Source: an uncultured Clostridium sp. (GTDB taxonomy: Bacteria; Bacillota; Clostridia; TANB77; CAG-508). Taken from it: DNA of 64,000 bases. Where the stretch lies: the NCBI GenBank assembly GCA_946495655.1, contig CAMMDS010000004.1:1-64000 (forward strand). Reading direction: 5' to 3'. The translations under genes and the position numbers were made by a program. Below are positions 1 to 64,000 of this stretch, in pieces; positions within the stretch are counted from its first letter, which is position 1; each line of letters begins with the position of its first letter. Below the pieces are notes generated by a model that worked only from the letters and a program-made list of their open reading frames with translations, was not told the DNA's origin and made no database searches.

Positions 1-266
1 GAAGTATTAATATCTCCAAATAAATACATATCTCTAAATAATTCTGGGAAAGTACACATTCTAGGAAGTGTTGATACAAAGAAGCTTCTTGCATATCTAG
101 TAACATTAGAAATAATTTCTAAACGATCTATATTGCTTGCATCTATTCCTGAAGGAGCAATTAGCTCTTTTATTGTCTTTTTCTTTAAAATTTTAAATTC
201 ATCTGGTCTTGTATAGTCATTAGGCTGTCTTTGTTGTTCTTCTTCTCTTTGTTTTTTCTTTAACAT
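1..266 (-). CDS. VirB4/TraC-type conjugation ATPase, N-terminal fragment (continues beyond window start)
   Basis: Hand translation from ATG at 266: MLKKKQREEEQQRQPNDYTRPDEFKILKKKTIKELIAPSGIDASNIDRLEIISNVTRYARSFFVSTLPRMCTFPELFRDMYLFGD...; resembles VirB4 N-terminus and follows a PrgI-like gene. Confidence 0.6.
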   Translation of the reverse strand, partial: MLKKKQREEEQQRQPNDYTRPDEFKILKKKTIKELIAPSGIDASNIDRLEIISNVTRYARSFFVSTLPRMCTFPELFRDMYLFGDINT

Positions 267-1458
267 TTATTTCTGTACCTCCTTCTTCTTTTTTCTCTTG
301 TTCTTTCTTTTGTTGTTTTTCTTCATTAACTCTATTTATTGCATCATCTGCAATATCACTTCCAATTATTGTTCTATTTTGTTCGATTATAAGTTCTGCC
401 ATTTGAGATATTAAATCTTCCATATTTTCTTCTTTTTGTCTTAGTGCTTTCTCTTTTGCAGATTGAGCTTCTATTACCTTATCATTTGCTTTATTGAAAC
501 CTTCTTCTTCAATTTTTCTGTCCAGTGCTCTCATTTTCTTATCTAATACGTCTGGAGCTGTTGAGTATAGTTCATCATATCCAGCTCTTAAAGCCTTATC
601 TAATCCAAATGTTTCTTGCTCGTCTCTGTTATATGCTACATATAATAAATCAACCAATTCATTTGAAGTTAAAATTTTTCCATTTACTTCACATCCAGCC
701 AAAGTTCTTGTTAAAGATTGACATCTAGTATATAATTCTGAGAACGCTATATTTTTAATTTCTTCATTATCATAATCATTTTGTCCTAAATCTTCTGGAT
801 AATATGGTACTACTATATAATATTTTTGATTAAGTACATTTTTGTTTAAGCTCATTCTTTCTGTACTATTTATAATGTCTTTTCCATATTCATTTAAATT
901 TCTTTGCTTAGTAAGTTCGTAATATGCTTGATTAATTTGTTCCTTTGAATAATTTCCAGAACTAATCATGTCTTTATATCTTGCTTCTTGTCTAAATAAA
1001 TTATCTTCAATTTCTTGTACTCTATCTCTATATGTTTGTAAACTACTTTCGAGATTTATTGTTCTGGTTTGAACGTATATTTGTATTGGATATCTAATTG
1101 TGTTTAAAAATTGTACAAATCCTTCTTCCACAGAATTTTTTTCTATTTCAGACATAAGATCATAATTGATTCCTTGGCATTCAATTACCATTATGTACTT
1201 TGCTCCATCTTTTTGTATAATCATATTATCTTCAACTCTATCAAACTCCATAAAATCCATTACAGATTCTACTGCATAACTTTTTTCTTTTTGTGTTTTA
1301 TTATTATCTACTGAAATATCTGCTGATTTTGCTTTCGGAGCTTTGTCCTTTTTTGATTTTGATCTAAAATATATTAGTGATAGAATTGCTATTAATATTA
1401 CAATTGCTATAATTACTACTGTTAATATTATTGTCAAAGTTTCTACATTATTTAACAT
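220..1458 (-). CDS. Membrane-anchored TraC-like protein of a T4SS-like locus
   Basis: One N-terminal TM segment, then a domain resembling the VirB4/TraC N-terminal domain (FMEFDRVEDNMIIQKDGAKYIMVIECQGINYDLMSE...RYPIQIYVQTR); lies between PrgI-like and VirB4-like genes. Confidence 0.55.
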   Translation of the reverse strand: MLNNVETLTIILTVVIIAIVILIAILSLIYFRSKSKKDKAPKAKSADISVDNNKTQKEKSYAVESVMDFMEFDRVEDNMIIQKDGAKYIMVIECQGINYDLMSEIEKNSVEEGFVQFLNTIRYPIQIYVQTRTINLESSLQTYRDRVQEIEDNLFRQEARYKDMISSGNYSKEQINQAYYELTKQRNLNEYGKDIINSTERMSLNKNVLNQKYYIVVPYYPEDLGQNDYDNEEIKNIAFSELYTRCQSLTRTLAGCEVNGKILTSNELVDLLYVAYNRDEQETFGLDKALRAGYDELYSTAPDVLDKKMRALDRKIEEEGFNKANDKVIEAQSAKEKALRQKEENMEDLISQMAELIIEQNRTIIGSDIADDAINRVNEEKQQKKEQEKKEEGGTEINVKEKTKRRRTTKTA

Positions 1459-1795
1459 TTGTTTCTTCCTCCTTATAAATATATATCTTTTTTCCCTTTG
1501 TTTTAAATTTTATTGCTCTTCTTATAACGTCGTCTATGTTTTCTCCTCCAGTTTTCTTGGTAAATTCAAACTTTGCTAAATTTGGTACTTTGAAAGTTCC
1601 TATTACAAAGCCAATTAATGCAAAAACTGCTGTAATAATTATTCCAACCATAGTTAAATCAAAAGCTGAAAATATGAAATAAAAAAGTAATCCAATTCCT
1701 CCTGCTATTACAGTGTATATGATGCTTTTACCAGTAAAAATAAATAATATTCTACCTTCTCCTTTAACACTTCTAGGTAAATTATACGTTCCCAT
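1448..1795 (-). CDS. PrgI family protein
   Basis: MGTYNLPRSVKGEGRILFIFTGKSIIYTVIAGGIG...: PrgI-like N-terminus and two TM segments; overlaps the next gene. Confidence 0.65.
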   Translation of the reverse strand: MGTYNLPRSVKGEGRILFIFTGKSIIYTVIAGGIGLLFYFIFSAFDLTMVGIIITAVFALIGFVIGTFKVPNLAKFEFTKKTGGENIDDVIRRAIKFKTKGKKIYIYKEEETNVK

Positions 1796-1874
1796 AGACT
1801 CCTCCTTAGTATATAATTGTATATATCATATATTATAGCAGATAATTCTTTAAAAAGATACAAAAAAAGCAAAA

Positions 1875-1900
1875 AAAGTGCATTTTATATGCACTTTTAA
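1875..1900 (-). terminator. Hairpin between pilin-like gene and prgI-like gene
   Basis: AAAAAGTGCAT TTTAT ATGCACTTTT inverted repeat. Confidence 0.5.
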
Positions 1901-1937
1901 TATAATTGTAATATTTTTGTAATATTTCTGTAACATT

Positions 1938-2309
1938 TTATACTTCTATATTTGAACCTAATGCAACAACTACTTTTGTTATAGCTGATGCACCAAATAT
2001 TAATATAGCACCAACTAAATATGGTATCATTGTTTTTTTGTATTCGGCTTTTTCTGATGCACTTCCCATCATATATTTTATACCTAATACTAGTAAAACA
2101 ACAACTGCAACAACAACACCAATAGTAGTAATTATTCCTATTATTTGATTACCAATATTAGTCACACTATCAGTTGCAGGAGTTTGTGTGCCTGTAAGTT
2201 GATCAGCAATATCTCCTGGATTCATTGCCAATGCATATGTATTAAATGCAAATACTAACATTAATGCAACAATTAGTATTACTCCAGTTTTCTTAAGTAC
2301 AGTACTCAT
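1938..2309 (-). CDS. TrbC/VirB2-like pilin, paralogue 1
   Basis: Signal-like N-terminus, two TM segments, motif SEKAEYKKTMIPYLVGAILIFGA shared with the two neighbours. Confidence 0.65.
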   Translation of the reverse strand: MSTVLKKTGVILIVALMLVFAFNTYALAMNPGDIADQLTGTQTPATDSVTNIGNQIIGIITTIGVVVAVVVLLVLGIKYMMGSASEKAEYKKTMIPYLVGAILIFGASAITKVVVALGSNIEV

Positions 2310-2380
2310 ATTTTTCCTCCTCTATAATATATTTTTATATAAGTATCTCTTAATTTATTGAGATAATTTTAAAATCATTT

Positions 2381-2767
2381 TTATATTGAACTTAATATTT
2401 CAACTACGAGTTTCCATATAGCAAATGCTCCAAATATAACTACACATCCTGCTATATATGGTATTAATGTTTCTTTTACTTGGGCTTTTTCTGATACACT
2501 GCCCGTCATAAATTTTATTCCAATCGCTAAACCAATAATTACTGCAACAACTACGGCTAAAACTAAAAGTACATTATATATAGTGTCAGACATTGGTTTT
2601 AAGTCGTTTATATTTATAGGTTGAGAATCAGCTCCATCACTTACAAAATCATCAGCTCCTGTTATAATGCCATCAATACTTGTTGCATATGTATTGTTAT
2701 ATGGAATAATAGTAAAGATTATAAACGATATTAATATAATACTTATTATTTTTAATATTGTATTCAC
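2381..2767 (-). CDS. TrbC/VirB2-like pilin, paralogue 2
   Basis: Same architecture; SEKAQVKETLIPYIAGCVVIFGAFAIWK. Confidence 0.62.
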   Translation of the reverse strand: MNTILKIISIILISFIIFTIIPYNNTYATSIDGIITGADDFVSDGADSQPININDLKPMSDTIYNVLLVLAVVVAVIIGLAIGIKFMTGSVSEKAQVKETLIPYIAGCVVIFGAFAIWKLVVEILSSI

Positions 2768-2800
2768 TATATTCCCTCCATTTCCTCACATTTAGTAATT

Positions 2801-3214
2801 TTAAAATCCTTCAACAATAGATGCAATCAAAGCTACTAATTGTGTTATTGCAAAAAACATTATTGTCCCTATAAGATATGGAATCATTGTTTTTTTGTAT
2901 TCGGCTTTTTCAGATATACTTCCAGTCATATACTTAAGTCCTAAAACCATTAATGAAATGAAAGATACCACAACACCTATAACCTGTATCGTACCTATTA
3001 TTACATTTGACATATTCATCATAACGTTTATATCTGACTGAGTTGGATCTTGTGGTTCAAAATCATCTGGATCTATTACTCCTGTTGCTACTTTTATAGA
3101 ACTATTGACTTCAATACTTTTAGCATATATTTTATTAGGAATTATCATTGTTAATATAAATAAGAATATTATGCTAATAATCAATGCTTTTATTGCCTTT
3201 GCCAATTTCTTCAC
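2801..3214 (-). CDS. TrbC/VirB2-like pilin, paralogue 3
   Basis: Same architecture; SISEKAEYKKTMIPYLIGTIMFFAI. Confidence 0.62.
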   Translation of the reverse strand: MKKLAKAIKALIISIIFLFILTMIIPNKIYAKSIEVNSSIKVATGVIDPDDFEPQDPTQSDINVMMNMSNVIIGTIQVIGVVVSFISLMVLGLKYMTGSISEKAEYKKTMIPYLIGTIMFFAITQLVALIASIVEGF

Positions 3215-3331
3215 CTCATTTATTTAATTATAAATGATTTTTTTTTATTTTGCAATATATGATATCATATTTTTGTTCTTTTTGACTATTTGTAACAAAA
3301 AAATAATATTTTTGTAATATTTTTGTAACAA

Positions 3332-3364
3332 AAGTGAAGTACCTAATACAAGTACTTCACTTTT
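3332..3364 (-). terminator. Intrinsic terminator-like hairpin
   Basis: AAGTGAAGTAC ... GTACTTCACTTTT downstream of the Spo0E-like gene. Confidence 0.5.
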
Positions 3365-3432
3365 ATCCATTATTTAATTTAACAACTTATAATATTATAA
3401 TAATGAATATATTCAAATTCAATCTCGAACAA

Positions 3433-3615
3433 TTATCTTTTAACTTTAACCTTTTTCTTTACATTGTCTTTCCTTAAATCAAGTTCTGTTTTATAATATT
3501 CCGCAATTAGTTGGTCGAGCTCTACACTTATTTTATAAGTGATGGAATAATCATCTCCATTAATTATACTATTATTTAGTTCTTCTCTTAATCTACATAT
3601 TTCTTCTTTTAGCAT
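3433..3615 (-). CDS. Spo0E-like aspartyl-phosphate phosphatase family protein
   Basis: 60 aa; ICRLREELNNSI...SVELDQLIAEYYK matches the Spo0E SxELDxLIxxYY signature. Confidence 0.7.
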   Translation of the reverse strand: MLKEEICRLREELNNSIINGDDYSITYKISVELDQLIAEYYKTELDLRKDNVKKKVKVKR

Positions 3616-3755
3616 AACCCCACTCTCCTTTTCTACTTTTTTCTTTTGTATATTTTAAAAATAACATATTTTTTTATACTAGTCAACTGTTTTTTGTTGA
3701 TTTCAAGCGGTTTACGCCAACTTTCGTGTGCTTTTTTTCGACATTCTTCTACACT

Positions 3756-5045
3756 TTATTTTTTTGATTTACATTTAACTACAGACATTACCATATTCTC
3801 TTTTTTAAAGACATTTTTCAAAATGCTTTCTGTGTATTCCTTTGTTACACTATTATATTTTTCTATATAATCAAAACTATCTATTTGTTTCATCTTGTCT
3901 GCCAAAAACATTCTTGCTATATTTCCAACACTGTTATATTCTGCTACATAATCTCCATAGATTTTTTTTCTTATTCTACTAAAATGTTCTTCATTTAAAC
4001 CTTTATTTTGAAATTCATCTACAATATTTCCAATTTTTTCTTTCACAATATCAGGATTCTTTGATTGACCAGAAATTAAAATATGTGCGTATTCATCACT
4101 AAATTCATAATCTAAATCTGGTTGAGATATTAATATTCCTTCTTCATATAATTCTTTATATGTTTCAGAACTTTTGCCAATTATCATATTTAATAATATT
4201 TCTATTGCTATATGTTTTTTTACAATCTCTTCTTTATCATTCAAGCCTTCTATATCTTTGTATCCAATAGCAAAAATTGGCACACTTACTTCCATTTCTA
4301 TTTCATTATATGGCTTATTTATTGAGTTTTCCTTAGTAGGATATATTCTCTTTATCTCTCCTTGTTCATTTTTTTGTATTAATCTCTTTTTTATTTCTTC
4401 TAGTAATTTTTCAGGTTCAAAATTCCCACATACAACCATTATCATATTAGATGGATTATAGAATGTGTTATAACATTTATATAAAACATCTGGTGTGATT
4501 TTGCTTATAGATTCTACACTTCCTGCAATATCTATTTTTATAGGGTTTTCTTTATACATACAATCCATTGCATTCATGTATAATCTCCAACTTGGCTCAT
4601 CATCATACATTTTAATTTCTTGAGCAATTATTCCTTTTTCTTTTTCTACATTTTCATCTGTAAAATATGGATGTTGTACATAATCCATTAATTCATCTAA
4701 ACCTTTATAAAAATTATCTGTGCATTCAAATAAATATGCAGTATGGTCATTTGTTGTGTATGCATTTGCTTCTAACCCTAATGCCATCAAAGTATCTAGA
4801 CTGTTAGTTCCATCTGGTTGTTCAAACATTTTATGTTCTAAAAAATGTGCAACTCCATCTGGAATGAATACTTCTTCACCAGTATCTGGCATAATAAATC
4901 TATTATCAATTGAACCAAAATGTGTACCCCAAATAATATATTTTTTATCTAAATTAGGTTTAGGTATTATTATTGCTGTCATACCATTATCTAATTTTTC
5001 TATATATTCCTTTTCTTTTATTCTTGAGCTTTCTATTATTTTCAT
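3756..5045 (-). CDS. M16 family zinc metallopeptidase (YmfH-like)
   Basis: Inverted zinc motif HFLEHKMF (HxxEH) near the N-terminus; M16 length and C-terminal half. Confidence 0.85.
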   Translation of the reverse strand: MKIIESSRIKEKEYIEKLDNGMTAIIIPKPNLDKKYIIWGTHFGSIDNRFIMPDTGEEVFIPDGVAHFLEHKMFEQPDGTNSLDTLMALGLEANAYTTNDHTAYLFECTDNFYKGLDELMDYVQHPYFTDENVEKEKGIIAQEIKMYDDEPSWRLYMNAMDCMYKENPIKIDIAGSVESISKITPDVLYKCYNTFYNPSNMIMVVCGNFEPEKLLEEIKKRLIQKNEQGEIKRIYPTKENSINKPYNEIEMEVSVPIFAIGYKDIEGLNDKEEIVKKHIAIEILLNMIIGKSSETYKELYEEGILISQPDLDYEFSDEYAHILISGQSKNPDIVKEKIGNIVDEFQNKGLNEEHFSRIRKKIYGDYVAEYNSVGNIARMFLADKMKQIDSFDYIEKYNSVTKEYTESILKNVFKKENMVMSVVKCKSKK

Positions 5046-5087
5046 TTAATATCATCCTTTCAAAAATTGCAGTTAAAAAAGTTGTTC

Positions 5088-6362
5088 TTAATCTCTTAAA
5101 AAGTATATTGTGTTAATCCAAATATCTTTTGCTACTTCTAGTATATCTTGTTTAGAAACTCTTTTAATCTTATCTACATATTTTTCTAGACTTGTAAATG
5201 TATCAGATAATTCTTGTCCATAATAGTATGTTATTTCTGAATCTTGTTCTGATGTAATACTATTTATTGAAGCTACGATTAATTCTTTAGAATTATTTAT
5301 ATCTTCATCTGTAAAGTTTCCATTTTTCATGTCTTCGATTTGTTCTTTAATTGTACTTAATGCTTTTTCATAATTCGCTATTTCAATTCCACATCTTATA
5401 AATATAGCGCTTTTTTGTCTTCTAAAAGTTGATCCAGCAGTATATGCTAAACTATTTTTCTCTCTTACATTTTGGAAAAGTTTAGAATTTGCTCCTCCAC
5501 CAAGTATTGCATTGTATACAGATGTAATGTATTTTGCCCCATCTTTTTGACTGTTTGCATTTAATCCTATAACTAGATTTCCTTGTCCTACTTGCATATG
5601 TTCTTCTACAACATTTTCTTCTCCTTTATCTGCTACTTCTGATTTTTCTTTGTTTACAATATATATTGGTTCTCTTTCTGTTAATTTCTTTATTTCCTCA
5701 TTATTCTTAATTAGTAGATTTATATTATCATTTTCTATCTCTCCAGATACAAAAATATCAATCTTACATTCGCTTATTATTTTTTTATAGTATTCATATA
5801 AATCTTGAGCTGTAATTTTGTCTAGGTCTTCTATATATCCATATTTATATAATCCGTAAGGCTCATTTTTGAACATTTCTTCAATACATCTCTCAAAAGA
5901 ATATACTCTCTTATTATCTATTTTAGATTCTATGATTTGTTTCAATTTTTCTTTTTCACTTTGTACATATTCTTCTTTAAAACCATTATTTTCTATTAAT
6001 GGATTAAATATTATATCAAATAAAATTTCTATACATTTTTTTGTTAATTCTTCTTTTTCTGGTAAAAAGCTTTCATTAATTGCTTCTAAATAAAATTTCA
6101 TAATATGATTATCACCAGTTTTTTCTATTCCACAGTCAAAACTTGCTCCATACATTTCCTCTAATTTCTTACTGATTAAATCTTGAGATTTTATATTTTG
6201 AGTTCCTCTTCTTAAAATTGCAGTAATCAACGCATTCTTAGTTACGTTTTCTCTACTTAAAGGTGTAGCTAAAAATACTGCAAATAAATTCGTTTTAAAT
6301 TTATTTGTTTTTATATTATGGATTGTAATACCCTTTTTTATTTCTGTTTTTGAATAATTCAT
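5088..6362 (-). CDS. M16 family peptidase-like protein (YmfF-like, no HxxEH)
   Basis: M16 fold-type sequence (EEMYGASF..., ILGGGANSKLFQNVREKNSLAYTAGSTF) without a visible HxxEH; adjacent to the active-type paralogue. Confidence 0.8.
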   Translation of the reverse strand: MNYSKTEIKKGITIHNIKTNKFKTNLFAVFLATPLSRENVTKNALITAILRRGTQNIKSQDLISKKLEEMYGASFDCGIEKTGDNHIMKFYLEAINESFLPEKEELTKKCIEILFDIIFNPLIENNGFKEEYVQSEKEKLKQIIESKIDNKRVYSFERCIEEMFKNEPYGLYKYGYIEDLDKITAQDLYEYYKKIISECKIDIFVSGEIENDNINLLIKNNEEIKKLTEREPIYIVNKEKSEVADKGEENVVEEHMQVGQGNLVIGLNANSQKDGAKYITSVYNAILGGGANSKLFQNVREKNSLAYTAGSTFRRQKSAIFIRCGIEIANYEKALSTIKEQIEDMKNGNFTDEDINNSKELIVASINSITSEQDSEITYYYGQELSDTFTSLEKYVDKIKRVSKQDILEVAKDIWINTIYFLRD

Positions 6363-6444
6363 ATTTTCTCTCCTTCCATTTTATCATCTTTCTTATTATA
6401 ATATTATTTTTGTAAAGTATACAAGTATTTTATTGCAAACTATA

Positions 6445-6482
6445 AAAACTGAAAACTAGATTATCTAATTTTCAGTTTTTTA
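6445..6482 (-). terminator. Terminator of rpsU
   Basis: AAAACTGAAAA...TTTTCAGTTTTTT inverted repeat immediately downstream of the S21 stop. Confidence 0.65.
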
Positions 6483-6488
6483 TATGTA

Positions 6489-6659
6489 TTAAAATTTTCT
6501 TTTTCTAGCAGCCTCTGATTTTTTCTTTCTTTTAACACTTGGTTTTTCATAGTGCTCTCTTTTTCTTACTTCTTGAAGTACACCATTTCTAGCGCATTGT
6601 CTTTTAAACCTTTTTAAGGCATCTTCTATATTACCATTATTAACTTTAACCTCTGACAT
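6489..6659 (-). CDS. rpsU: 30S ribosomal protein S21
   Basis: Absent from the ORF track; hand translation [56 protein letters not shown]. Confidence 0.95.
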
Positions 6660-6813
6660 TTTATTCCCCTCCTTCCAGTATTACACATATATGTGTTCAG
6701 TGTGGGATTTCATTATGTTCTTTCATTCGTGAACAAATATTATTATACTTAAAACTCTATATTTTGTCAATACTGGAATGAAGGTTTTGGCAATTTTATC
6801 CAAATTTTTGTCA

Positions 6814-8031
6814 TTATTTAATTCTAATTCTATCTCCAACATAAATTAAGTTTGGATTTAATATATCATTTTTCTTTACTAGGTCATCTACAGTTGTATT
6901 ATATTTTAATGCAATTTCTGATAATGTATCTCCTCTTTTTACTGTATAAAAACTTTCTGAATTTTCTTTATTTGTTCTAATCTTTATTGTTTCACCTGCA
7001 TATATCAAATTTGGATTTTGTATATTATTTAAATTTACTAGACTAATTACAGTTGTATCATGTTCTAATGCAATTTCTGATAAAGTATCTCCTTTCTTTA
7101 TAGTATATATTATTATATTTTCAGAACTGTTATTTTCACTTTCACTATTATTATGATTGCACGATATTGTTAATATTTCTCCAACAAAAATCAAGTTTGG
7201 ATTTTGTAAATCATTTATTAATACTAAATGATTTACAGTTGTATTATGCTCTAATGCAATTTCCGATAATGTATCTCCTCTCTTTACTTTATATAAGATT
7301 CTGTCCTCTTTATCACATTTAGGATCTTCTACACTAGGTACTTCTTCTACATTATTTAATAATATATCTTCTGTAAACTCATCTAAATCTACATTTCCAC
7401 TTATTCCACTAATTCTTCCGGTAGAAGAATATTGATATCCAACCCAATTTTTCCAATTTCCATTGTCTTGAGGTTCACTTACACCATATTGTGCGACCCA
7501 TAATGGTTCATTTGCAACTTCGCTATTAAATACATATTTAGCATCATATGTATTACTGTATACTACAACATCTTTTCCAGATAATCTTTTTACTTCTTTC
7601 ATATATACTACTGCTATTTCATTTATTTGAGATTTATTTAAGCTTCCAAATGATTCGAAATCCATTGCTAATTTACAATCTATTTGTTTTCCTGATATTA
7701 ATGATACAAAAAATTGGGCTTGCAGTTTAGCATCTTCAACACTTCTTGCAGTCATGTAATGATATACCCCTATTTTTAATCCATTTCTTTTTGCTTCTTC
7801 ATAGTTTCTTTCAAATTGAGCATCTTTATAGCTAAAACCTTGACCTGCCCTTATATATACCATTTCTATTCCCGCTTCTTTTACTCTTGCGAAATTGATA
7901 CTTCCTTGCCATTCACTTACATCTATTCCTTTGTATATTACATTACTTGATGGTGATAATGCATACACTGGAACAGAAATTATTAATAAAATTATAAGAA
8001 TAAAAGTTCCTGTTAGTATTTTTTTATGCAT
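6814..8031 (-). CDS. GH25 lysozyme with three C-terminal LysM repeats
   Basis: GH25 signature (YKGIDVSEWQGSINF, KLAMDFES) plus three copies of Y.VK(R/K)GDTLSEIAL...T; AAAGGAG RBS supports the ATG at 8031 over the longer ORF. Confidence 0.9.
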   Translation of the reverse strand: MHKKILTGTFILIILLIISVPVYALSPSSNVIYKGIDVSEWQGSINFARVKEAGIEMVYIRAGQGFSYKDAQFERNYEEAKRNGLKIGVYHYMTARSVEDAKLQAQFFVSLISGKQIDCKLAMDFESFGSLNKSQINEIAVVYMKEVKRLSGKDVVVYSNTYDAKYVFNSEVANEPLWVAQYGVSEPQDNGNWKNWVGYQYSSTGRISGISGNVDLDEFTEDILLNNVEEVPSVEDPKCDKEDRILYKVKRGDTLSEIALEHNTTVNHLVLINDLQNPNLIFVGEILTISCNHNNSESENNSSENIIIYTIKKGDTLSEIALEHDTTVISLVNLNNIQNPNLIYAGETIKIRTNKENSESFYTVKRGDTLSEIALKYNTTVDDLVKKNDILNPNLIYVGDRIRIK

Positions 8032-8163
8032 TGAAAAAGCTCCTTTCATATATATTTCACTAATATATTATGAATAAAGCTTTTGTTTTGATATAATATA
8101 ATATAATATAATTTATAATTTGCTATATAGAACTTAGATTTATGATATCATAATTTAATTATT

Positions 8164-9141
8164 TTATTTAGTAATACTTTTCTCTATGACCTCATAATCT
8201 AGCAATTCAATTTTGTTTGATATATATTCTTTATTATTATCAATATCTTTAGATAAATCTGTACTTAAATATTTTTTATTATCATCCGCAAATACTGTAA
8301 CTACTGGTTTATTTACTTTCTCTTGATAAATTACACTTGCTAAAAAATTTGCTCCTGATGAAATTCCAACTCCTAAACCTAAATCTTTTGCTAGTTTTCT
8401 GGACATATTAACTGCATCATCATCATTTACTAATATAATATCATCCACTAAATCTCTATCAAAAAGATCCGGAACAAAGTCGTCTCCAATTCCTTCAATT
8501 TTATGGTGTGCTATCATTTTATTTTGTGAAATCAATGGCATTTTATCAGGTTCTAATGCTATTATCTTTATATTATTATCATATTTTTTTAGTTTTTTAC
8601 CTATTCCTATTAATGTTCCTCCTGTTCCAACACCTGATATGAATGCGTCTACTTTTTCTGGTAATGCTTCTACTATTTCATTCCCTGTTGTTTCATAATG
8701 TGCTAATAAATTATCCGTATTCGCAAACTGATTAGCTAAAAATGCATTATTCTCTTCCGCAAATTTTTTAGCTTCTTCCAAACATTTTTTAAATCCTCCT
8801 TCTTCTTTAGAAATAAGAGTTACGTGTACTCCATAGTTATTCATAAGTTTTACTCTCTCTACACTTGCCCATTCTGGCATAAAAATATATACCGGATGAT
8901 TAAAATAAGCACCCAAAGCTGCAAGTGAAATTCCTGTATTTCCACTAGTTGCTTCAACTATTGGCATATTGGCTTTGAGTTCATTTCTTTCTTTAGCTTT
9001 AGTTATTATATAATATGCCACTCTGTCCTTTATACTACCTGTAGGATTATAAGCTTCCAATTTTGTATATACAAAATTGATTTTTTGATTCATTTTATAT
9101 GATATCTTTATCATTGGAGTATTTCCTATATGTTCAAGCAT
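8164..9141 (-). CDS. cysK: Cysteine synthase / PLP-dependent beta-replacing enzyme
   Basis: IGNTPMIKI, PTGSIKDRVA (PLP Lys), EATSGNTGIS, GVGTGGTLIGIGK; start placed at MLEHIGNTP because of a GGGAGGAG RBS. Confidence 0.9.
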   Translation of the reverse strand: MLEHIGNTPMIKISYKMNQKINFVYTKLEAYNPTGSIKDRVAYYIITKAKERNELKANMPIVEATSGNTGISLAALGAYFNHPVYIFMPEWASVERVKLMNNYGVHVTLISKEEGGFKKCLEEAKKFAEENNAFLANQFANTDNLLAHYETTGNEIVEALPEKVDAFISGVGTGGTLIGIGKKLKKYDNNIKIIALEPDKMPLISQNKMIAHHKIEGIGDDFVPDLFDRDLVDDIILVNDDDAVNMSRKLAKDLGLGVGISSGANFLASVIYQEKVNKPVVTVFADDNKKYLSTDLSKDIDNNKEYISNKIELLDYEVIEKSITK

Positions 9142-9279
9142 TATATATCTCCTCCCTATTTTAAATGTATTTATTATATATAATATACATTTTTTTGGCA
9201 ACTGTTATTTTTACTATGTATTGAAAACCATTTATTTTTATAATATAATATTTATATATAATTCGATGGAGGTGTAGTT

Positions 9280-10089
9280 ATGGATAAAATTGCAATTATT
9301 TCTGATGTTCACGGAAATATTACTGCCCTTAAAGCTGTAATTAATGATATTGAATCAAGACATATTGATAAAATATTCTGTCTAGGTGATAGTGTTTTAA
9401 AAAGTTGTAATTCAGATTTAGTAATCGATTTACTTCGTGAAAAATGCGATGTTATTATAAAAGGGAATTGTGATGAAGCTATAACTAGACCTGATATACC
9501 TAAAGGGAAATTTTGGACAAGAGATTTAATAGGCGAAGATCGTGCTTCATTTATATATAATTTACCCATTTCATATGAATTTTATTTAAGCGGATACTTA
9601 ATCAGACTTTTTCATGCATCACCTTTTGGATTAGATTATGTTTTTAATCCAATGTTCTCAAATAAAAATACAATATATTCTGCAACAGAAATACACAACG
9701 GTTTAGAATTGTTTGAAAATACAGAATTTATTGGAAAAACAAATGTTGATCCTATTCCTGATATAGTCGGATATGGACATATTCATACTCCAAATATTTT
9801 TAGAATTGGCAATAAAACTATATTTAACCCAGGAAGTATTGGTATGCCTATTGAGATGCTTAATGATAATCCATCAGACAAAACTAATCAATTTTCTACG
9901 GTTGCATCATATATTATCTTAGAAGGTAATTATGAGAGCAAAGTTCTTTCTTCTATAAGTTTTAATCTTGTAAGACTTCCATACAATATTGAAGAAGAGA
10001 TTAAACTTTTAGAAAAATCAACATTACCTAGTAAAAATAGAGTTATAGCTGAATTACGAAGTGCTACTAATTACTCGAATTTTAAATGA
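9280..10089 (+). CDS. Metallophosphoesterase family protein (YfcE-like)
   Basis: IISDVHGN, CLGDSV, IKGNCDE, YGHIHTP, NPGSIG motifs. Confidence 0.85.
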   Translation: MDKIAIISDVHGNITALKAVINDIESRHIDKIFCLGDSVLKSCNSDLVIDLLREKCDVIIKGNCDEAITRPDIPKGKFWTRDLIGEDRASFIYNLPISYEFYLSGYLIRLFHASPFGLDYVFNPMFSNKNTIYSATEIHNGLELFENTEFIGKTNVDPIPDIVGYGHIHTPNIFRIGNKTIFNPGSIGMPIEMLNDNPSDKTNQFSTVASYIILEGNYESKVLSSISFNLVRLPYNIEEEIKLLEKSTLPSKNRVIAELRSATNYSNFK

Positions 10090-10113
10090 TTATTGTATAA
10101 AGAAGGTTTGTAT

Positions 10114-11358
10114 ATGGATGATAAACTGAAAATTGTAAAAGAAAAATTAGAAAAATATAATCAACAACATTTAATACAATTTTATTCTGAACTTACAGAT
10201 GTGCAAAAAAGTAATTTATTAAATCAGATATTGAAAATAGATTTTGAAGAAATTTTAGAATTATATGAAAAATCTAAAACTGATATATTTGAATCTACAG
10301 AAGAAATAGAACCTATAGATTATTCTATTAAATCTGAACTATCTAGTAATAAAATTAAACAACTAGAAAATTTAGGATTAAAGGCAATAAAATCAGGAAA
10401 AGTTGGTGTGATTACATTAGCAGGAGGTCAAGGCTCTCGACTTGGCTTTTCTGGGCCTAAAGGTACTTTTTGCTTAGATATTAAACCACAAAAATCATTA
10501 TTTGAAATTTTATGTGATTATTTAAAAAAATATTCTTTAAAATACAAAGTTAATATTCCCTGGTACATAATGACAAGTACTAATAACTATTTTGATACAA
10601 TAAGTTTCTTTGAACAAAATAATTTTTTTGGATATGATAGAAATAATATTCTATTTTTTACACAAGAAAATATGCCAATAATTGATATTCATGGTAAGTT
10701 AGTCCTTTCAGAAATATATTCTGTAAATCTAGCTTCTAATGGAAATGGTAATTTATTTAGTGCTTTAAAAAAAGCAAATTTAATTAAAGACATGGAAAAT
10801 AGAAAATTACAATGGCTTTTTGTAGGTGGAATAGATAATGTATTATTAGATCCATTAGATCCAATATTTATTGGATTTGCCATAAATTCAAAATTTGAAA
10901 TAGCTTCTAAAACACTATTTAAAGAATCTCCTAAAGACTTTAATTGGATATTTGCAAAAAAGAGTAATAAGCCTTCTATTGTTGACTGTGAGAACTTTAC
11001 TGAAGAAATATCAAAACTAAAAGATGGTAACGGAAAATTCTTGTATAGAGAAACAAATATGCTTGCTCATTTATTCAATATAAATGCAATTAAGAAAATG
11101 TCTAATATATCTTTACCATATCATAGGGCATTTAGAAAAAATCCTTTTGTTAATACTGAAGGTATGAAACAAGTGCCAGATACTCCTAACATATATAAAT
11201 TTGAACAATTTGTTTTTGATGCTTTTCCATATTTTGATAATATTGCACTTCTTAGAGTTGATTCAGAAAAAGAGTTTGCACCAATAAAAGATTTTAATAG
11301 TAAATTTAATCCTGAAATTGCTGCTCAAAAATATGAAAAATTTGTTTTAAATAAATAA
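10114..11358 (+). CDS. UTP--sugar-1-phosphate uridylyltransferase (UDPGP family, UAP1-like)
   Basis: GVITLAGGQGSRLGFSGPKGTFCLDI, FFTQENMPIID, GGIDNVLLDPLDP; RBS upstream of ATG 10114. Confidence 0.88.
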   Translation: MDDKLKIVKEKLEKYNQQHLIQFYSELTDVQKSNLLNQILKIDFEEILELYEKSKTDIFESTEEIEPIDYSIKSELSSNKIKQLENLGLKAIKSGKVGVITLAGGQGSRLGFSGPKGTFCLDIKPQKSLFEILCDYLKKYSLKYKVNIPWYIMTSTNNYFDTISFFEQNNFFGYDRNNILFFTQENMPIIDIHGKLVLSEIYSVNLASNGNGNLFSALKKANLIKDMENRKLQWLFVGGIDNVLLDPLDPIFIGFAINSKFEIASKTLFKESPKDFNWIFAKKSNKPSIVDCENFTEEISKLKDGNGKFLYRETNMLAHLFNINAIKKMSNISLPYHRAFRKNPFVNTEGMKQVPDTPNIYKFEQFVFDAFPYFDNIALLRVDSEKEFAPIKDFNSKFNPEIAAQKYEKFVLNK

Positions 11359-11363
11359 TTTAC

Positions 11364-11416
11364 AAAAAAAGATTGTTCTTATTTCAAATTTCGACAAATA
11401 AGAACAATCTTTTTAA
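11364..11416 (+). terminator. Strong intrinsic terminator
   Basis: AAAAAGATTGTTCTTATTT CAAATTTCGAC AAATAAGAACAATCTTTTT, perfect long stem. Confidence 0.85.
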
Positions 11417-11721
11417 CAGATTTTACATTTTTTGTAAAAAGTATTGATTTTTTTATTAAGATACAATATAATTTATTCATACTGTTAGAGATTAACGTAA
11501 TCCATTTTGTTTTTAATCTTGGTAAGGCCATACCATTTATTTCATAAATTTATTTTTGTCTAAAATATTTAGTTACGGAATTGTTTTGAGTCATGTTTTA
11601 TTTATTTCATTTTTTGATATACTATTTCCATATCTAGATACAAATATTAATTAGATAATAGTAATATCAGCAGTATGTACTGTTTTCTTTTGTGATGTAG
11701 AAGATGCATATTCTACATCTT

Positions 11722-12219
11722 CTAATATTGCACTCCAACTAATTCATATTCATAATTTTTATAATTAGGAATATATTGTTTTAATATCTCTTGGAATTTC
11801 TTACTGCTTTTATTAATTTTCAAACGGCAGAACTCATAAAATATAACATATTCTATTATTTCTTTTCTATATTTTACTATATCTGGATTTATTATAATTC
11901 TATTTGCTAATCTTTTTCCCAATCTTTTATCCAAACGCATTATTTTATAATCATCTGGTGCAAATTTTAATGTTGTTCTTACTTTCTCCATTATAATATC
12001 TAGTTCTTTATTAGCAATTGCATCATACATTTTTTCTAATAACATTTCCACAATTATATCATTATTAACTTTTTTGTATTTTATTGGAAGGCTTATCGCT
12101 ATTTGTTTTTCTTCTAAATCTAGTTTAGGGTTTTTTATTCTTTTATAAGATACTTTTAGATTATAACTAATCCCAAAAATTTTTACTGATTTTAATATAC
12201 TTTCTTTAACATTTTTCAT
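11722..12219 (-). CDS. Degenerate YgjP/DUF45-like metallopeptidase homologue (tentative)
   Basis: Pattern EIIEYVIFYEFCRLKINKSSKKFQEIL aligns by eye with ...YVIxHELCHLxxxNHSxxFW... Confidence 0.45.
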   Translation of the reverse strand: MKNVKESILKSVKIFGISYNLKVSYKRIKNPKLDLEEKQIAISLPIKYKKVNNDIIVEMLLEKMYDAIANKELDIIMEKVRTTLKFAPDDYKIMRLDKRLGKRLANRIIINPDIVKYRKEIIEYVIFYEFCRLKINKSSKKFQEILKQYIPNYKNYEYELVGVQY

Positions 12220-12507
12220 AGCATTTGCCTCCTATTTTTTATTTACAAATTAATTATTTACTTAGATTTTTATGTTTTTATTTTTTCTTTTTCTCTGAAC
12301 TTTTGTTTGTATTATTTTACACTTCATTTTATATTTTGTCAATAGTTTTTCTCAAAAATTTGTTCGGTTTTTTTAAAATTTTTATTTTTCATATTTTGAT
12401 ATTAAATTGACTAAAACAATTCTCTATGATAAATTATAAGAAAAGTGGCTTCGCCATATGTGCATTTCGCTTGGCGAATATGCACAGCCCAAAGAAACTT
12501 AACCTTG

Positions 12508-12571
12508 TTGTATAGTAAGAATCGCTAAAAATACTAAAATATCGAGGAAATCGTCGATTTTCACTATACAA
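12508..12571. repeat. Imperfect inverted-repeat (MITE-like) element
   Basis: TTGTATAGTAAGAATCG (12508-12524) vs reverse complement of CGATTTTCACTATACAA (12555-12571), 2 mismatches in 17. Confidence 0.55.
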
Positions 12572-12591
12572 TAAATAAATTAAAGAGAGGG

Positions 12592-13800
12592 TTGATTACA
12601 AAAATGAGAAATTCTTTTAGCTCTGTTTCTATGAGCAATACAAATCCTAAATGGAATAATACAATTTCAAGATTATCTCCCTTATATTCTAGAAACAATG
12701 ATATACGCTCTGAATTTGAAAGGGATTTTACTAGAATTATACATAGTAATGCATACAGAAGATTAAAACATAAAACTCAAGTATTCTATTCTCCACAAAA
12801 TGATCATATATGTACACGTATAGAACATGTGAACCACGTTGAATCAATTAGTTATACAATATCTCATTATCTTGGATTAAATGATGAGCTTACACGTGCA
12901 ATTGCAGTATCTCATGATTTAGGTCATAGTCCTTTTGGTCATAAAGGAGAAAAAATCTTAGATAAAATTTGTAAAAGGGATTTGAATTCTTCGTTTTGGC
13001 ACGAAAAGAATGGATTATTTTTTATTGATAATACTGAACTTTTAGAAGATAATGAAGGTAATAAGCAAAATTTAAATTTAACATATGGTGTTAGAGATGG
13101 AATTATTTCACATTGTGGTGAAATTGATGAGAATTCTATTAAACCACGAGAAGATTTTATCTCTCTTGATGAATATCAATATCCAAATCAATTTGCTCCA
13201 TATACTTGGGAAGCTTGTGTGGTTAAAATTTCTGATAAAATTTCATATATTGGAAGGGATATTGAAGATGCTGTTACATTAGGAATACTAGATGAACATT
13301 TAGATAAATTATATGATTTATTAGGATATACTAGTGGAACTATTAATAATACCGTTATAATAAATAATTTAATTTATGATTTATGTAATAATTCATCTCC
13401 AGATAAAGGATTATGTTTTTCAGATCAATCTTTAGAACTTATGAATAAAATCAAAAAGTTCAATTATGAATATATTTATTTATCAGATATATTAAAACCT
13501 TCTGATAACTATTTCTCAGTCGTCATAGAACAAATTTATAATACTTTAAAAAATACATATAACGGTACAAAAACATTTGATCAGTTACATAAACTTAAAA
13601 AATTTTATCCTAATTTAGTAACAAGATTTATTGATTGGTTTGATAACTTTTCTACATTAGGTGATAGGAAAAACTTAAAGAATAAAGTATTATTTGATAT
13701 TGAAAAACCTAATGATTATTATTTTGCTATAGTTTTATATATAGCAGGAATGACAGACAAATTTGCTATTGATACTTATAATGAAATAATAGGATTTTAA
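12592..13800 (+). CDS. dgt: Deoxyguanosinetriphosphate triphosphohydrolase-like HD protein
   Basis: SRNNDIRSEFERDFTRIIHSNAYRRLKHKTQVF, RIEHVNHVESIS, AVSHDLGHSPFGHKGE (HD motif). Confidence 0.9.
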   Translation: MITKMRNSFSSVSMSNTNPKWNNTISRLSPLYSRNNDIRSEFERDFTRIIHSNAYRRLKHKTQVFYSPQNDHICTRIEHVNHVESISYTISHYLGLNDELTRAIAVSHDLGHSPFGHKGEKILDKICKRDLNSSFWHEKNGLFFIDNTELLEDNEGNKQNLNLTYGVRDGIISHCGEIDENSIKPREDFISLDEYQYPNQFAPYTWEACVVKISDKISYIGRDIEDAVTLGILDEHLDKLYDLLGYTSGTINNTVIINNLIYDLCNNSSPDKGLCFSDQSLELMNKIKKFNYEYIYLSDILKPSDNYFSVVIEQIYNTLKNTYNGTKTFDQLHKLKKFYPNLVTRFIDWFDNFSTLGDRKNLKNKVLFDIEKPNDYYFAIVLYIAGMTDKFAIDTYNEIIGF

Positions 13801-13807
13801 TTAGATT

Positions 13808-13854
13808 AAAAGAGGTGAGAAATATAGTACTAAATTAATTTCTTACCTCTTTTA
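13808..13854. terminator. Bidirectional terminator between dgt and nrdG
   Basis: AAAAGAGGTGAGAAAT...ATTTCTTACCTCTTTT between convergent genes. Confidence 0.75.
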
Positions 13855-13874
13855 TAATATGTCTTTTATTTATT

Positions 13875-14396
13875 TTAAAATTTATATTCTACCATTTTAT
13901 TTTCTTTTAGACTTTCTTGTACATCAAGTATTCTTTGATTAGATGAACCTCTGAATTTTAATTTTAAATCTTTTTTATCTTCTTCAAACTTTCCATCTAC
14001 AACCACATCAATATATTTAAGCAATTCTTTAGTAGTCTCACTTTGTTTTGCCATTTTTCCTACTACATCTTTTTCAAAGTCAAATCCAGTATAGCACCAG
14101 ATTTTTTTATCTGGAAATTTTTCCTTTGCTTTTTTTACTAGTGGTAATAATCCTTCTTGATTTACTGGTTCTAATGGTTCTCCTCCAAGTAATGTAAGCC
14201 CTGAAATATAATCATGATCTAAATCTTTTAATACTTCTTCTTCTTGACTTTCTGTAAATTTTTTTCCATAGTTAAAATCCCAAGCACATTCATTAAAACA
14301 TCCTTTACAATGGTGATTACAACCACTGACAAATACAGAAACTCTAACTCCTTCTCCATTGGCAACATCTATTCTTTTAATATCTGCATAGTTCAC
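13875..14396 (-). CDS. nrdG: Anaerobic ribonucleotide reductase activating protein
   Basis: Radical-SAM CNHHCKGCFN, GLTLLGGEPLEP; adjacent to nrdD. Confidence 0.92.
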   Translation of the reverse strand: MNYADIKRIDVANGEGVRVSVFVSGCNHHCKGCFNECAWDFNYGKKFTESQEEEVLKDLDHDYISGLTLLGGEPLEPVNQEGLLPLVKKAKEKFPDKKIWCYTGFDFEKDVVGKMAKQSETTKELLKYIDVVVDGKFEEDKKDLKLKFRGSSNQRILDVQESLKENKMVEYKF

Positions 14397-14482
14397 TCTA
14401 TTTCCCTCCTTGTAGCTTGTTTTTATAGATTACTCTACATTGTTTTTCCCTTGCTAAACTTTGCTAGTTGGAAAAGAATTGC

Positions 14483-14573
14483 TATTTTGGCTAGGCAAAC
14501 AAGCAAGAAAACCGGAAGCGTACTTATTGTACGCTGAGGACTTTCGCAGGCGAAGTTTAACAACGCCAAAATA
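14483..14573. repeat. Structured palindromic (MITE-like) element between nrdD and nrdG
   Basis: 9-bp terminal inverted repeats TATTTTGGC / GCCAAAATA enclosing an internal GCGTAC-TTATT-GTACGC hairpin; higher GC than flanks. Confidence 0.6.
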
Positions 14574-14589
14574 CAATTATTTTTCAACA

Positions 14590-16716
14590 TTATAGATGCA
14601 TTACTCTTTGCTTAATCTCCTTCGTCTTTCCAGCATTCCAGAAATTTTCCCCTAAGTAACCACATGTTCTTCTAACAACTGTCATTTTTGAATGGTCTTT
14701 ATTTCCACAGTTTGGACATTCCCACTCATTATTATCATTTATTATTATTTCTCCATCAAATCCACAGATATGACAATAATCTGATTTTGTATTAAATTCT
14801 GCATATTGAATATTATCATATATAAATTTAACTACTGTTTCTAATGCATCTAAATTCTTTTCCATATTTGGTATCTCTATATATGAAATTGCTCCACCTG
14901 ATGATATTTTTTGGAATTCACTTTCAAATTTTAGTTTCTCAAATGCATCTATTTTTTCTCTTACGTCTACATGATATGAGTTTGTATAGTAACCTTTATC
15001 TGTAACATCTTTAATAGTTCCATATCTTTCTTTATCTATTCTAGCAAATTTGTAACATAAACTTTCTGCTGGTGTTCCATATAAAGCAAATCCAATATTT
15101 GTTTCTTTTTTCCATCTATCTGTTGTTTCTCTTAAATGTTTCATTACTTTTACAGCAAATTCATGTCCTTCTGGCTCTGTCTGAGATACACCTTTCATTA
15201 ATTTTGTCATTTCATATACTCCAATGTATCCTAAAGAAATAGTTGAATATCCACCATACAATAATTTGTCTATTTTCTCTCCTTTTTGTAAACGTGCAAT
15301 TGCACCATGTTGCCAATGAATTGGGCTAATATCTGAATGTGTACCTAACAATGCATAATGCCTACACATTAAAGCTTCTTTACAAAGTTCCAATCTCTCG
15401 TCTAATAGTTTCCAGAATTTATCTTCATCGCCATCTGCTATAATTGCTACTTGTGGTAAGTTTATACTTACAACTCCTTGATTAAATCTTCCTTCAAATT
15501 TGTAATTTCCATTCTCATCTTTCCAAGGAGATAAGAAACTTCTACATCCCATTGGGCTAAACACATTACCTTCATAGTTTTCTCTCATTTTTTTAGCAGA
15601 GATATAATCAGGATACATTCTTTTTGCAGAACATTTAACAGCAAGTCTTGTTAAGTAATCATATTCTCCACCTTGTAAATTATTAAATTCGTCTAAAACA
15701 TAAACAAGTTTTGGAAATGCTGGTGTAACATATACTCCTGCTTCATTTTTTATTCCTTCATATCTTTGTCTTAAAATTTCTTCTATAATCATTGCATTTT
15801 CTTTTATATATGGATCGTCTTTTTCTAAGTGTAAGAATAATGTTACGAATGGTGATTGTCCATTTGTTGTCATTAATGTATTTATTTGATATTGAATTGT
15901 TTGTACTCCTGATTTTAGTTCAGCTTTCACTCTATCTTGTACTAAATCTTCTATGACTTCATCTGGCAATTTTCCTTTATATTTTTCGTCTATTTGTTTT
16001 TTAAATTTGTCATAGCTTTTTCTTAAATATTTTCCTAAATGTATCATATCAACAGATTGTCCACCATATTGATTACTTGCAACTGCAGCAATTATTTGAG
16101 TAGTTACTGTACATGCAACTTGGAAACTTTTTGGGCTTTCTATCATTTTTCCATTCATAACAGTTCCGTTATCTAACATATCTGCAATATTTATTAAACA
16201 ACAATTAAAGATTGGTTGTACAAAATAATCTGCATCATGGAAATGTAAAACTCCTTCTGCATCTGCTTTAGCTATTTTTTCAGGTAGTAATAATCTTCTA
16301 GTTAAATCTCTAGATACTTCTCCTGCTATATAATCTCTTTGTGTAGATGCTAACATTGTATTTTTATTTGAATTTTCTTCTGCTAATTCTTTATTATCAT
16401 TTCTTATAATTCCAAGTATTGTCTCATCTGTAGTGTTTTGTTTTCTAACTAGTGCTCTTGTATAACGATATACAATATATTTTTTAGCAAGTTCATATTT
16501 ATTTATTTCCATTAATTTTTCTTCAATAATGTCTTGTATATCTTCTACTAACATTCTTTTTTTATTTAATTCTTCGATATATTTAATAATTTCTTTTATA
16601 TCTTCTTTTGTTGCTCTTTCTGCTGGTTTTACTTCTTTATTTGCTTTTTCAATAGCTATTTGAATTTTAGATCTATCATAATCTACTGCCCTTCCATCTC
16701 TTTTAATAACTTTCAT
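14590..16716 (-). CDS. nrdD: Anaerobic ribonucleoside-triphosphate reductase (class III)
   Basis: N-terminal ATP-cone, C-terminal zinc site CHICGF...CPNCG and glycyl-radical motif RRTCGYLGENFWNAGK. Confidence 0.95.
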   Translation of the reverse strand: MKVIKRDGRAVDYDRSKIQIAIEKANKEVKPAERATKEDIKEIIKYIEELNKKRMLVEDIQDIIEEKLMEINKYELAKKYIVYRYTRALVRKQNTTDETILGIIRNDNKELAEENSNKNTMLASTQRDYIAGEVSRDLTRRLLLPEKIAKADAEGVLHFHDADYFVQPIFNCCLINIADMLDNGTVMNGKMIESPKSFQVACTVTTQIIAAVASNQYGGQSVDMIHLGKYLRKSYDKFKKQIDEKYKGKLPDEVIEDLVQDRVKAELKSGVQTIQYQINTLMTTNGQSPFVTLFLHLEKDDPYIKENAMIIEEILRQRYEGIKNEAGVYVTPAFPKLVYVLDEFNNLQGGEYDYLTRLAVKCSAKRMYPDYISAKKMRENYEGNVFSPMGCRSFLSPWKDENGNYKFEGRFNQGVVSINLPQVAIIADGDEDKFWKLLDERLELCKEALMCRHYALLGTHSDISPIHWQHGAIARLQKGEKIDKLLYGGYSTISLGYIGVYEMTKLMKGVSQTEPEGHEFAVKVMKHLRETTDRWKKETNIGFALYGTPAESLCYKFARIDKERYGTIKDVTDKGYYTNSYHVDVREKIDAFEKLKFESEFQKISSGGAISYIEIPNMEKNLDALETVVKFIYDNIQYAEFNTKSDYCHICGFDGEIIINDNNEWECPNCGNKDHSKMTVVRRTCGYLGENFWNAGKTKEIKQRVMHL

Positions 16717-17043
16717 TTTACATTTCCTCCCCCTGTTAAATTATGTTTTTATTATATCCCTTTTTTTGTTTTTTTCTGTTGCAAATGCCACATATTATGA
16801 AAGTTAACTTTTTCGACCTTTTTCTCTTTACAGTCTGTAGCTTTTTGATTCTAAAAAAGAAATATTACATTTGTGTTACAATTTTTTTCTTAGATACCAT
16901 TGCTTTTGACTCTTGTTTCCTTTATAATAGTTTTATGTATATATGACATAAAAAATAGAGAATATTAAATGTACATAAGAAGAATTTATAAATATATAGA
17001 AAGTCTAAAATAAGATTATTTTTAGAAAGGAACGTATAATAAA

Positions 17044-17677
17044 ATGGCTGATGGTTTTAATATTGATAGTTTTATTTATAATTTTTCTTGCAAGTGTAGC
17101 AAATTACAGAAAAAAACTTTCTCCAAGAATCAGTTGATTACTAGCTATATTCAAAAACGTAATCAACTTTGTATTCTTGTTGACCGGCAAAGCAGATTTA
17201 GTTAGATATGATTTAAATGGTAATAGAACCATCGTTGAACATTTTTCAAAAAATGCATTGTTTGGAGAAGTATTTTATAAAGTAACAACTAATAATGAAT
17301 TACTTGTTGAGGCCAAATCAAATTGCACTGTTCTATTTTATATCTACGATCAATTAAAACAGCCTTGTACTAAAAATTGCGAATTTCATTCCATACTATC
17401 AGAACATTTACCTGAATTAATATTAAATAAAATCACTGATTTAAATACCCGAATAGAGCTTTTAACACAGAGAACAACTAGAGATAAATTATTAATGTAT
17501 TTTTCTCTTATATCTACTAGAAAACTTTCTAAAACATTTGAACTTCCATTATCTTTAACTGATTTGGCTGATTATTTAAATGTAGATAGAAGCGCTATGA
17601 TGAGAGAACTAAAATTGTTGAAAGAAGATAAATTAGTCGATAAAATAGGGAATCGAATTATTCTATTATATGAATAA
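17044..17677 (+). pseudogene. Crp/Fnr-family regulator interrupted by an apparent +1 frameshift
   Basis: Upstream frame MADGFNIDSFIYNFSCKCSKLQKKTFSKNQLITSYIQKRNQLCILVD joins the downstream frame GKADLVRYDLNGNRTIVEHFSKNALFGEVF...LTDLADYLNVDRSAMMREL if one C in GACCGGC (~17183-17188) is removed. Confidence 0.7.
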
Positions 17678-17715
17678 GAACAACGAAAACATATTCATTT
17701 TCGCTGTTCTTTTTG
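17676..17715 (+). terminator. Intrinsic terminator
   Basis: AGAACAACGAAAA ... TTTTCGCTGTTCTTTTT. Confidence 0.65.
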
Positions 17716-17720
17716 ATTAT

Positions 17721-18185
17721 TTATATTAAAATTTCTTTCTTCTGCATTTCTTTGTAAATATATCTCACAAGATCTATTTCGTATTCATCATAATTTTCAC
17801 TTAAAGAATTTCCATCCCATTGCCCGTAAAAAGCAGTATTACATAATATTTCCATTCCTCCTTCTGCATACTCTTCTATTACTGGCATCATTTTCTTTAC
17901 GTTCTCATAATCTTCAAATTTATTAAAATCATAATCGAACTCTTTAAACATCATACAAATTATTGCTAACAAATCTTTTTCACTAATATGCTCACTTCTC
18001 ATTTCTGTGGCTCTTTCTTTTACTGGAATTCTTTTATTATTTTTAAATCCTACAATACTTGCAAAAACGAATACTCCTGCTCTATTTTCAAATATTTTCT
18101 TTTTATCCACTAGCATCTCATAAATAGAATCATATTTTTTACTTCTATATACAAAGAAATTAGGTTTTAATACAAAATCTTTCAT
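17721..18185 (-). CDS. Dnd system-associated protein 4-like
   Basis: KKKIFENRAGVFVFASIVGFKNNKRIPVKERATEMRSEHIS...VIEEYAEGGMEIL resembles the DNA phosphorothioation-associated protein 4 pattern (F..+.D...FAA.LG.K...+.P......I+...EEYA.GG.EIL). Confidence 0.55.
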   Translation of the reverse strand: MKDFVLKPNFFVYRSKKYDSIYEMLVDKKKIFENRAGVFVFASIVGFKNNKRIPVKERATEMRSEHISEKDLLAIICMMFKEFDYDFNKFEDYENVKKMMPVIEEYAEGGMEILCNTAFYGQWDGNSLSENYDEYEIDLVRYIYKEMQKKEILI

Positions 18186-18215
18186 GTTTTTCTCCTATCT
18201 ATATAAATATTATAA

Positions 18216-20255
18216 CTAATATATCTGACTAGATATATCTTTGATTTCTACTATTTGCGTTTTTCCTTTATCTTTCTGTTCTAATTTATAGAATTTATGC
18301 CATTTATTTGTTTTATACAAATACTCCATTTCTGTACTAGTCATTTCTGTATCAGTAACTAGCAATATCCATTGCTCCATTTCATTTGGTATAGCATTTA
18401 TAATATGTTTTCTATTTTCCATAGAAATCTTACCTAGAGGCGTGTCCATAAATAGTGGTACATTAATTATTCCATCTTCATTGCAAGCTAATTTTGATAA
18501 AGCAATAATTAATGATAAAGAAATAATGTGTTTTTGTCCTGAAGATATATCTTGTAATATTGAAATATCTTGCCAATTTCTCACATCTATTTCATAATTA
18601 TCATTTACTGTTATTTTTCCTATTAAATCTTTGTCTTTATCTTCGATTAATTCTTTAAAAATTCTATACATTTCATTTGATAATCTTTCTTTTACATCAT
18701 TTATGTAATCTTGTTTTATTTTTTCAAACATTTCGTATAGTTGATTTAAATATTCTTTCTTTTTTTGCTCTACTTTATTTTTTTCTTCTTGTTGTTCAAT
18801 CATTTTTTCTTCTTCTTGATAATTATTTAATTCTTCTTTTTTATTTTCTATAGTATGCTTTTTTATAGCTATATTAAGCTTTAGTTTATCTATTTCATTT
18901 TCTCTTTTTTCGAAATCTTTTTGATATTCTACTAATTCATTTTTTGAAGTATTATTAAATTCTTTAATTTTCTCTCTTACATTCTTTCGGTTTTCTTCTA
19001 GTGTTTCAATATATGATTTTTCATCACTTACTGATTTTAAATCCTTTTTCAGGTTGTTCTCTAAAATATTTTTTCTCCCTATATATTTATCTATTTCCTC
19101 TAACCAACCTGTATAGAATTTCCTACTTTCACTTTTTAAACTGTTTTTATAATTTTTTAATAATTGATAATTGTCTTGATCTTCGTCTATATGTGTTCCA
19201 CATATACATACTTTTTCTTCTAAGATTTTATCGATTAGTAATTCTGGAATATATATTGTTTCATCTCTATCCTTAAGCTTCTTTTTGCTGATTTCAATAT
19301 AGTTGAATATCAAATTATTAGCTAAAGAATTATTTAATAAATCTTTAAATCTTTCTTTATTACTATTTAGTTTGTCTTTTTCTTCTCTAATTTTTTGTTC
19401 TAATTTTTCGTCTTCTTCCCATAAAGATTTTACAGCTTCATTTTCTTTCATTTTTTGTTTTAATTTTTCCAATTGGTTATTGGCACTATCTAGTTCTTCT
19501 GTAAGATTATCCAAATCATTTTTAGCTTCTTCTATCTCTTCTTTAATTTCTTCTTGTTTATTATGATTTTCTCTCCATTTTGTACTAGCACTAGAATATA
19601 TTTTTTTCTTTTGTTCTGACAACATTTTTTCTAAAATAGAAACCGATTTTTCCAAATTATCTATTTGAAGTAATTTAATTATACCTGATTTTATTTCTTT
19701 TCTTGATTTAGAGTTTGTTCTAGCTAAACTTTCAATTTTATCTCCATTAAAAAAGAAAAAATCTTTTAACTTTGGATTTAGAATGTCTTCTAATATTTCT
19801 TCTATTTCTTCTTCATTTGTTTTTGTATTAGGATCCAAGTTACCATATTCGTCTATAATATCCATAGAAACTTTTGAATTACTACATTTAATTATTTCTT
19901 TTACATCTTCTTTCATGAGCTCATACATTTTTCTGACCACAATGTATGTTTTTCCCTCATTTTCAAAAATCACTTTTACAGAAGCTTCTACTTTTTTCCC
20001 TATGTTTTCTTCCAATGCATGGAGATTTACAAGATCTATTCTTTTGCTATCATTATCTTTTTCATCTTCGTCTTCTGCTATTTTTTCTAACCCATAAAGA
20101 CAAAACATCATTGCTCTAAATATTCCTGTTTTTCCGCAACCATTTTGTCCCAAAATAACTGTTATATCAGATCCATCACTATTTGCAAATTCTATTTTAT
20201 TATTTTCTCCATAATATTGTCTAAAATTATTTAATTCTATTGATATTAATTTCAT
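18216..20255 (-). CDS. DndD-like SMC/Rad50-type AAA ATPase
   Basis: N-terminal NFRQYYGENN and Walker A ILGQNGCGKTGIFRAM; long coiled coil; central CICG half of a zinc hook; C-terminal signature SSGQKHIISLSLIIAL and Walker B VPLFMDTPLGKIS. Confidence 0.8.
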   Translation of the reverse strand: MKLISIELNNFRQYYGENNKIEFANSDGSDITVILGQNGCGKTGIFRAMMFCLYGLEKIAEDEDEKDNDSKRIDLVNLHALEENIGKKVEASVKVIFENEGKTYIVVRKMYELMKEDVKEIIKCSNSKVSMDIIDEYGNLDPNTKTNEEEIEEILEDILNPKLKDFFFFNGDKIESLARTNSKSRKEIKSGIIKLLQIDNLEKSVSILEKMLSEQKKKIYSSASTKWRENHNKQEEIKEEIEEAKNDLDNLTEELDSANNQLEKLKQKMKENEAVKSLWEEDEKLEQKIREEKDKLNSNKERFKDLLNNSLANNLIFNYIEISKKKLKDRDETIYIPELLIDKILEEKVCICGTHIDEDQDNYQLLKNYKNSLKSESRKFYTGWLEEIDKYIGRKNILENNLKKDLKSVSDEKSYIETLEENRKNVREKIKEFNNTSKNELVEYQKDFEKRENEIDKLKLNIAIKKHTIENKKEELNNYQEEEKMIEQQEEKNKVEQKKKEYLNQLYEMFEKIKQDYINDVKERLSNEMYRIFKELIEDKDKDLIGKITVNDNYEIDVRNWQDISILQDISSGQKHIISLSLIIALSKLACNEDGIINVPLFMDTPLGKISMENRKHIINAIPNEMEQWILLVTDTEMTSTEMEYLYKTNKWHKFYKLEQKDKGKTQIVEIKDISSQIY

Positions 20256-20258
20256 ATT

Positions 20259-20420
20259 TTATTCCTCTCTTACTAAATTATTAATTTCCCTCTCTATATT
20301 ACTTTTTATATTTTCTTCGCTTTTACCTTCGGATACTAATTCTAATGTTTTTATAGCTATGTTTTTTAGTTTTGGATCAATTTCATAATTTATTACTTTT
20401 TCTTTTAAATTAATATTCAT
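20259..20420 (-). CDS. 53-aa small protein between helicase and DndD-like genes
   Basis: Hand translation MNINLKEKVINYEIDPKLKNIAIKTLELVSEGKSEENIKSNIEREINNLVREE*; start overlaps the helicase 3' end, stop abuts the DndD-like start. Confidence 0.6.
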   Translation of the reverse strand: MNINLKEKVINYEIDPKLKNIAIKTLELVSEGKSEENIKSNIEREINNLVREE

Positions 20421-22506
20421 CTGTCTCATTTCCTTCACCTTCCTCTCTCATCTCTTGATAAACTTCCCATGGTAATTTATTCATATTTGGTTCTAAATTG
20501 TATTTTGAAACCATATCATATATTTCATCTCTAGCTCTATTTTTATTTTCAGCATTTTGGGCAAATTCTGCAAATCTTGGTAATTCTTTTTTTATTATAT
20601 TCTTTTCAACACTTCTATTTTTACATTCTTCATATGGAAATACAATAAAATCATACAATTCAGCATATTTTTTATAATCAGATGTTCTTAGTATTCTTCC
20701 TCTTCTTTGTATAAATTCTCTTGGATTTGATGTGCTGGACAAAAAGTAAGCTGTTTTGATGCTTGGTATATCTACGCCTTCATCTAGGCATTTAATTGCA
20801 ACTAAAATTTGATATTCTCCAGCTGAAAATTTTTGTAATATTTTCTTTCTATCTTCTATATCAACATCATAAACAAATTCATGTACTTTAAATCCCATAT
20901 CGCTAAGATGTTTTGTAACATCTTTACTTTCTCCTTGTGCAACATATACAAGTGTATGTGATATTGTCTCTGTTTGCATTTTTTCTTTTAATAATTTATA
21001 TAAAGTTACATACTTACTTCTACAAGTGTTCATTATTCTTCTTCGTTTTCTATATATTTTTTTAATATAATCATCATCTTCTTCATCACTGTTTCTTTTA
21101 TTTAAATAATTTGATATTCTTCTGGTTAATTCTGTATACTCTTCTTGTTCTTCGTAATCTAATCTTGTTACTATAGGATAGTAATAGTATGGAGTTAGTA
21201 AATTGTCCTGTATTGCTTTTTCTAATGTATACTCATATACAGTTTTATTAAAGTATTGTTTTATCTTTTGAGTTCCATCTTCATCAAACCATCTATCTGG
21301 TGTAGCAGATAATCCCAATCTAACCTCAATATTATCTAACATCATATTCTGTCCATTATTAGTTCCCATATTGTGGCATTCATCTGCTATTAAACAAAGA
21401 TTACTTTCTATTTTCTTTATCGCTTCATAAAAATCAGTAGATGTTGAAGTTTTATATGTTGAAACAATACATACATTATCGATAAGATGACTATTATAAT
21501 CTTTTATCCTCGAAATAAGTCTGTTGTACCATTTTTGTTTAGATCCCATACATTTTAGTATAGCTTCATACCCTTGTTCTGCAAGCTCTTCAGTCCATTG
21601 TTCTACCAAATGTGTAAAAGGAACTAATACTATAAGAAATTGTCTACCTTTCTCTTCTTTATATTTTAACATTGCAAATATACTTGTTAATGTTTTTCCC
21701 GTACCTGTAGCCATTTCAAATATGCCTTGCCAATTGTTTTCTTTCAATTTTTGTATAGCTTCTAATTGATATTTTCTTGGTTCTTTTTTCTTCACTGTGC
21801 TATTTCCAAATATATAATTTTTATCAAAATTTTGTGATAGGTCTCTAAATGTACATTTCAGCTTTTCTGGCATATCAATTACAGTATAAAATTCTCTTTG
21901 GCCATTCCACAATTCCATAAATCTTTTTTTATGTTCGTTACAATATTCAAAACCTGTCCCCCAACTTTTAAATACTGATACTCCCTCACCATTAAAATTT
22001 GCTTGTAATGATGCGTTTATTGAGCCATGTATACAAACCATATCTTGATTGTCTTCAAATATTGCTATTTTGTCATGATATATACCTATCCCATTTTTAC
22101 ATACTGCGAATTTCATTTCTAATATTTCTTCAGCAATAAGCCAAGACAAGAAATTCAGTAATTCTTTTTTATCTTTTGCATCAAATTTTTCTAACTCTTG
22201 CTTTATAGAATTATATATTACTTCATCAGTTTTTGCTTTGTTTCCTTTTTTTATTGCTTCATAGTCATCTTCTGTTAAGTTTGGAGAGGTAATCATATAT
22301 ATTTTTCCATTATTTTTAATAATACTTTCTATTCCTTCTAAAGCCACTTGTATCCAATTCGATGAAAAATAACCTATTCCTCTATAGTATTTATTTGACT
22401 CTTGCATTAAAGGAATAAATAAATCTTTTTCGATATTGTCTTTAGAACTATCATATATTAACTTAACTTCTACATCTCTAAGTCCCATTTTCACTCCAAC
22501 TTTCAC
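20410..22506 (-). CDS. PLD-like nuclease domain + DEAD/DEAH (SF2) helicase
   Basis: PLD-type HDKIAIFEDNQDMVCIHGSINAS; helicase EMATGTGKTLTS, DECHNMG, GLSATPDR, FIQRRGRILR. Confidence 0.85.
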   Translation of the reverse strand: MKVGVKMGLRDVEVKLIYDSSKDNIEKDLFIPLMQESNKYYRGIGYFSSNWIQVALEGIESIIKNNGKIYMITSPNLTEDDYEAIKKGNKAKTDEVIYNSIKQELEKFDAKDKKELLNFLSWLIAEEILEMKFAVCKNGIGIYHDKIAIFEDNQDMVCIHGSINASLQANFNGEGVSVFKSWGTGFEYCNEHKKRFMELWNGQREFYTVIDMPEKLKCTFRDLSQNFDKNYIFGNSTVKKKEPRKYQLEAIQKLKENNWQGIFEMATGTGKTLTSIFAMLKYKEEKGRQFLIVLVPFTHLVEQWTEELAEQGYEAILKCMGSKQKWYNRLISRIKDYNSHLIDNVCIVSTYKTSTSTDFYEAIKKIESNLCLIADECHNMGTNNGQNMMLDNIEVRLGLSATPDRWFDEDGTQKIKQYFNKTVYEYTLEKAIQDNLLTPYYYYPIVTRLDYEEQEEYTELTRRISNYLNKRNSDEEDDDYIKKIYRKRRRIMNTCRSKYVTLYKLLKEKMQTETISHTLVYVAQGESKDVTKHLSDMGFKVHEFVYDVDIEDRKKILQKFSAGEYQILVAIKCLDEGVDIPSIKTAYFLSSTSNPREFIQRRGRILRTSDYKKYAELYDFIVFPYEECKNRSVEKNIIKKELPRFAEFAQNAENKNRARDEIYDMVSKYNLEPNMNKLPWEVYQEMREEGEGNETDEY

Positions 22507-25500
22507 AATATTTGTATAATACCATCATTGAATTCTATCCTTGGATCTTCAAGAAAATCTTTCGGTATTTCTTTTTTTATTATATTTTTTCTTATCAGAT
22601 ATTCTTTTATTTTACTTACCCTAATATATTTACATTTCAACTCTTTTTCCATAATATTTAATAACAAATCATTAAAATTTTCTATCTTACTTTCTTTTCT
22701 AACTATGATCGGCATGTAATATCTCCAATCTATTATATCTTTTTCTACTTCTTTGTAATATTTATTTAATACTTTTTTTACAATAGAGTTTAAAGAATAT
22801 TGATTCCATGTAAAATATTTAATTTGTGGTAAATTATTCATTTTTGTTTCTAAATCTTTTAACACTAAATATTCTTTACCTATAATTTGTTCGTCAACAA
22901 ATTTTTTTATTTGATTTGTTTCATTTTCAGATAAATTAACATTTTTCATATTCATATATGTATCTATATCAATTTTAAATAATTCTTTTTGTAACTTTGA
23001 TATTACAGTTGATGCTGTGCCTGCTTTAAAATTCATTTCTTGTGTAAATTCTACAATATCATTTCTTTCTATATATTTAAAGTCTTTGAAATAATCATTT
23101 ATTACATAATCCAATTCAAATTTGTTATCATCAATTGTTTTATCTAAAATAAAATTATTTTTAAAATTATATTGTGATTCTAATTTTATTTTTAAAAGAT
23201 TATATAATGATTCAACATCATTTATTTTGTTTTCTATTAAATCCAATTCTATTTCTTTGTATATAGTATAAACAGGTACATATTTTCTTTTTTTCATTTC
23301 TTTTTCTATTGCTTCTGTAATAATAGATTTCATTTCATCTGTGAATCTAATTAGATCAATATGATTAATTTTTTTATGTTTATCCCAATATATTAATTTT
23401 TCAGAAATTGCAATAACGTTACTTAATCTATCTTCATTTAAATCAAATTTATATTTTATTTCATCTACTATAACCGCTTCTCCTTTATTTAATATATATT
23501 CTTCTATTTTTTCAGGTTTAGTTAAATTATTATAATCATTGCTTAATTTTGAAATATTTAATCTTCTAAATGAAAATTCATCATCATATAAATATCTTAA
23601 TATTCCATATAAAAATATTTCGTTATTTATTGAAGTTTTTTCTAATAAATCTTTTTTGAACATATTAAATATAGTATGTGGAGAAACATTTTCTTTTGTT
23701 TTTAAGATTTTTATTAATTCTTTTCTTATTTGATTAATTAAATGTTTATCTACTTTTACATTGTCGAAATGTATATATTTGTTATTATCGCATATAATTA
23801 TATTTCTTTCTCTTGATAAAGATGATTTTATTGCATGTGCTTCTTGACTATATTCTATTTCATTTCCAAATATTTCTCTTATTTTTTCTTTTAATTTTTC
23901 TATTCCATCATCATCTAATTTTATTCCATCTTTAAAATAATTTTTTACTATATACTGAAACAAAAATGTATTACTATTTTTTTTACAATAAATGTTATTA
24001 ATTACATGGTAACCTCTTCTTTCTAAATAACTTTCAAAATATTCTATTGGTAAATAATCTATCTGTTCTTCTTCTAAAACATTTTCAATTTTATCGATTT
24101 CTTCATAGTAGTAAAAAACATCTCCTAGTTCCTTTACAATATTATCATATATATTTTGTATGTTTTTTGAATTTGATTTTGTAAAAATGTTTAAATCTTG
24201 TATGTACTGAATATCTTTTATGTTACTATTTATAAGAAGATATTTTATTACTTTTACATCATTTAAAGGATATATTTTTTCTAGATCTTCTTGTGTTAAA
24301 AACTGTTTTTCATTAATATAATTTTTTATTATCTTAAATATTGTTTTTATATATTTTTGAAGTTCTGCTTCTACACTATTAATTCTTTGTCTCACTCTTT
24401 CTTTAGTAATTCCCAATTCTTGGCCTATTTTTTCTAATGTATAATTATTGTTTATTCGTTTATATAATAGATTAATAGAACTATTTTTTTCCTTTATGTC
24501 ATCTAAATCTTTATACAAAAATAAAGTTAAATTATCATCTTTGTATTTTAAATCAATTTCATGTATTAATTTAGAAAATTTTTCAATATCAAATTTCTCA
24601 AAAATATCTATAAAATTTATATCTTTTATTGATTGATAATTTTGTTTTAAACAATACACATATATTTCTTCATCAATTTCTTTTATACTTGATAATAAAT
24701 CATCTATTTCATGCTCTCCTATAGAAAAAATTTCATTTGTAAATTCCTTAACCCTACTAATTTCACTGTTTTCATTTATTAATAAAAATAAATTTAAAGT
24801 TTCCAATTGATTAATTTTTGTTATATTTAATCTTTGTAATTTATTATAAATTTTTCCATATTTATTATCGAGAAAAATATTTTCTAAATCGTCTTGTATT
24901 GAATATACATATTTTATTTTATTAACATATTTATAATTTATTAACTCAAGAATTTTCATACAGTCTGCTAAGTTCATTGGAGTAAAATTGTATTTAAAGA
25001 AATTCTTATAATCCCAATTGGTAAAATCTTCAAGTTTCGTTACTTTATTTCTTTCTATTTCTTGTAAAAATATATTTATTGTTTTACTTGATTTTGAGTT
25101 TTGATTAATTACATCTAATAAATTATTACATTTTGTTGTCTCTTCATTATCGATTTTAAGATTTAATAGATATTCTACGTCTTCCAATGTCATTTTATTA
25201 TTCATAACTAATTTAATAAAATCAGTATGTTTTAATTTTATTACATGTTTTATTTTTTTTGAATTACAATATTCTTTAAATTTGTAACTTAGATCTAATT
25301 TATTAATTTCTTCTGCTCCATTAAAACAAAAGTTATTATTACATGTTAAATCAATTTCATTTGTTTTTAACAATTTTATAAATTTTCCAATCCTTGTAAT
25401 ACCTACTCCTTTTATTAAAAGCAGTTCATTCTTATTCAAATTAGATAATTCTCTTTTATTATTTTTTATACCTCTTTCTTTTAAAAACTTAGAAATAAGC

Positions 25501-26039
25501 TTATCTTTTATTTCTATAATATCTTCATCTTCTATTGAATTTTCTTCATCATATTTTTCTTCATTCTGGCAAAGAATCTGAAAGCCACATCTTTCAAGGT
25601 GGTTTGCAAGTAAATCCAAATCTATATTTGAATTAAAATATTGAAATCCTTCTAGAGGGATATAATTAAAAAATAGATCAGAATCAATTTTAAATTTTTC
25701 TGTAAATTTGCCTAATAAAAACATTCCAAAATTGATCTTTTTATATTTTTCAGTATTTTTATTAGTATAAATATATCTATAGTTATTTTTATCAATACTA
25801 AATCTAGGCAAAATAGATTGCGGAGTGTTAGTTATAAATGTAAAACCTCTTAATACCAATTCATCAATAAATTTAAGTATAAAATCATAATCTTTATTTG
25901 CTACATTCCTTATATCATCAATAGTTATATTATCCAAATTTTCTATATGATTATATTCCTTAAATTTATTAATATAATAACTATTATTAAATTCATATTT
26001 TTCTGGTACATGTGGTAGTTTATATATTCCTTCGTCCAT
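22503..26039 (-). CDS. Large (1178 aa) protein with HhH-like and sigma-70 region-4-like HTH segments
   Basis: HhH-like NELLLIKGVGITRIGKFIKLL; sigma r4-like YTLEKIGQELGITKERVRQRINSVEAELQ; 4-bp overlap with the helicase gene. Confidence 0.6.
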   Translation of the reverse strand: MDEGIYKLPHVPEKYEFNNSYYINKFKEYNHIENLDNITIDDIRNVANKDYDFILKFIDELVLRGFTFITNTPQSILPRFSIDKNNYRYIYTNKNTEKYKKINFGMFLLGKFTEKFKIDSDLFFNYIPLEGFQYFNSNIDLDLLANHLERCGFQILCQNEEKYDEENSIEDEDIIEIKDKLISKFLKERGIKNNKRELSNLNKNELLLIKGVGITRIGKFIKLLKTNEIDLTCNNNFCFNGAEEINKLDLSYKFKEYCNSKKIKHVIKLKHTDFIKLVMNNKMTLEDVEYLLNLKIDNEETTKCNNLLDVINQNSKSSKTINIFLQEIERNKVTKLEDFTNWDYKNFFKYNFTPMNLADCMKILELINYKYVNKIKYVYSIQDDLENIFLDNKYGKIYNKLQRLNITKINQLETLNLFLLINENSEISRVKEFTNEIFSIGEHEIDDLLSSIKEIDEEIYVYCLKQNYQSIKDINFIDIFEKFDIEKFSKLIHEIDLKYKDDNLTLFLYKDLDDIKEKNSSINLLYKRINNNYTLEKIGQELGITKERVRQRINSVEAELQKYIKTIFKIIKNYINEKQFLTQEDLEKIYPLNDVKVIKYLLINSNIKDIQYIQDLNIFTKSNSKNIQNIYDNIVKELGDVFYYYEEIDKIENVLEEEQIDYLPIEYFESYLERRGYHVINNIYCKKNSNTFLFQYIVKNYFKDGIKLDDDGIEKLKEKIREIFGNEIEYSQEAHAIKSSLSRERNIIICDNNKYIHFDNVKVDKHLINQIRKELIKILKTKENVSPHTIFNMFKKDLLEKTSINNEIFLYGILRYLYDDEFSFRRLNISKLSNDYNNLTKPEKIEEYILNKGEAVIVDEIKYKFDLNEDRLSNVIAISEKLIYWDKHKKINHIDLIRFTDEMKSIITEAIEKEMKKRKYVPVYTIYKEIELDLIENKINDVESLYNLLKIKLESQYNFKNNFILDKTIDDNKFELDYVINDYFKDFKYIERNDIVEFTQEMNFKAGTASTVISKLQKELFKIDIDTYMNMKNVNLSENETNQIKKFVDEQIIGKEYLVLKDLETKMNNLPQIKYFTWNQYSLNSIVKKVLNKYYKEVEKDIIDWRYYMPIIVRKESKIENFNDLLLNIMEKELKCKYIRVSKIKEYLIRKNIIKKEIPKDFLEDPRIEFNDGIIQIL

Positions 26040-26085
26040 ATTTTTACCTTCTTATTTTATTACACATTTACTTTTGGATATTATA

Positions 26086-26691
26086 TCATATATTTGCTTG
26101 TTTATCTATATTATTCCATCTTTTATTTACTATATTCCAATTGATTATATTCCAAAAAGCATTTATATAGTCTGCTCTATTTGTTTTATATTGTAAATAA
26201 TATGAGTGTTCCCACATATCTAAAACAAGAAGTGGTACACAGCCCCATAATGTTAAATTTTGATGTTTCTCACATTGTAATATTTCTAATTTTTTAAATG
26301 CAGGTACCCATACAAGCAAATTCCATCCTGAGGCTTCAACAACTTTACTACTCTCTGTGAATTGCATTTTAAATTTATCAAAACTACTAAAATCAATATT
26401 AATTTGCTTCATCAAATCAACTCTTGGACTTGTGGGTATCGCAGGTCCCATACTAGTAAAAAACAACTCATGTAATATTGCTCCAGATCCCAAAAAGCTT
26501 AAATCTTTTTCCAAGCATTTTATGTTTTTAAAATCATTTGTATCTCTTGCTTGTTTTAGTTTTTCTTCTGTTTTATTAGTATTATCAACATAACCAGAAT
26601 AAAGAATATCATAATGAAGTACTAAAGTTTCTTTATTGTAATATGGTTCTAAAGCATCTACTGGATAAGGTAAATCAATTTTGTTTATCAT
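26086..26691 (-). CDS. Fe/Mn-type superoxide dismutase homologue (divergent)
   Basis: YPVDALEPYYNKETLVLHYD, LHELFF, LDMWEHSYYLQYK: predicted metal ligands His/His/Asp/His retained. Confidence 0.75.
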   Translation of the reverse strand: MINKIDLPYPVDALEPYYNKETLVLHYDILYSGYVDNTNKTEEKLKQARDTNDFKNIKCLEKDLSFLGSGAILHELFFTSMGPAIPTSPRVDLMKQINIDFSSFDKFKMQFTESSKVVEASGWNLLVWVPAFKKLEILQCEKHQNLTLWGCVPLLVLDMWEHSYYLQYKTNRADYINAFWNIINWNIVNKRWNNIDKQANI

Positions 26692-26718
26692 TTCTTTCTC
26701 CTTAATATTTATATAAAA

Positions 26719-27177
26719 TTATCTATTTAATAAATATATTCCAACATTTAAGTATGTTGCAAAAATTGTCCATATTAGATATGGTATTTGTAAATAAGCC
26801 GACAATTTATTTTCTTTATAAAATTCCATTATCATTTTAATAATTAATATTACTAATAATATTATCCATATACATGAGAATAATCTCCATTTAAATACAA
26901 AAAATAATATTGGCCAGATTAAATTTACTATTAATTGTAAGTAATATGTTTTATTGATTTTTTCATTAATTAATCCTTTTGTATCTAATATTCCATAAGA
27001 TATTCCCATTAAAATATATAGTATCGTCCAAACTATACCAAATATAAATCCTGGTGGTGATAGTGGTGGTTTATTTAAAGTGTTGTAATCCATAAACTGA
27101 GATACTATTAATCCTACAAGACCTCCTAAAATAACTGGTATTAAAATTGCTTTAATCCAAACTTTTTTGTTTTTCAA
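26719..27177 (-). CDS. TspO/MBR family membrane protein
   Basis: Five TM segments; PPLSPPGFIFGIVWTILYILMGISYG. Confidence 0.88.
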   Translation of the reverse strand: MKNKKVWIKAILIPVILGGLVGLIVSQFMDYNTLNKPPLSPPGFIFGIVWTILYILMGISYGILDTKGLINEKINKTYYLQLIVNLIWPILFFVFKWRLFSCIWIILLVILIIKMIMEFYKENKLSAYLQIPYLIWTIFATYLNVGIYLLNR

Positions 27178-27198
27178 AATAACCTCCTAAACAATAAA

Positions 27199-27246
27199 AA
27201 ACTGAATATAATATAATAAATTTCTTTATCATATTATATTCAGTTT
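27199..27246 (-). terminator. Terminator of SDR gene
   Basis: AAACTGAATATAATATGATAAAG...ATTATATTCAGTTTTTT on minus strand. Confidence 0.6.
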
Positions 27247-27267
27247 AATTTGCTTTATTCGTTTAAG

Positions 27268-28050
27268 TTATACTCCTACACTCATTGTCTCTGGTAGTGT
27301 AGATCCACCGTCAATGACATAGCTTTGACCTGTTAAATAAGAAGCTTCATTACTTGCTAAAAATGCTGCAAGTTCTCCAAGTTCTTCTATTGTACCTAAT
27401 CTTTTCATTGGAATACCTTTAGCAATTCCTTCAACTACCGAATCCGGATTATTACTATCAGAATCTTTTGCAATTCCTTCTACCATAGGTGTCATTATAT
27501 ATCCTGGAAGTATCGCATTTACACGTATTCCTTTTTCAACCACTTCTGCTGCTAATCCTTTTGTAAATCCAAGTAAAGCTGCCTTTGTTGTAGCATATGC
27601 TACCTCTCCTGTATCTGCAACCATTGTACCTGTTACAGAAGACATGTTAACAATTGCTCCACCTTGTCCCATATGAGGTAGTACAGCTTTTGACATATTC
27701 CATGCTCCCTTAATATTAATATCAAAATGAAAATCTCTTATTTCGTCTGTTGTTTCTAAGAAAGGAGTTAGTTTTGCAACACCTGCATTATTTACTAATA
27801 TATCAACATGTCCATGTTTTTCTATTACTTTATCTACCGCTTCTTTTATTTTTTCATTATCACGAATGTCTACTTTATACCCGTCTACTTCATATCCTTC
27901 TTTTTTTAAATTTTCTACTGTTTCAAATAATTTCTCTGAATAATCAAATATTGATATTTTAGCACCATATTTTAAGAATACTTTAACAATTCCTAATCCA
28001 TTTCCCATAGCTCCTCCTGTAACTATGGCCACTTTATTTTCTAATTTCAT
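27268..28050 (-). CDS. SDR family oxidoreductase (FabG-like)
   Basis: TGGAMGNGLG, NNAGVA, S...YATTKAAL; RBS supports start at MKLENK. Confidence 0.85.
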   Translation of the reverse strand: MKLENKVAIVTGGAMGNGLGIVKVFLKYGAKISIFDYSEKLFETVENLKKEGYEVDGYKVDIRDNEKIKEAVDKVIEKHGHVDILVNNAGVAKLTPFLETTDEIRDFHFDINIKGAWNMSKAVLPHMGQGGAIVNMSSVTGTMVADTGEVAYATTKAALLGFTKGLAAEVVEKGIRVNAILPGYIMTPMVEGIAKDSDSNNPDSVVEGIAKGIPMKRLGTIEELGELAAFLASNEASYLTGQSYVIDGGSTLPETMSVGV

Positions 28051-28113
28051 ACATTCCTCCATTCTGGCAATCTCGCCAAGTAATTAATATTTTCTATTAT
28101 GTACTTTTTTGAA

Positions 28114-30045
28114 TTATATATTTATTTTTTGCAAAAGTAAAGACCTATATTTTCTATAGGTCTTACTATCTGCGGTGTTATCTTCCTCCACCGCCACCTC
28201 CGGCCACCGGCCTCCGCCGCCTCCGCCAGAGAAACCTCCGCCTCCACCAGTTGATGATGAGTAAGCAGATGAAATCGATGAGTTAATTGCACTACTGAAA
28301 CTTGATGAAAAATTACTATGATACATAAAATACATGTATGTTGATGTATTCAAAGTATCTAAAGAATCTATATTTGGATAAACTGTTTTTAATTGTTTTA
28401 ATACTTTATCTGCAATTCCAAATGCAGTAGCATAAACCAAATAATGCTCCCATACCTCTATAGCTGGAACTTCTTTCTCATTTAATAATGAGAAATCTTC
28501 CATATATTTTTTTAACCCTTTCCATTTTTCCTTAGCATTTACTCCTTTTTGTGTTAATACATTACTCTTTTTCTTTATTCTAGAACATAATATTCCGTTT
28601 ATTAGAAATATTATTGATAGTGGAAATGCCCAAAATAGTGTTATTATTACAAATACATAATATACTCCTGCGAGTCCATTGTAATTCACATAATCCTCTT
28701 TTATTTCTTTACTTATCATTTCCTCTTCTGCTAATTGCTTTTCTATTAATTTTCCGTTTCTTTCTATTAAACTTGCTACACTTGATGAATGTGAAGTAAT
28801 ATATTTTTCTAACTCTTTTATCTCTATTTCTTTTTTTGATTTGTATATTTTTGATATAAAGTTTAGTATTGCTTTTTCATCACTTTTTAATGAATTATCC
28901 GCTTCTTTTAATTTCTTTATATAAATCTTCTCTTTGTTTTTCTCATCTTTTTCTACTCTTAAGTCTAGATATTTTTTTAATTTTAAATCAAGAATAGTTG
29001 CAGAAAATATTTTCCCAAAACGATTTGATATTCCAGTATATGTTTCTTCTAAAATATATACTGCTTCACCTGGTGTCGTTTTTTCGTCTGGAAGTTCTCT
29101 AAAATAATCTAATTTTTGCTCTGGTTTATATTTTTGCATTCCATTTAATTTTTTGCCATATTTCACTGCTTTTTCTATAAAAATTATACATAATGCTAAT
29201 ACAACAAAAATCATAAAGACAACTATGACGTCATCTTGAATTTCTTCCCATTGTCTTCTTAAGTTAGCCTGTTTAGCCCATTTTGATTCTTCTTTTATAA
29301 CTTCATCATATCTATCTTCATCATAGATTCTACCAGAAGTTGTTATCATATTTGTAGGAAATAATGTCCTTACTTCAACATACACACCTGCATCAAAATC
29401 ATCTATTTTAAATTTTATTGTATTTTCATCTGTAACATATATTTCTCCATTCAACCCTTCTGTATGTCCCCATACTTTTATATCGTCAATATTATTTGCA
29501 TCTTCCGGAAGAATTATTGTCCCAGTGATTTTATCAGCATCAATCTCAAAATTTTCTCCTACAAATTGCCAATAAAGCTCAGCATAATCGTTATATTTTC
29601 CTATTGCATCTTTTACCGTATAAGAAATCTCATATGTTTTTGTATCATAGCTATTATCCAATCCTACTCCCCATGCAATCTCAAAATCACCTTTAGAATT
29701 TTTTAGCGCATAATAGCAGTTTTTTGTAACATGATACATTTCTTCATCTATTTGTGTAAATTCTTTATTTAATGTAACATCTTTAACTTTTACATTTTCT
29801 ATACTAGAATACTTGTCTTTATCTGTTTTAAAAGTTTTATATAATGTATTAGTGTTTCTTATATCTATATTCCAAGTTTCTGTTACATCCATACTTCCAT
29901 CAGAATTAATAGTAACAGAAAAATCAAGTTTATTTAGATATAGACTACCATCATCTGCTGCTTTAGCATTGTTGTTAATAAAAATTACATTAAACATGAA
30001 AATAAACATAAATATAACAAATAGTTTTTTCAAATTTCTAAGCAT
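28114..30045 (-). CDS. DUF2207-type predicted membrane protein with Gly-rich C-terminus
   Basis: Signal peptide, DUF2207-like domain, TM segments, C-terminal STGGGGGFSGGGGGG; see finding on the C-terminal frame. Confidence 0.75.
   Translation of the reverse strand: MLRNLKKLFVIFMFIFMFNVIFINNNAKAADDGSLYLNKLDFSVTINSDGSMDVTETWNIDIRNTNTLYKTFKTDKDKYSSIENVKVKDVTLNKEFTQIDEEMYHVTKNCYYALKNSKGDFEIAWGVGLDNSYDTKTYEISYTVKDAIGKYNDYAELYWQFVGENFEIDADKITGTIILPEDANNIDDIKVWGHTEGLNGEIYVTDENTIKFKIDDFDAGVYVEVRTLFPTNMITTSGRIYDEDRYDEVIKEESKWAKQANLRRQWEEIQDDVIVVFMIFVVLALCIIFIEKAVKYGKKLNGMQKYKPEQKLDYFRELPDEKTTPGEAVYILEETYTGISNRFGKIFSATILDLKLKKYLDLRVEKDEKNKEKIYIKKLKEADNSLKSDEKAILNFISKIYKSKKEIEIKELEKYITSHSSSVASLIERNGKLIEKQLAEEEMISKEIKEDYVNYNGLAGVYYVFVIITLFWAFPLSIIFLINGILCSRIKKKSNVLTQKGVNAKEKWKGLKKYMEDFSLLNEKEVPAIEVWEHYLVYATAFGIADKVLKQLKTVYPNIDSLDTLNTSTYMYFMYHSNFSSSFSSAINSSISSAYSSSTGGGGGFSGGGGGGRWPEVAVEEDNTADSKTYRKYRSLLLQKINI
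28140..28164 (-). terminator. Hairpin inside the annotated 3' end of the DUF2207 ORF
   Basis: AAGACCTATA ttttc TATAGGTCTT. Confidence 0.55.
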
Positions 30046-30278
30046 ATTCTATCTCCTTTATTTTATATATTTATATAATAGCATTAATCAAATTATTCTT
30101 CAATCTATTTAAATTACTACTATTTTCTTTTTTCTACTTTAATTAAAAATCATTTACATTATATCATAAATTATTGGAATATTTTAGTTTTTTTCTGCAT
30201 ATAATTATATAAAGTATTAATTAAGCATAATGTAATGAAAATATTTTTATAAATTACATAAAAAATACCGCTTATGTA

Positions 30279-30308
30279 TTGACAATATATTATTTTAAGT
30301 AGTATAAT
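30279..30308 (+). promoter_or_regulatory. Sigma-70/A promoter for tRNA-fMet
   Basis: TTGACA - 18 nt - TATAAT upstream of the tRNA. Confidence 0.75.
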
Positions 30309-30324
30309 TAATATGTTAACATAT

Positions 30325-30400
<76 letters not shown>

Positions 30401-30494
30401 AAGTATATATCACTAGAACTGTAACGGTTTTAGTGATTTTTTATTGCCTTAAACTTAGTTGCAATAATGCTTAAAAATGGCATTATTATGTCAA

Positions 30495-30517
30495 ATTGGG
30501 TAAAAATTGGGTAAAAT
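30495..30517 (+). repeat. Left inner direct repeat (candidate integrase arm site)
   Basis: ATTGGGTAAAAATTGGGTAAAAT, identical to 51475-51497. Confidence 0.75.
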
Positions 30518-30696
30518 AACCACCTCAAACGCCCGAAATTCTAATAAAAATTCAATAAAAAATTTGCTATAAATTTATAATTTTTATAAAAATCTTCAAG
30601 TAAAAAACTTTTGGGAAAGAGATATAAAATCTCAAAGTTTTTTACTTTTTAATATCGTGAAAATTTGTAATTTGTGAAAATTAGAAAAAAGTGAAA

Positions 30697-31890
30697 TTAA
30701 GACCTTGTTGGTAATAGTAAGTTTTCTAGTGCATATCCAGCTTTTCTATTATGAGAAAGTAGTGGATGTACATAAAAGTCAAGTGTTGTACTTATTTGTG
30801 CATGACCTAGTCTTGCAGAAACAACAGCTATATCAACATTTTGTGCAACTAGTAAACTTGCATTTGTATGTCTTAATCCGTGAAAATTAATTACAGGTAA
30901 TCCTATTGTACCTACATATTTAACAAACCATTTGCTTATAGAAGAAGGATGCATAGGTTTGCCATCAGCTTGTACAAATAACCTATCAGAATTCGTCCAT
31001 AATTCGCCATATAGCGATTTTTGATCTTCATACCATAACTTATATTCCTCAAGCAAAGAAATGATAAATTCGGGTATTGCAATCTCTCTAATGGAGCTTT
31101 CTGTTTTAGGAACTTTTGTAAATACTCCCATATCTGATAGATACTGACTAGAACGGTTAATACTTATAATTCCATTTCTAAAATCAACATCTTGCCATTC
31201 TAATCCCATTAATTCACCTAAACGAACACCAGTAAAGATAGTAAGAATGATAGCAACTTTATATTTAGTATCTTCTACAGAAAGTTTTTCTAAATTTTCT
31301 AATAATATTTTAGTTTGCTCATCATCATAAGATCTTCTTTTAGGCTTTTTAGCTCTAGGTGGTTGAACACGTTCAGCAGGATTACTTACAATTAATTGCC
31401 AGTAAACAGCTCTATGAAGCATTGCTCTTAATAGTCTGTGATGTTCTAAAATGGTTTTACCAGATAAAGGCTTTTTAGTTTTTGTGCCATTGTTACCTTT
31501 TTTTCTAACTAATTGAGTATCTTTTTCAAGTAAGTCATAGAATTTCATAATGTCAGTTGGTCTGATTTTGTTTATATAAAAATGTCCAAAGTATGGTAGA
31601 ATTCTTGTTTCTAACATTCTACAATATCGTTTGTATGTAGTTGGAGCTAATTCTTTTGAACCATAATCTCTTTTCCATACATCAACAAATTCAGAAAATT
31701 TAAGAGATTTACCATCTATGACTAAACCATTTTGTACTTCAGTAACAAATTTTGCTAATTCAACTTCAGCTTCTTTTTTAGTTCCGTGAATAGTTTTTCT
31801 GTGTATCATTGGTTTTCCGTTTAAGTCAAATCCTTCTGATACTGTTAACCTGTAACTATTTTTTCCTCTTTTTTCTATACTCCCAGCCAT
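30697..31890 (-). CDS. int: Tyrosine recombinase/integrase
   Basis: N-terminal arm-binding domain, catalytic pattern TGVRLGELMGLEW...HGLRHTNASLLV...LGHAQISTTLDFYVH. Confidence 0.93.
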   Translation of the reverse strand: MAGSIEKRGKNSYRLTVSEGFDLNGKPMIHRKTIHGTKKEAEVELAKFVTEVQNGLVIDGKSLKFSEFVDVWKRDYGSKELAPTTYKRYCRMLETRILPYFGHFYINKIRPTDIMKFYDLLEKDTQLVRKKGNNGTKTKKPLSGKTILEHHRLLRAMLHRAVYWQLIVSNPAERVQPPRAKKPKRRSYDDEQTKILLENLEKLSVEDTKYKVAIILTIFTGVRLGELMGLEWQDVDFRNGIISINRSSQYLSDMGVFTKVPKTESSIREIAIPEFIISLLEEYKLWYEDQKSLYGELWTNSDRLFVQADGKPMHPSSISKWFVKYVGTIGLPVINFHGLRHTNASLLVAQNVDIAVVSARLGHAQISTTLDFYVHPLLSHNRKAGYALENLLLPTRS

Positions 31891-32171
31891 TACTTATTTC
31901 ACCTCCTTTCAAGTATAACTATGGAAGGGAGAGTATTTATGTGTATTATATAGTATTTTTTGATAAATTACCAGCTATTTTTGTTTATTTTTAGATACTT
32001 TCAAAGATTACAATAAAATTCATAAAAGAAAATATAAAAACATAAAAATACTGGATGAAATGTAATACGATTTGATTTACAAAATTTTACAATAGATGCA
32101 ATATTTTACTAAATCCTTGAGAAAAATGGAAAATTTTGATATAATTCATAAAAAATAAAGGAGAACTTAAA

Positions 32172-34772
32172 ATGGATATTTTTAAAAATGGAGTGAGATT
32201 TGTAAGATTTGATTGTCATTTACATACAAAATCAGATAAAGAATTTAAGTATGATGATGAAGAAAATAAATTTTTAGAAAGATATATAAATAAACTAAAA
32301 GAAAAAGAAATAAATGTGGGAATTATCACTAATCATAATAAATTTAATTATAATGAATTTAAAAATTTGAAGAAAAAAGCCATAAAAGATGAAATTTTCT
32401 TAATACCAGGGGTGGAATTATCAGTTAAAGAGGGAAGTAATGGATTACATGTTTTAATCGCTTTCTCAGAAGAGTGGATTAGTAATGGAAACGATAAAAT
32501 AAACGCTTTTTTAGATTCTGCTTTTATTAATGTAACAGAAAATAGAGAAAATGAAAATACAAGGTGTGATTATGATTTATTTCATTTAATAGAAGCGTTA
32601 AATAGAACTCAGAAAGATTATTTTATTATTTTTGCTCATGTGGATCAAAAATCAGGGATTTTTTATGAATGTGATGGAGGAATGATTTCTACATTATTTA
32701 ATAAAAACATTTTAAGAGAAAAGACCTATGGATTACAAAAATCATATAATAATGATAACTATCAGAATTTTGTAAATTGGACAAATATGAGGTTACCTAG
32801 AATAGAGGGCTCAGATCCAAAATGTATAGATGATATAGGAAAAGGAAATAAAAAAACATATATAAAAATAGGAGATTATTCATTTAATACAATAAAAAAT
32901 GCATTGACAGATTTTGAAAACAGAGTTTCTGATAAAGCTGAAAATACTGAAAAACATGGATACATTGAATCGCTTAATATTGAAGGAGGAAAATTTAATG
33001 AGAAAAAGTTTTACTTTTCAAAAGAATTAAATAATATAATAGGTATACGAGGAAGTGGAAAATCAGCTGTATTAGAAATTACTAGAGACATTTTAGGATT
33101 AAAATCAGATATAGATAAAAATTACAAAGATAATTTGGTTAAATATTATGTGGATTCTGGATGTAAGGCAACTTTAAATATTGTAGATAGATATAATAGA
33201 AAATATAAAATTATTAAATATTTTTCTGATAATAAAACATATATTGAGAACGATAATGGAGATATTGAAAATATATCAGTAGATGCTTTAATAAAAAACC
33301 CGTTATATTTTGGACAAAAAGATTTATCCATGAGAACGGATAATTTTGAAATGAAGTTACTAGAAAAATTAGTAGGTTATAAGGATGTACTTTATACAGA
33401 AGATTTTAATAATATAAATAATCAAATAAAAGAAGATTTCGCTATATTAATTAATCTGTTGGAAATTCCTGATAAAATAGCAGAACAAACAATAGAAAAA
33501 AATAATATCAATACTCAATTAAAAGTATTTAAGGAAAAGGGAATAAATGAAAAATTAGGAAAGATTCAAAATTTTAATGAAGATACATTAGAGATAGAGA
33601 ATACTATTCAAAAGTTAAATACGTTAATTAATGATATGAATAATTCAACAGAGATAACTGTAAATGATATAGAAGAGTTAAAAAAATATGAATCAAAATA
33701 TAATTCAGAGATTTTTGAAGAAATTAATAATGCTATAAATAGAATAATTATGCAGATGCAATCATTTGAAAAAATTAAAGAAAATATAAACAAGGAGATT
33801 ACTTTATTAAAACAAATACAGGGAAAATTCATAAACAAAAAGGATGGATTTATTGATGAATTTGAAAAAATAAAAAGAGAAATTAATCAAGACTTGAATC
33901 CAGATACATATTTAAAATTAAACCAAGATAAGGTAAAGCTAGAAACATCAATTAAAAATTATAAAGATAAATTAGAAAATATAAATACGACAAAAGCAAG
34001 ATTAACTAATAATTTGAAAAAAAGAAGAGAACTTATAATGAGAGTTAATTCAATTTATAAAGAAAGAATACAAAAAATAAATGAAAGCCAAGATAATATA
34101 AAAATTACATTTGTTGCTAATGGAAATAAAGAGAAGTTTATTGATGATATGAAGAATCTAGTAAAAGGCAGTGGAATAAGAGGAGATGTTATAAGTAAAT
34201 TAAACAATTTTTCAGATTATATAGGCATTATGGAGGATATTTATTTAAATGATTCTAAAATTTTAAAAACATTAATTAAAGATTCAGATATAGAAAAAAT
34301 AAATAGTATAATGAAAGGAAAATTAGATATAGTCTGTGAATATGTGTCAGAGAATTATGTTGAAATAAAATATCACGATAAACCATTAAAAAACCATTCT
34401 CTAGGACAAAGAGCCTCTGCTATTATTTTGTTCATTATTGAACAAAAAGAAAACGATTTAATAATTATAGATCAGCCTGAAGATGATTTAGATAATCAAG
34501 TGATTTATAAGGAATTAATAACTACAATAAGAAAAAGGAAAAAAGACATACAATTTATTTCCTCAACTCATAATGCAAATATTCCAGTATTAGGAGATGC
34601 CGAACAAATAATTTGTCTGAAAGATGATGGAAGCAATATTAATATAAATAATAATAGCATAGATAATAGTAGTATTCAAAATGATATAGTACAGATAATG
34701 GAAGGTGGTCCAGAAGCTTTTAAAAGAAGACAACAAATTTATAAAGAATGGAAAATAAATAGTAGCATATAA
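32172..34772 (+). CDS. PHP-domain + AAA/SMC-like ATPase (TrlF/Ppl-like)
   Basis: PHP motifs FDCHLHTKSD, GVELSV, FAHVDQ; Walker A GIRGSGKSA; signature LGQRASAIIL; Walker B DLIIIDQPEDDLDN. Confidence 0.82.
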   Translation: MDIFKNGVRFVRFDCHLHTKSDKEFKYDDEENKFLERYINKLKEKEINVGIITNHNKFNYNEFKNLKKKAIKDEIFLIPGVELSVKEGSNGLHVLIAFSEEWISNGNDKINAFLDSAFINVTENRENENTRCDYDLFHLIEALNRTQKDYFIIFAHVDQKSGIFYECDGGMISTLFNKNILREKTYGLQKSYNNDNYQNFVNWTNMRLPRIEGSDPKCIDDIGKGNKKTYIKIGDYSFNTIKNALTDFENRVSDKAENTEKHGYIESLNIEGGKFNEKKFYFSKELNNIIGIRGSGKSAVLEITRDILGLKSDIDKNYKDNLVKYYVDSGCKATLNIVDRYNRKYKIIKYFSDNKTYIENDNGDIENISVDALIKNPLYFGQKDLSMRTDNFEMKLLEKLVGYKDVLYTEDFNNINNQIKEDFAILINLLEIPDKIAEQTIEKNNINTQLKVFKEKGINEKLGKIQNFNEDTLEIENTIQKLNTLINDMNNSTEITVNDIEELKKYESKYNSEIFEEINNAINRIIMQMQSFEKIKENINKEITLLKQIQGKFINKKDGFIDEFEKIKREINQDLNPDTYLKLNQDKVKLETSIKNYKDKLENINTTKARLTNNLKKRRELIMRVNSIYKERIQKINESQDNIKITFVANGNKEKFIDDMKNLVKGSGIRGDVISKLNNFSDYIGIMEDIYLNDSKILKTLIKDSDIEKINSIMKGKLDIVCEYVSENYVEIKYHDKPLKNHSLGQRASAIILFIIEQKENDLIIIDQPEDDLDNQVIYKELITTIRKRKKDIQFISSTHNANIPVLGDAEQIICLKDDGSNININNNSIDNSSIQNDIVQIMEGGPEAFKRRQQIYKEWKINSSI

Positions 34773-34788
34773 ATGTTACTATTTATTT
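34755..34788. terminator. Bidirectional terminator between convergent genes
   Basis: AAATAGTAGCATATAAATGTTACTATTTATTTTTTT. Confidence 0.55.
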
Positions 34789-35864
34789 TTTTCCATCCAT
34801 TCAAGCAATTCATCTTCTGAAATTATATTACTATTAAATTCTTTAATTTTTTCTTTAGCAAGTTTCTTCCAATTATTAAAAGCTATTTTAACTTGTTCAT
34901 CATTAGATCTTTTAACTTGCATTAATCTTCTTTGATAATTATTTCTATAAAATTTAATTCCTTCTATAGTATTTCTTTTTTTAGAATAAGAATTGTTAGC
35001 ACCAATCTTTTTACAAGTTACTTCATCTTTACAATATACAATATCACAATATTTTTCGTTATTTTTAAGTGGAATAAAATATTTACCACAGTTTTTACAA
35101 CTTTTAATTTTTATATTCTTATTAGTGGCTATTTCAAATAAGAAAATATACAATATATTAGATAAGTATAAAGTGTGAAAAACAGGACTATTACCTAAAC
35201 TTATTATTCCATTTTCTAGATGTTCTCTAACAATTTTAGGTGTTATAGATTGTGAAGCTATATGGTATATATCATGTGCAAATTGCTGGTAATAATATAC
35301 TTCTATGTTTGTAGAATATTTAAATAAATTATTAAATATAGAATAAGCAAGATATTTTTCTAAAGGACTATAATTTTTATCTACTAAATTATTATTTAAA
35401 TTAAACATATAGTCCACACATTGTCTTATTAAATACTGTAATTTTTTTAACTTAGGTTTAACTCTATTAAAAATAGGTTGATAAGTTTTTATAAATTCAT
35501 TGTCTGTTTTATAAAATTTTAATAAAGGAATAGATTTATCAAATTCACTTAAAATAGTAAATCCATAAAAACAGAAAAATGTACGATAAGAGCTTTCAAA
35601 AGATGCAAAATTTGCATTAAGGAATTTTATTAAAAAAGTACCATAACTTTCTTCAAAAGGCTCTAACAATGTGGATGAAGAAAAATAAATTTCTTTATCA
35701 TTATTAGCATTATCCAAAAGTATATTTGGGAATCTATTATTTTTATCATGATTAAAAGTAGTTTTATACAAAGAAATAGAAGTTGTATAAAACTCTTTTC
35801 TTTTTTCTCTATTAAACCAAAAGTTAAAACAATTTTTTACTGGAATATTATCTTCTCTTAACAT
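34779..35864 (-). CDS. Hypothetical protein with C-terminal zinc-binding cluster (DUF6076-like, tentative)
   Basis: KSCKNCGKYFIPLKNNEKYCDIVYCKDEVTCKK treble-clef-like Cys cluster. Confidence 0.5.
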   Translation of the reverse strand: MLREDNIPVKNCFNFWFNREKRKEFYTTSISLYKTTFNHDKNNRFPNILLDNANNDKEIYFSSSTLLEPFEESYGTFLIKFLNANFASFESSYRTFFCFYGFTILSEFDKSIPLLKFYKTDNEFIKTYQPIFNRVKPKLKKLQYLIRQCVDYMFNLNNNLVDKNYSPLEKYLAYSIFNNLFKYSTNIEVYYYQQFAHDIYHIASQSITPKIVREHLENGIISLGNSPVFHTLYLSNILYIFLFEIATNKNIKIKSCKNCGKYFIPLKNNEKYCDIVYCKDEVTCKKIGANNSYSKKRNTIEGIKFYRNNYQRRLMQVKRSNDEQVKIAFNNWKKLAKEKIKEFNSNIISEDELLEWMEKNK

Positions 35865-36134
35865 ATAAACACCTCAAAATATAAATTGCAATGTGTTTTA
35901 TTAAATAAAATTGCTAACAAAGTACCTTAATTATACAAAAAAATAGTGAAAAATGCAATAAAAATTACAAATAAAAAATCATATAACCATTGAAAAAACT
36001 GAAAAAGAAGAAAATACAATAAAAAATTTAAAAAAATTTTAAAAATAGCACAAGATTTTATGGTTGTACTGAGCTTTATAGTAGAAGGGAGGGAGAGAAT
36101 GAAATTTTAAACGATAAAGAAAGGAGGCAGTATT

Positions 36135-36332
36135 ATGATAAATAACCAAATTCAAAGAACAACACTAACGATGAAAGAAGCATCAGAATATTTAGGTATT
36201 TCATATTGGTTAATTAATCAACTGGTAAGGAAAAAACAAATTCCGTATTGTAAAGTTGGTGGAAAATATTTATTTAGAGTACAAGCACTAGATGAATATT
36301 TAAGAAATATGGAATTACAATCTATGCTTTAA
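36135..36332 (+). CDS. xis: Excisionase/MerR-type small HTH protein
   Basis: LTMKEASEYLGISYWLINQLVRKKQIPYCKVGGKYLFRVQALDEYL. Confidence 0.8.
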   Translation: MINNQIQRTTLTMKEASEYLGISYWLINQLVRKKQIPYCKVGGKYLFRVQALDEYLRNMELQSML

Positions 36333-36360
36333 ATTTTGAAGAAAGAGAGGAAAGGAGGCA

Positions 36361-36885
36361 ATGTATAAGATACAATGGTTAAAAATTGATGTAAATTTAT
36401 TTGCAAATAGGAAAATTCAAATATTACTGAAAGAGCCTGATGGAGATACATATATTAGAGTATGGCTTCAATTATTAATTTTAGCTATGGAATGTAATAA
36501 AGAAGGAAAATTATTAATAAGTGATAATAAACCAATGACAATCGAATATTTTTCAAAGATTATGGGAAAGTCTTATGAAAAAATGAAGAAAATTATTGGT
36601 AAATTTTTAGAATTAGAAATGATTATTCTAGAAAACGAAGTATATAAAATAAAAAACTGGAATGAATATCAAAGTATTGAAACTTATGAAAAATACAAGG
36701 AACAAGCTAGATTAAGACAACAAAAATATCGTGAAAAAAAGAAAAGTGAAAATGAAAAAAATGACGTTACAGTAACGTTACGTAACGGAGAAGAAGAGAA
36801 TAAAGAAAAGAATAAAGAAAAGAAGAGAAAAGAAATAAGAAAGGAAGAAGAAAACACAAATGGATTTAGAAAATATGAAATGTAA
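36361..36885 (+). CDS. Phage-type replisome organizer, N-terminal winged-helix
   Basis: IQWLKIDVNLFANRKIQILLKEPDGDTYIRVWLQLLILAMECNKEGKLLIS followed by a charged Lys/Glu tail; followed by a DnaC-like gene. Confidence 0.75.
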   Translation: MYKIQWLKIDVNLFANRKIQILLKEPDGDTYIRVWLQLLILAMECNKEGKLLISDNKPMTIEYFSKIMGKSYEKMKKIIGKFLELEMIILENEVYKIKNWNEYQSIETYEKYKEQARLRQQKYREKKKSENEKNDVTVTLRNGEEENKEKNKEKKRKEIRKEEENTNGFRKYEM

Positions 36886-37696
36886 TTCTAAAGACAAGAT
36901 TTTCCACAATAAATGCAAATTCTGTGGAAAAAATTTAAAGCCAATAGGTCTAGATTATTTATATGCAAATATTCCATTAAGTTCAATAAAGTATGAAAGA
37001 TGCGATTGTAAACAATCAAAAGCTTATTGGAATGAAATAGATTTAAAAGAAGAAATACAAAAGAAAAGAAAACGTTTTGAACAAATGATTAGGCAATTTT
37101 ATATAAAAAATTATAGTAGTAAACAAATAAAAGATTATCAATTTAAAAACTTTATAATAACAGAAATTAATAAGAAAGAAATAGAAATTGCAAAAGATTT
37201 TACAGAAAAATGTATAAATAAAAATCAAAAAAATGGACTTATTATTACTGGAAAATCTGGAGTTGGAAAAACACATTTAGCAACAGCTATTTTAAATAAA
37301 CTAACTGAAAAAGATATGCTAGTTTTAATGGGAAGACTAATTTTATTGCTGGATGTAATTAAAGATACTTTTAAAGATTTTTCAAGTAAAGAAAAAGACA
37401 TAATAGAATTATATTCTAAAGTTGATATGCTTATAATTGATGATTTAGGAACAGAAAGAATTAGTAACTGGGCGTTAGAAAAACTATATACAATTATAGA
37501 AAATAGAAATGAAAATAAATTGCCAATTATAGTAACAACTAGATTTAATAAAGAGAGTTTATTAGATAGATTTTATCAAAGTGAAGATGAAGAATTAGCA
37601 GAAGCTGTTATTGAAAAATTATATCAATTTTGCTATGGAATTGAACTAAAAAAATATGATGAATATGAAAAAGAAAAAGTTAGTATAAGCGACTAA
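36860..37696 (+). CDS. DnaC/IstB-like helicase loader ATPase
   Basis: N-terminal Cys pairs CKFCG...CDCKQ; Walker A ITGKSGVGKTHLATAI; Walker B MLIIDDLGTERISNW. Confidence 0.85.
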   Translation: MDLENMKCNSKDKIFHNKCKFCGKNLKPIGLDYLYANIPLSSIKYERCDCKQSKAYWNEIDLKEEIQKKRKRFEQMIRQFYIKNYSSKQIKDYQFKNFIITEINKKEIEIAKDFTEKCINKNQKNGLIITGKSGVGKTHLATAILNKLTEKDMLVLMGRLILLLDVIKDTFKDFSSKEKDIIELYSKVDMLIIDDLGTERISNWALEKLYTIIENRNENKLPIIVTTRFNKESLLDRFYQSEDEELAEAVIEKLYQFCYGIELKKYDEYEKEKVSISD

Positions 37697-37867
37697 ACAA
37701 AATACTAACTTAATCCAAAAACTAATATAATTATAAAATATTTATACATAAAAGTAAAGCAAAAAAGTTCAAGTTTTTGGTTTAAAATTTGAACTTTTTT
37801 GAAAATATTTAAAATAAAAATAATAGATTTTTTATAAAAAATTATCACTCGGAGAGCCAAAAGGGTA

Positions 37868-38003
37868 TTAGGGCATTTTGCCCTAAACAGCAAAAAGGGT
37901 GTCAATACACCTAGCTGGCGAATATTAGGTACTAAAAAATACTACCCAATATTCGTGCAAAATAAATTTTGCTAATTATTAATGCTTCGTAAGCTAGCAT
38001 TAA
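37868..38003. other. Cluster of closely spaced palindromes (candidate oriT/ori or structured RNA)
   Basis: TTAGGGCA-TTT-TGCCCTAA; GGTGT-CAAT-ACACC; CGAATATT...AATATTCG; GCAAAA-TAAA-TTTTGC; TAATGCT...AGCATTA within ~140 bp. Confidence 0.6.
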
Positions 38004-38032
38004 TAAATTTTTATAGTAAGGAAGTGATGAAA

Positions 38033-38656
38033 ATGTGGAGAGATTCAGAGCAAGCTTTAGATAATATTTTTTTATCATATGATAAAATTTTAAAAAGATT
38101 ACAATTATTAGGAATAACAACTAAACATGGTAAAGAAGTAAAGCATGTAGATTTAAGAAAAGCTGTAGATGTTATGTTGGAAAAACATCCAACTTGCAGA
38201 TGGAGAAGTGAAAAAATAAGAAGTAGAAAATATTTAATTCTAATAGAGGGATATGAATGGATAAAACGAGTGTATTTTGAAAAAGAAAAATCTTTAATAG
38301 ATGCTGATATAAATTTTTTTGAAACCAGAATTAAATTGTACGAAGATCTTTTGAAAGTAGAACATAATGAAAATTGGTGGAATGAAGATATGGATATAAA
38401 ACAATTAGAAAAATATTTTAATAGAGCAAAATCTAGTATAAGAAAAGCAATTAAGAAGATGTGCGATAATGGCTTTAGTAGTTATAAATATTTAAATAAT
38501 AATAAAGTTGTTATTTCAAGTAGAGGAGTTGAATGGATTTGTAAAAATGTGTTTAAGCAAAAGTATTTAGAGTTATTGGAAAAATATAAAATGGAGTTAA
38601 CAGAGATATATATTGAAAAAGGATATATTTATGATGAATTTTTTGGAAAAAATTAA
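38033..38656 (+). CDS. Hypothetical protein of the integrated element
   Basis: Open frame with RBS upstream of MWRDSEQALDN; no recognised domain. Confidence 0.6.
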   Translation: MWRDSEQALDNIFLSYDKILKRLQLLGITTKHGKEVKHVDLRKAVDVMLEKHPTCRWRSEKIRSRKYLILIEGYEWIKRVYFEKEKSLIDADINFFETRIKLYEDLLKVEHNENWWNEDMDIKQLEKYFNRAKSSIRKAIKKMCDNGFSSYKYLNNNKVVISSRGVEWICKNVFKQKYLELLEKYKMELTEIYIEKGYIYDEFFGKN

Positions 38657-38749
38657 TCTTATAATAATAAATATAAGCTAATATATTGAGAAAAATGTAG
38701 TTTTATGATATAAAATGTAATAGATAATTATAAATGTGGGGGATTTATA

Positions 38750-41700
38750 ATGAGTAATAATGATTTAACATTTTTTACAAATGAACCTGAAAGAAATTTG
38801 TATGAAAGATTTAACAAGATACTTAACCGAAATACACAATTTTTTGATGTTCTTGTAGGATATTTTAGAGCAAGTGGTTTTTATCTAATGCAGAATGCAT
38901 TAGATAAAGTTGAAAAAACAAGAATATTAATAGGAATTAATACAGATAAACAAATTGTGGATATGTTTGAATCAACGCAAGATGAAATTAAGCAATTAAG
39001 TTTATCTAATAAAGAGTCTATTTCAGAATATAAAAAAGAATTAGAAAAAGAGTTTGAAAAATCAGACGATACGGAAGAAGTTGAAAATGGAGTCAATAAA
39101 TTTGTATCTTTATTAAAAGATGGAAAATTAGAAATAAGAATATATACAAAACAACCTATACATGCCAAAATATATATTATGAGGGACTTTAAGGATAGTC
39201 CTGATTTGGGTAGGGTAATAACTGGTTCTAGTAACTTTTCACAAGCCGGACTTGTTAATAATTTGGAATTTAATGTAGAATTGAAAAATTCGGCGGATGT
39301 TCAATTTGCATTAGAAAAATTTGAAGAATTATGGAAAGAATCGGTTGAAATTAATCAAGAATGTGTTGATACAATAGAAAATAAAACCTGGATAAAATCA
39401 GATATTACGCCATATGAATTATATGTAAAATTTTTGTATGAATATTTCAAAGAAGAGATAAATGATGATTTAATAGATAGTACAAAGAACTCATCAAAAT
39501 TTTATCCAGATGGATTTGTCCCATTACAGTATCAAAGAGATGCAGTAATTCAAGCAAAAAGAATATTGGAAAAGCATAATGGAGTTTTTATTTCTGACGT
39601 TGTAGGCTTGGGAAAAACATATATGTGTGCAATGTTAGCACAAGAATTAGATGGAAGATCTTTATTTTTATGTCCGCCAGTATTAATAGATTATTGGGAT
39701 AGAGTTTTGAGCGATTTCGGAGTTAGAGGCTATAAAGTAGAATCAGAAGGAAAATTGGATAAAATAATTGAAGAAGGTACAGAACAATACAGATATGTTT
39801 TTGTGGATGAATCACATAGATTTAGAAATGCTGAAACAGAACAATATAGGCAACTACATGAAATTTGTGTAGGAAAAAGAGTTATACTTATTTCTGCTAC
39901 ACCTCAAAACAATTATACTACAGATATAGCTAATCAATTGTATTTATTTCAATCAAAAAATAGATCTACAATTGTAAATGCAAGAAACCTAGAGTTATTT
40001 TTTGATACTTTAAGAAAAAAGGTAAGATCTTGTGAAAAAGATAGTGATGAGTATAAAAAAGCTGTTAGAGATGCTTCGGAAGAAATAAGAGATAAAATTT
40101 TAAGAGAGGTAATGATTAGAAGGACAAGAACAGAAATTAAAAAAAATTATGCAGATGATTTAAAGAAACAAGGATTAGAATTCCCAAAAGTTTCAGATCC
40201 TATTAAATTAATTTATGAATTTAGCGAAAATACAGAAGATGTCTTTGAAAAAACCATACAAAAAATAGCAGAGTTAAATTATTCAAGATATAAACCATTG
40301 ACTTATGTTAAAGAACATAAATTAAAATCCAGTGAAAGATCTTTGTTAGTTGGTCAAGCTAATATGGGCGGATTTATGAAAGGAATTTTGGTAAAAAGAT
40401 TAGAAAGTAGTAAGTATGCATTTGAAATGACGCTAGGTAGATTTATAGATTCTTATAATGAGTTTATCAGAATGTATAAAGAAAAAGGTATAGTATGGAT
40501 TAGTAAGAAGTTAAATATTATAGAATTGTTAGATAACGAAGATTTTGAAAAGTTGGATAGAGCTTTGAAAAATGAAGATGTTTTTAAATTTAAAGCAGAG
40601 GATTTTAATAGTAACTTTATTATAGATTTAGAAAAAGATTTAAAAATTCTTCAAAGCTTAAAAGACATATGGAATACAGTTCAAACAGATGATAAATTAG
40701 AATATTTTATAAAAGAATTAAAAAACAATAAGAATTTGAAAAACAACAAATTAATTATATTTACTGAGTCAAAAGAAACAGCTGAATACTTAACTGATAA
40801 TATTCAAAGAAGATTAAATGAAAAAGTATTAATGTTTAATGGAACTATGCCTGACAGTATTAGAAATTCTATAAGGGCAAATTTTGATCCTAATTATAAT
40901 AAAGATAGACAAAGAAATGAATATAGAATATTAATTACAACTGATGTACTTGCTGAAGGAATGAACTTACATAGAAGCAATGTAATAATAAATTATGATT
41001 TACCTTGGAATCCTACCAAGATAATGCAAAGAGTAGGGAGAATTAACAGAGTTGGAACCAAGCATAGTGAAATTTTTGTATATAATTTTTTCCCAACAAG
41101 TAAATCAAATGAGCAAATGTCTTTGGAAGAAAATATAATTAATAAAATGCAGATGTTTCATGATATTTTAGGAGAAGATTCTAAATTCTTAACGGAAGAT
41201 GAAGAAGTATCTACACACGAATTATTTAAAAGAATGACTACTATAAATGAAGAAGATGATGGAGAAGTTGATTCAGAACTTTCTTACCTTAAAATCATTC
41301 GTGATATAAGGGATAAGGATAGAGAATTATTTGATAAAATAAAAAATTATCCCAAAAAAATAAAAATAGGTAGAAAAAAAGAAAATATAAACGGTTTAAT
41401 TACTTTTTTCAGAAAAGGATATTTAAAAAAATTTTATATTGCTAACTCTGATGAGACTAAGGAAATTACGTTTGAACAGGCTATTAAATATATTAAAGCA
41501 ATTAAATCTGAACAAAGTAAAAAAGTAAAGGGTGATTATTATAATTTATTACGATTAAATAAAGCAGCTTTTGAAGAGGCAGAAAAAGAGGAAAATAGTA
41601 GTGAAGTAATTTCTGTAAATAAAAAAGGTACTAGTAATGCAAAAAATATTATAAAAGTATTAAAAGAATGTTTAAAAATGGATTACAAATTTACAGATAT

Positions 41701-41947
41701 GGAGATTGACAATATAAATAAAATTATTAACTTATTAGAAAATGGAGAACTTCCTATAAAAATTGTTAAAGAAGGAAATAAGGCAATAAAGAAAATAAAA
41801 GGCATTAACGATATAGCAAAATTTTATAAAGAATTAGAAATAATGATACCAAAAGTTTATCTTGAACAGGAAACAAAGGTTGAAATAAATAAGAAAAAAG
41901 CTAGTAAAAATGAAAAAGAAATAATATTATCAGAATATATTTTTTAA
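38750..41947 (+). CDS. PLD-like nuclease + SNF2-type helicase
   Basis: PLD-type PIHAKIYIMRDF...GSSNFSQAGL; helicase SDVVGLGKTYMCAML, VDESHRFRN, LISATPQNN, TDVLAEGMNLHRSNVIINYDLPWNPTKIMQRVGRINRVG. Confidence 0.88.
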   Translation: MSNNDLTFFTNEPERNLYERFNKILNRNTQFFDVLVGYFRASGFYLMQNALDKVEKTRILIGINTDKQIVDMFESTQDEIKQLSLSNKESISEYKKELEKEFEKSDDTEEVENGVNKFVSLLKDGKLEIRIYTKQPIHAKIYIMRDFKDSPDLGRVITGSSNFSQAGLVNNLEFNVELKNSADVQFALEKFEELWKESVEINQECVDTIENKTWIKSDITPYELYVKFLYEYFKEEINDDLIDSTKNSSKFYPDGFVPLQYQRDAVIQAKRILEKHNGVFISDVVGLGKTYMCAMLAQELDGRSLFLCPPVLIDYWDRVLSDFGVRGYKVESEGKLDKIIEEGTEQYRYVFVDESHRFRNAETEQYRQLHEICVGKRVILISATPQNNYTTDIANQLYLFQSKNRSTIVNARNLELFFDTLRKKVRSCEKDSDEYKKAVRDASEEIRDKILREVMIRRTRTEIKKNYADDLKKQGLEFPKVSDPIKLIYEFSENTEDVFEKTIQKIAELNYSRYKPLTYVKEHKLKSSERSLLVGQANMGGFMKGILVKRLESSKYAFEMTLGRFIDSYNEFIRMYKEKGIVWISKKLNIIELLDNEDFEKLDRALKNEDVFKFKAEDFNSNFIIDLEKDLKILQSLKDIWNTVQTDDKLEYFIKELKNNKNLKNNKLIIFTESKETAEYLTDNIQRRLNEKVLMFNGTMPDSIRNSIRANFDPNYNKDRQRNEYRILITTDVLAEGMNLHRSNVIINYDLPWNPTKIMQRVGRINRVGTKHSEIFVYNFFPTSKSNEQMSLEENIINKMQMFHDILGEDSKFLTEDEEVSTHELFKRMTTINEEDDGEVDSELSYLKIIRDIRDKDRELFDKIKNYPKKIKIGRKKENINGLITFFRKGYLKKFYIANSDETKEITFEQAIKYIKAIKSEQSKKVKGDYYNLLRLNKAAFEEAEKEENSSEVISVNKKGTSNAKNIIKVLKECLKMDYKFTDMEIDNINKIINLLENGELPIKIVKEGNKAIKKIKGINDIAKFYKELEIMIPKVYLEQETKVEINKKKASKNEKEIILSEYIF

Positions 41948-41962
41948 TGGGGGTAAAATAAA

Positions 41963-44900
41963 ATGGCTATTGCAAGTGATAAAACAAAAGAATATTTGCA
42001 AATGCTTGAAGAAAAATTTAATATAAATAAATTTTATGAATTTATAAAAGATTTATTAAATTTAGAGAATGAGAATATAGTAAATGGAAATTGGCAAAAA
42101 GCAACAAGTGAACAGTATAAAAATTATATTGATACAACACAATTATTTGCAGAATACGAAGATGATAAAAGAAGAAAAATAGGAGTTCTTATTATTAAAT
42201 TGCAAGATAATAAACATCCTGCAAATGCAAGAACTATGCAAAGAAATTATATAGCACATTTATTAGATGCCTATAATTTAGATGCTTCTTTATCAGCAAT
42301 ATATAGTAATGCTGACGATACTTGGAGGCTATCTTTTGTAAGGCAAGAAATCGATTTTAGTGAAGGTAAATTAAAATCAAAATTTACTCCGGCTAAAAGA
42401 TATTCATACCTATTTGGAAAAGATGAGCCAAATCATACAGCAAAAAAACAATTAGTAGATTTTATTGAAAAAAATGATAAAAAATATACTATTGAAGAGA
42501 TAGAAGAAAAATTTAGTGTAGAAAAAGTTACAAAAGATTTTTTTGAAAATTATAAAGAAAATTATTTAAAATTGAAAGAAATTTTGGAAAGTAATGAGGA
42601 ATTTATTAGTGAATCTAAAAGATGTGATTTTACTTCTGAAGAGTTCACAAAAAAATTAATGGGACAAATTGTTTTTATATATTTCTTGCAAAAAAAAGGA
42701 TGGTTAGGAGTAAAACTGGTTCCACAAGTTATAAATGTAAAAGATTTTGAAGACATTTATAAAAATAGTGATGTTATTCAGAAGAAAATATTAGATAAAT
42801 ATTATATAACTTTCAATAATACAAAAAAGATAAAAAAAGAATTATTAGAAAGATATAATGAAAACAAACAAGAAATTGAAAATTTATCAGATATATTTGT
42901 AAATACAAAATTTGACTGTAAGTGGGGAACAGGAGAAAAAAGATTTATTAGAAAAATATTTGAAAACTGTGTGAATAGAAACAAAAACTTCTTTGATAAT
43001 TATTTAGAACCTTTCTTTTACGATGCACTTAATAATAAAAGAAAAAACCAATATTTTAGCCTTTTTAATTGCAAAATACCATTCTTAAATGGAGGATTAT
43101 TTGAACCACTAGATAACTATCAGTGGCAAATTGCAAAGTTTAATATAGATAATGAGATTTTTTCAAATAAAGAAAAAACTGGAATTTTGGATTTCTTTGA
43201 TAGATATAACTTTACTATGGATGAAGAAGAACCATTAGAAAAAGATGTCGCAGTTGATCCAGAGATGTTAGGTAAGATATTTGAAAATTTGTTGGATGTA
43301 AAAGATAGAAAATCTAAAGGAGCATTTTATACTCCTAGAGAAATAGTACATTATATGTGTCAAGAAAGTATTGCTAATTTTTTAGTTAATAAAGTTGGTG
43401 TTGATTATAATGAAATAAAAGAATTTATACAATATGGAGAAATGATAAGAGATGTGGATTTAAAAGAAGCTACTAAAGATTCATATTTAGTAGGAAAAAC
43501 AATATTTAAGAATATTGTAAAAATAGATAATGCACTTGAACATATTAAAATTGCCGATCCAGCAGTAGGTTCAGGAGCTTTTCCTTTAGGAATTTTAAAC
43601 GAAATTGTTAAGTTAAGAGATATATTAACATCATATATGTTGATATATAACAGACTAGGATTATTTGGTAAAAAATATTCAGAAGAACAGATAACTAATT
43701 ATAAAAGAAGTATTTATCAATTAAAGTGGAATACCATAAAAAATAGTATATATGCAGTTGATATTGAAAATAGTGCGATTGATATTACAAAACTTAGATT
43801 ATGGTTATCAATAGTAGTTGATCAAAATGATGATCCTGAGCCATTGCCAAACTTAAATTGCAAAATTATGCAAGGTAATTCATTAATTGATGAATATGCA
43901 GGGATAAAGCTTATTGATAAAAAATTTATAGATGAGCTAAAAGATAGACAAAATGTTACATTTAATAATGGTGGAAAAATTAAAAGTGGAAAGAAAATGA
44001 TTGAAGTTTCTTCAAATCAAATTCAATTTGGGGATGGTCAAAAGAAAGCTCAAATAGATGACCTTATAAACTTAAAACTAGAATTATATGGAGAAAATGA
44101 TCCTGAAAGAAAGAAAATATTACTTGAGAAAATACAAACAGCTAGAAAAGAATTATTGAAACTAAATTTCATAGGAACAAATAAAGAAAAAGAATTATTT
44201 GAAATAGATAAATCACATAATAAACCATATTTTGCTTGGAGATTAGAGTTTATAGAAGTATTTATTGAAAATGATGGTTTTGATATAATAATAGGTAATC
44301 CTCCTTATATTGGACAAAAAGGTCATAAAGAATTATTTGAACAAATGAGTAATAATGAAAATTTTGAAAAAAAGATGGATTACTGGTACTTTTTTTTACA
44401 TAATGCTTATGAGATGACAAATGAGATTGGTATTGTTTCCTATATCACTCCAAATTATTGGATAACAGCACAAGGTGGAAAAAAATTAAGAAACAGAATA
44501 GTGAATGATTTTTCATTTATTAAATATATTAATTTTAATGAAAATAAAATATTTAGTGCTGGAATTCATACAAATGTATTTGTATTAAGTAAAATTATAA
44601 AACAAGATAATGAAGTTAGTGTTTGTATTTTTGATAATAATTATGAAAATGATTTCATTAAGCATATGAGCAATCAAAATAATTTTAAAATTAAACAAGA
44701 CATATTATTAAATAAATGGACTAGATTTGTCAATTTTATAGACACATACAATTTAAATCTTTTAAATAAAATGACTCAAAACTGTGAAAAATTATGTGAT
44801 AATGAAAGTGAGGGAAAATCAAAGAAGGGAGTTATTACAGGGAAAAAGGTAACAAACGGAATTTGTAATCTTAATCAAGGATTAGTAACTGGTAAAGATA

Positions 44901-45679
44901 GGTTAATTACAGAAGATATTAATAAAGGAGTTTTTATACTATATCCAGAAGAAATATCGGCTTTAGCTTTGGATGATGATGAAAAAAGATATATCAAACC
45001 ATTTTATAAAAATTCTGATATAAAACAATACTGGATAGATAAAAAAAGTAATACAAATATATTATATGTAAATAATATAAATGACGAAGCTGAACTAAAA
45101 AAGCATCATAATATATATCAACACTTATTAAAGTATAAAGATATTTTACTAGAAAGGTCAGTAAATGGTGTATTAAAGTCTGCTTTTTCTAAAGGAAAAT
45201 GGTGGGCATTAACGACAGATAGACCAAATATAAAATTTGACGGAGAAAATATAGTATTTCCTCAAAGAAGTAAAATAAATAAATTTGCATATTCAAATAA
45301 TGAATTTTATTCTTCTGCTGATATATATTATATGTCATTAAACAAAGAAGAGTATGATTTAAAATATATATTAGCCATATTAAATAGCAAATTGATGTAC
45401 TTTTGGCTTTATTGGATGGGAAAAAGAAAAGGAGAAGCATTAGAACTATATTTGGAGCCTTTACAGTTTGTACCTATAAAAAAAATTAGCAAAGAAGAGC
45501 AAATCAGTTTTATTAAAATTGTAAATCAAATTCTTAAAGATAAAAAAAATAAAGAGGTACTCAAATCAGAGTTAGATAAAAAGATATATAAATTATATAA
45601 TTTAAATGAAGAAGAAATAAATTATATAGAAGAATTTTATAATAAAAAAATAAGTAGTGAGGATGAAATAAATGAATGA
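41963..45679 (+). CDS. Eco57I/PglX-like adenine-specific DNA methyltransferase with C-terminal TRD
   Basis: DPAVGSGAFPLGIL, GNPPYIGQKGH (NPPY), GAFYTPREIVHYM. Confidence 0.88.
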   Translation: MAIASDKTKEYLQMLEEKFNINKFYEFIKDLLNLENENIVNGNWQKATSEQYKNYIDTTQLFAEYEDDKRRKIGVLIIKLQDNKHPANARTMQRNYIAHLLDAYNLDASLSAIYSNADDTWRLSFVRQEIDFSEGKLKSKFTPAKRYSYLFGKDEPNHTAKKQLVDFIEKNDKKYTIEEIEEKFSVEKVTKDFFENYKENYLKLKEILESNEEFISESKRCDFTSEEFTKKLMGQIVFIYFLQKKGWLGVKLVPQVINVKDFEDIYKNSDVIQKKILDKYYITFNNTKKIKKELLERYNENKQEIENLSDIFVNTKFDCKWGTGEKRFIRKIFENCVNRNKNFFDNYLEPFFYDALNNKRKNQYFSLFNCKIPFLNGGLFEPLDNYQWQIAKFNIDNEIFSNKEKTGILDFFDRYNFTMDEEEPLEKDVAVDPEMLGKIFENLLDVKDRKSKGAFYTPREIVHYMCQESIANFLVNKVGVDYNEIKEFIQYGEMIRDVDLKEATKDSYLVGKTIFKNIVKIDNALEHIKIADPAVGSGAFPLGILNEIVKLRDILTSYMLIYNRLGLFGKKYSEEQITNYKRSIYQLKWNTIKNSIYAVDIENSAIDITKLRLWLSIVVDQNDDPEPLPNLNCKIMQGNSLIDEYAGIKLIDKKFIDELKDRQNVTFNNGGKIKSGKKMIEVSSNQIQFGDGQKKAQIDDLINLKLELYGENDPERKKILLEKIQTARKELLKLNFIGTNKEKELFEIDKSHNKPYFAWRLEFIEVFIENDGFDIIIGNPPYIGQKGHKELFEQMSNNENFEKKMDYWYFFLHNAYEMTNEIGIVSYITPNYWITAQGGKKLRNRIVNDFSFIKYINFNENKIFSAGIHTNVFVLSKIIKQDNEVSVCIFDNNYENDFIKHMSNQNNFKIKQDILLNKWTRFVNFIDTYNLNLLNKMTQNCEKLCDNESEGKSKKGVITGKKVTNGICNLNQGLVTGKDRLITEDINKGVFILYPEEISALALDDDEKRYIKPFYKNSDIKQYWIDKKSNTNILYVNNINDEAELKKHHNIYQHLLKYKDILLERSVNGVLKSAFSKGKWWALTTDRPNIKFDGENIVFPQRSKINKFAYSNNEFYSSADIYYMSLNKEEYDLKYILAILNSKLMYFWLYWMGKRKGEALELYLEPLQFVPIKKISKEEQISFIKIVNQILKDKKNKEVLKSELDKKIYKLYNLNEEEINYIEEFYNKKISSEDEINE

Positions 45680-45887
45680 AATAAAATATGAAATAATAGA
45701 ACAACTTGGGGTTTTATCAGAAAGTGAAAAAGGTTGGAGAAAAGAATTAAACTTAATTAGTTGGAATGGAAGAGAACCTAAATATGATTTAAGAGATTGG
45801 TCGGAAAATCACGAAAAGATGGGAAAAGGCATAACATTGACAAAAGATGAGCTAGAAAAATTAAAAAATATTCTTAATACAAACTAA
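45672..45887 (+). CDS. YdbC/PC4-like ssDNA-binding protein
   Basis: IIEQLGVLSESEKGWRKELNLISWNGREPKYDLRDWSENHEKMGKGITLTKDEL; overlaps the methylase stop by 8 bp. Confidence 0.8.
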   Translation: MNEIKYEIIEQLGVLSESEKGWRKELNLISWNGREPKYDLRDWSENHEKMGKGITLTKDELEKLKNILNTN

Positions 45888-45906
45888 TACAAGAGGAAAT
45901 AACAAC

Positions 45907-47100
45907 TTGGAAAATTCAAGTATTAAAATAGATATACATAGTCTATATGAAATATTGCAAGATAATTTTTCAATAGCCTTTTTGGGAAAAGTTTTAAATA
46001 AAATTAATAATATTGAAGCTAAAATTGCAATTCAAGAATTTATTATTGACTTTTCTCCAGTTTTAATATATGAAGCTTATTTGTTTTTGAAGAGTAATAA
46101 TCTAATAGAAGAAAATAAATTTTACAAAAGCAAAGAATTAAAAAATAAAGTTGAAGAATATAGAATGATTACTGCGAAGAAAAAAGTAAAGGAATCAGAC
46201 TATATAAAATCAATAACAGAAAAGATGGGGATTATTTTATCTGAAAATGTTTATGATATTAATGTCATTTCGAGCAATAATCAAGTAAAAGGATTTAATT
46301 TTGCAGAATATAAAAAAAGAGAAGAAAAAGAGTTTTTGGAAATGTGTTATTCAACCAATCTTGAATTTTCAAAAGTCACATTTAAAGAATTAACTGGCAT
46401 TTCCGAAATTGATTATAATAATATAATAAATTTGATTATAGAAAATAAAACTGAAGACATAGAAGAACTTGAAAAAAGCTTAGCAGGTAATAGATATAGT
46501 TATAAAAGTTCTAAATTATTTGGAGATACAAATATTCAAGATGATGATAAATTTTTTATTTTATATAGATTTAATACTGTAAACACAATAATAGAATTAA
46601 AAAATTTCTTAAATAAAAATAAAATAGTAATAGATACAAATAATGGTCTATCAATTAATATTGATAAATTTATTGATAAAATAATAGCTTTAGAAATCGA
46701 TGTACTCGGTAGAGATATACAATCTTTGAATACGGAATTTATTAAGAACTTAGGCAAAAAATTAGACGAAAAAATGTTAAATAATAAAAAGACAAAAGCC
46801 GGAGAAAACTTTTATCAATTAAACAGGAAATTAAGAAATAATATTCATTATAGTAAAATTGAAGAACTAGATAAAGACATATATTGTGAGGTAGTAAATT
46901 TACAAGAAGAATATTTATACAAAGTACATAATGAAATGGAAAATAATATGCATTTTAGCCTTGATGAAGAAGATATTTTAATGAATAAATTTTTTTATTA
47001 TTGTAATGAAAATAATATTAGTGAAGAAGAAATTATAGAAAATTATAATGATTATTATACTCAATATTATTTTAAGAAATATATAGATAGAAAATTATGA
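45907..47100 (+). CDS. Hypothetical protein, last gene of helicase/methylase operon (TTG start)
   Basis: 397-aa open frame behind an AGAGGAAA RBS; C-terminal RKLRNNIHY reminiscent of HEPN-type RxxxH motifs (weak). Confidence 0.55.
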   Translation: MENSSIKIDIHSLYEILQDNFSIAFLGKVLNKINNIEAKIAIQEFIIDFSPVLIYEAYLFLKSNNLIEENKFYKSKELKNKVEEYRMITAKKKVKESDYIKSITEKMGIILSENVYDINVISSNNQVKGFNFAEYKKREEKEFLEMCYSTNLEFSKVTFKELTGISEIDYNNIINLIIENKTEDIEELEKSLAGNRYSYKSSKLFGDTNIQDDDKFFILYRFNTVNTIIELKNFLNKNKIVIDTNNGLSINIDKFIDKIIALEIDVLGRDIQSLNTEFIKNLGKKLDEKMLNNKKTKAGENFYQLNRKLRNNIHYSKIEELDKDIYCEVVNLQEEYLYKVHNEMENNMHFSLDEEDILMNKFFYYCNENNISEEEIIENYNDYYTQYYFKKYIDRKL

Positions 47101-47348
47101 TGTGGTGTTAAAATAATAGAATATCTAATAATTTAAATATCAATTTTAATGATAATTGAAAAATATACTAAGAACTGTATATATTAATATAAAAGATGAA
47201 AATCAGAATGTTAAACTTGCACTGATACTATTTAAATCAATATAAAATATTCAATTATGGAAAACTACTACAAGATATTAATAAAAACTTTCTTTTTTAG
47301 AAACAATATGATATAATAGTATTATAACTAAAAAGGAGAGTTTTTATT

Positions 47349-48275
47349 ATGTTAGGGAAAAAAATAAAAAAATATAGAGATGAAAAAAAATTGACTCAAT
47401 TAGAGATTGCAGAGGTATTAGGAGTAAAGCCAGCTACAATATCTAAATACGAGGCTGGAACTTTAGAGCCTAATATTGAATCATTAAAAAAATTAGCTGA
47501 ATTGTTTGGAGTTTCAGTTGATGAATTATTAAAAGAAGATGAATTTGATGTTTCTAAGATAAATGTATTAAAAGTTTTAAGAGAACAAAAAGAAATGAAA
47601 CTAAGAGGAAATTTGTATCACAATACACAGATAATTTTTGCATATAATACAAACCACATTGAGGGAAACAAATTAACAGAAGACCAAACAAGATACATTT
47701 ATGAAACCAATACGTTATTGACAGAAAAAGAATCAATTACAAATTTAGATGATATTATTGAAACTGTCAATCATTTTGGATTAGTTGATTATATGCTGGA
47801 TGTAGCAGATGAAGAGCTAACAGAAGAAATGATTAAAGAATTTCATAAAATATTGAAAGAGGGAACATCAGATGGTAGAAAAGACTGGTTTAATGTTGGC
47901 AACTATAAAAAGTTAGCAAATGAAGTTGGAAATATGAAAACATCATTACCTAAAAATGTACAAAAAGACATGGTAAAACTACTGCAATGGTATAATTCAT
48001 TAGGAAAGATAAAAATAGAAGATATAATAGAATTTCATTATAGATTTGAATGTATTCATCCATTTCAAGATGGAAATGGTAGAATAGGTAGAATTATAAT
48101 GTTTAAGGAATGCTTAAAAAATAATATTATTCCATTTATTATATTAGATAAGAATAAATTATTTTACTATAGAGGGTTAAAAGAATATAAAGATGAAAAA
48201 GGTTATTTAATAGATACTTGCTTAAATGCACAAGATCAATATATTGAAATGATTAGATATTATTTAAAATATTAA
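47349..48275 (+). CDS. XRE HTH + Fic domain protein
   Basis: HTH LTQLEIAEVLGVKPATISKYEAG; Fic motif HPFQDGNGRIGR; inhibitory-helix-like TNHIEGN. Confidence 0.9.
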   Translation: MLGKKIKKYRDEKKLTQLEIAEVLGVKPATISKYEAGTLEPNIESLKKLAELFGVSVDELLKEDEFDVSKINVLKVLREQKEMKLRGNLYHNTQIIFAYNTNHIEGNKLTEDQTRYIYETNTLLTEKESITNLDDIIETVNHFGLVDYMLDVADEELTEEMIKEFHKILKEGTSDGRKDWFNVGNYKKLANEVGNMKTSLPKNVQKDMVKLLQWYNSLGKIKIEDIIEFHYRFECIHPFQDGNGRIGRIIMFKECLKNNIIPFIILDKNKLFYYRGLKEYKDEKGYLIDTCLNAQDQYIEMIRYYLKY

Positions 48276-48295
48276 TTCGAAAGAGAGAAAATAGT

Positions 48296-48643
48296 ATGAA
48301 GTATATAATGAAATTAAATCCAAAATATTTTGAATATGTAAAAAACGGAACTAAAAGAGTAGAAGTTAGACTTAATGATGAAAAAAGAAAAAGTATGAAA
48401 GTGGGAGACACAATTATATTTCAAAAAGAACCAGAGTTAAAAGAAGAAATAAACACTCAAATAGTTAATTTAATAGTAAAGAGAAACTTTAAAGAATTAA
48501 TTAGAAATCTAGATGTTAGTGAATATTCTGATAAAAGTGAATCAGAAGAAAAATTTTTAAAAGATTTGTATATGTTTTACACAAAGAATCAAGAAGAAAA
48601 ATATGGAGTTGTAGGAATACAAATAAAAATTAAAAAGGGGTAA
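48296..48643 (+). CDS. ASCH-domain protein
   Basis: IMKLNPKYFEYVKNGTKRVEVRLNDEKRKSMKVGDTIIFQ matches the ASCH signature. Confidence 0.78.
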   Translation: MKYIMKLNPKYFEYVKNGTKRVEVRLNDEKRKSMKVGDTIIFQKEPELKEEINTQIVNLIVKRNFKELIRNLDVSEYSDKSESEEKFLKDLYMFYTKNQEEKYGVVGIQIKIKKG

Positions 48644-48645
48644 AT

Positions 48646-50130
48646 ATGAAGGAAAAAGTATTATTAGATACAAATATGATGATATATCTTTTAGACGATC
48701 ATATATTAGATGAAAAAATCTCAAAATTAACTAAAATATTATATGATTCTGATAAATATATAATAGCAATACATCCAAAAACATTTGAAGAAGCAAGGAA
48801 AATAAAAGATCAAAATAGAAAAGATATATTTATTTCAAAATTAGAAGTATATAAGATTATAGATAATCCACCAAAAGCAACGGAGGAGTTTAACAAATGT
48901 GTTGGATGCAAAAATGAAAATGACATCATAGATAATGAAATGTTATATGCTGTAGCAAGAAATTGTGTTAGTTATTTTGTTACAAATGATAAACATCTTT
49001 TAAAAAAAGCAGAGTTAATAAATATAAAAGACAGAGTTTTATCAATTGATGAAGCAATAGAGAAATTCAAACAAGAAGAAAAAGTAGTTATTGAAACACC
49101 TGTATTTATAAAAAAAGAATTTTTATATAACATGAATTTGAATGACGATTTTTTTACCACATTAAGATTTGATTATAAAGGTTTCGATAAATGGTTTATT
49201 AAAAAGCAAAGAAATGGCGAAATGGCATATGTTACGAAGACAAGAGATAATAAAATTACATCATTCCTAATGTTAAAAGAAGAGGATGAAAACGAAGATT
49301 ATTCAGGCTTTGAGAAACCCTTTAGTCCTGCTAAAAGAATAAAAGTATCTACTTTTAAAGTGGCTGATACAGGAAAGAAAATAGGAGAATGCTTTATAAA
49401 AATAATGGTGAATGAAGCTATACAAAAGAATGTAGATGAAATATATGTAACTACTTTTGAAAAACAAGAGTCATTAATATATTTATTAAAGCAATATGGT
49501 TTTGAATTATTTACATATAAAAATACTACGAAAAGTGATGATACGGAAGAAAAAGAAGCTATATATGTTAAAAATATGAAAGATAAAAGTCAATACCCAT
49601 ATGTTCAACTAAAGGATCAAAGAATTTTTATTTTTCCCGTTATACCCAAATATCATAAATTGTTGTTTGAAGATGCTGAAAGAGAATATCAAATAAGCAT
49701 TGATGATACACAAGGAAAAAATACATCTGCTAATGCAATAAAAAAAGCTTTTATCTCTAATGCCAATAGAAAAAAGATAAAATCTGGAGATATTATACTG
49801 TTTTATGCATCTCATGATAAAAAAGCAATAACTACATTAGGAATAGTAGAAACAACTTGGAATGAATTCGAATCTCAAGAAGAAATATTTAATATAGTTA
49901 GAAAAAGAACAGCTTATGATGAAGAAGAATTAAAGCAAGTTGCACGATTAGATAGTTTAGTTATAATGTTTAAGCATTATATTACATTCAAAAATCCAAT
50001 AACTTATGAGTTTTTGTATAACAATGGAATTGTAAACGGATATATTCAAGCACCAATAAGTATAGAAAAGGAAGATTTGGAAAAAATAATTGAACAAAGC
50101 CAAACACAAAATATGTTTGAAATATGCTAA
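48646..50130 (+). CDS. Three-domain fusion: PIN + GNAT + C-terminal PUA/EVE/ASCH-like domain
   Basis: PIN: VLLDTNMMIYLLDD...ENDIIDNEMLYAVARNCVSYFVTNDKHLLKKA; GNAT-like: IKVSTFKVADTGKKIGECFIKIMVNEAIQKNVDEIYVTTFEKQESLIYLLKQYGFELF; C-term: KIKSGDIILFYASHDKKAITTLGIVETTW. Confidence 0.75.
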   Translation: MKEKVLLDTNMMIYLLDDHILDEKISKLTKILYDSDKYIIAIHPKTFEEARKIKDQNRKDIFISKLEVYKIIDNPPKATEEFNKCVGCKNENDIIDNEMLYAVARNCVSYFVTNDKHLLKKAELINIKDRVLSIDEAIEKFKQEEKVVIETPVFIKKEFLYNMNLNDDFFTTLRFDYKGFDKWFIKKQRNGEMAYVTKTRDNKITSFLMLKEEDENEDYSGFEKPFSPAKRIKVSTFKVADTGKKIGECFIKIMVNEAIQKNVDEIYVTTFEKQESLIYLLKQYGFELFTYKNTTKSDDTEEKEAIYVKNMKDKSQYPYVQLKDQRIFIFPVIPKYHKLLFEDAEREYQISIDDTQGKNTSANAIKKAFISNANRKKIKSGDIILFYASHDKKAITTLGIVETTWNEFESQEEIFNIVRKRTAYDEEELKQVARLDSLVIMFKHYITFKNPITYEFLYNNGIVNGYIQAPISIEKEDLEKIIEQSQTQNMFEIC

Positions 50131-50160
50131 AAAATACACTTAAAACAGTGTATTTTTTTT
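50130..50160 (+). terminator. Intrinsic terminator
   Basis: AAAATACACTTAAAACAGTGTATTTTTTTT. Confidence 0.75.
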
Positions 50161-50169
50161 GTGAAAGTA

Positions 50170-50230
50170 TTTACAAGTTAATAATTATTATATATAATAT
50201 TAACAAATATGCTTATAAGCATATTTGTTA
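50170..50230 (+). promoter_or_regulatory. Promoter with 30-bp perfect palindromic operator
   Basis: TTTACA (50170-50175) - 17 nt - TATAAT (50193-50198), then TAACAAATATGCTTATAAGCATATTTGTTA (50201-50230). Confidence 0.8.
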
Positions 50231-50242
50231 AAAGGAGAAAAA

Positions 50243-50608
50243 ATGAGTAAGAAATTTGGAGAATTGGTGAAGGAATATAGAGGAAAAAGGACTTTAAAAG
50301 AACTAGGAGATGAAATAGAAATTACATCAGCTTATCTATTGGATATAGAAAAAGGAAATAGATTTCCATCTAAGGATAAATTAGATAAATTAATAAAAGT
50401 ATTTGATTTAAAAAAAGAAGAAAAAAATACGTTCTATGATTTGGTAGCTAAAGAGAGTCCAAATAAATATAAAGTTTCAGTCGACATAGCAGAATATATT
50501 ATGAAAAATGAATATTTAAGAAATTTTATTAGAATAGCTAAGGATAAACAGGTAGATAATAGTTATTGGAAAAATAAAATTCAAGAATTAGAAAGTGAGA
50601 GTAAATAA
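50243..50608 (+). CDS. XRE-family HTH regulator
   Basis: LVKEYRGKRTLKELGDEIEITSAYLLDIEKGNRFPSKDKLDKLIKVFDL; AAAGGAG RBS supports ATG 50243 over the TTG start. Confidence 0.85.
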   Translation: MSKKFGELVKEYRGKRTLKELGDEIEITSAYLLDIEKGNRFPSKDKLDKLIKVFDLKKEEKNTFYDLVAKESPNKYKVSVDIAEYIMKNEYLRNFIRIAKDKQVDNSYWKNKIQELESESK

Positions 50609-50611
50609 GTT

Positions 50612-50980
50612 ATGTGTAATATGTTAATTTCAATAAATCCAGAACATGTAGAAAATATTTTTAATGGTAGTAAAAGATATGAATATAGAAAAATAAAATG
50701 CAGACAAGATATAGATAAAATAATAATATATTCCACTGCACCAATTATGAAAGTAGTAGGAGAAGCAAAAATTGAGAAAATTTTAGTAGATTCACCAGAT
50801 ATGATATGGGAGGAAACTAAAAAATATTCGGGAATAGATTTAGAATTTTATCATAAATATTTTAAAGATAGAACTAAAGCTGTAGCATATAAATTAACAG
50901 ATATAAAAAAATATAATAAGCCTAAAGAATTATCTAGTTATGGAATTAAGACAGCACCTCAATCATTTATTTATGTATAA
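50612..50980 (+). CDS. ASCH-domain protein (second)
   Basis: MLISINPEHVENIFNGSKRYEYRKIKCRQDIDKIIIYSTAPIMKVVGEAKIEKIL. Confidence 0.78.
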   Translation: MCNMLISINPEHVENIFNGSKRYEYRKIKCRQDIDKIIIYSTAPIMKVVGEAKIEKILVDSPDMIWEETKKYSGIDLEFYHKYFKDRTKAVAYKLTDIKKYNKPKELSSYGIKTAPQSFIYV

Positions 50981-51045
50981 ATTATAAATAGCAGAATAAA
51001 AAATTTGACATTTAAATTTTCAACAATTTGAAAAAAGTACATAAA

Positions 51046-51088
51046 AATCCAAAGTTTTTTCTAAATTTTGAAAAAACTTTGGATTAAT
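51046..51088. terminator. Bidirectional terminator
   Basis: AATCCAAAGTTTTTTC TAAATTTTG AAAAAACTTTGGATT. Confidence 0.7.
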
Positions 51089-51093
51089 TTTAA

Positions 51094-51387
51094 TTATTTA
51101 TCAATACAACCAATAATTAATTCAACTCCATCACAAAATCCATTTCTATAATACTTCTCATTCCAATAACAAATATAATCCATAAAATTCTTATCAAGTC
51201 TATCTAATTGATTTTTTACATGCTTTTGATTCTGTTTAGGAACATTCTTTAAAATATTTTCAGCAATCTCATCAAAATAAATATAATGTTTTCTATCTTC
51301 ATCAGTAAGTCTACCTAAAACAGTTTCCTCTCTAAAACTTAACCAATCTCTTAAAATATCATCATTAACTTCTCTATAATTATTCAT
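51094..51387 (-). CDS. Small hypothetical protein (DUF6809-like, tentative)
   Basis: 97 aa with C-terminal YYRNGFCDGVELIIG. Confidence 0.45.
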   Translation of the reverse strand: MNNYREVNDDILRDWLSFREETVLGRLTDEDRKHYIYFDEIAENILKNVPKQNQKHVKNQLDRLDKNFMDYICYWNEKYYRNGFCDGVELIIGCIDK

Positions 51388-51474
51388 AATATAAATCCTC
51401 CAAAAATTAAAATTTTTATTAATAAAATTATCCTTTACAAGAGCCTAAAATACTAGAACAAACGTACTACACTT

Positions 51475-51497
51475 ATTGGGTAAAAATTGGGTAAAAT
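51475..51497 (+). repeat. Right inner direct repeat (candidate integrase arm site)
   Basis: ATTGGGTAAAAATTGGGTAAAAT, identical to 30495-30517. Confidence 0.75.
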
Positions 51498-51614
51498 CTT
51501 CTCAAAAAATGCCCTAAAAATGCACAAATGTTCTTTAAATAAAAACTCTTGTAAATACTGAAATACCAACAAAAACTCTAATTTTCACAAACTTACAAAA
51601 AGTGGTCAGGTCTC

Positions 51615-51632
51615 GCTCATAACCCGAAGGTC
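51615..51632 (+). repeat. attR-like core, remnant of tRNA-fMet anticodon arm
   Basis: GCTCATAACCCGAAGGTC, identical to 30355-30372 of the intact tRNA. Confidence 0.8.
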
Positions 51633-51871
51633 ATAAATCTGTTTCTTCCCCCCTACTTTCCTATTTTCAAAAAATATTTGAACATAGCAAATAATTGCTT
51701 TTGTAATCAATAGCATATTTCTATAAATTATCTTATCTTTATTTATTAATCCCCTACATATTACAAAATAATATATAACTATTGAGATTAATGATAATAT
51801 ATGATATAAAATGTTATAGGAAAATTATATAAAACAAAAAAATATATATAAATATAAACGGAGGAGTAATT

Positions 51872-52672
51872 ATGAATGCATGGACAAAAATCAGTGCAGA
51901 ATTGGCACAACAAAAAAATTATTTAGATGAACTATATAAAGTATATCCAATAACACAAAATCCAAAGAGAGAACTTTCTAAAGAAAATGAAAAAGATATA
52001 AGAGAAGCTTTTGATAATAAAGATGATGAAAAATTGATTGTAAGCCTACTAAAACTTAAATTGTTTCCAATAAAAGATTCTTTTGTTGCATACTTAAAAA
52101 AGGATAAAGAAGCGATAAGTCGTAATCCTCAAACAGTTAACAGAATCGCTGAAATTCTATATCAAATGGGTATAGATGAGATAATGGAAAAATGTACTGC
52201 ACCAAAAGAAACAAACAGACAAATAGGTCCTATGTTTAAAAAATGGATTGATAAAGGAACATTAGGTGCACCAGTTATAAAAAATAGTGAAGAATTTTTA
52301 AATTATGATGGGAATTGTATCTTTAATTCTTCAGATATTGAAATGGAAAAATTTGCAGCAAAATACTTAGGATTTACTAGAGAAAAAGGAATTGATTTTA
52401 TTGCAAAATTTAATAATAAATATGTAATTGCAGAAGCAAAATTCTTAACAGATTTTGGTGGACATCAAAATGCACAATTTAATGATGCCGTTAGCACTAT
52501 GCAAAACTCATTTGAAGGTAAGAAAGTAGCTAATGAGATTATACCAATAGCAATTATGGATGGTGTATTATATATTCAAGGGAAGAAAAAAATGTATAGA
52601 TATTTGCAGAATCATCCAGACCAAATTATATTATCTGCTTTAGTATTAAGAGAATTTTTGTATTCTATATAG
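51872..52672 (+). CDS. Type II restriction endonuclease, Tsp45I-like
   Basis: NAWTKISAELAQQKNYLDELYKVYP...GIDFIAKFNNKYVIAEAKFLTDFGGHQNAQFNDA: D-(E/Q)AK nuclease-type motif; paired with methylase. Confidence 0.75.
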   Translation: MNAWTKISAELAQQKNYLDELYKVYPITQNPKRELSKENEKDIREAFDNKDDEKLIVSLLKLKLFPIKDSFVAYLKKDKEAISRNPQTVNRIAEILYQMGIDEIMEKCTAPKETNRQIGPMFKKWIDKGTLGAPVIKNSEEFLNYDGNCIFNSSDIEMEKFAAKYLGFTREKGIDFIAKFNNKYVIAEAKFLTDFGGHQNAQFNDAVSTMQNSFEGKKVANEIIPIAIMDGVLYIQGKKKMYRYLQNHPDQIILSALVLREFLYSI

Positions 52673-52688
52673 TGAAAGAGAGAAAGAA

Positions 52689-53795
52689 ATGGAATTATAT
52701 TATAAAAACAAAAAAAGCCAAACCCAAATATTAAAAAATGCAGCTAAAGTAAAATATAATATTAATTTGGATAATAATTCATTATTATTTAAAGGAGATA
52801 ATTTCTCTGCTCTATCATTTCTATTAAAAGACTACAAAAACAAAATCGATCTAGTATATATAGATCCACCATTTAATACACTAAACGATTTTTATGTTTC
52901 TGATACGAGAGCAAATTCAATTAGTTCAAATAAAAATTCTACATTGGCATATTCAGATAAAATGAGTAAAGAAGAATATTTAGAATTTTTAAGAGAACGT
53001 TTAGTGTTAATCAGAGAATTATTATCTGAGAAAGGTTCTTTGTATTTGCATATAGATTATAAAATAGGACATTATGTAAAAATTATTACGGATGAAATTT
53101 TCGGAGAAGAAAATTTTAAAAATGATATTACACGAATAAAATCTAATCCTAAAAATTTTTATAGAAAAGCATATGGTAATGAAAAAGATTTGATATTATT
53201 TTATTCTAAAAACAGCAAAACCAATATATGGAATGATTTAAGAATACCTTTAGAAGATGATGAAATAAATGAAAAATTTAAAAAAGTAGATGAAAACGGT
53301 AGAAGATATACAACAATTCCTTTACATGCTCCAGGAGAAACAAAGAACGGAATTACAGGACAACCTTGGAGAAATATTCCTGTACCCAAAGGTAGGCATT
53401 GGAGAACTGATCCAACAGAATTTGATAAGCTAGACTCTCAAGGAGATATAGAATGGTCATCAACTGGAAACCCTAGAATAAAAAAATATGCAGATCAGCA
53501 TGAAGGAAAAAGAATACAAGATATTTGGAAATTCAAAGATCCACAAAATCCAATATATCCTACACAGAAAAATATTGAAATGTTAAAAAGAATAATCTTG
53601 CAATCATCAAATGAAAATAGTATTATTCTTGATTGTTTTGCAGGTAGTGGAACTACACTTGAATGTGCTAATAAATTAGGAAGAAATTGGATAGGAGTAG
53701 ATAATTCTGATGTTGCTATAGATAAAATACAAAGTAGAAAAATTGGAGAATACCAATTTATTGATATTACAAATTATAATAATAAAAAAAAGTAA
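52689..53795 (+). CDS. Site-specific DNA methyltransferase (beta-class N4/N6)
   Basis: VYIDPPFNTLNDF (DPPF) near the N-terminus and LDCFAGSGTTLECA near the C-terminus. Confidence 0.92.
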   Translation: MELYYKNKKSQTQILKNAAKVKYNINLDNNSLLFKGDNFSALSFLLKDYKNKIDLVYIDPPFNTLNDFYVSDTRANSISSNKNSTLAYSDKMSKEEYLEFLRERLVLIRELLSEKGSLYLHIDYKIGHYVKIITDEIFGEENFKNDITRIKSNPKNFYRKAYGNEKDLILFYSKNSKTNIWNDLRIPLEDDEINEKFKKVDENGRRYTTIPLHAPGETKNGITGQPWRNIPVPKGRHWRTDPTEFDKLDSQGDIEWSSTGNPRIKKYADQHEGKRIQDIWKFKDPQNPIYPTQKNIEMLKRIILQSSNENSIILDCFAGSGTTLECANKLGRNWIGVDNSDVAIDKIQSRKIGEYQFIDITNYNNKKK

Positions 53796-53898
53796 CCATA
53801 ATTTAATAGAAAGTAATTTATTTAATAATCAATTTTATAATATCATAAATAATATCAATAAGATTGATGTGTAATTCTAAAAAGTTTTTCTTTTTATT

Positions 53899-53928
53899 AG
53901 AGTCGTAGAGAATTACGACTCTTTTTTG
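53899..53928 (+). terminator. Intrinsic terminator of R-M operon
   Basis: GAGTCGTAGAGAATTACGACTCTTTTTT. Confidence 0.8.
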
Positions 53929-54043
53929 AGAAATAAACACCTTTTATTGATTTTCGATAAAAATATATTGACATTTAATAATATTTGTATTATACTTCTT
54001 TTTAGTTAATATATATTAATTATATTTAAAAAGGAGTATTACA

Positions 54044-54781
54044 ATGGTAACTATGAAAAAATTAGATAAATTTACTTATGTTTCCATACTAGTATTAGGA
54101 ATACTAGCAATAATAGCAATTTCATACTTTATTTTGCTATGTACTACATCTATTATGAATTCCACTGAATTTGCTAATATATTAATAGATCTAAATGTCT
54201 ATTCTACTTTCTATCTAATTACTAGTAGCATCTCTTCCCTATTCTTTCCTGTATTAATCTCTATATTTATTTTGATAATACCATATTTAATAATGAGTCT
54301 TCTAATATGTATTCTTTTTATTTTTAAGTATACTAAATATACTGGTAAAAAAAGAAATAAAATAATAAAAACTATTATTTTATCTTTCATCATTTTATTA
54401 TTATTAATTAGTGGTTTTCGTTTGTTTCCACTAACAAATCAGTATGAAATAAAAGTGAACTCATATATAAGTCAATTTTCTAATTCGGCTGTTAGACAAT
54501 TTTTACAAGATGAATTGGATAATGATTATTACGTATATAGGATTGAAATTAGGCAAGGTTTTCCCGATGATTACAATGTGAATATATATTATAGAGACAA
54601 TATAACTAAAATAGAACGTGCTTTTTTATCAGATTCTAATTATGAATTTGTTGAAAACAATGCTAAAAATTTAACTAATTCTTTAGCAATCAAATCTATT
54701 ATTCTAATGATTTTTGCAGATGCTTTATATATCTATTTCCTTGTATACATTTTAAATGAATTTAAAAGAATAATACAATAA
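54044..54781 (+). CDS. Hypothetical multi-TM membrane protein
   Basis: Three to four hydrophobic segments; RBS AAAAAGGAG. Confidence 0.6.
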   Translation: MVTMKKLDKFTYVSILVLGILAIIAISYFILLCTTSIMNSTEFANILIDLNVYSTFYLITSSISSLFFPVLISIFILIIPYLIMSLLICILFIFKYTKYTGKKRNKIIKTIILSFIILLLLISGFRLFPLTNQYEIKVNSYISQFSNSAVRQFLQDELDNDYYVYRIEIRQGFPDDYNVNIYYRDNITKIERAFLSDSNYEFVENNAKNLTNSLAIKSIILMIFADALYIYFLVYILNEFKRIIQ

Positions 54782-54837
54782 ATATTTCCCGTTTTATTTT
54801 AATTAATTACAAAAATAAATATATATTAAATATAAGT

Positions 54838-54866
54838 ATGAGAGCAACATTTAGTTGCTCTCATTT
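54838..54866. terminator. Terminator hairpin
   Basis: ATGAGAGCAAC ATTTA GTTGCTCTCATTTT. Confidence 0.65.
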
Positions 54867-54899
54867 TCAGAGGTTAGTATTTTAGGTTAGATAACTTTT

Positions 54900-55286
54900 T
54901 TATTCAACATCCGCTTTCCATAAACCATGTTTATTGCAATATGCATAAAGTGTAGCACCTTTTATATATGGAAATCTACATTCAGCATTTTGTTCTGGAT
55001 ATAAGTTTACAGTATATTCTCTATTTTCTTTTATTAAAGAAATCCATTCAATATAATGTTCTTTTTCCATTACATGATTTACTTTAACAACTATTTCATC
55101 TTCTATTACTTCATATGTTGGTACATGCTTTTCTATAGCTGCATCTACAGAATTTGGAACCATTACTTGCATAGGTTCATCACAACATACTATTCCGCAT
55201 CCATTGCAATTACAATCATTAATAACTTTTACTATTGCTCCGCAATGATTACATTTTTTTACTATTAATTCATTTTTCATTATCAT
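54900..55286 (-). CDS. Desulfoferrodoxin / superoxide reductase
   Basis: CNHCG...CC N-terminal Cys set; EKHVP, VNHVMEKEHYIEW, YCNKHGLW iron-centre motifs. Confidence 0.85.
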   Translation of the reverse strand: MIMKNELIVKKCNHCGAIVKVINDCNCNGCGIVCCDEPMQVMVPNSVDAAIEKHVPTYEVIEDEIVVKVNHVMEKEHYIEWISLIKENREYTVNLYPEQNAECRFPYIKGATLYAYCNKHGLWKADVE

Positions 55287-55370
55287 TACCTCCTAGTTTA
55301 TTTATATATAATTAATTTTTTAACCATATAAATTATACCTTCTTTTTCATTTTTTGTACAGACCAATTTG

Positions 55371-56060
55371 TTAAACTGTTACATTATCTTTTATATCTGA
55401 AAATTTTGCATCACCAATACCTTTTACATTTTGTAAATCTTCGATTTTCTGAAAGTTACCATTTTCTTCCCTATACTCTATAATTCTCTGAGCAATTGAT
55501 GGCCCTATACCCGGTAAACTATCTAATTCACTTTGATTTGCAGTATTTATATTCACTTTATTCTCCTTTCCTTCAGTTGATTCTGAATTCTTATTCTCTT
55601 CTACAATTACATTATTCCCACTTGATACTGTAATATACTCAGTAATTTTCTCATTTTTATTTGGTATATATACTTTTTGTCCATCTTGAAGTTCATATGC
55701 CAAATTTATTTGGGATAAATCCGCTTCTTTCGTTTCTCCTCCGGCTTCTTTTATTGCATCAATGATTCTAGAGCCTTGTTTCAAGTATACTATTCCCTCT
55801 TTTTTCACTTCTCCCGCTATATGAACAATTATTTCTTCTGTTTCATCTATTTCATTTACTAACTGATTTTCTGATTGTTTATTAATTTCATTATTTATGT
55901 TTTCTGCTATATTTTCATTATCTGAAACTAAACTATCTAAAGATATTTCGTTATATGTATTTGTACTTATTGTATAAATTATAAAAGCTATAATAATTCC
56001 TATTATTAAAATTATTAATATTATTAATTTCTTTTTATTATCTATTTGCATAAATTTCAC
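55371..56060 (-). CDS. comEA: ComEA-like HhH DNA-binding protein with SLBB domain
   Basis: TM anchor, SLBB (VHIAGEVKKEGIVYLKQGSRIIDAIKEAGG), VNINTANQSELDSLPGIGPSIAQRIIEYREENG. Confidence 0.85.
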   Translation of the reverse strand: MKFMQIDNKKKLIILIILIIGIIIAFIIYTISTNTYNEISLDSLVSDNENIAENINNEINKQSENQLVNEIDETEEIIVHIAGEVKKEGIVYLKQGSRIIDAIKEAGGETKEADLSQINLAYELQDGQKVYIPNKNEKITEYITVSSGNNVIVEENKNSESTEGKENKVNINTANQSELDSLPGIGPSIAQRIIEYREENGNFQKIEDLQNVKGIGDAKFSDIKDNVTV

Positions 56061-56177
56061 CTTCCTTTATTACTTAATTCTTTAAATACCTGAATAAAAC
56101 AAAAAGTTTTTTTATTTTATTCACCAAATATATTGAATTTTTTTTTTATTTAATATATAGTAATATATATTTTTAAT

Positions 56178-57572
56178 TTGAAGTTGTTTTTTTATACAGA
56201 AATGGGGTGTCATATGAAACAACTTAAATCAATAGTAGTTTTTACTATTATTTTTATTATGTTTTTACTGCCAATAAATACCATATTGGCTGCAGATATA
56301 AATACGAATGATTATAATCCTGATAATATAACAACTAATTCACCTTCTGTTTTATTAATGGATCCTGAAACTGGTAAAATTTTATATTCTAAGAATGCAT
56401 TTGAACAAAGATATCCTGCAAGCACTACTAAACTTATGACTGCTATCCTAGCCATGGAAAATTGTAAATTAGATGATGTAGCTACAGTTAGTCATAATGC
56501 TATTTATTCTATTCCAGTAGGATATTCACATGCAAATCTACAAGAAGGGGAAGAACTTACAATAGAGCAACTTCTTAATGTTTTGCTCATTCCTTCTGCT
56601 AATGATGCAGCTATAGTTATTGCAGAGCATATAGCCGGTTCTGTTGAAAAGTTTGCTGATATGATGAATGCAAAAGCTGAAGAATTAGGTTGTTTAAATA
56701 CACATTTCATTAACCCTAATGGAGTTCACATTGAAAATCATTATTCTACTGCATATGATTTAGCTCTTATTGGAAAATATGCAATGAAATTTGGTGATAT
56801 AATGAGAATAGCTAAGGTAAGCCAATATACATTACCTAAAACTAATAAGTATAATAAAGAAGATAGAATTTTTAATGCTACTAACGGATTGATTACTAAA
56901 AACGATGAATATTATTATCAATATGCAACAGGTCTTAAAACTGGTTATACTGATAAATCTGGATATTGCATAGTTACTACGGCCGAAAAGAATAATGTAA
57001 AGCTTTTAGTAGTAGTACTTGGTAGTGATTCTATTAAAGATAGATATGAAGATTGTATAAAATTATTTAACTATGGATTTGACAATTATTCATATCAAAA
57101 ACTAGTATCAACTCGTGAAATTATTGATAATATAGAAATTGCTGGAGCAACTAATGAAACTAAATCATTGAATGTTATCGCAAAAAATGATATAAAAGTT
57201 CTTTTAAAAAATGATATTAATCCTGATGATTTGGAACCAAAAATAGAATTGAATAAAGATTTATCTGCGCCAATAGCTCAAGATGCTGTAATAGGTAAAA
57301 TCTCTTATGAGATTGATGGAGAAACATTTTCTACTGATCTTATTGCTGAAAAATCTGTTGAAGCATCTAATTTAGAAACAATAATATTTAGAGCATTACT
57401 TATATTTTTAATTTTATATTTATTAGTTGTAATTTTAAAAAGAATAAATAAACCTAGGGGGAAAGGAAAATCACAATCATATTCAAACAATAAAAGAACT
57501 CAAAAACATAAAAGAGTAAAATCTAAAAAAGGCGGAAGATATAAATTTAACCAAATTATCGATTATTTATAA
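56178..57572 (+). CDS. D-alanyl-D-alanine carboxypeptidase (DacF-like); real start likely at MKQLKSIVV
   Basis: Signal peptide, YPASTTKLMTAI (SxxK), SANDAA (SxN), TGLKTGYT (KTG). Confidence 0.9.
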   Translation: MKLFFYTEMGCHMKQLKSIVVFTIIFIMFLLPINTILAADINTNDYNPDNITTNSPSVLLMDPETGKILYSKNAFEQRYPASTTKLMTAILAMENCKLDDVATVSHNAIYSIPVGYSHANLQEGEELTIEQLLNVLLIPSANDAAIVIAEHIAGSVEKFADMMNAKAEELGCLNTHFINPNGVHIENHYSTAYDLALIGKYAMKFGDIMRIAKVSQYTLPKTNKYNKEDRIFNATNGLITKNDEYYYQYATGLKTGYTDKSGYCIVTTAEKNNVKLLVVVLGSDSIKDRYEDCIKLFNYGFDNYSYQKLVSTREIIDNIEIAGATNETKSLNVIAKNDIKVLLKNDINPDDLEPKIELNKDLSAPIAQDAVIGKISYEIDGETFSTDLIAEKSVEASNLETIIFRALLIFLILYLLVVILKRINKPRGKGKSQSYSNNKRTQKHKRVKSKKGGRYKFNQIIDYL

Positions 57573-57613
57573 TTTTTTCACAGTAAGTATATAACTTACT
57601 GTGAAATTTTTTT
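57573..57613. terminator. Bidirectional terminator
   Basis: TTTCACAGTAAGTATATAACTTACTGTGAAATTTTTTT between convergent genes. Confidence 0.8.
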
Positions 57614-57617
57614 CATG

Positions 57618-58931
57618 CTACATTACATAGTCTGTACCTATTATTATTGTAGTTTTTGTACTTGTATCTGAATTACCTGATGTAACACTGTTTATATGTA
57701 ATATTTCTTTTATTTGTGATAACTCTGTTTCAGATATACTGCCTCTATCTATAATAGTTGTATTATTAGTTGTTGAAGTGTTTCCTGTTTGTGTAACTTC
57801 AAAACCTTCTGCTTCAAGCTTTGATATTACTTCACTTAATTTGCTAGAGCTTCCACTACCATTTAATATCTCTATATTTGCATTTTTTGTATTATTTATT
57901 TCATCACTTGAAACAGTATTTCCATCTATTGTGTTTGCGTCTATATTTTCTTCTGGAACAACTCCAAAAAACAATTCATTTATCGTTTCTTCTATTTCAT
58001 CTTCATATGGAGTATAAATCCAAGTTCCTGTTCCTGATGATTGTTCTGCAATTCCTGGTAATGTATCTGTTTTTAAATCATCTATATTAAAATCAATTAT
58101 ATATGGTACATAATCTTTAATTGCATCAAAATTCAAATTTGTTTCTACATACTTTTCTGCAATGTCTAAAAATCCCAAAATAGTATTAACGTCCATATTT
58201 TCTATTGTTTGCTCTAATAATGCTGTTAGAAATTCTCTTTGGGTTCTCATTCTTCCTATGTCTTCTCCACCATATTCAGAAGGATATGTAGTGCCGTCTG
58301 AATTATGTCTAAATCTAACTACTTGTTCAGCTTTATCTCCATCTAACAATTGATATCCTGCTTTTAAGTCTATATATAACCCTTGTCTTCTGTCTGTATA
58401 ATGCATATCTATTGGTACATCAAAATATACTCCCCCTATTTCGTCTACCAATACTTTTAGTGCTTCAGTATCTACTTTTAAATAATATTGCACATTTATT
58501 CCTGTTAAATTTCTAACATCTTCTAGTAAACCATCTACACCAAATTGATAAACAGCATTAATCTTATCATATGCTGAAGCATAATCTTTATTTTCTCCTA
58601 TAAATGTATCTCTTGGAATAGATAGTAATGCTGCTTCTTGTGTTTTTGGATCATATGATGCAAGCATTATTGTGTCTGTTAAGTTTTCACTTTGTCCTAA
58701 TATAAGACAATAAATCTTATCCAATTGTTTTACTGTTTCGCTGTCATGTCCTAGACTAGTTTTTAATACTCCTTGTAGTCCTCCTCCATTTTGATGAACT
58801 TTAACAGCAAATACCACTCCTGCTATTATTATAATAAATAATAGTACTAAAACTACTTTTAAGAAAACATGCTTTTTCTTTTTTCCCTTTTTATTTTCTT
58901 TTTCTTCTTTGGATTCTTTTTTCAAAGTCAT
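57618..58931 (-). CDS. LytR-CpsA-Psr family protein with LytR_C domain
   Basis: TM, SENLTDTIMLASYDPKTQEAALLSIPRDTF, VRFRHNSDGTTY...DIGRMRTQREFL; C-terminal IEILNGSG. Confidence 0.9.
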   Translation of the reverse strand: MTLKKESKEEKENKKGKKKKHVFLKVVLVLLFIIIIAGVVFAVKVHQNGGGLQGVLKTSLGHDSETVKQLDKIYCLILGQSENLTDTIMLASYDPKTQEAALLSIPRDTFIGENKDYASAYDKINAVYQFGVDGLLEDVRNLTGINVQYYLKVDTEALKVLVDEIGGVYFDVPIDMHYTDRRQGLYIDLKAGYQLLDGDKAEQVVRFRHNSDGTTYPSEYGGEDIGRMRTQREFLTALLEQTIENMDVNTILGFLDIAEKYVETNLNFDAIKDYVPYIIDFNIDDLKTDTLPGIAEQSSGTGTWIYTPYEDEIEETINELFFGVVPEENIDANTIDGNTVSSDEINNTKNANIEILNGSGSSSKLSEVISKLEAEGFEVTQTGNTSTTNNTTIIDRGSISETELSQIKEILHINSVTSGNSDTSTKTTIIIGTDYVM

Positions 58932-59019
58932 TCACTCCTATTTCGATAATATGTTTATCATTATACTAAACTTTTTCTTTAATAGCAACATTTTATGTCA
59001 TATTTTTATATTTTTTTAC

Positions 59020-59050
59020 AGAAAAAAGGCCACCATTTAAGCGACCTTAA
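59020..59050 (-). terminator. Terminator of CvpA gene
   Basis: AAGGTCGCTTAAATGGTGGCCTTTTTT on minus strand. Confidence 0.55.
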
Positions 59051-59066
59051 TTTCTATACTTGTTAT

Positions 59067-59705
59067 CTAAAATATTATCTTTAATAATAAGTTATTGTTA
59101 TACATCATACTTCCAACAAATGATTCGTCTATAGCATTTGCTAAAGTTCCATTTATCATAGGTGATATAAATGAAATAATTGCTAATACTACATACACTA
59201 TAATTAGTCCCTCTAATATACCATATATAACTCCACCAAGTTTATCAAATTGTTTTATTACTGGTAACTTTGTAATCAATGATGTTATGAATCTTAAGAA
59301 AATTAGTAAAATTCTAGCAACTATAAATAATATAATCCAAGTAGCTGCTTTAACTATTGTTAATGCTACATCTCTTGAAGTACTATCTACTACTGCTTCT
59401 TTAGCATCATCTGAAGCTTCTTCCACTTTTTGACCAATATAATCAGTAATTGTTTCTGGTATATTTTCGCTTTCGTTTTGGTCTTCTTTTATTATTGCAT
59501 TTCTTATGGATTCTTCTATATTTTCATCTATTTGTGTGTTATCTATTATAAGGTTAGATATTGGAACAAATAGTACAAATGCAATAATTAATGCTAAAAC
59601 AAACGATACTATTTTTATTAAAGATCCTGTTAACCCTCTTATGTATCCAATTATTATACATAAAACTATTACTGCTAAAATAACTATATCTACTACAAGT
59701 GCCAT
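59067..59705 (-). CDS. CvpA family membrane protein
   Basis: VDIVILAVIVLCIIIGYIRGLTGSLIKIVSFVLA; GGVIYGILEGLIIVYVVL. Confidence 0.85.
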   Translation of the reverse strand: MALVVDIVILAVIVLCIIIGYIRGLTGSLIKIVSFVLALIIAFVLFVPISNLIIDNTQIDENIEESIRNAIIKEDQNESENIPETITDYIGQKVEEASDDAKEAVVDSTSRDVALTIVKAATWIILFIVARILLIFLRFITSLITKLPVIKQFDKLGGVIYGILEGLIIVYVVLAIISFISPMINGTLANAIDESFVGSMMYNNNLLLKIIF

Positions 59706-59756
59706 TCTTCCACCTCCTCTATTTATAACTAATTTTAATTTTAACCATTTTGTTGT

Positions 59757-61013
59757 TTATAAATTAACTATGTCAACTTTGTCCTGATACACTATTCCTG
59801 CAATACCATTTCCTAATACAACATTCTGTACCTCTTGCAATGAGCTATATCTTTTTAATAACCATCCACTGGTGTTTATAAATTCTATTTCTTGTCCTAA
59901 ACTTATTGCAATTACATTATTAAAACTGTAAATATCTTTTGCAGCTCCTTCTACGGTATAAACTACGTTTTTATCGTTTGTAGTGCCTTTTATTTCTATG
60001 ACTGTGTTTGTATTAAAAATTCCATCATTCTCTTCAATTGCTCTATATATGTAATTGTTTAAATTAATGTTAGAGAAATTTATGTTTTTACCATTCTCTC
60101 TTAAAGACATCAAAACTGTATTATTTTCATTTTGTATTGATGTTATTTCATTATCAAACATACATATTATTTGATTATTATCATCATATTTCATATTTGT
60201 AATTAATTTATTATTATCTGCTTTATATGTATATATAACAGATTCAGATGGTTCTTCTATTGATACTATTTTTATATTTGATTGAATTGTTGTTCCACTA
60301 GTATTAACTTCTGCAAATGCTAAATATTTGTTATCATTTGATATTGTAGTATCTACTACTGTAGTTGTGGCCAAATATCTTTTAAATAATTCATTACCTT
60401 TATTATCAAATGTTGCAATTACTGATTTATATGCTGTTCCTGTTAATATTACACTTACATACCCATTATTATTTACATTTATTTTTGATATATTGCCATC
60501 AACATCTTTAGTCCATAGAATTTCCGAACCTGATATCAAGTTTAATTTTGATCCGTTTTTTTCGCTAATTGCTATATATTTATTATTTATATTATAAACA
60601 GGGTTATTTATTTCTAGCTCTATTTCATTTTCTAATTTGCCAGACGAATTATATTGCATTAGCTTATTTTCTGCAAGTATACATATCTTTTTATCGTATG
60701 CAAACACATTAATATTTGAATCATAATTAAGTTCTATTGAATCCAACTTTTCCTGTGTTATATTTTTTCTAAAAAAGTATTGATCTAAAAATTTTCTTAC
60801 ATCTCTACTTGAATAATATAAAAGCATTGTAATTGCTACTACTACAAGAATAATTCCAATCGATATAGCTATTATCATTTTCTTTTTATTAATACTTTTT
60901 TTCGTTTTTTTATTGTCTCTTTCTTCGATATTTGCATAAATGTTTTTTATATCTTTCAAAATTATTCCTCCTTTGCTTGTACTATTTATATCAGTTTTTC
61001 TTCCTTTTTTCAA
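59757..61013 (-). CDS. DUF5711-like membrane-anchored beta-propeller-like protein
   Basis: Single TM followed by repeats of NKYIAISEKNGSKLNLIS-like beta units. Confidence 0.6.
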   Translation of the reverse strand: MKKGRKTDINSTSKGGIILKDIKNIYANIEERDNKKTKKSINKKKMIIAISIGIILVVVAITMLLYYSSRDVRKFLDQYFFRKNITQEKLDSIELNYDSNINVFAYDKKICILAENKLMQYNSSGKLENEIELEINNPVYNINNKYIAISEKNGSKLNLISGSEILWTKDVDGNISKINVNNNGYVSVILTGTAYKSVIATFDNKGNELFKRYLATTTVVDTTISNDNKYLAFAEVNTSGTTIQSNIKIVSIEEPSESVIYTYKADNNKLITNMKYDDNNQIICMFDNEITSIQNENNTVLMSLRENGKNINFSNINLNNYIYRAIEENDGIFNTNTVIEIKGTTNDKNVVYTVEGAAKDIYSFNNVIAISLGQEIEFINTSGWLLKRYSSLQEVQNVVLGNGIAGIVYQDKVDIVNL

Positions 61014-61028
61014 TACTTTAATAAATTT

Positions 61029-61547
61029 TTAATAAGCTTGTTTATATTTGAATTTTAATTTGTTTTTTAAAAATTTTTTAAATTCTAATGCATTTCCTAT
61101 TTCAAATCCAGATTTGTTTAAAATAAGCACATCTTCTTTACTAAGATACAAATAAAAGAAATTTCTATTTTCATAAATTTTATATATTTTGTGATATCTT
61201 AGTTTGTAATCTTCATTCTCGTTAGTTATTTCAAAATATTTATTATAAAACAAATAACAGTTTTCCATATTGTTTTTTATTTTTTCTTTATTTAATTCTT
61301 TTTTTACTTTATATGCTGGATATAAAAATCTATACCCTAGAAATAGCAATAGAAAAATAAAAATTAATACTGCTATTATAAATGAATGATTTATTATTTG
61401 AATTATCATATATGATAAAAATACAATAGAGAAAAATGCTGTATATGCCCAATATTTCCAATTGTTTCTTTGCTCATGAAATTTTAATAATATCATATAG
61501 TTTTGTTTTGATAATTCGGTTCTATTTTTAAATAATAATTCTTCCAT
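61029..61547 (-). CDS. YcxB-like membrane protein
   Basis: Two TM segments plus C-terminal YHKIYKIYENRNFFYLYLSKEDVLILNKSGF. Confidence 0.65.
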   Translation of the reverse strand: MEELLFKNRTELSKQNYMILLKFHEQRNNWKYWAYTAFFSIVFLSYMIIQIINHSFIIAVLIFIFLLLFLGYRFLYPAYKVKKELNKEKIKNNMENCYLFYNKYFEITNENEDYKLRYHKIYKIYENRNFFYLYLSKEDVLILNKSGFEIGNALEFKKFLKNKLKFKYKQAY

Positions 61548-61638
61548 ATTTGTCCCTCTTTTATACCAATTAAATCCATAATACTTAGTATATTTTAATA
61601 TACTTTTTTAATATTAACAATACTTACTTACTAGAAAA

Positions 61639-62637
61639 TTATTTTAATATGTATATAAGTTGAGCAAAACCTAGTATTCCGAATACTGGGTAAGTAAGAT
61701 TTACTAATTTTGAAAAGCTTAAGTTTGATATAAATATTGCAAAAATACAAATAAATGCAGCTAATATTTTAAAATTATTTTGCTTTTTCGTACAATTATT
61801 CAAAAACCCATAACCTGCAGAAATCATAGTTGTATATATAGCAACAATAATAACCACGCTATAAATTATACTATAGGTTTTACCATGTTGATTTGCAATA
61901 TATACTAATGGTATTTCTATATTTTCTAAGCCATTTATATTAAACATAATAAAATATATTATTATTGATAAAATGAAGAAAATTATTGTTGATACTATAC
62001 TTACCTTTTTCTCATTTTTTATAGTATATTTTTTTAAACTAATTAACATTGGAATTAGCAATATACTGTTATAACTTGCATATTCTATTGCCCTCAATAA
62101 CCAATTCCCTGATAATTTTATGTTTGTTATATCAATATTATCTATAGTTCCTGGCAAATCGCTTTTTAATCCTAAGCCTAATATTATTAATATTAATACA
62201 GGAATAATTATTGTATTTATATTTGCTATTCCCTCTATATTTTTCATAAATGTTATGTAGCAAATAAGGGATATAATACTTGCTGTAATAATATTTGGTA
62301 TATTTAATTCTTGTTTAAAATATGCGCTAAATCCAGCTACCATGATATAAAATGACATTAATAAGAATATATTAATAATTACTTTTAAAATAATCTTTAT
62401 TCTATCTGAAATTTTACTTTGTTCTAATAGTTCATTATATGATTTAATATTTAAATCACTTGATTTTTTTAATACTATATATATTATCAATCCAATTAAA
62501 ATACTTGAGATGATTATTCCTATAATTCCATTTTCTTTATATACATTAAAAAAGCTATATATTTCTTGTCCTGAAGCAAATCCAGCTCCAATTATTGTCC
62601 CTATAATAACAAAAATTGCTTTTATACTATTTTTCAA
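61639..62637 (-). CDS. YkvI-like transporter family membrane protein
   Basis: IGTIIGAGFASGQEIYSFF and multiple TM segments. Confidence 0.8.
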   Translation of the reverse strand: MKNSIKAIFVIIGTIIGAGFASGQEIYSFFNVYKENGIIGIIISSILIGLIIYIVLKKSSDLNIKSYNELLEQSKISDRIKIILKVIINIFLLMSFYIMVAGFSAYFKQELNIPNIITASIISLICYITFMKNIEGIANINTIIIPVLILIILGLGLKSDLPGTIDNIDITNIKLSGNWLLRAIEYASYNSILLIPMLISLKKYTIKNEKKVSIVSTIIFFILSIIIYFIMFNINGLENIEIPLVYIANQHGKTYSIIYSVVIIVAIYTTMISAGYGFLNNCTKKQNNFKILAAFICIFAIFISNLSFSKLVNLTYPVFGILGFAQLIYILK

Positions 62638-62642
62638 TAATA

Positions 62643-62678
62643 AAACCCCCTCATAATATTTATGAGGAGGTTCATTTT
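62643..62678 (-). terminator. Terminator downstream of GldG-like gene
   Basis: AACCTCCTCATAAATATTATGAGGGGGTTTT on minus strand. Confidence 0.7.
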
Positions 62679-62681
62679 TTA

Positions 62682-64000
62682 TTACCTTTTTCTTCTTCTA
62701 ACTACCCACACTATAATTCCAATTATAATGATTATTGCAGGTATCGCAAATATTATTGAAAGAATTATAGTATTTTGTTCTTGAGTTACTGTATATGTTG
62801 AAACTTCAGCATCTTTTCTTATTGTAATCATGTTGTCTCTTTCTGTTAAATATGCAATAGAATTCATTGCTAAATCTTCATTGTTATAAAAATCTAGAGC
62901 ATAACTAAAATATTCTTGGCTAATTGCTATTCTTAGGTTTGTTATAAATATATTATTTGAATAAACAATTAATTCTGATGTAGTTTCTTCATCTATTGTC
63001 TTTTTTACTAATGCTCCTACTGTAGCACTTGGTGAATCTTCATCATCCTCTGTTTTTGAATTAGATTCTAGTGAATAATCTGTTCTATAAAAAGATTCTG
63101 TACTTGTAGTTGCTAATGTTTCTATTTCTACTCCTAGTTCTTCTAATTCTGCACTATCTGCCACATCTATTCTACCTGTTGTCATAAAACATGCATTCAT
63201 ATTCATATTAGTTTCTTGAGTTACGCTAGTATATGGACTTACAGTAACTAATATTGCAGATGGTGTTCCATAAAGCATTTTGCTACTATCTTGTTCTAAC
63301 ATTACTCCCTCTGAAATGCTTACCCCATATTCATCTAATATATCTTGGAAATTTGGCATTTCTTTTCCTGTTGTATTTGGATCAGAGAATAATATAATCT
63401 TTCCTCCAGCTTGAATATAATCTAATATCGCATCTCTTTCCGCTTCTGTTATATCTTCTGATAGAGTTGTTATCATTAATACTGCAGCATCTTCTGGAAT
63501 TTCTCCTGCTGTCAATAAATCTAAATCATTAAACTCATAAGCTTCATCTTGTAGATCTTGTATGAAATAGTAATAATAATCTGATGAATATTTGTTATGT
63601 CCTGTTAAATTATATATTACTGGTTTTTCTTCAGTTGTTACATCTATTATCGCATTTGTTAATGCCTCTTCTGTTATATCCTTTTGTTGATATGTTGTAT
63701 AATCTATGGTATATAAATCATAACTAGAAAGTACTTTAGATTTATCTCCACTTTTTACAATTATTGCATAGCTATCTGATGTTAATCCATATTCATCTGT
63801 TAAATCTGGTCTAGATGTAACATCATTTACAACTTCTACTTTTATTTTATCATTTACACTATTATATTTATTTGCATAATCTTCTTGAGATTCAGACATA
63901 TTAACTAATATGATTTCTACATCTTCATCTATTGATTCTGCTATATCTTTTGATTGTTCTGATAAACTATATATTTTATCTTCTGTAAAATCAAAATCTG
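62682..64000 (-). CDS. GldG-like/ABC-type uncharacterised transport protein (5' end beyond window)
   Basis: Frame stays open from 63899 to 64000 (DFDFTEDKIYSLSEQSKDIAESIDEDVEIILVNMSES...); VLMITTLSEDITEAERDAILDYIQAGGKIILFSDPN; C-terminal TM. Confidence 0.75.
   Translation of the reverse strand, partial: DFDFTEDKIYSLSEQSKDIAESIDEDVEIILVNMSESQEDYANKYNSVNDKIKVEVVNDVTSRPDLTDEYGLTSDSYAIIVKSGDKSKVLSSYDLYTIDYTTYQQKDITEEALTNAIIDVTTEEKPVIYNLTGHNKYSSDYYYYFIQDLQDEAYEFNDLDLLTAGEIPEDAAVLMITTLSEDITEAERDAILDYIQAGGKIILFSDPNTTGKEMPNFQDILDEYGVSISEGVMLEQDSSKMLYGTPSAILVTVSPYTSVTQETNMNMNACFMTTGRIDVADSAELEELGVEIETLATTSTESFYRTDYSLESNSKTEDDEDSPSATVGALVKKTIDEETTSELIVYSNNIFITNLRIAISQEYFSYALDFYNNEDLAMNSIAYLTERDNMITIRKDAEVSTYTVTQEQNTIILSIIFAIPAIIIIIGIIVWVVRRRKR

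Follow-up and report, generated by a model that had tools for sequence, protein, structure and literature searches.

The systems closest to the locus described here are known from two studies. The DndCDEA-PbeABCD system of haloarchaea (Xiong et al., 2019, PMC6459918) contains the same four-gene pbeABCD cassette, with the same gene order and protein families, and the CxC ABC ATPase-DndE-anchored systems (Rakesh et al., 2024, PMC10853773) share an HKD-SF2 helicase, a small protein and a CxC ABC ATPase, together with a protein reported as a DndE cognate. The latter occur independently in numerous bacteria and were reported also without phosphorothioation (PT) genes (PMC10853773). Solitary Pbe copies had been reported before, with 320 of 553 PbeAC lacking dndCD nearby and 165 lacking any modification gene nearby (PMC6459918). 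The operon analyzed in this study is located at positions 17721-26039 of the window, i.e., of the 64,000-nucleotide stretch of an uncultured Clostridium sp. under investigation. In contrast to the haloarchaeal system, no DndCDEA or other PT genes were detected here, and a gene for a large protein, termed L, precedes pbeA. While the extra genes named in the main text of Rakesh et al. are methylases and MTaX1 and include no sigma-4 protein (PMC10853773), the window operon has L; the sigma-like HTH of that study is an insertion in DndH. The searched main texts on Dnd/Pbe and BREX make no mention of an L-type protein, the novelty of which is provisional. With PbeABCD and solitary Pbe already published, the new part is L as a conserved, apparently undescribed and probable fifth component.

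Composition and surroundings of the operon

The ORF listing confirmed the five close-packed minus-strand genes of the initial annotation, each with an open frame and in the same order as in relatives. The first gene (22503-26039) encodes L, a protein of 1178 aa. The second, pbeA (20410-22488), encodes an HKD (PLD-like) nuclease domain fused to an SF2 helicase, in agreement with the PLD-helicase proposed earlier. Its best PADLOC profile is PbeA (3e-223), NCBIfam TIGR04095 (dnd_restrict_1) matches with 1.2e-138 and 463 bits, under its cut-off of 600, and the motifs HxK...GSxN, TGTGKT (Walker A), DECH and QRRGR (motif VI) are intact. Between pbeA and pbeC lies pbeB (20259-20420), which encodes 53 aa from ATG 20420 within an ORF extending over 20259-20438 and whose homologues in two relatives are 61 and 68 aa long (8e-26 and 2e-18). 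The fourth gene, pbeC (18216-20255, 679 aa), encodes a CxC-type ABC ATPase with intact GQNGCGKT (Walker A), SSGQ (signature) and DTP motifs and the Zn-hook motif CICG (CIC at 350-352); the CxC is found in PbeC of 9/9 L-bearing Bacillota loci. The former label of a DndD-like SMC ATPase was correct insofar as the protein is an ABC ATPase related to DndD. An identity with DndD itself was rejected in favor of the CxC sister PbeC, since the hook is present, the PbeC profile (4.4e-167) is far ahead of the best DndD profile (3.6e-54) and the genome lacks DndC. The last gene, pbeD (17721-18185, 154 aa), is dnd_assoc_4-like as had been stated, matching TIGR04062 with 5.1e-13, though below its cut-off, and a homologue is present in every close relative. 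PbeD has been reported as a DndE cognate (PMC10853773); a profile comparison with three DndE sequences revealed no detectable similarity, and the AlphaFold model of PbeD is too poor for interpretation. Profile searches of the operon's proteins yielded no match to DndF, DndG or DndH. Based on profiles, motifs and, for PbeB, position and homologues, the four genes are assigned to PbeA, PbeB, PbeC and, less firmly, PbeD in the canonical A-B-C-D order, a known kind, and the module to the CxC ABC ATPase-anchored PbeABCD (PMC6459918; PMC10853773). The initial annotation counted an assignment to an already named system as a refutation, and this applies to four of the five genes, which fall to PbeABCD (PADLOC, NCBIfam); its suggestion of a modification-independent defence machine or a sensor of another mark may still hold.

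Concerning the junctions, the reported 11-bp overlap is the one between PbeB (from ATG 20420) and PbeA. An alternative PbeA start, GTG 22506, would give an ORF of 698 aa (20410-22506), but the start kept in relatives is ATG 22488, so that L and PbeA are probably separated by a 14-nt gap rather than overlapping by 4 bp, as previously assumed. The gaps between PbeB and PbeC and between PbeC and PbeD measure 3 nt and 30 nt, respectively. A promoter-like TAGATA-17-TATAAT with extended TG is located 41 nt ahead of the L start (26080-26108, minus strand); this is weak evidence, the frequency of promoter-like matches in the AT-rich region around the L start not being above chance. The identical five-gene set and order was found in two related genomes (G187 and G277), the L proteins of which share 66% and 40% identity with L, and the L-Pbe arrangement also recurs in more distant Bacillota, which indicates that it is not due to chance.

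The operon is flanked downstream by a CRP-family gene on the opposite strand and nrdD, and upstream by superoxide dismutase and TspO. The CRP/FNR-family gene (window 17044-17677) appears to be split, with its N-terminal part in another frame than the rest. The stretch beside the operon is mobile and defence-rich, containing a phage-type integrase, a TrlF/Ppl-like ATPase (466 bits, above cut-off) and a Fic-HTH protein (window 30697-35864 and 47349-48275). Another defence-type pair consists of an HKD-SNF2 helicase (DrmD-like) adjoining an Eco57I/PglX-like methyltransferase (window 38750-45679), and a Tsp45I-type restriction endonuclease lies together with its methyltransferase at window 51872-53795.

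Modification genes in the host genome and at other Pbe loci

The lack of DndC and DndB, noted initially for the stretch around the operon, extends to the whole host assembly (1.55 Mb, 51 contigs, 93% complete), in which neither protein was found. The same applies to PAPS-reductase-family DNA modifiers, as no such protein of this assembly scored over a cut-off that DndC and SspD of related loci, used as positive controls, do pass; the sole weak match was LarE. A C5 methylase was likewise not found in the host genome. The initial annotation had considered that a full dnd/ssp locus at another place in the genome might use these genes; this was rejected on the basis of the DndC, DndB and PAPS-reductase-family searches. 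Since none of these three was found in the assembly, the operon is a solitary Pbe rather than a restriction arm serving some remote dnd locus.

At other loci, PbeABCD adjoins SspABCD-like genes (L056, L057, L114, L117, L118, L119, L121, L122, L124, L125, L126, L130, and L038), namely those for a DUF4007 protein, a PAPS-reductase-like protein, a large ATPase and a desulfurase, the set being incomplete in some loci. Among the Pbe copies that the 2019 count took for solitary, many may in fact be linked to Ssp. Further genes were observed near Pbe. Two adenine-type methyltransferases and a presumed restriction endonuclease with a DpnII-like layout are present in a Clostridia MAG (L006:4977-7567) and on a Lactiplantibacillus plasmid (L036:2611-5185), and a 1729-aa HerA/DUF87 protein lies upstream of a PbeA broken by a stop codon (L060:2130-9791). 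In three genomes, weakly PbeA-like helicase proteins are encoded upstream of L-Pbe (L116:2238-4445, L127:14512-16875, and L080:512-5655), of which L080:3046-5655 was scanned and showed a match to methyl-directed restriction enzymes of type IV.

The L protein and its family

The only Pfam match of L is Sigma70_r4 at residues 525-554 (27.5 bits against a cut-off of 24.1), in line with its earlier description as sigma-r4-like; sigma region 2 was not found by Pfam, and no PADLOC family matched L. Of the L family, the models searched in PADLOC, Pfam and NCBIfam detect only the sigma-4 stretch. Comparisons with the sequences of solved structures gave sigma factors as the strongest matches, all via region 4. 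The best PDB fold match is a tandem winged-helix domain (E 0.009), a weak match and a lead only towards the probable tandem winged helices of L. Relatives of L contain helix-hairpin-helix (HhH) stretches of the alphaCTD type, with three of them in the G504 protein, and the L-family profile shows internal repeats in the C-terminal half. The AlphaFold model of L (mean pLDDT 44.5) is too poor for interpretation. Judged from these domain matches, L carries DNA-binding-type modules and has no recognizable catalytic domain. It was rejected as a true sigma factor, as it lacks the sigma region 2 on which the RpoD-type L120 protein scores too. Close to other Pbe loci, short proteins of sigma-like type (L120, L122, and L129) were not counted as small versions of L, because the one scanned, L120, is of the RpoD type with regions 2 and 4. 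Another large defence-operon protein with sigma region 4 is MzaA (MZA system), but an identity of L with it was rejected; only the sigma-4 stretch matches, scoring 14 bits where the cut-off is 800, and by this test the two are not of the same family.

A direct search with L itself in phages and plasmids yielded no match, and a scan of genome contigs with the L alignment, using patterns derived from the L N-terminus, retrieved only two close relatives. The L-family profile matched the G504 protein with 6e-50 over 694 columns and a Ruegeria protein with 2.5e-9 over 325 columns. Immediately ahead of pbeA, an L homologue is encoded in nine Bacillota loci (window, G187, G277, G504, G792, G1045, G832, G974, and G680) and on two alphaproteobacterial plasmids (Ruegeria and Pontibrevibacter). 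In the nine Bacillota loci and on the Ruegeria plasmid these junctions are direct and on the same strand, with the two genes either overlapping slightly or lying a few nt apart. Within the Bacillota sample, L was present at 6/23 near-full-length PbeA loci; as most Pbe loci lack it, Pbe can work without L. The G504 locus also carries dndB and dndC, and on the Ruegeria plasmid dndBCDE and a desulfurase gene precede L, which implies that L cannot be viewed as a mere substitute for PT.

In a tree of 24 L-family proteins, 9/10 Pbe-linked members form one group with an SH-aLRT of 91, a support that comes from this measure alone and is under 95, with long deep branches whose order is unsure. The subgroups (G832,(G974,G680)) and (G277,(window,G187)) are common to the L and PbeA trees, and both trees set G504 apart. 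Since the two trees agree in this way, L was apparently carried along by a single lineage of Pbe through Bacillota and Alphaproteobacteria, and was recruited separately once. PT genes were found near 1/9 L-bearing and 16/22 L-less loci (Fisher p 0.004; p 0.011 with three close relatives collapsed). This mutual exclusion of L and PT in raw counts was rejected as independent evidence, because it corresponds to 2-3 changes only on the PbeA tree, where the pair test is without power.

The L family is also found in other defence operons. Directly before brxP-brxC-pglZ, an L-family protein is encoded in five Bacillota loci with type-4 BREX (PMC12839542; L076, L077, L081, L083, and L084). Two of these were run through PADLOC, the first giving BrxP (1e-265), BrxC (1.5e-131) and PglZ (8e-59) and the other BrxC and PglZ, while the assignment of the remaining three relied on similarity and on the sizes of the genes; the brxC of L083 is divided between two ORFs. 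All core genes of type-4 BREX differ from those of Pbe, and the window has no BREX genes beside L. Directly after M33C of PDC-M33ABC, a PADLOC candidate system whose core genes all differ as well, an L-family protein is encoded in two loci (L043:3758-10516 and L046:8427-14646); the M33 scan covered all three M33 genes of one locus and M33A of the other. With positions after M33C in PDC-M33 and before brxP in BREX, the L family does not in every case occupy the place expected of a leading regulator. In Aurantiacibacter, a 437-aa protein with sigma-4 and alphaCTD-like domain types follows pbeD. Several L-family members have no recognized defence neighbor, and in several Clostridia members of about 810-920 aa have neighbors that were not recognized with the limited reference set.

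Possible function of L in solitary Pbe systems

L is probably a real fifth Pbe component, acting as a DNA-recognition or assembly subunit. Our main reading, held tentatively at a probability of about 0.45, is that of a five-gene solitary Pbe, anchored by the CxC ABC ATPase, which acts against invaders and in which L supplies or supplements recognition. Following in part what has been proposed for related systems (PMC6459918; PMC10853773), a PbeC dimer together with PbeD might scan or loop DNA, while PbeB would hold the complex inactive. We infer that L could dock with the PbeC-PbeD core and recognize a DNA sequence, a structure or a promoter-like feature, thereby supplying or supplementing target recognition where no sulphur mark exists. 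Upon recognition, PbeA with its helicase and HKD nuclease would translocate and cut the invader or block its replication; alternatively, it may damage the host in a suicide response.

The main rival to this reading is that L regulates transcription of the operon, its sigma-4/alphaCTD-like modules binding a promoter or RNA polymerase and switching Pbe on during infection, with the defence itself being plain PbeABCD. Sigma region 4 and alphaCTD are indeed promoter-recognition modules, and L is the first gene in the Pbe and type-4 BREX operons. Yet L lacks sigma region 2, more than 1000 residues are unusual for a regulator, the L-family gene is the last one in both PDC-M33 operons, and the protein with the same two domain types in Aurantiacibacter comes after pbeD, so that a regulatory role is held to be rather unlikely. 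It is improbable that self is marked by base methylation, with Pbe as the restriction arm of a methyltransferase encoded elsewhere in the genome. Such an arrangement would fit the observation that 155/320 solitary PbeAC are near methyltransferases (PMC6459918), and the host does possess an Eco57I-type enzyme (window 41963-45679), the Tsp45I partner (window 52689-53795) and a ParB-fused N6/N4 methyltransferase (L062:1453-2595, on host contig C1, another contig than that of the operon). None of them adjoins the operon, however: the closest one, about 16 kb from it on the far side of an integrase gene, has a helicase of its own as partner, the Tsp45I partner is matched by an endonuclease of its own, and G187 with the same operon has no methyltransferase gene within its contig. 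The activity published for Haloterrigena is PT-dependent, and inactive solitary copies are listed as one option by the authors (PMC6459918), which would be compatible with a non-functional remnant left after loss of the modification partner. We consider this highly improbable here, as the five frames and all motifs are intact in the window and in two relatives with L proteins only 66% and 40% identical to that of the window, which implies lasting selection.

Beyond the main reading of L as a recognition part of a solitary Pbe, it is conceivable, if rather doubtful, that L is a swappable recognition subunit common to Pbe, type-4 BREX and PDC-M33, and that Pbe tells foreign from self without a DNA mark, e.g., via promoter-like or transcription-associated features of the invading DNA. 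How a solitary Pbe spares its own genome, or whether it is functional, has been an open question since 2019. L, found mostly where sulphur-marking genes are not nearby, is a testable candidate for the missing recognition part, and the presence of L relatives in operons of type-4 BREX and PDC-M33 points to a component common to several multi-gene defences.

Follow-up and report, generated by a model that had tools for sequence, protein, structure and literature searches.

Described systems and their phage relatives

According to Bell 2020 (PMC7641849), systems combining a PIN-GNAT-EVE protein with an ASCH protein were described by Iyer et al. 2013; Bell, Wolf and Koonin themselves also describe (PIN)-GNAT-EVE/ASCH systems in that 2020 paper. 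A homologous gene pair is deposited in GenBank record PV340567.1 (Escherichia phage PhiR47_2), where its products are named "GevT toxin" and "GevA antitoxin". In the literature searched we found no paper behind the names PDC-M11 or GevT/GevA, the latter being annotation, and no functional characterisation of PIN-GNAT-EVE/ASCH systems, including data on toxicity, neutralisation or phages.

The DNA analysed here (the window) is a 64,000-nucleotide stretch of a contig from an uncultured gut Clostridium sp. (CAMMDS010000004.1). It encodes, on the + strand, an HTH-Fic protein, the small protein ASCH1, a PIN-GNAT-EVE protein, an XRE-type regulator and a second small protein, ASCH2. The PIN-GNAT-EVE protein matches PADLOC profile PDC-M11A (E 1.8e-139). 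The window shares with PDC-M11 and the Iyer–Bell systems the same three-domain protein, an ASCH partner and a setting of restriction–modification (RM) and defence genes; it differs from them in the extra ASCH1, in a separate XRE gene with a conserved operator candidate and in lacking an AAA_17 gene. The core, which a sequence-only reading of the locus had put forward as a candidate new system, is thus already known. What is new here, as far as sequence comparison can tell, is ASCH1, the dedicated predicted repressor with its conserved predicted operator, and a series of cut-down relatives.

GevT aligns with PIN-GNAT-EVE at 29% identity (E 5e-37) across the whole GNAT-EVE portion, and GevA with ASCH2 at 42% identity (E 1e-34) across the whole ASCH length, whereas PIN, XRE and ASCH1 are missing from the phage pair, the two genes of which overlap. 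All 16 phage records matching PIN-GNAT-EVE or GNAT-EVE were also recovered by the ASCH2 search.

Gene content and limits of the cassette

All five ORFs are present at the positions given earlier. Domain calls and domain order agree with those of the sequence-only reading, as judged by Pfam, PADLOC profiles and structure matches, except that the supposed terminal HTH-ASCH protein consists of two separate genes, XRE and ASCH2. Alphaproteobacterial HTH-ASCH fusions (e.g., Rhizobium L130) do resemble a fused XRE and ASCH2, but the window XRE has no significant similarity to the HTH of those fusions.

The block ASCH1–PIN-GNAT-EVE–XRE–ASCH2 was found in six other genomes of the same order, and the co-occurrence of its four genes is far above chance. 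The neighbourhood survey thereby bears out the expected recurrence of ASCH, PIN-GNAT-EVE, XRE and ASCH genes but not the linkage of Fic, the co-occurrence of which is not above chance. The XRE-Fic gene (47349..48275, + strand; HTH_3 E 1.3e-18 and Fic E 3.3e-19 in Pfam) adjoins the block only in the window and in a near-identical relative (L134), and is missing from the other five of the six related genomes (L135–L139). Elsewhere (L046/L142) that flank holds it next to a Gabija-like pair. Homologues at 65% identity or more occur in over 50 of the order's 292 genomes, hardly ever beside the cassette. Linkage therefore rules out Fic as a cassette component, and on these genomic distributions the cassette is a set of four genes (ASCH1, PIN-GNAT-EVE, XRE, ASCH2), not five. 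We judge the Fic gene to be a widespread independent element, a passenger beside the cassette. It matches PDC-S04 (HTH-Fic; 9e-108), one example of which gave no defence when assayed by others (PMC12409345).

The surroundings constitute a defence island with a PLD-SNF2 helicase, a type IIG enzyme and a Tsp45I RM system. No AAA_17 ATPase gene is present among the scanned neighbours in the window; such genes account for 10/128 neighbours of relatives, being frequent but not obligatory in PDC-M11 systems.

The PIN-GNAT-EVE protein

The 494-aa PIN-GNAT-EVE protein (PDC-M11A; 48646..50130, + strand) comprises a PIN domain (residues ~1–145), a GNAT-like domain (~152–325) and an EVE domain (~330–494). 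Pfam recognised only EVE in the window copy (350–483, 5.6e-7), missing PIN and GNAT, while PIN_3 was matched in 19/34 family members. The predicted structure of the PIN domain (pLDDT 90) matches PIN/VapC structures, including VapC toxins. Matches of the full-length predicted model include GNAT acetyltransferases as well as folds of the ASCH/EVE type. Structure prediction and family profile matches together confirm the three-domain architecture proposed earlier; the C-terminal domain, previously described as PUA/EVE/ASCH-like, is indeed PUA-like, and can be specified as EVE.

The acidic residues expected of a PIN RNase (D8, E49, D96 and D115) are kept in 33/33 members. The D96 segment is lost in one relative (L132) and another (L138) carries a frameshift, suggesting that some copies are decaying or can do without PIN. 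The usual GNAT loop binding the CoA pyrophosphate reads R/Q-x-x-G-x-G/A. Here the corresponding loop is [TNH]-G-x-[KRL]-[IL]-G-E in 34/34 members, without the R/Q and the middle G. The predicted fold is that of a GNAT, and the acetyl-CoA loop is, by its sequence, atypical or degenerate in comparison with canonical GNAT acetyltransferases.

Two ASCH proteins

ASCH1 (48296..48643, + strand; 115 aa; Pfam ASCH 8.8e-9) stops 2 bp ahead of the PIN-GNAT-EVE ATG. Its structural relatives in the PDB are 2z0t, 1s04 and 1xne. The cassette ASCH1s form one clade within a widespread ASCH family, which shares ORFs with NUDIX, thymidylate kinase, RlmCD-type methyltransferase and other domains (names assigned by eye).

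ASCH2 (50612..50980, + strand; 122 aa) matches PDC-M11B (E 2.9e-43) and only weakly Pfam ASCH (0.011). It lies within ~1 kb of PIN-GNAT-EVE at 38/40 surveyed genome loci, the two exceptions being a contig end (L066) and an ASCH1-GNAT fusion (L046). ASCH2 is homologous to the crystallised ZmASCH (PDB 5gus/5guq; 9e-22), a Mg-dependent ssRNA nuclease (PMC5615036). Most residues of the ZmASCH cleft are shared: Y47, R32, Y90, Q127 and S128 are kept wherever the ASCH2 sequence is complete, while K53 is not conserved, corresponding to M46 in the window protein and to Q in most relatives.

The XRE-ASCH2 promoter region

In most other PDC-M11 loci ASCH2 directly abuts or overlaps PIN-GNAT-EVE. In the window the two are separated by the XRE gene, a terminator-like hairpin and a promoter-like site, so that the cassette is not a single tight operon. 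The hairpin, followed by a T run (50131..50156, + strand), is a likely terminator, although it fell under the GC threshold of the scan; a hairpin of different stem sequence occupies the same place in L135–L139. Downstream lies TTTACA-17-TATAAT (50170..50198, + strand), a promoter-like element for XRE-ASCH2 with 11/12 consensus matches, the best score of the region, though a consensus match only. The XRE-type repressor gene (50243..50608, + strand; HTH_3 7.7e-6 in Pfam) encodes 121 aa from ATG 50243, or 127 aa from TTG 50225. The ATG is the likelier start, because it has a ribosome-binding site ahead of it, whereas the TTG falls within a palindrome.

This perfect 32-bp palindrome (50200..50231), situated under the XRE-ASCH2 promoter, is a candidate XRE operator. 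Its columns are kept 34/34 in four relatives and 31/34 in L139, against 67–73% conservation of the remaining intergenic DNA in those four and 44% in L139, and it is gone where XRE is lost (L132, L133). A search of the whole genome found no second copy within 3 mismatches, which speaks against XRE regulating further genes. Autoregulation by XRE may take place at this conserved candidate operator.

Natural variants

Several relatives dissect the cassette. L140 carries a minimal pair, GNAT-only plus ASCH2, and L141 a GNAT-only protein with a different ASCH (Pfam ASCH 3.3e-12); both group with the window clade. In L046, ASCH1 is naturally fused to GNAT, a very short ASCH2-like match lies near the end, and a search for relics found no XRE and no EVE; this fusion, of which no example was found on viral contigs, may be a decaying remnant. 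Together with the PIN-defective copy, these variants suggest that GNAT and an ASCH make up the core. In L133 and L132, a macro-domain or ADP-ribosylglycohydrolase gene is located just 5′ of PIN-GNAT-EVE and ASCH1 is absent (two cases, one of the genes being truncated).

Proposed mechanism and alternatives

We lean, somewhat beyond even confidence, towards a chromosomal type II toxin–antitoxin (TA)-like module that is infection-responsive and probably acts by abortive infection. This agrees with the TA-like or defence role predicted earlier, which sequence and structure support; both partners are homologous to GevT/GevA. PIN-GNAT-EVE would be a growth-arresting effector acting on RNA (tRNA or mRNA). 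Its core activity would come from the GNAT-like domain and RNA cleavage from PIN, with EVE guiding the protein to a nucleic acid that is modified or structured. ASCH2 would bind and restrain the effector, as the deposited names claim for the phage homologues. XRE would bind the palindrome and autoregulate XRE-ASCH2, so that restraint could be adjusted from a transcription unit of its own. As an accessory component translated right before the effector, ASCH1 would act on or with the GNAT domain, and infection would upset the balance of ASCH2 and effector. Several features count against the TA reading: the likely terminator and separate promoter between effector and ASCH2, unlike classical TA operons; the degenerate CoA loop of GNAT; the nuclease activity of the ASCH2 homologue ZmASCH; and the relatives with a lost D96 segment or a frameshift.

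A possible, though unlikely, alternative is a defence system sensing modified nucleic acids (Iyer 2013; Bell 2020), in which EVE and ASCH would recognise modified bases in the DNA or RNA of an invader and bring GNAT and PIN to them, with no strict antitoxin. Both domains are members of a superfamily that reads modified bases, ASCH is reported fused to HsdS in Methanohalophilus (PMC7641849), and RM genes are recurrent neighbours, both in the window and among the surveyed loci. Yet the GNAT-only and ASCH1-GNAT relatives keep an ASCH partner although they have neither EVE nor PIN, PIN implies an RNA target, and the homologous phage pair was deposited as toxin and antitoxin. Since ZmASCH cleaves ssRNA, its homologue ASCH2 might instead be an RNA-cleaving effector and PIN-GNAT-EVE its regulator or a second nuclease; the retained ZmASCH positions fit this idea, but the replaced K53 and the deposition of GevA as an antitoxin make it rather improbable.

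The sequence-only reading had suggested a switch based on acetylation-marked RNA or nucleotides. In such a switch GNAT would write the mark, EVE/ASCH would read it, ASCH1 would erase it in the manner of E. coli YqfB, an ac4C amidohydrolase, and PIN would cleave. The domain combination, the ORFs shared by the ASCH1 family with apparent nucleotide or RNA enzymes and the ASCH1-GNAT fusion are suggestive. ASCH1 also has the ASCH fold and the K21 and R26 positions in common with YqfB. However, the nucleophile Thr24 of the K-x-x-T-x-R motif, the T24A substitution of which inactivates YqfB (PMC6972931), is Glu in 20/20 ASCH1-family and 28/28 ASCH2-family sequences, and profile comparison of the ASCH proteins with YqfB gave no convincing match. 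The missing Thr in all 48 sequences checked speaks strongly against a YqfB-like eraser, and with the atypical CoA loop in 34/34 members it leaves such a switch unsupported and highly improbable.

We also speculate, with considerable doubt, that the four components, with their three PUA-like domains (EVE, ASCH1 and ASCH2), form a module built around an unusual GNAT-like enzyme that makes no use of the canonical acetyl-CoA loop. ASCH1 would serve this enzyme alone, either as its second regulator or as a subunit with a substrate-handling or reversing role, and the two ASCH proteins would set the enzyme's on/off state. PIN-GNAT-EVE/ASCH systems occur across bacteria, archaea and phages. The conserved palindrome offers a directly testable regulator site, and ASCH2, tied both to a crystallised ssRNA nuclease and to a phage "antitoxin", may have either of two sharply different, testable roles.

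Gene content and domain architecture of the cassette

All five open reading frames that the sequence-only reading had proposed were found where it placed them. Scans against Pfam, NCBIfam and PADLOC identified an HTH-Fic gene (PADLOC candidate system PDC-S04, 9e-108), a protein with a Pfam ASCH match (ASCH1), a 494-aa protein with a full-length match to PDC-M11A (1.8e-139), an HTH protein of the XRE type and a second ASCH protein (ASCH2; PDC-M11B, 2.9e-43). EVE was the sole domain detected by Pfam in the window's 494-aa protein; PIN_3 matched 19 of its 34 relatives, and AlphaFold models of the full-length protein (pLDDT 82) and its PIN part (pLDDT 90) resemble GNAT acetyltransferases, ASCH/EVE-type folds and PIN/VapC structures. 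Profiles and structure matches thus bear out the proposed order of PIN, GNAT and EVE/ASCH-type domains.

A PIN-GNAT-EVE fusion identical in kind was described by Bell, Wolf and Koonin 2020 (PMC7641849), with credit to Iyer et al. 2013. These authors reported a near-constant ASCH neighbour, occasional HTH-ASCH fusion, an AAA_17 companion and an RM neighbourhood, and proposed a toxin–antitoxin (TA) system directed at modified nucleic acids, none having been characterised at that date. Together with the PDC-M11 matches, this makes the core of the supposedly new cassette a known, uncharacterised kind. A phage record in GenBank (PV340567.1) names a PIN-less homologue 'GevT toxin' and its ASCH 'GevA antitoxin'; a literature search for GevT/GevA found no paper, so the function given to this pair is that of the annotation.

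Distribution and genomic surroundings

Scanning genome contigs for PIN-GNAT-EVE yielded 40 loci, 38 of which carry ASCH2 within about 1 kb, directly adjoining in most; of the other two, one is a contig end and one a fusion. AAA_17 was the commonest Pfam family among neighbours of distant loci (10 of 128), where restriction enzymes and methylases also recurred. ASCH1 and a separate XRE were confined, in the loci surveyed, to the window's order. Archaeal prophage psiM100 (L099) carries PIN-GNAT-EVE inside an annotated inserted fragment, just 5′ of an ASCH gene, whereas in psiM2 the ASCH is present and PIN-GNAT-EVE has no match. Phages (Streptococcus and Oenococcus phages; L145, L146) encode ASCH2-like genes, with GNAT-EVE unmatched in the phage search; such genes are possibly anti-toxins against host GNAT-EVE systems.

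Searching 292 genomes of the order and reading the loci revealed the block ASCH1-PIN-GNAT-EVE-XRE-ASCH2 in six further genomes (L134–L139), spanning two families. L134 is almost identical to the window; excluding it, identity to the window is 60–80% for ASCH1, about 67–83% for XRE and 75–88% for ASCH2, and 60–84%, 49–91% and 47–91% for PIN, GNAT and EVE, respectively. In L138 (5626–7109) the fusion is frameshifted between PIN and GNAT, which may represent a real split, decay or an assembly error. Relatives L132 and L133 lack both ASCH1 and XRE, a C-terminal relic of XRE remaining in L132; directly 5′ of their PIN-GNAT-EVE stands a macro-domain gene or truncated ADP-ribosylglycohydrolase (L133 4835–5359, L132 4237–4785; reverse-complemented loci). 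Since the ASCH1s of cassettes form a single clade (support 93/86) apart from many orphan members, recruitment seems, judging from these sequences, to have occurred once. Some orphan ASCH1-family domains (L069, L071, L072, L075, L078, L084, L086, L091) share one ORF with NUDIX, thymidylate kinase, RlmCD-type methyltransferase, GNAT, KptA-like or MazG-like partners, named by eye.

The recurrence expected of all five genes holds for the block and fails for Fic, which is absent 5′ of it in L135–L139. Among loci read, Fic adjoins the cassette only in the window and L134, and homologues of at least 65% identity occur in over 50 of the 292 genomes; we therefore rejected it as a member. A Gabija-like GajA/GajB pair takes the block's place in L046/L142, flanked by this same Fic (89%) and by a 97-aa flank gene likewise shared with the window, and the site behaves as a defence hotspot. 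A Tsp45I-type restriction enzyme and N6/N4 methylase (51872–53795) lie immediately 3′ of the cassette. A further neighbour, a candidate defence cluster (37982–47100), comprises a 224-aa unknown protein, a PLD (HKD)-SNF2 helicase (38750–41947), a type IIG-like Eco57I enzyme (41963–45679), a PC4 protein and a 397-aa protein with no convincing family match.

Core, control region and possible function

Relatives L140 and L141 encode GNAT-only proteins of 167 and 168 aa, followed by ASCH2 and by a different ASCH (Pfam 3.3e-12), respectively, and L046/L142 a direct 287-aa ASCH1-GNAT fusion; all cluster with the window clade in a GNAT tree where many forks are weakly supported. L132 has lost the PIN D96 segment, its GNAT and EVE still being 77–82% identical. 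Because the GNAT-only and fused forms keep an ASCH and PIN is damaged in L132, the core looks like a pair of GNAT and partner ASCH, PIN and EVE being modules. The fusion also suggests that ASCH1 is functionally linked to GNAT.

The gap between PIN-GNAT-EVE and XRE contains a hairpin followed by a run of T, the region's best promoter-like sequence, 5′ of XRE, and a perfect palindrome of 32 bp (50200–50231). With up to 3 mismatches allowed, this palindrome has a single copy genome-wide. Its arm of 16 compares with a longest perfect arm of 14 in 40 shuffled windows, most giving 8–10. When six distinct loci were aligned, the 34 columns of palindrome plus edge were identical in L135–L138 and matched at 31/34 in L139, against 67–73% and 44% for the remaining aligned DNA. 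Where XRE is lost, the palindrome is decayed or missing. The natural inference is that XRE-ASCH2 is autoregulated through this candidate operator.

The PIN acidic residues D8, E49, D96 and D115 are kept in 33/33 sequences. The usual GNAT loop is R/QxxGxG/A; here it reads [TNH]Gx[KRL][IL]GE in 34/34. ASCH1 matches archaeal ASCH structures, and ASCH2 matches the crystallised homologue ZmASCH, an ssRNA nuclease (PMC5615036), retaining Y47, R32, Y90, Q127 and S128 but not K53. That ASCH2 is itself a nuclease effector strikes us as improbable. The sequence-only reading had proposed an acetylation-marked RNA switch, citing E. coli YqfB, an ASCH-fold ac4C amidohydrolase. Both ASCH families retain the YqfB Lys and Arg positions, but in 48/48 sequences Glu stands in place of the YqfB Thr nucleophile. 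An acetylcytidine eraser, unless it works by another chemistry, is thus unlikely, and we give an ac4C switch hardly any credence.

Sensing of modified bases is a tentative alternative, which we rate above both of these. Best supported, and in our view somewhat probable, is a candidate TA-like module in which the GNAT(-EVE/PIN) protein would act as effector, ASCH2, expressed from its own predicted XRE-controlled promoter, would restrain it, and ASCH1 would play an accessory role. What is added to the known kind is an extra ASCH1, a candidate operator, XRE and ASCH2 as split genes, and the dissected forms.
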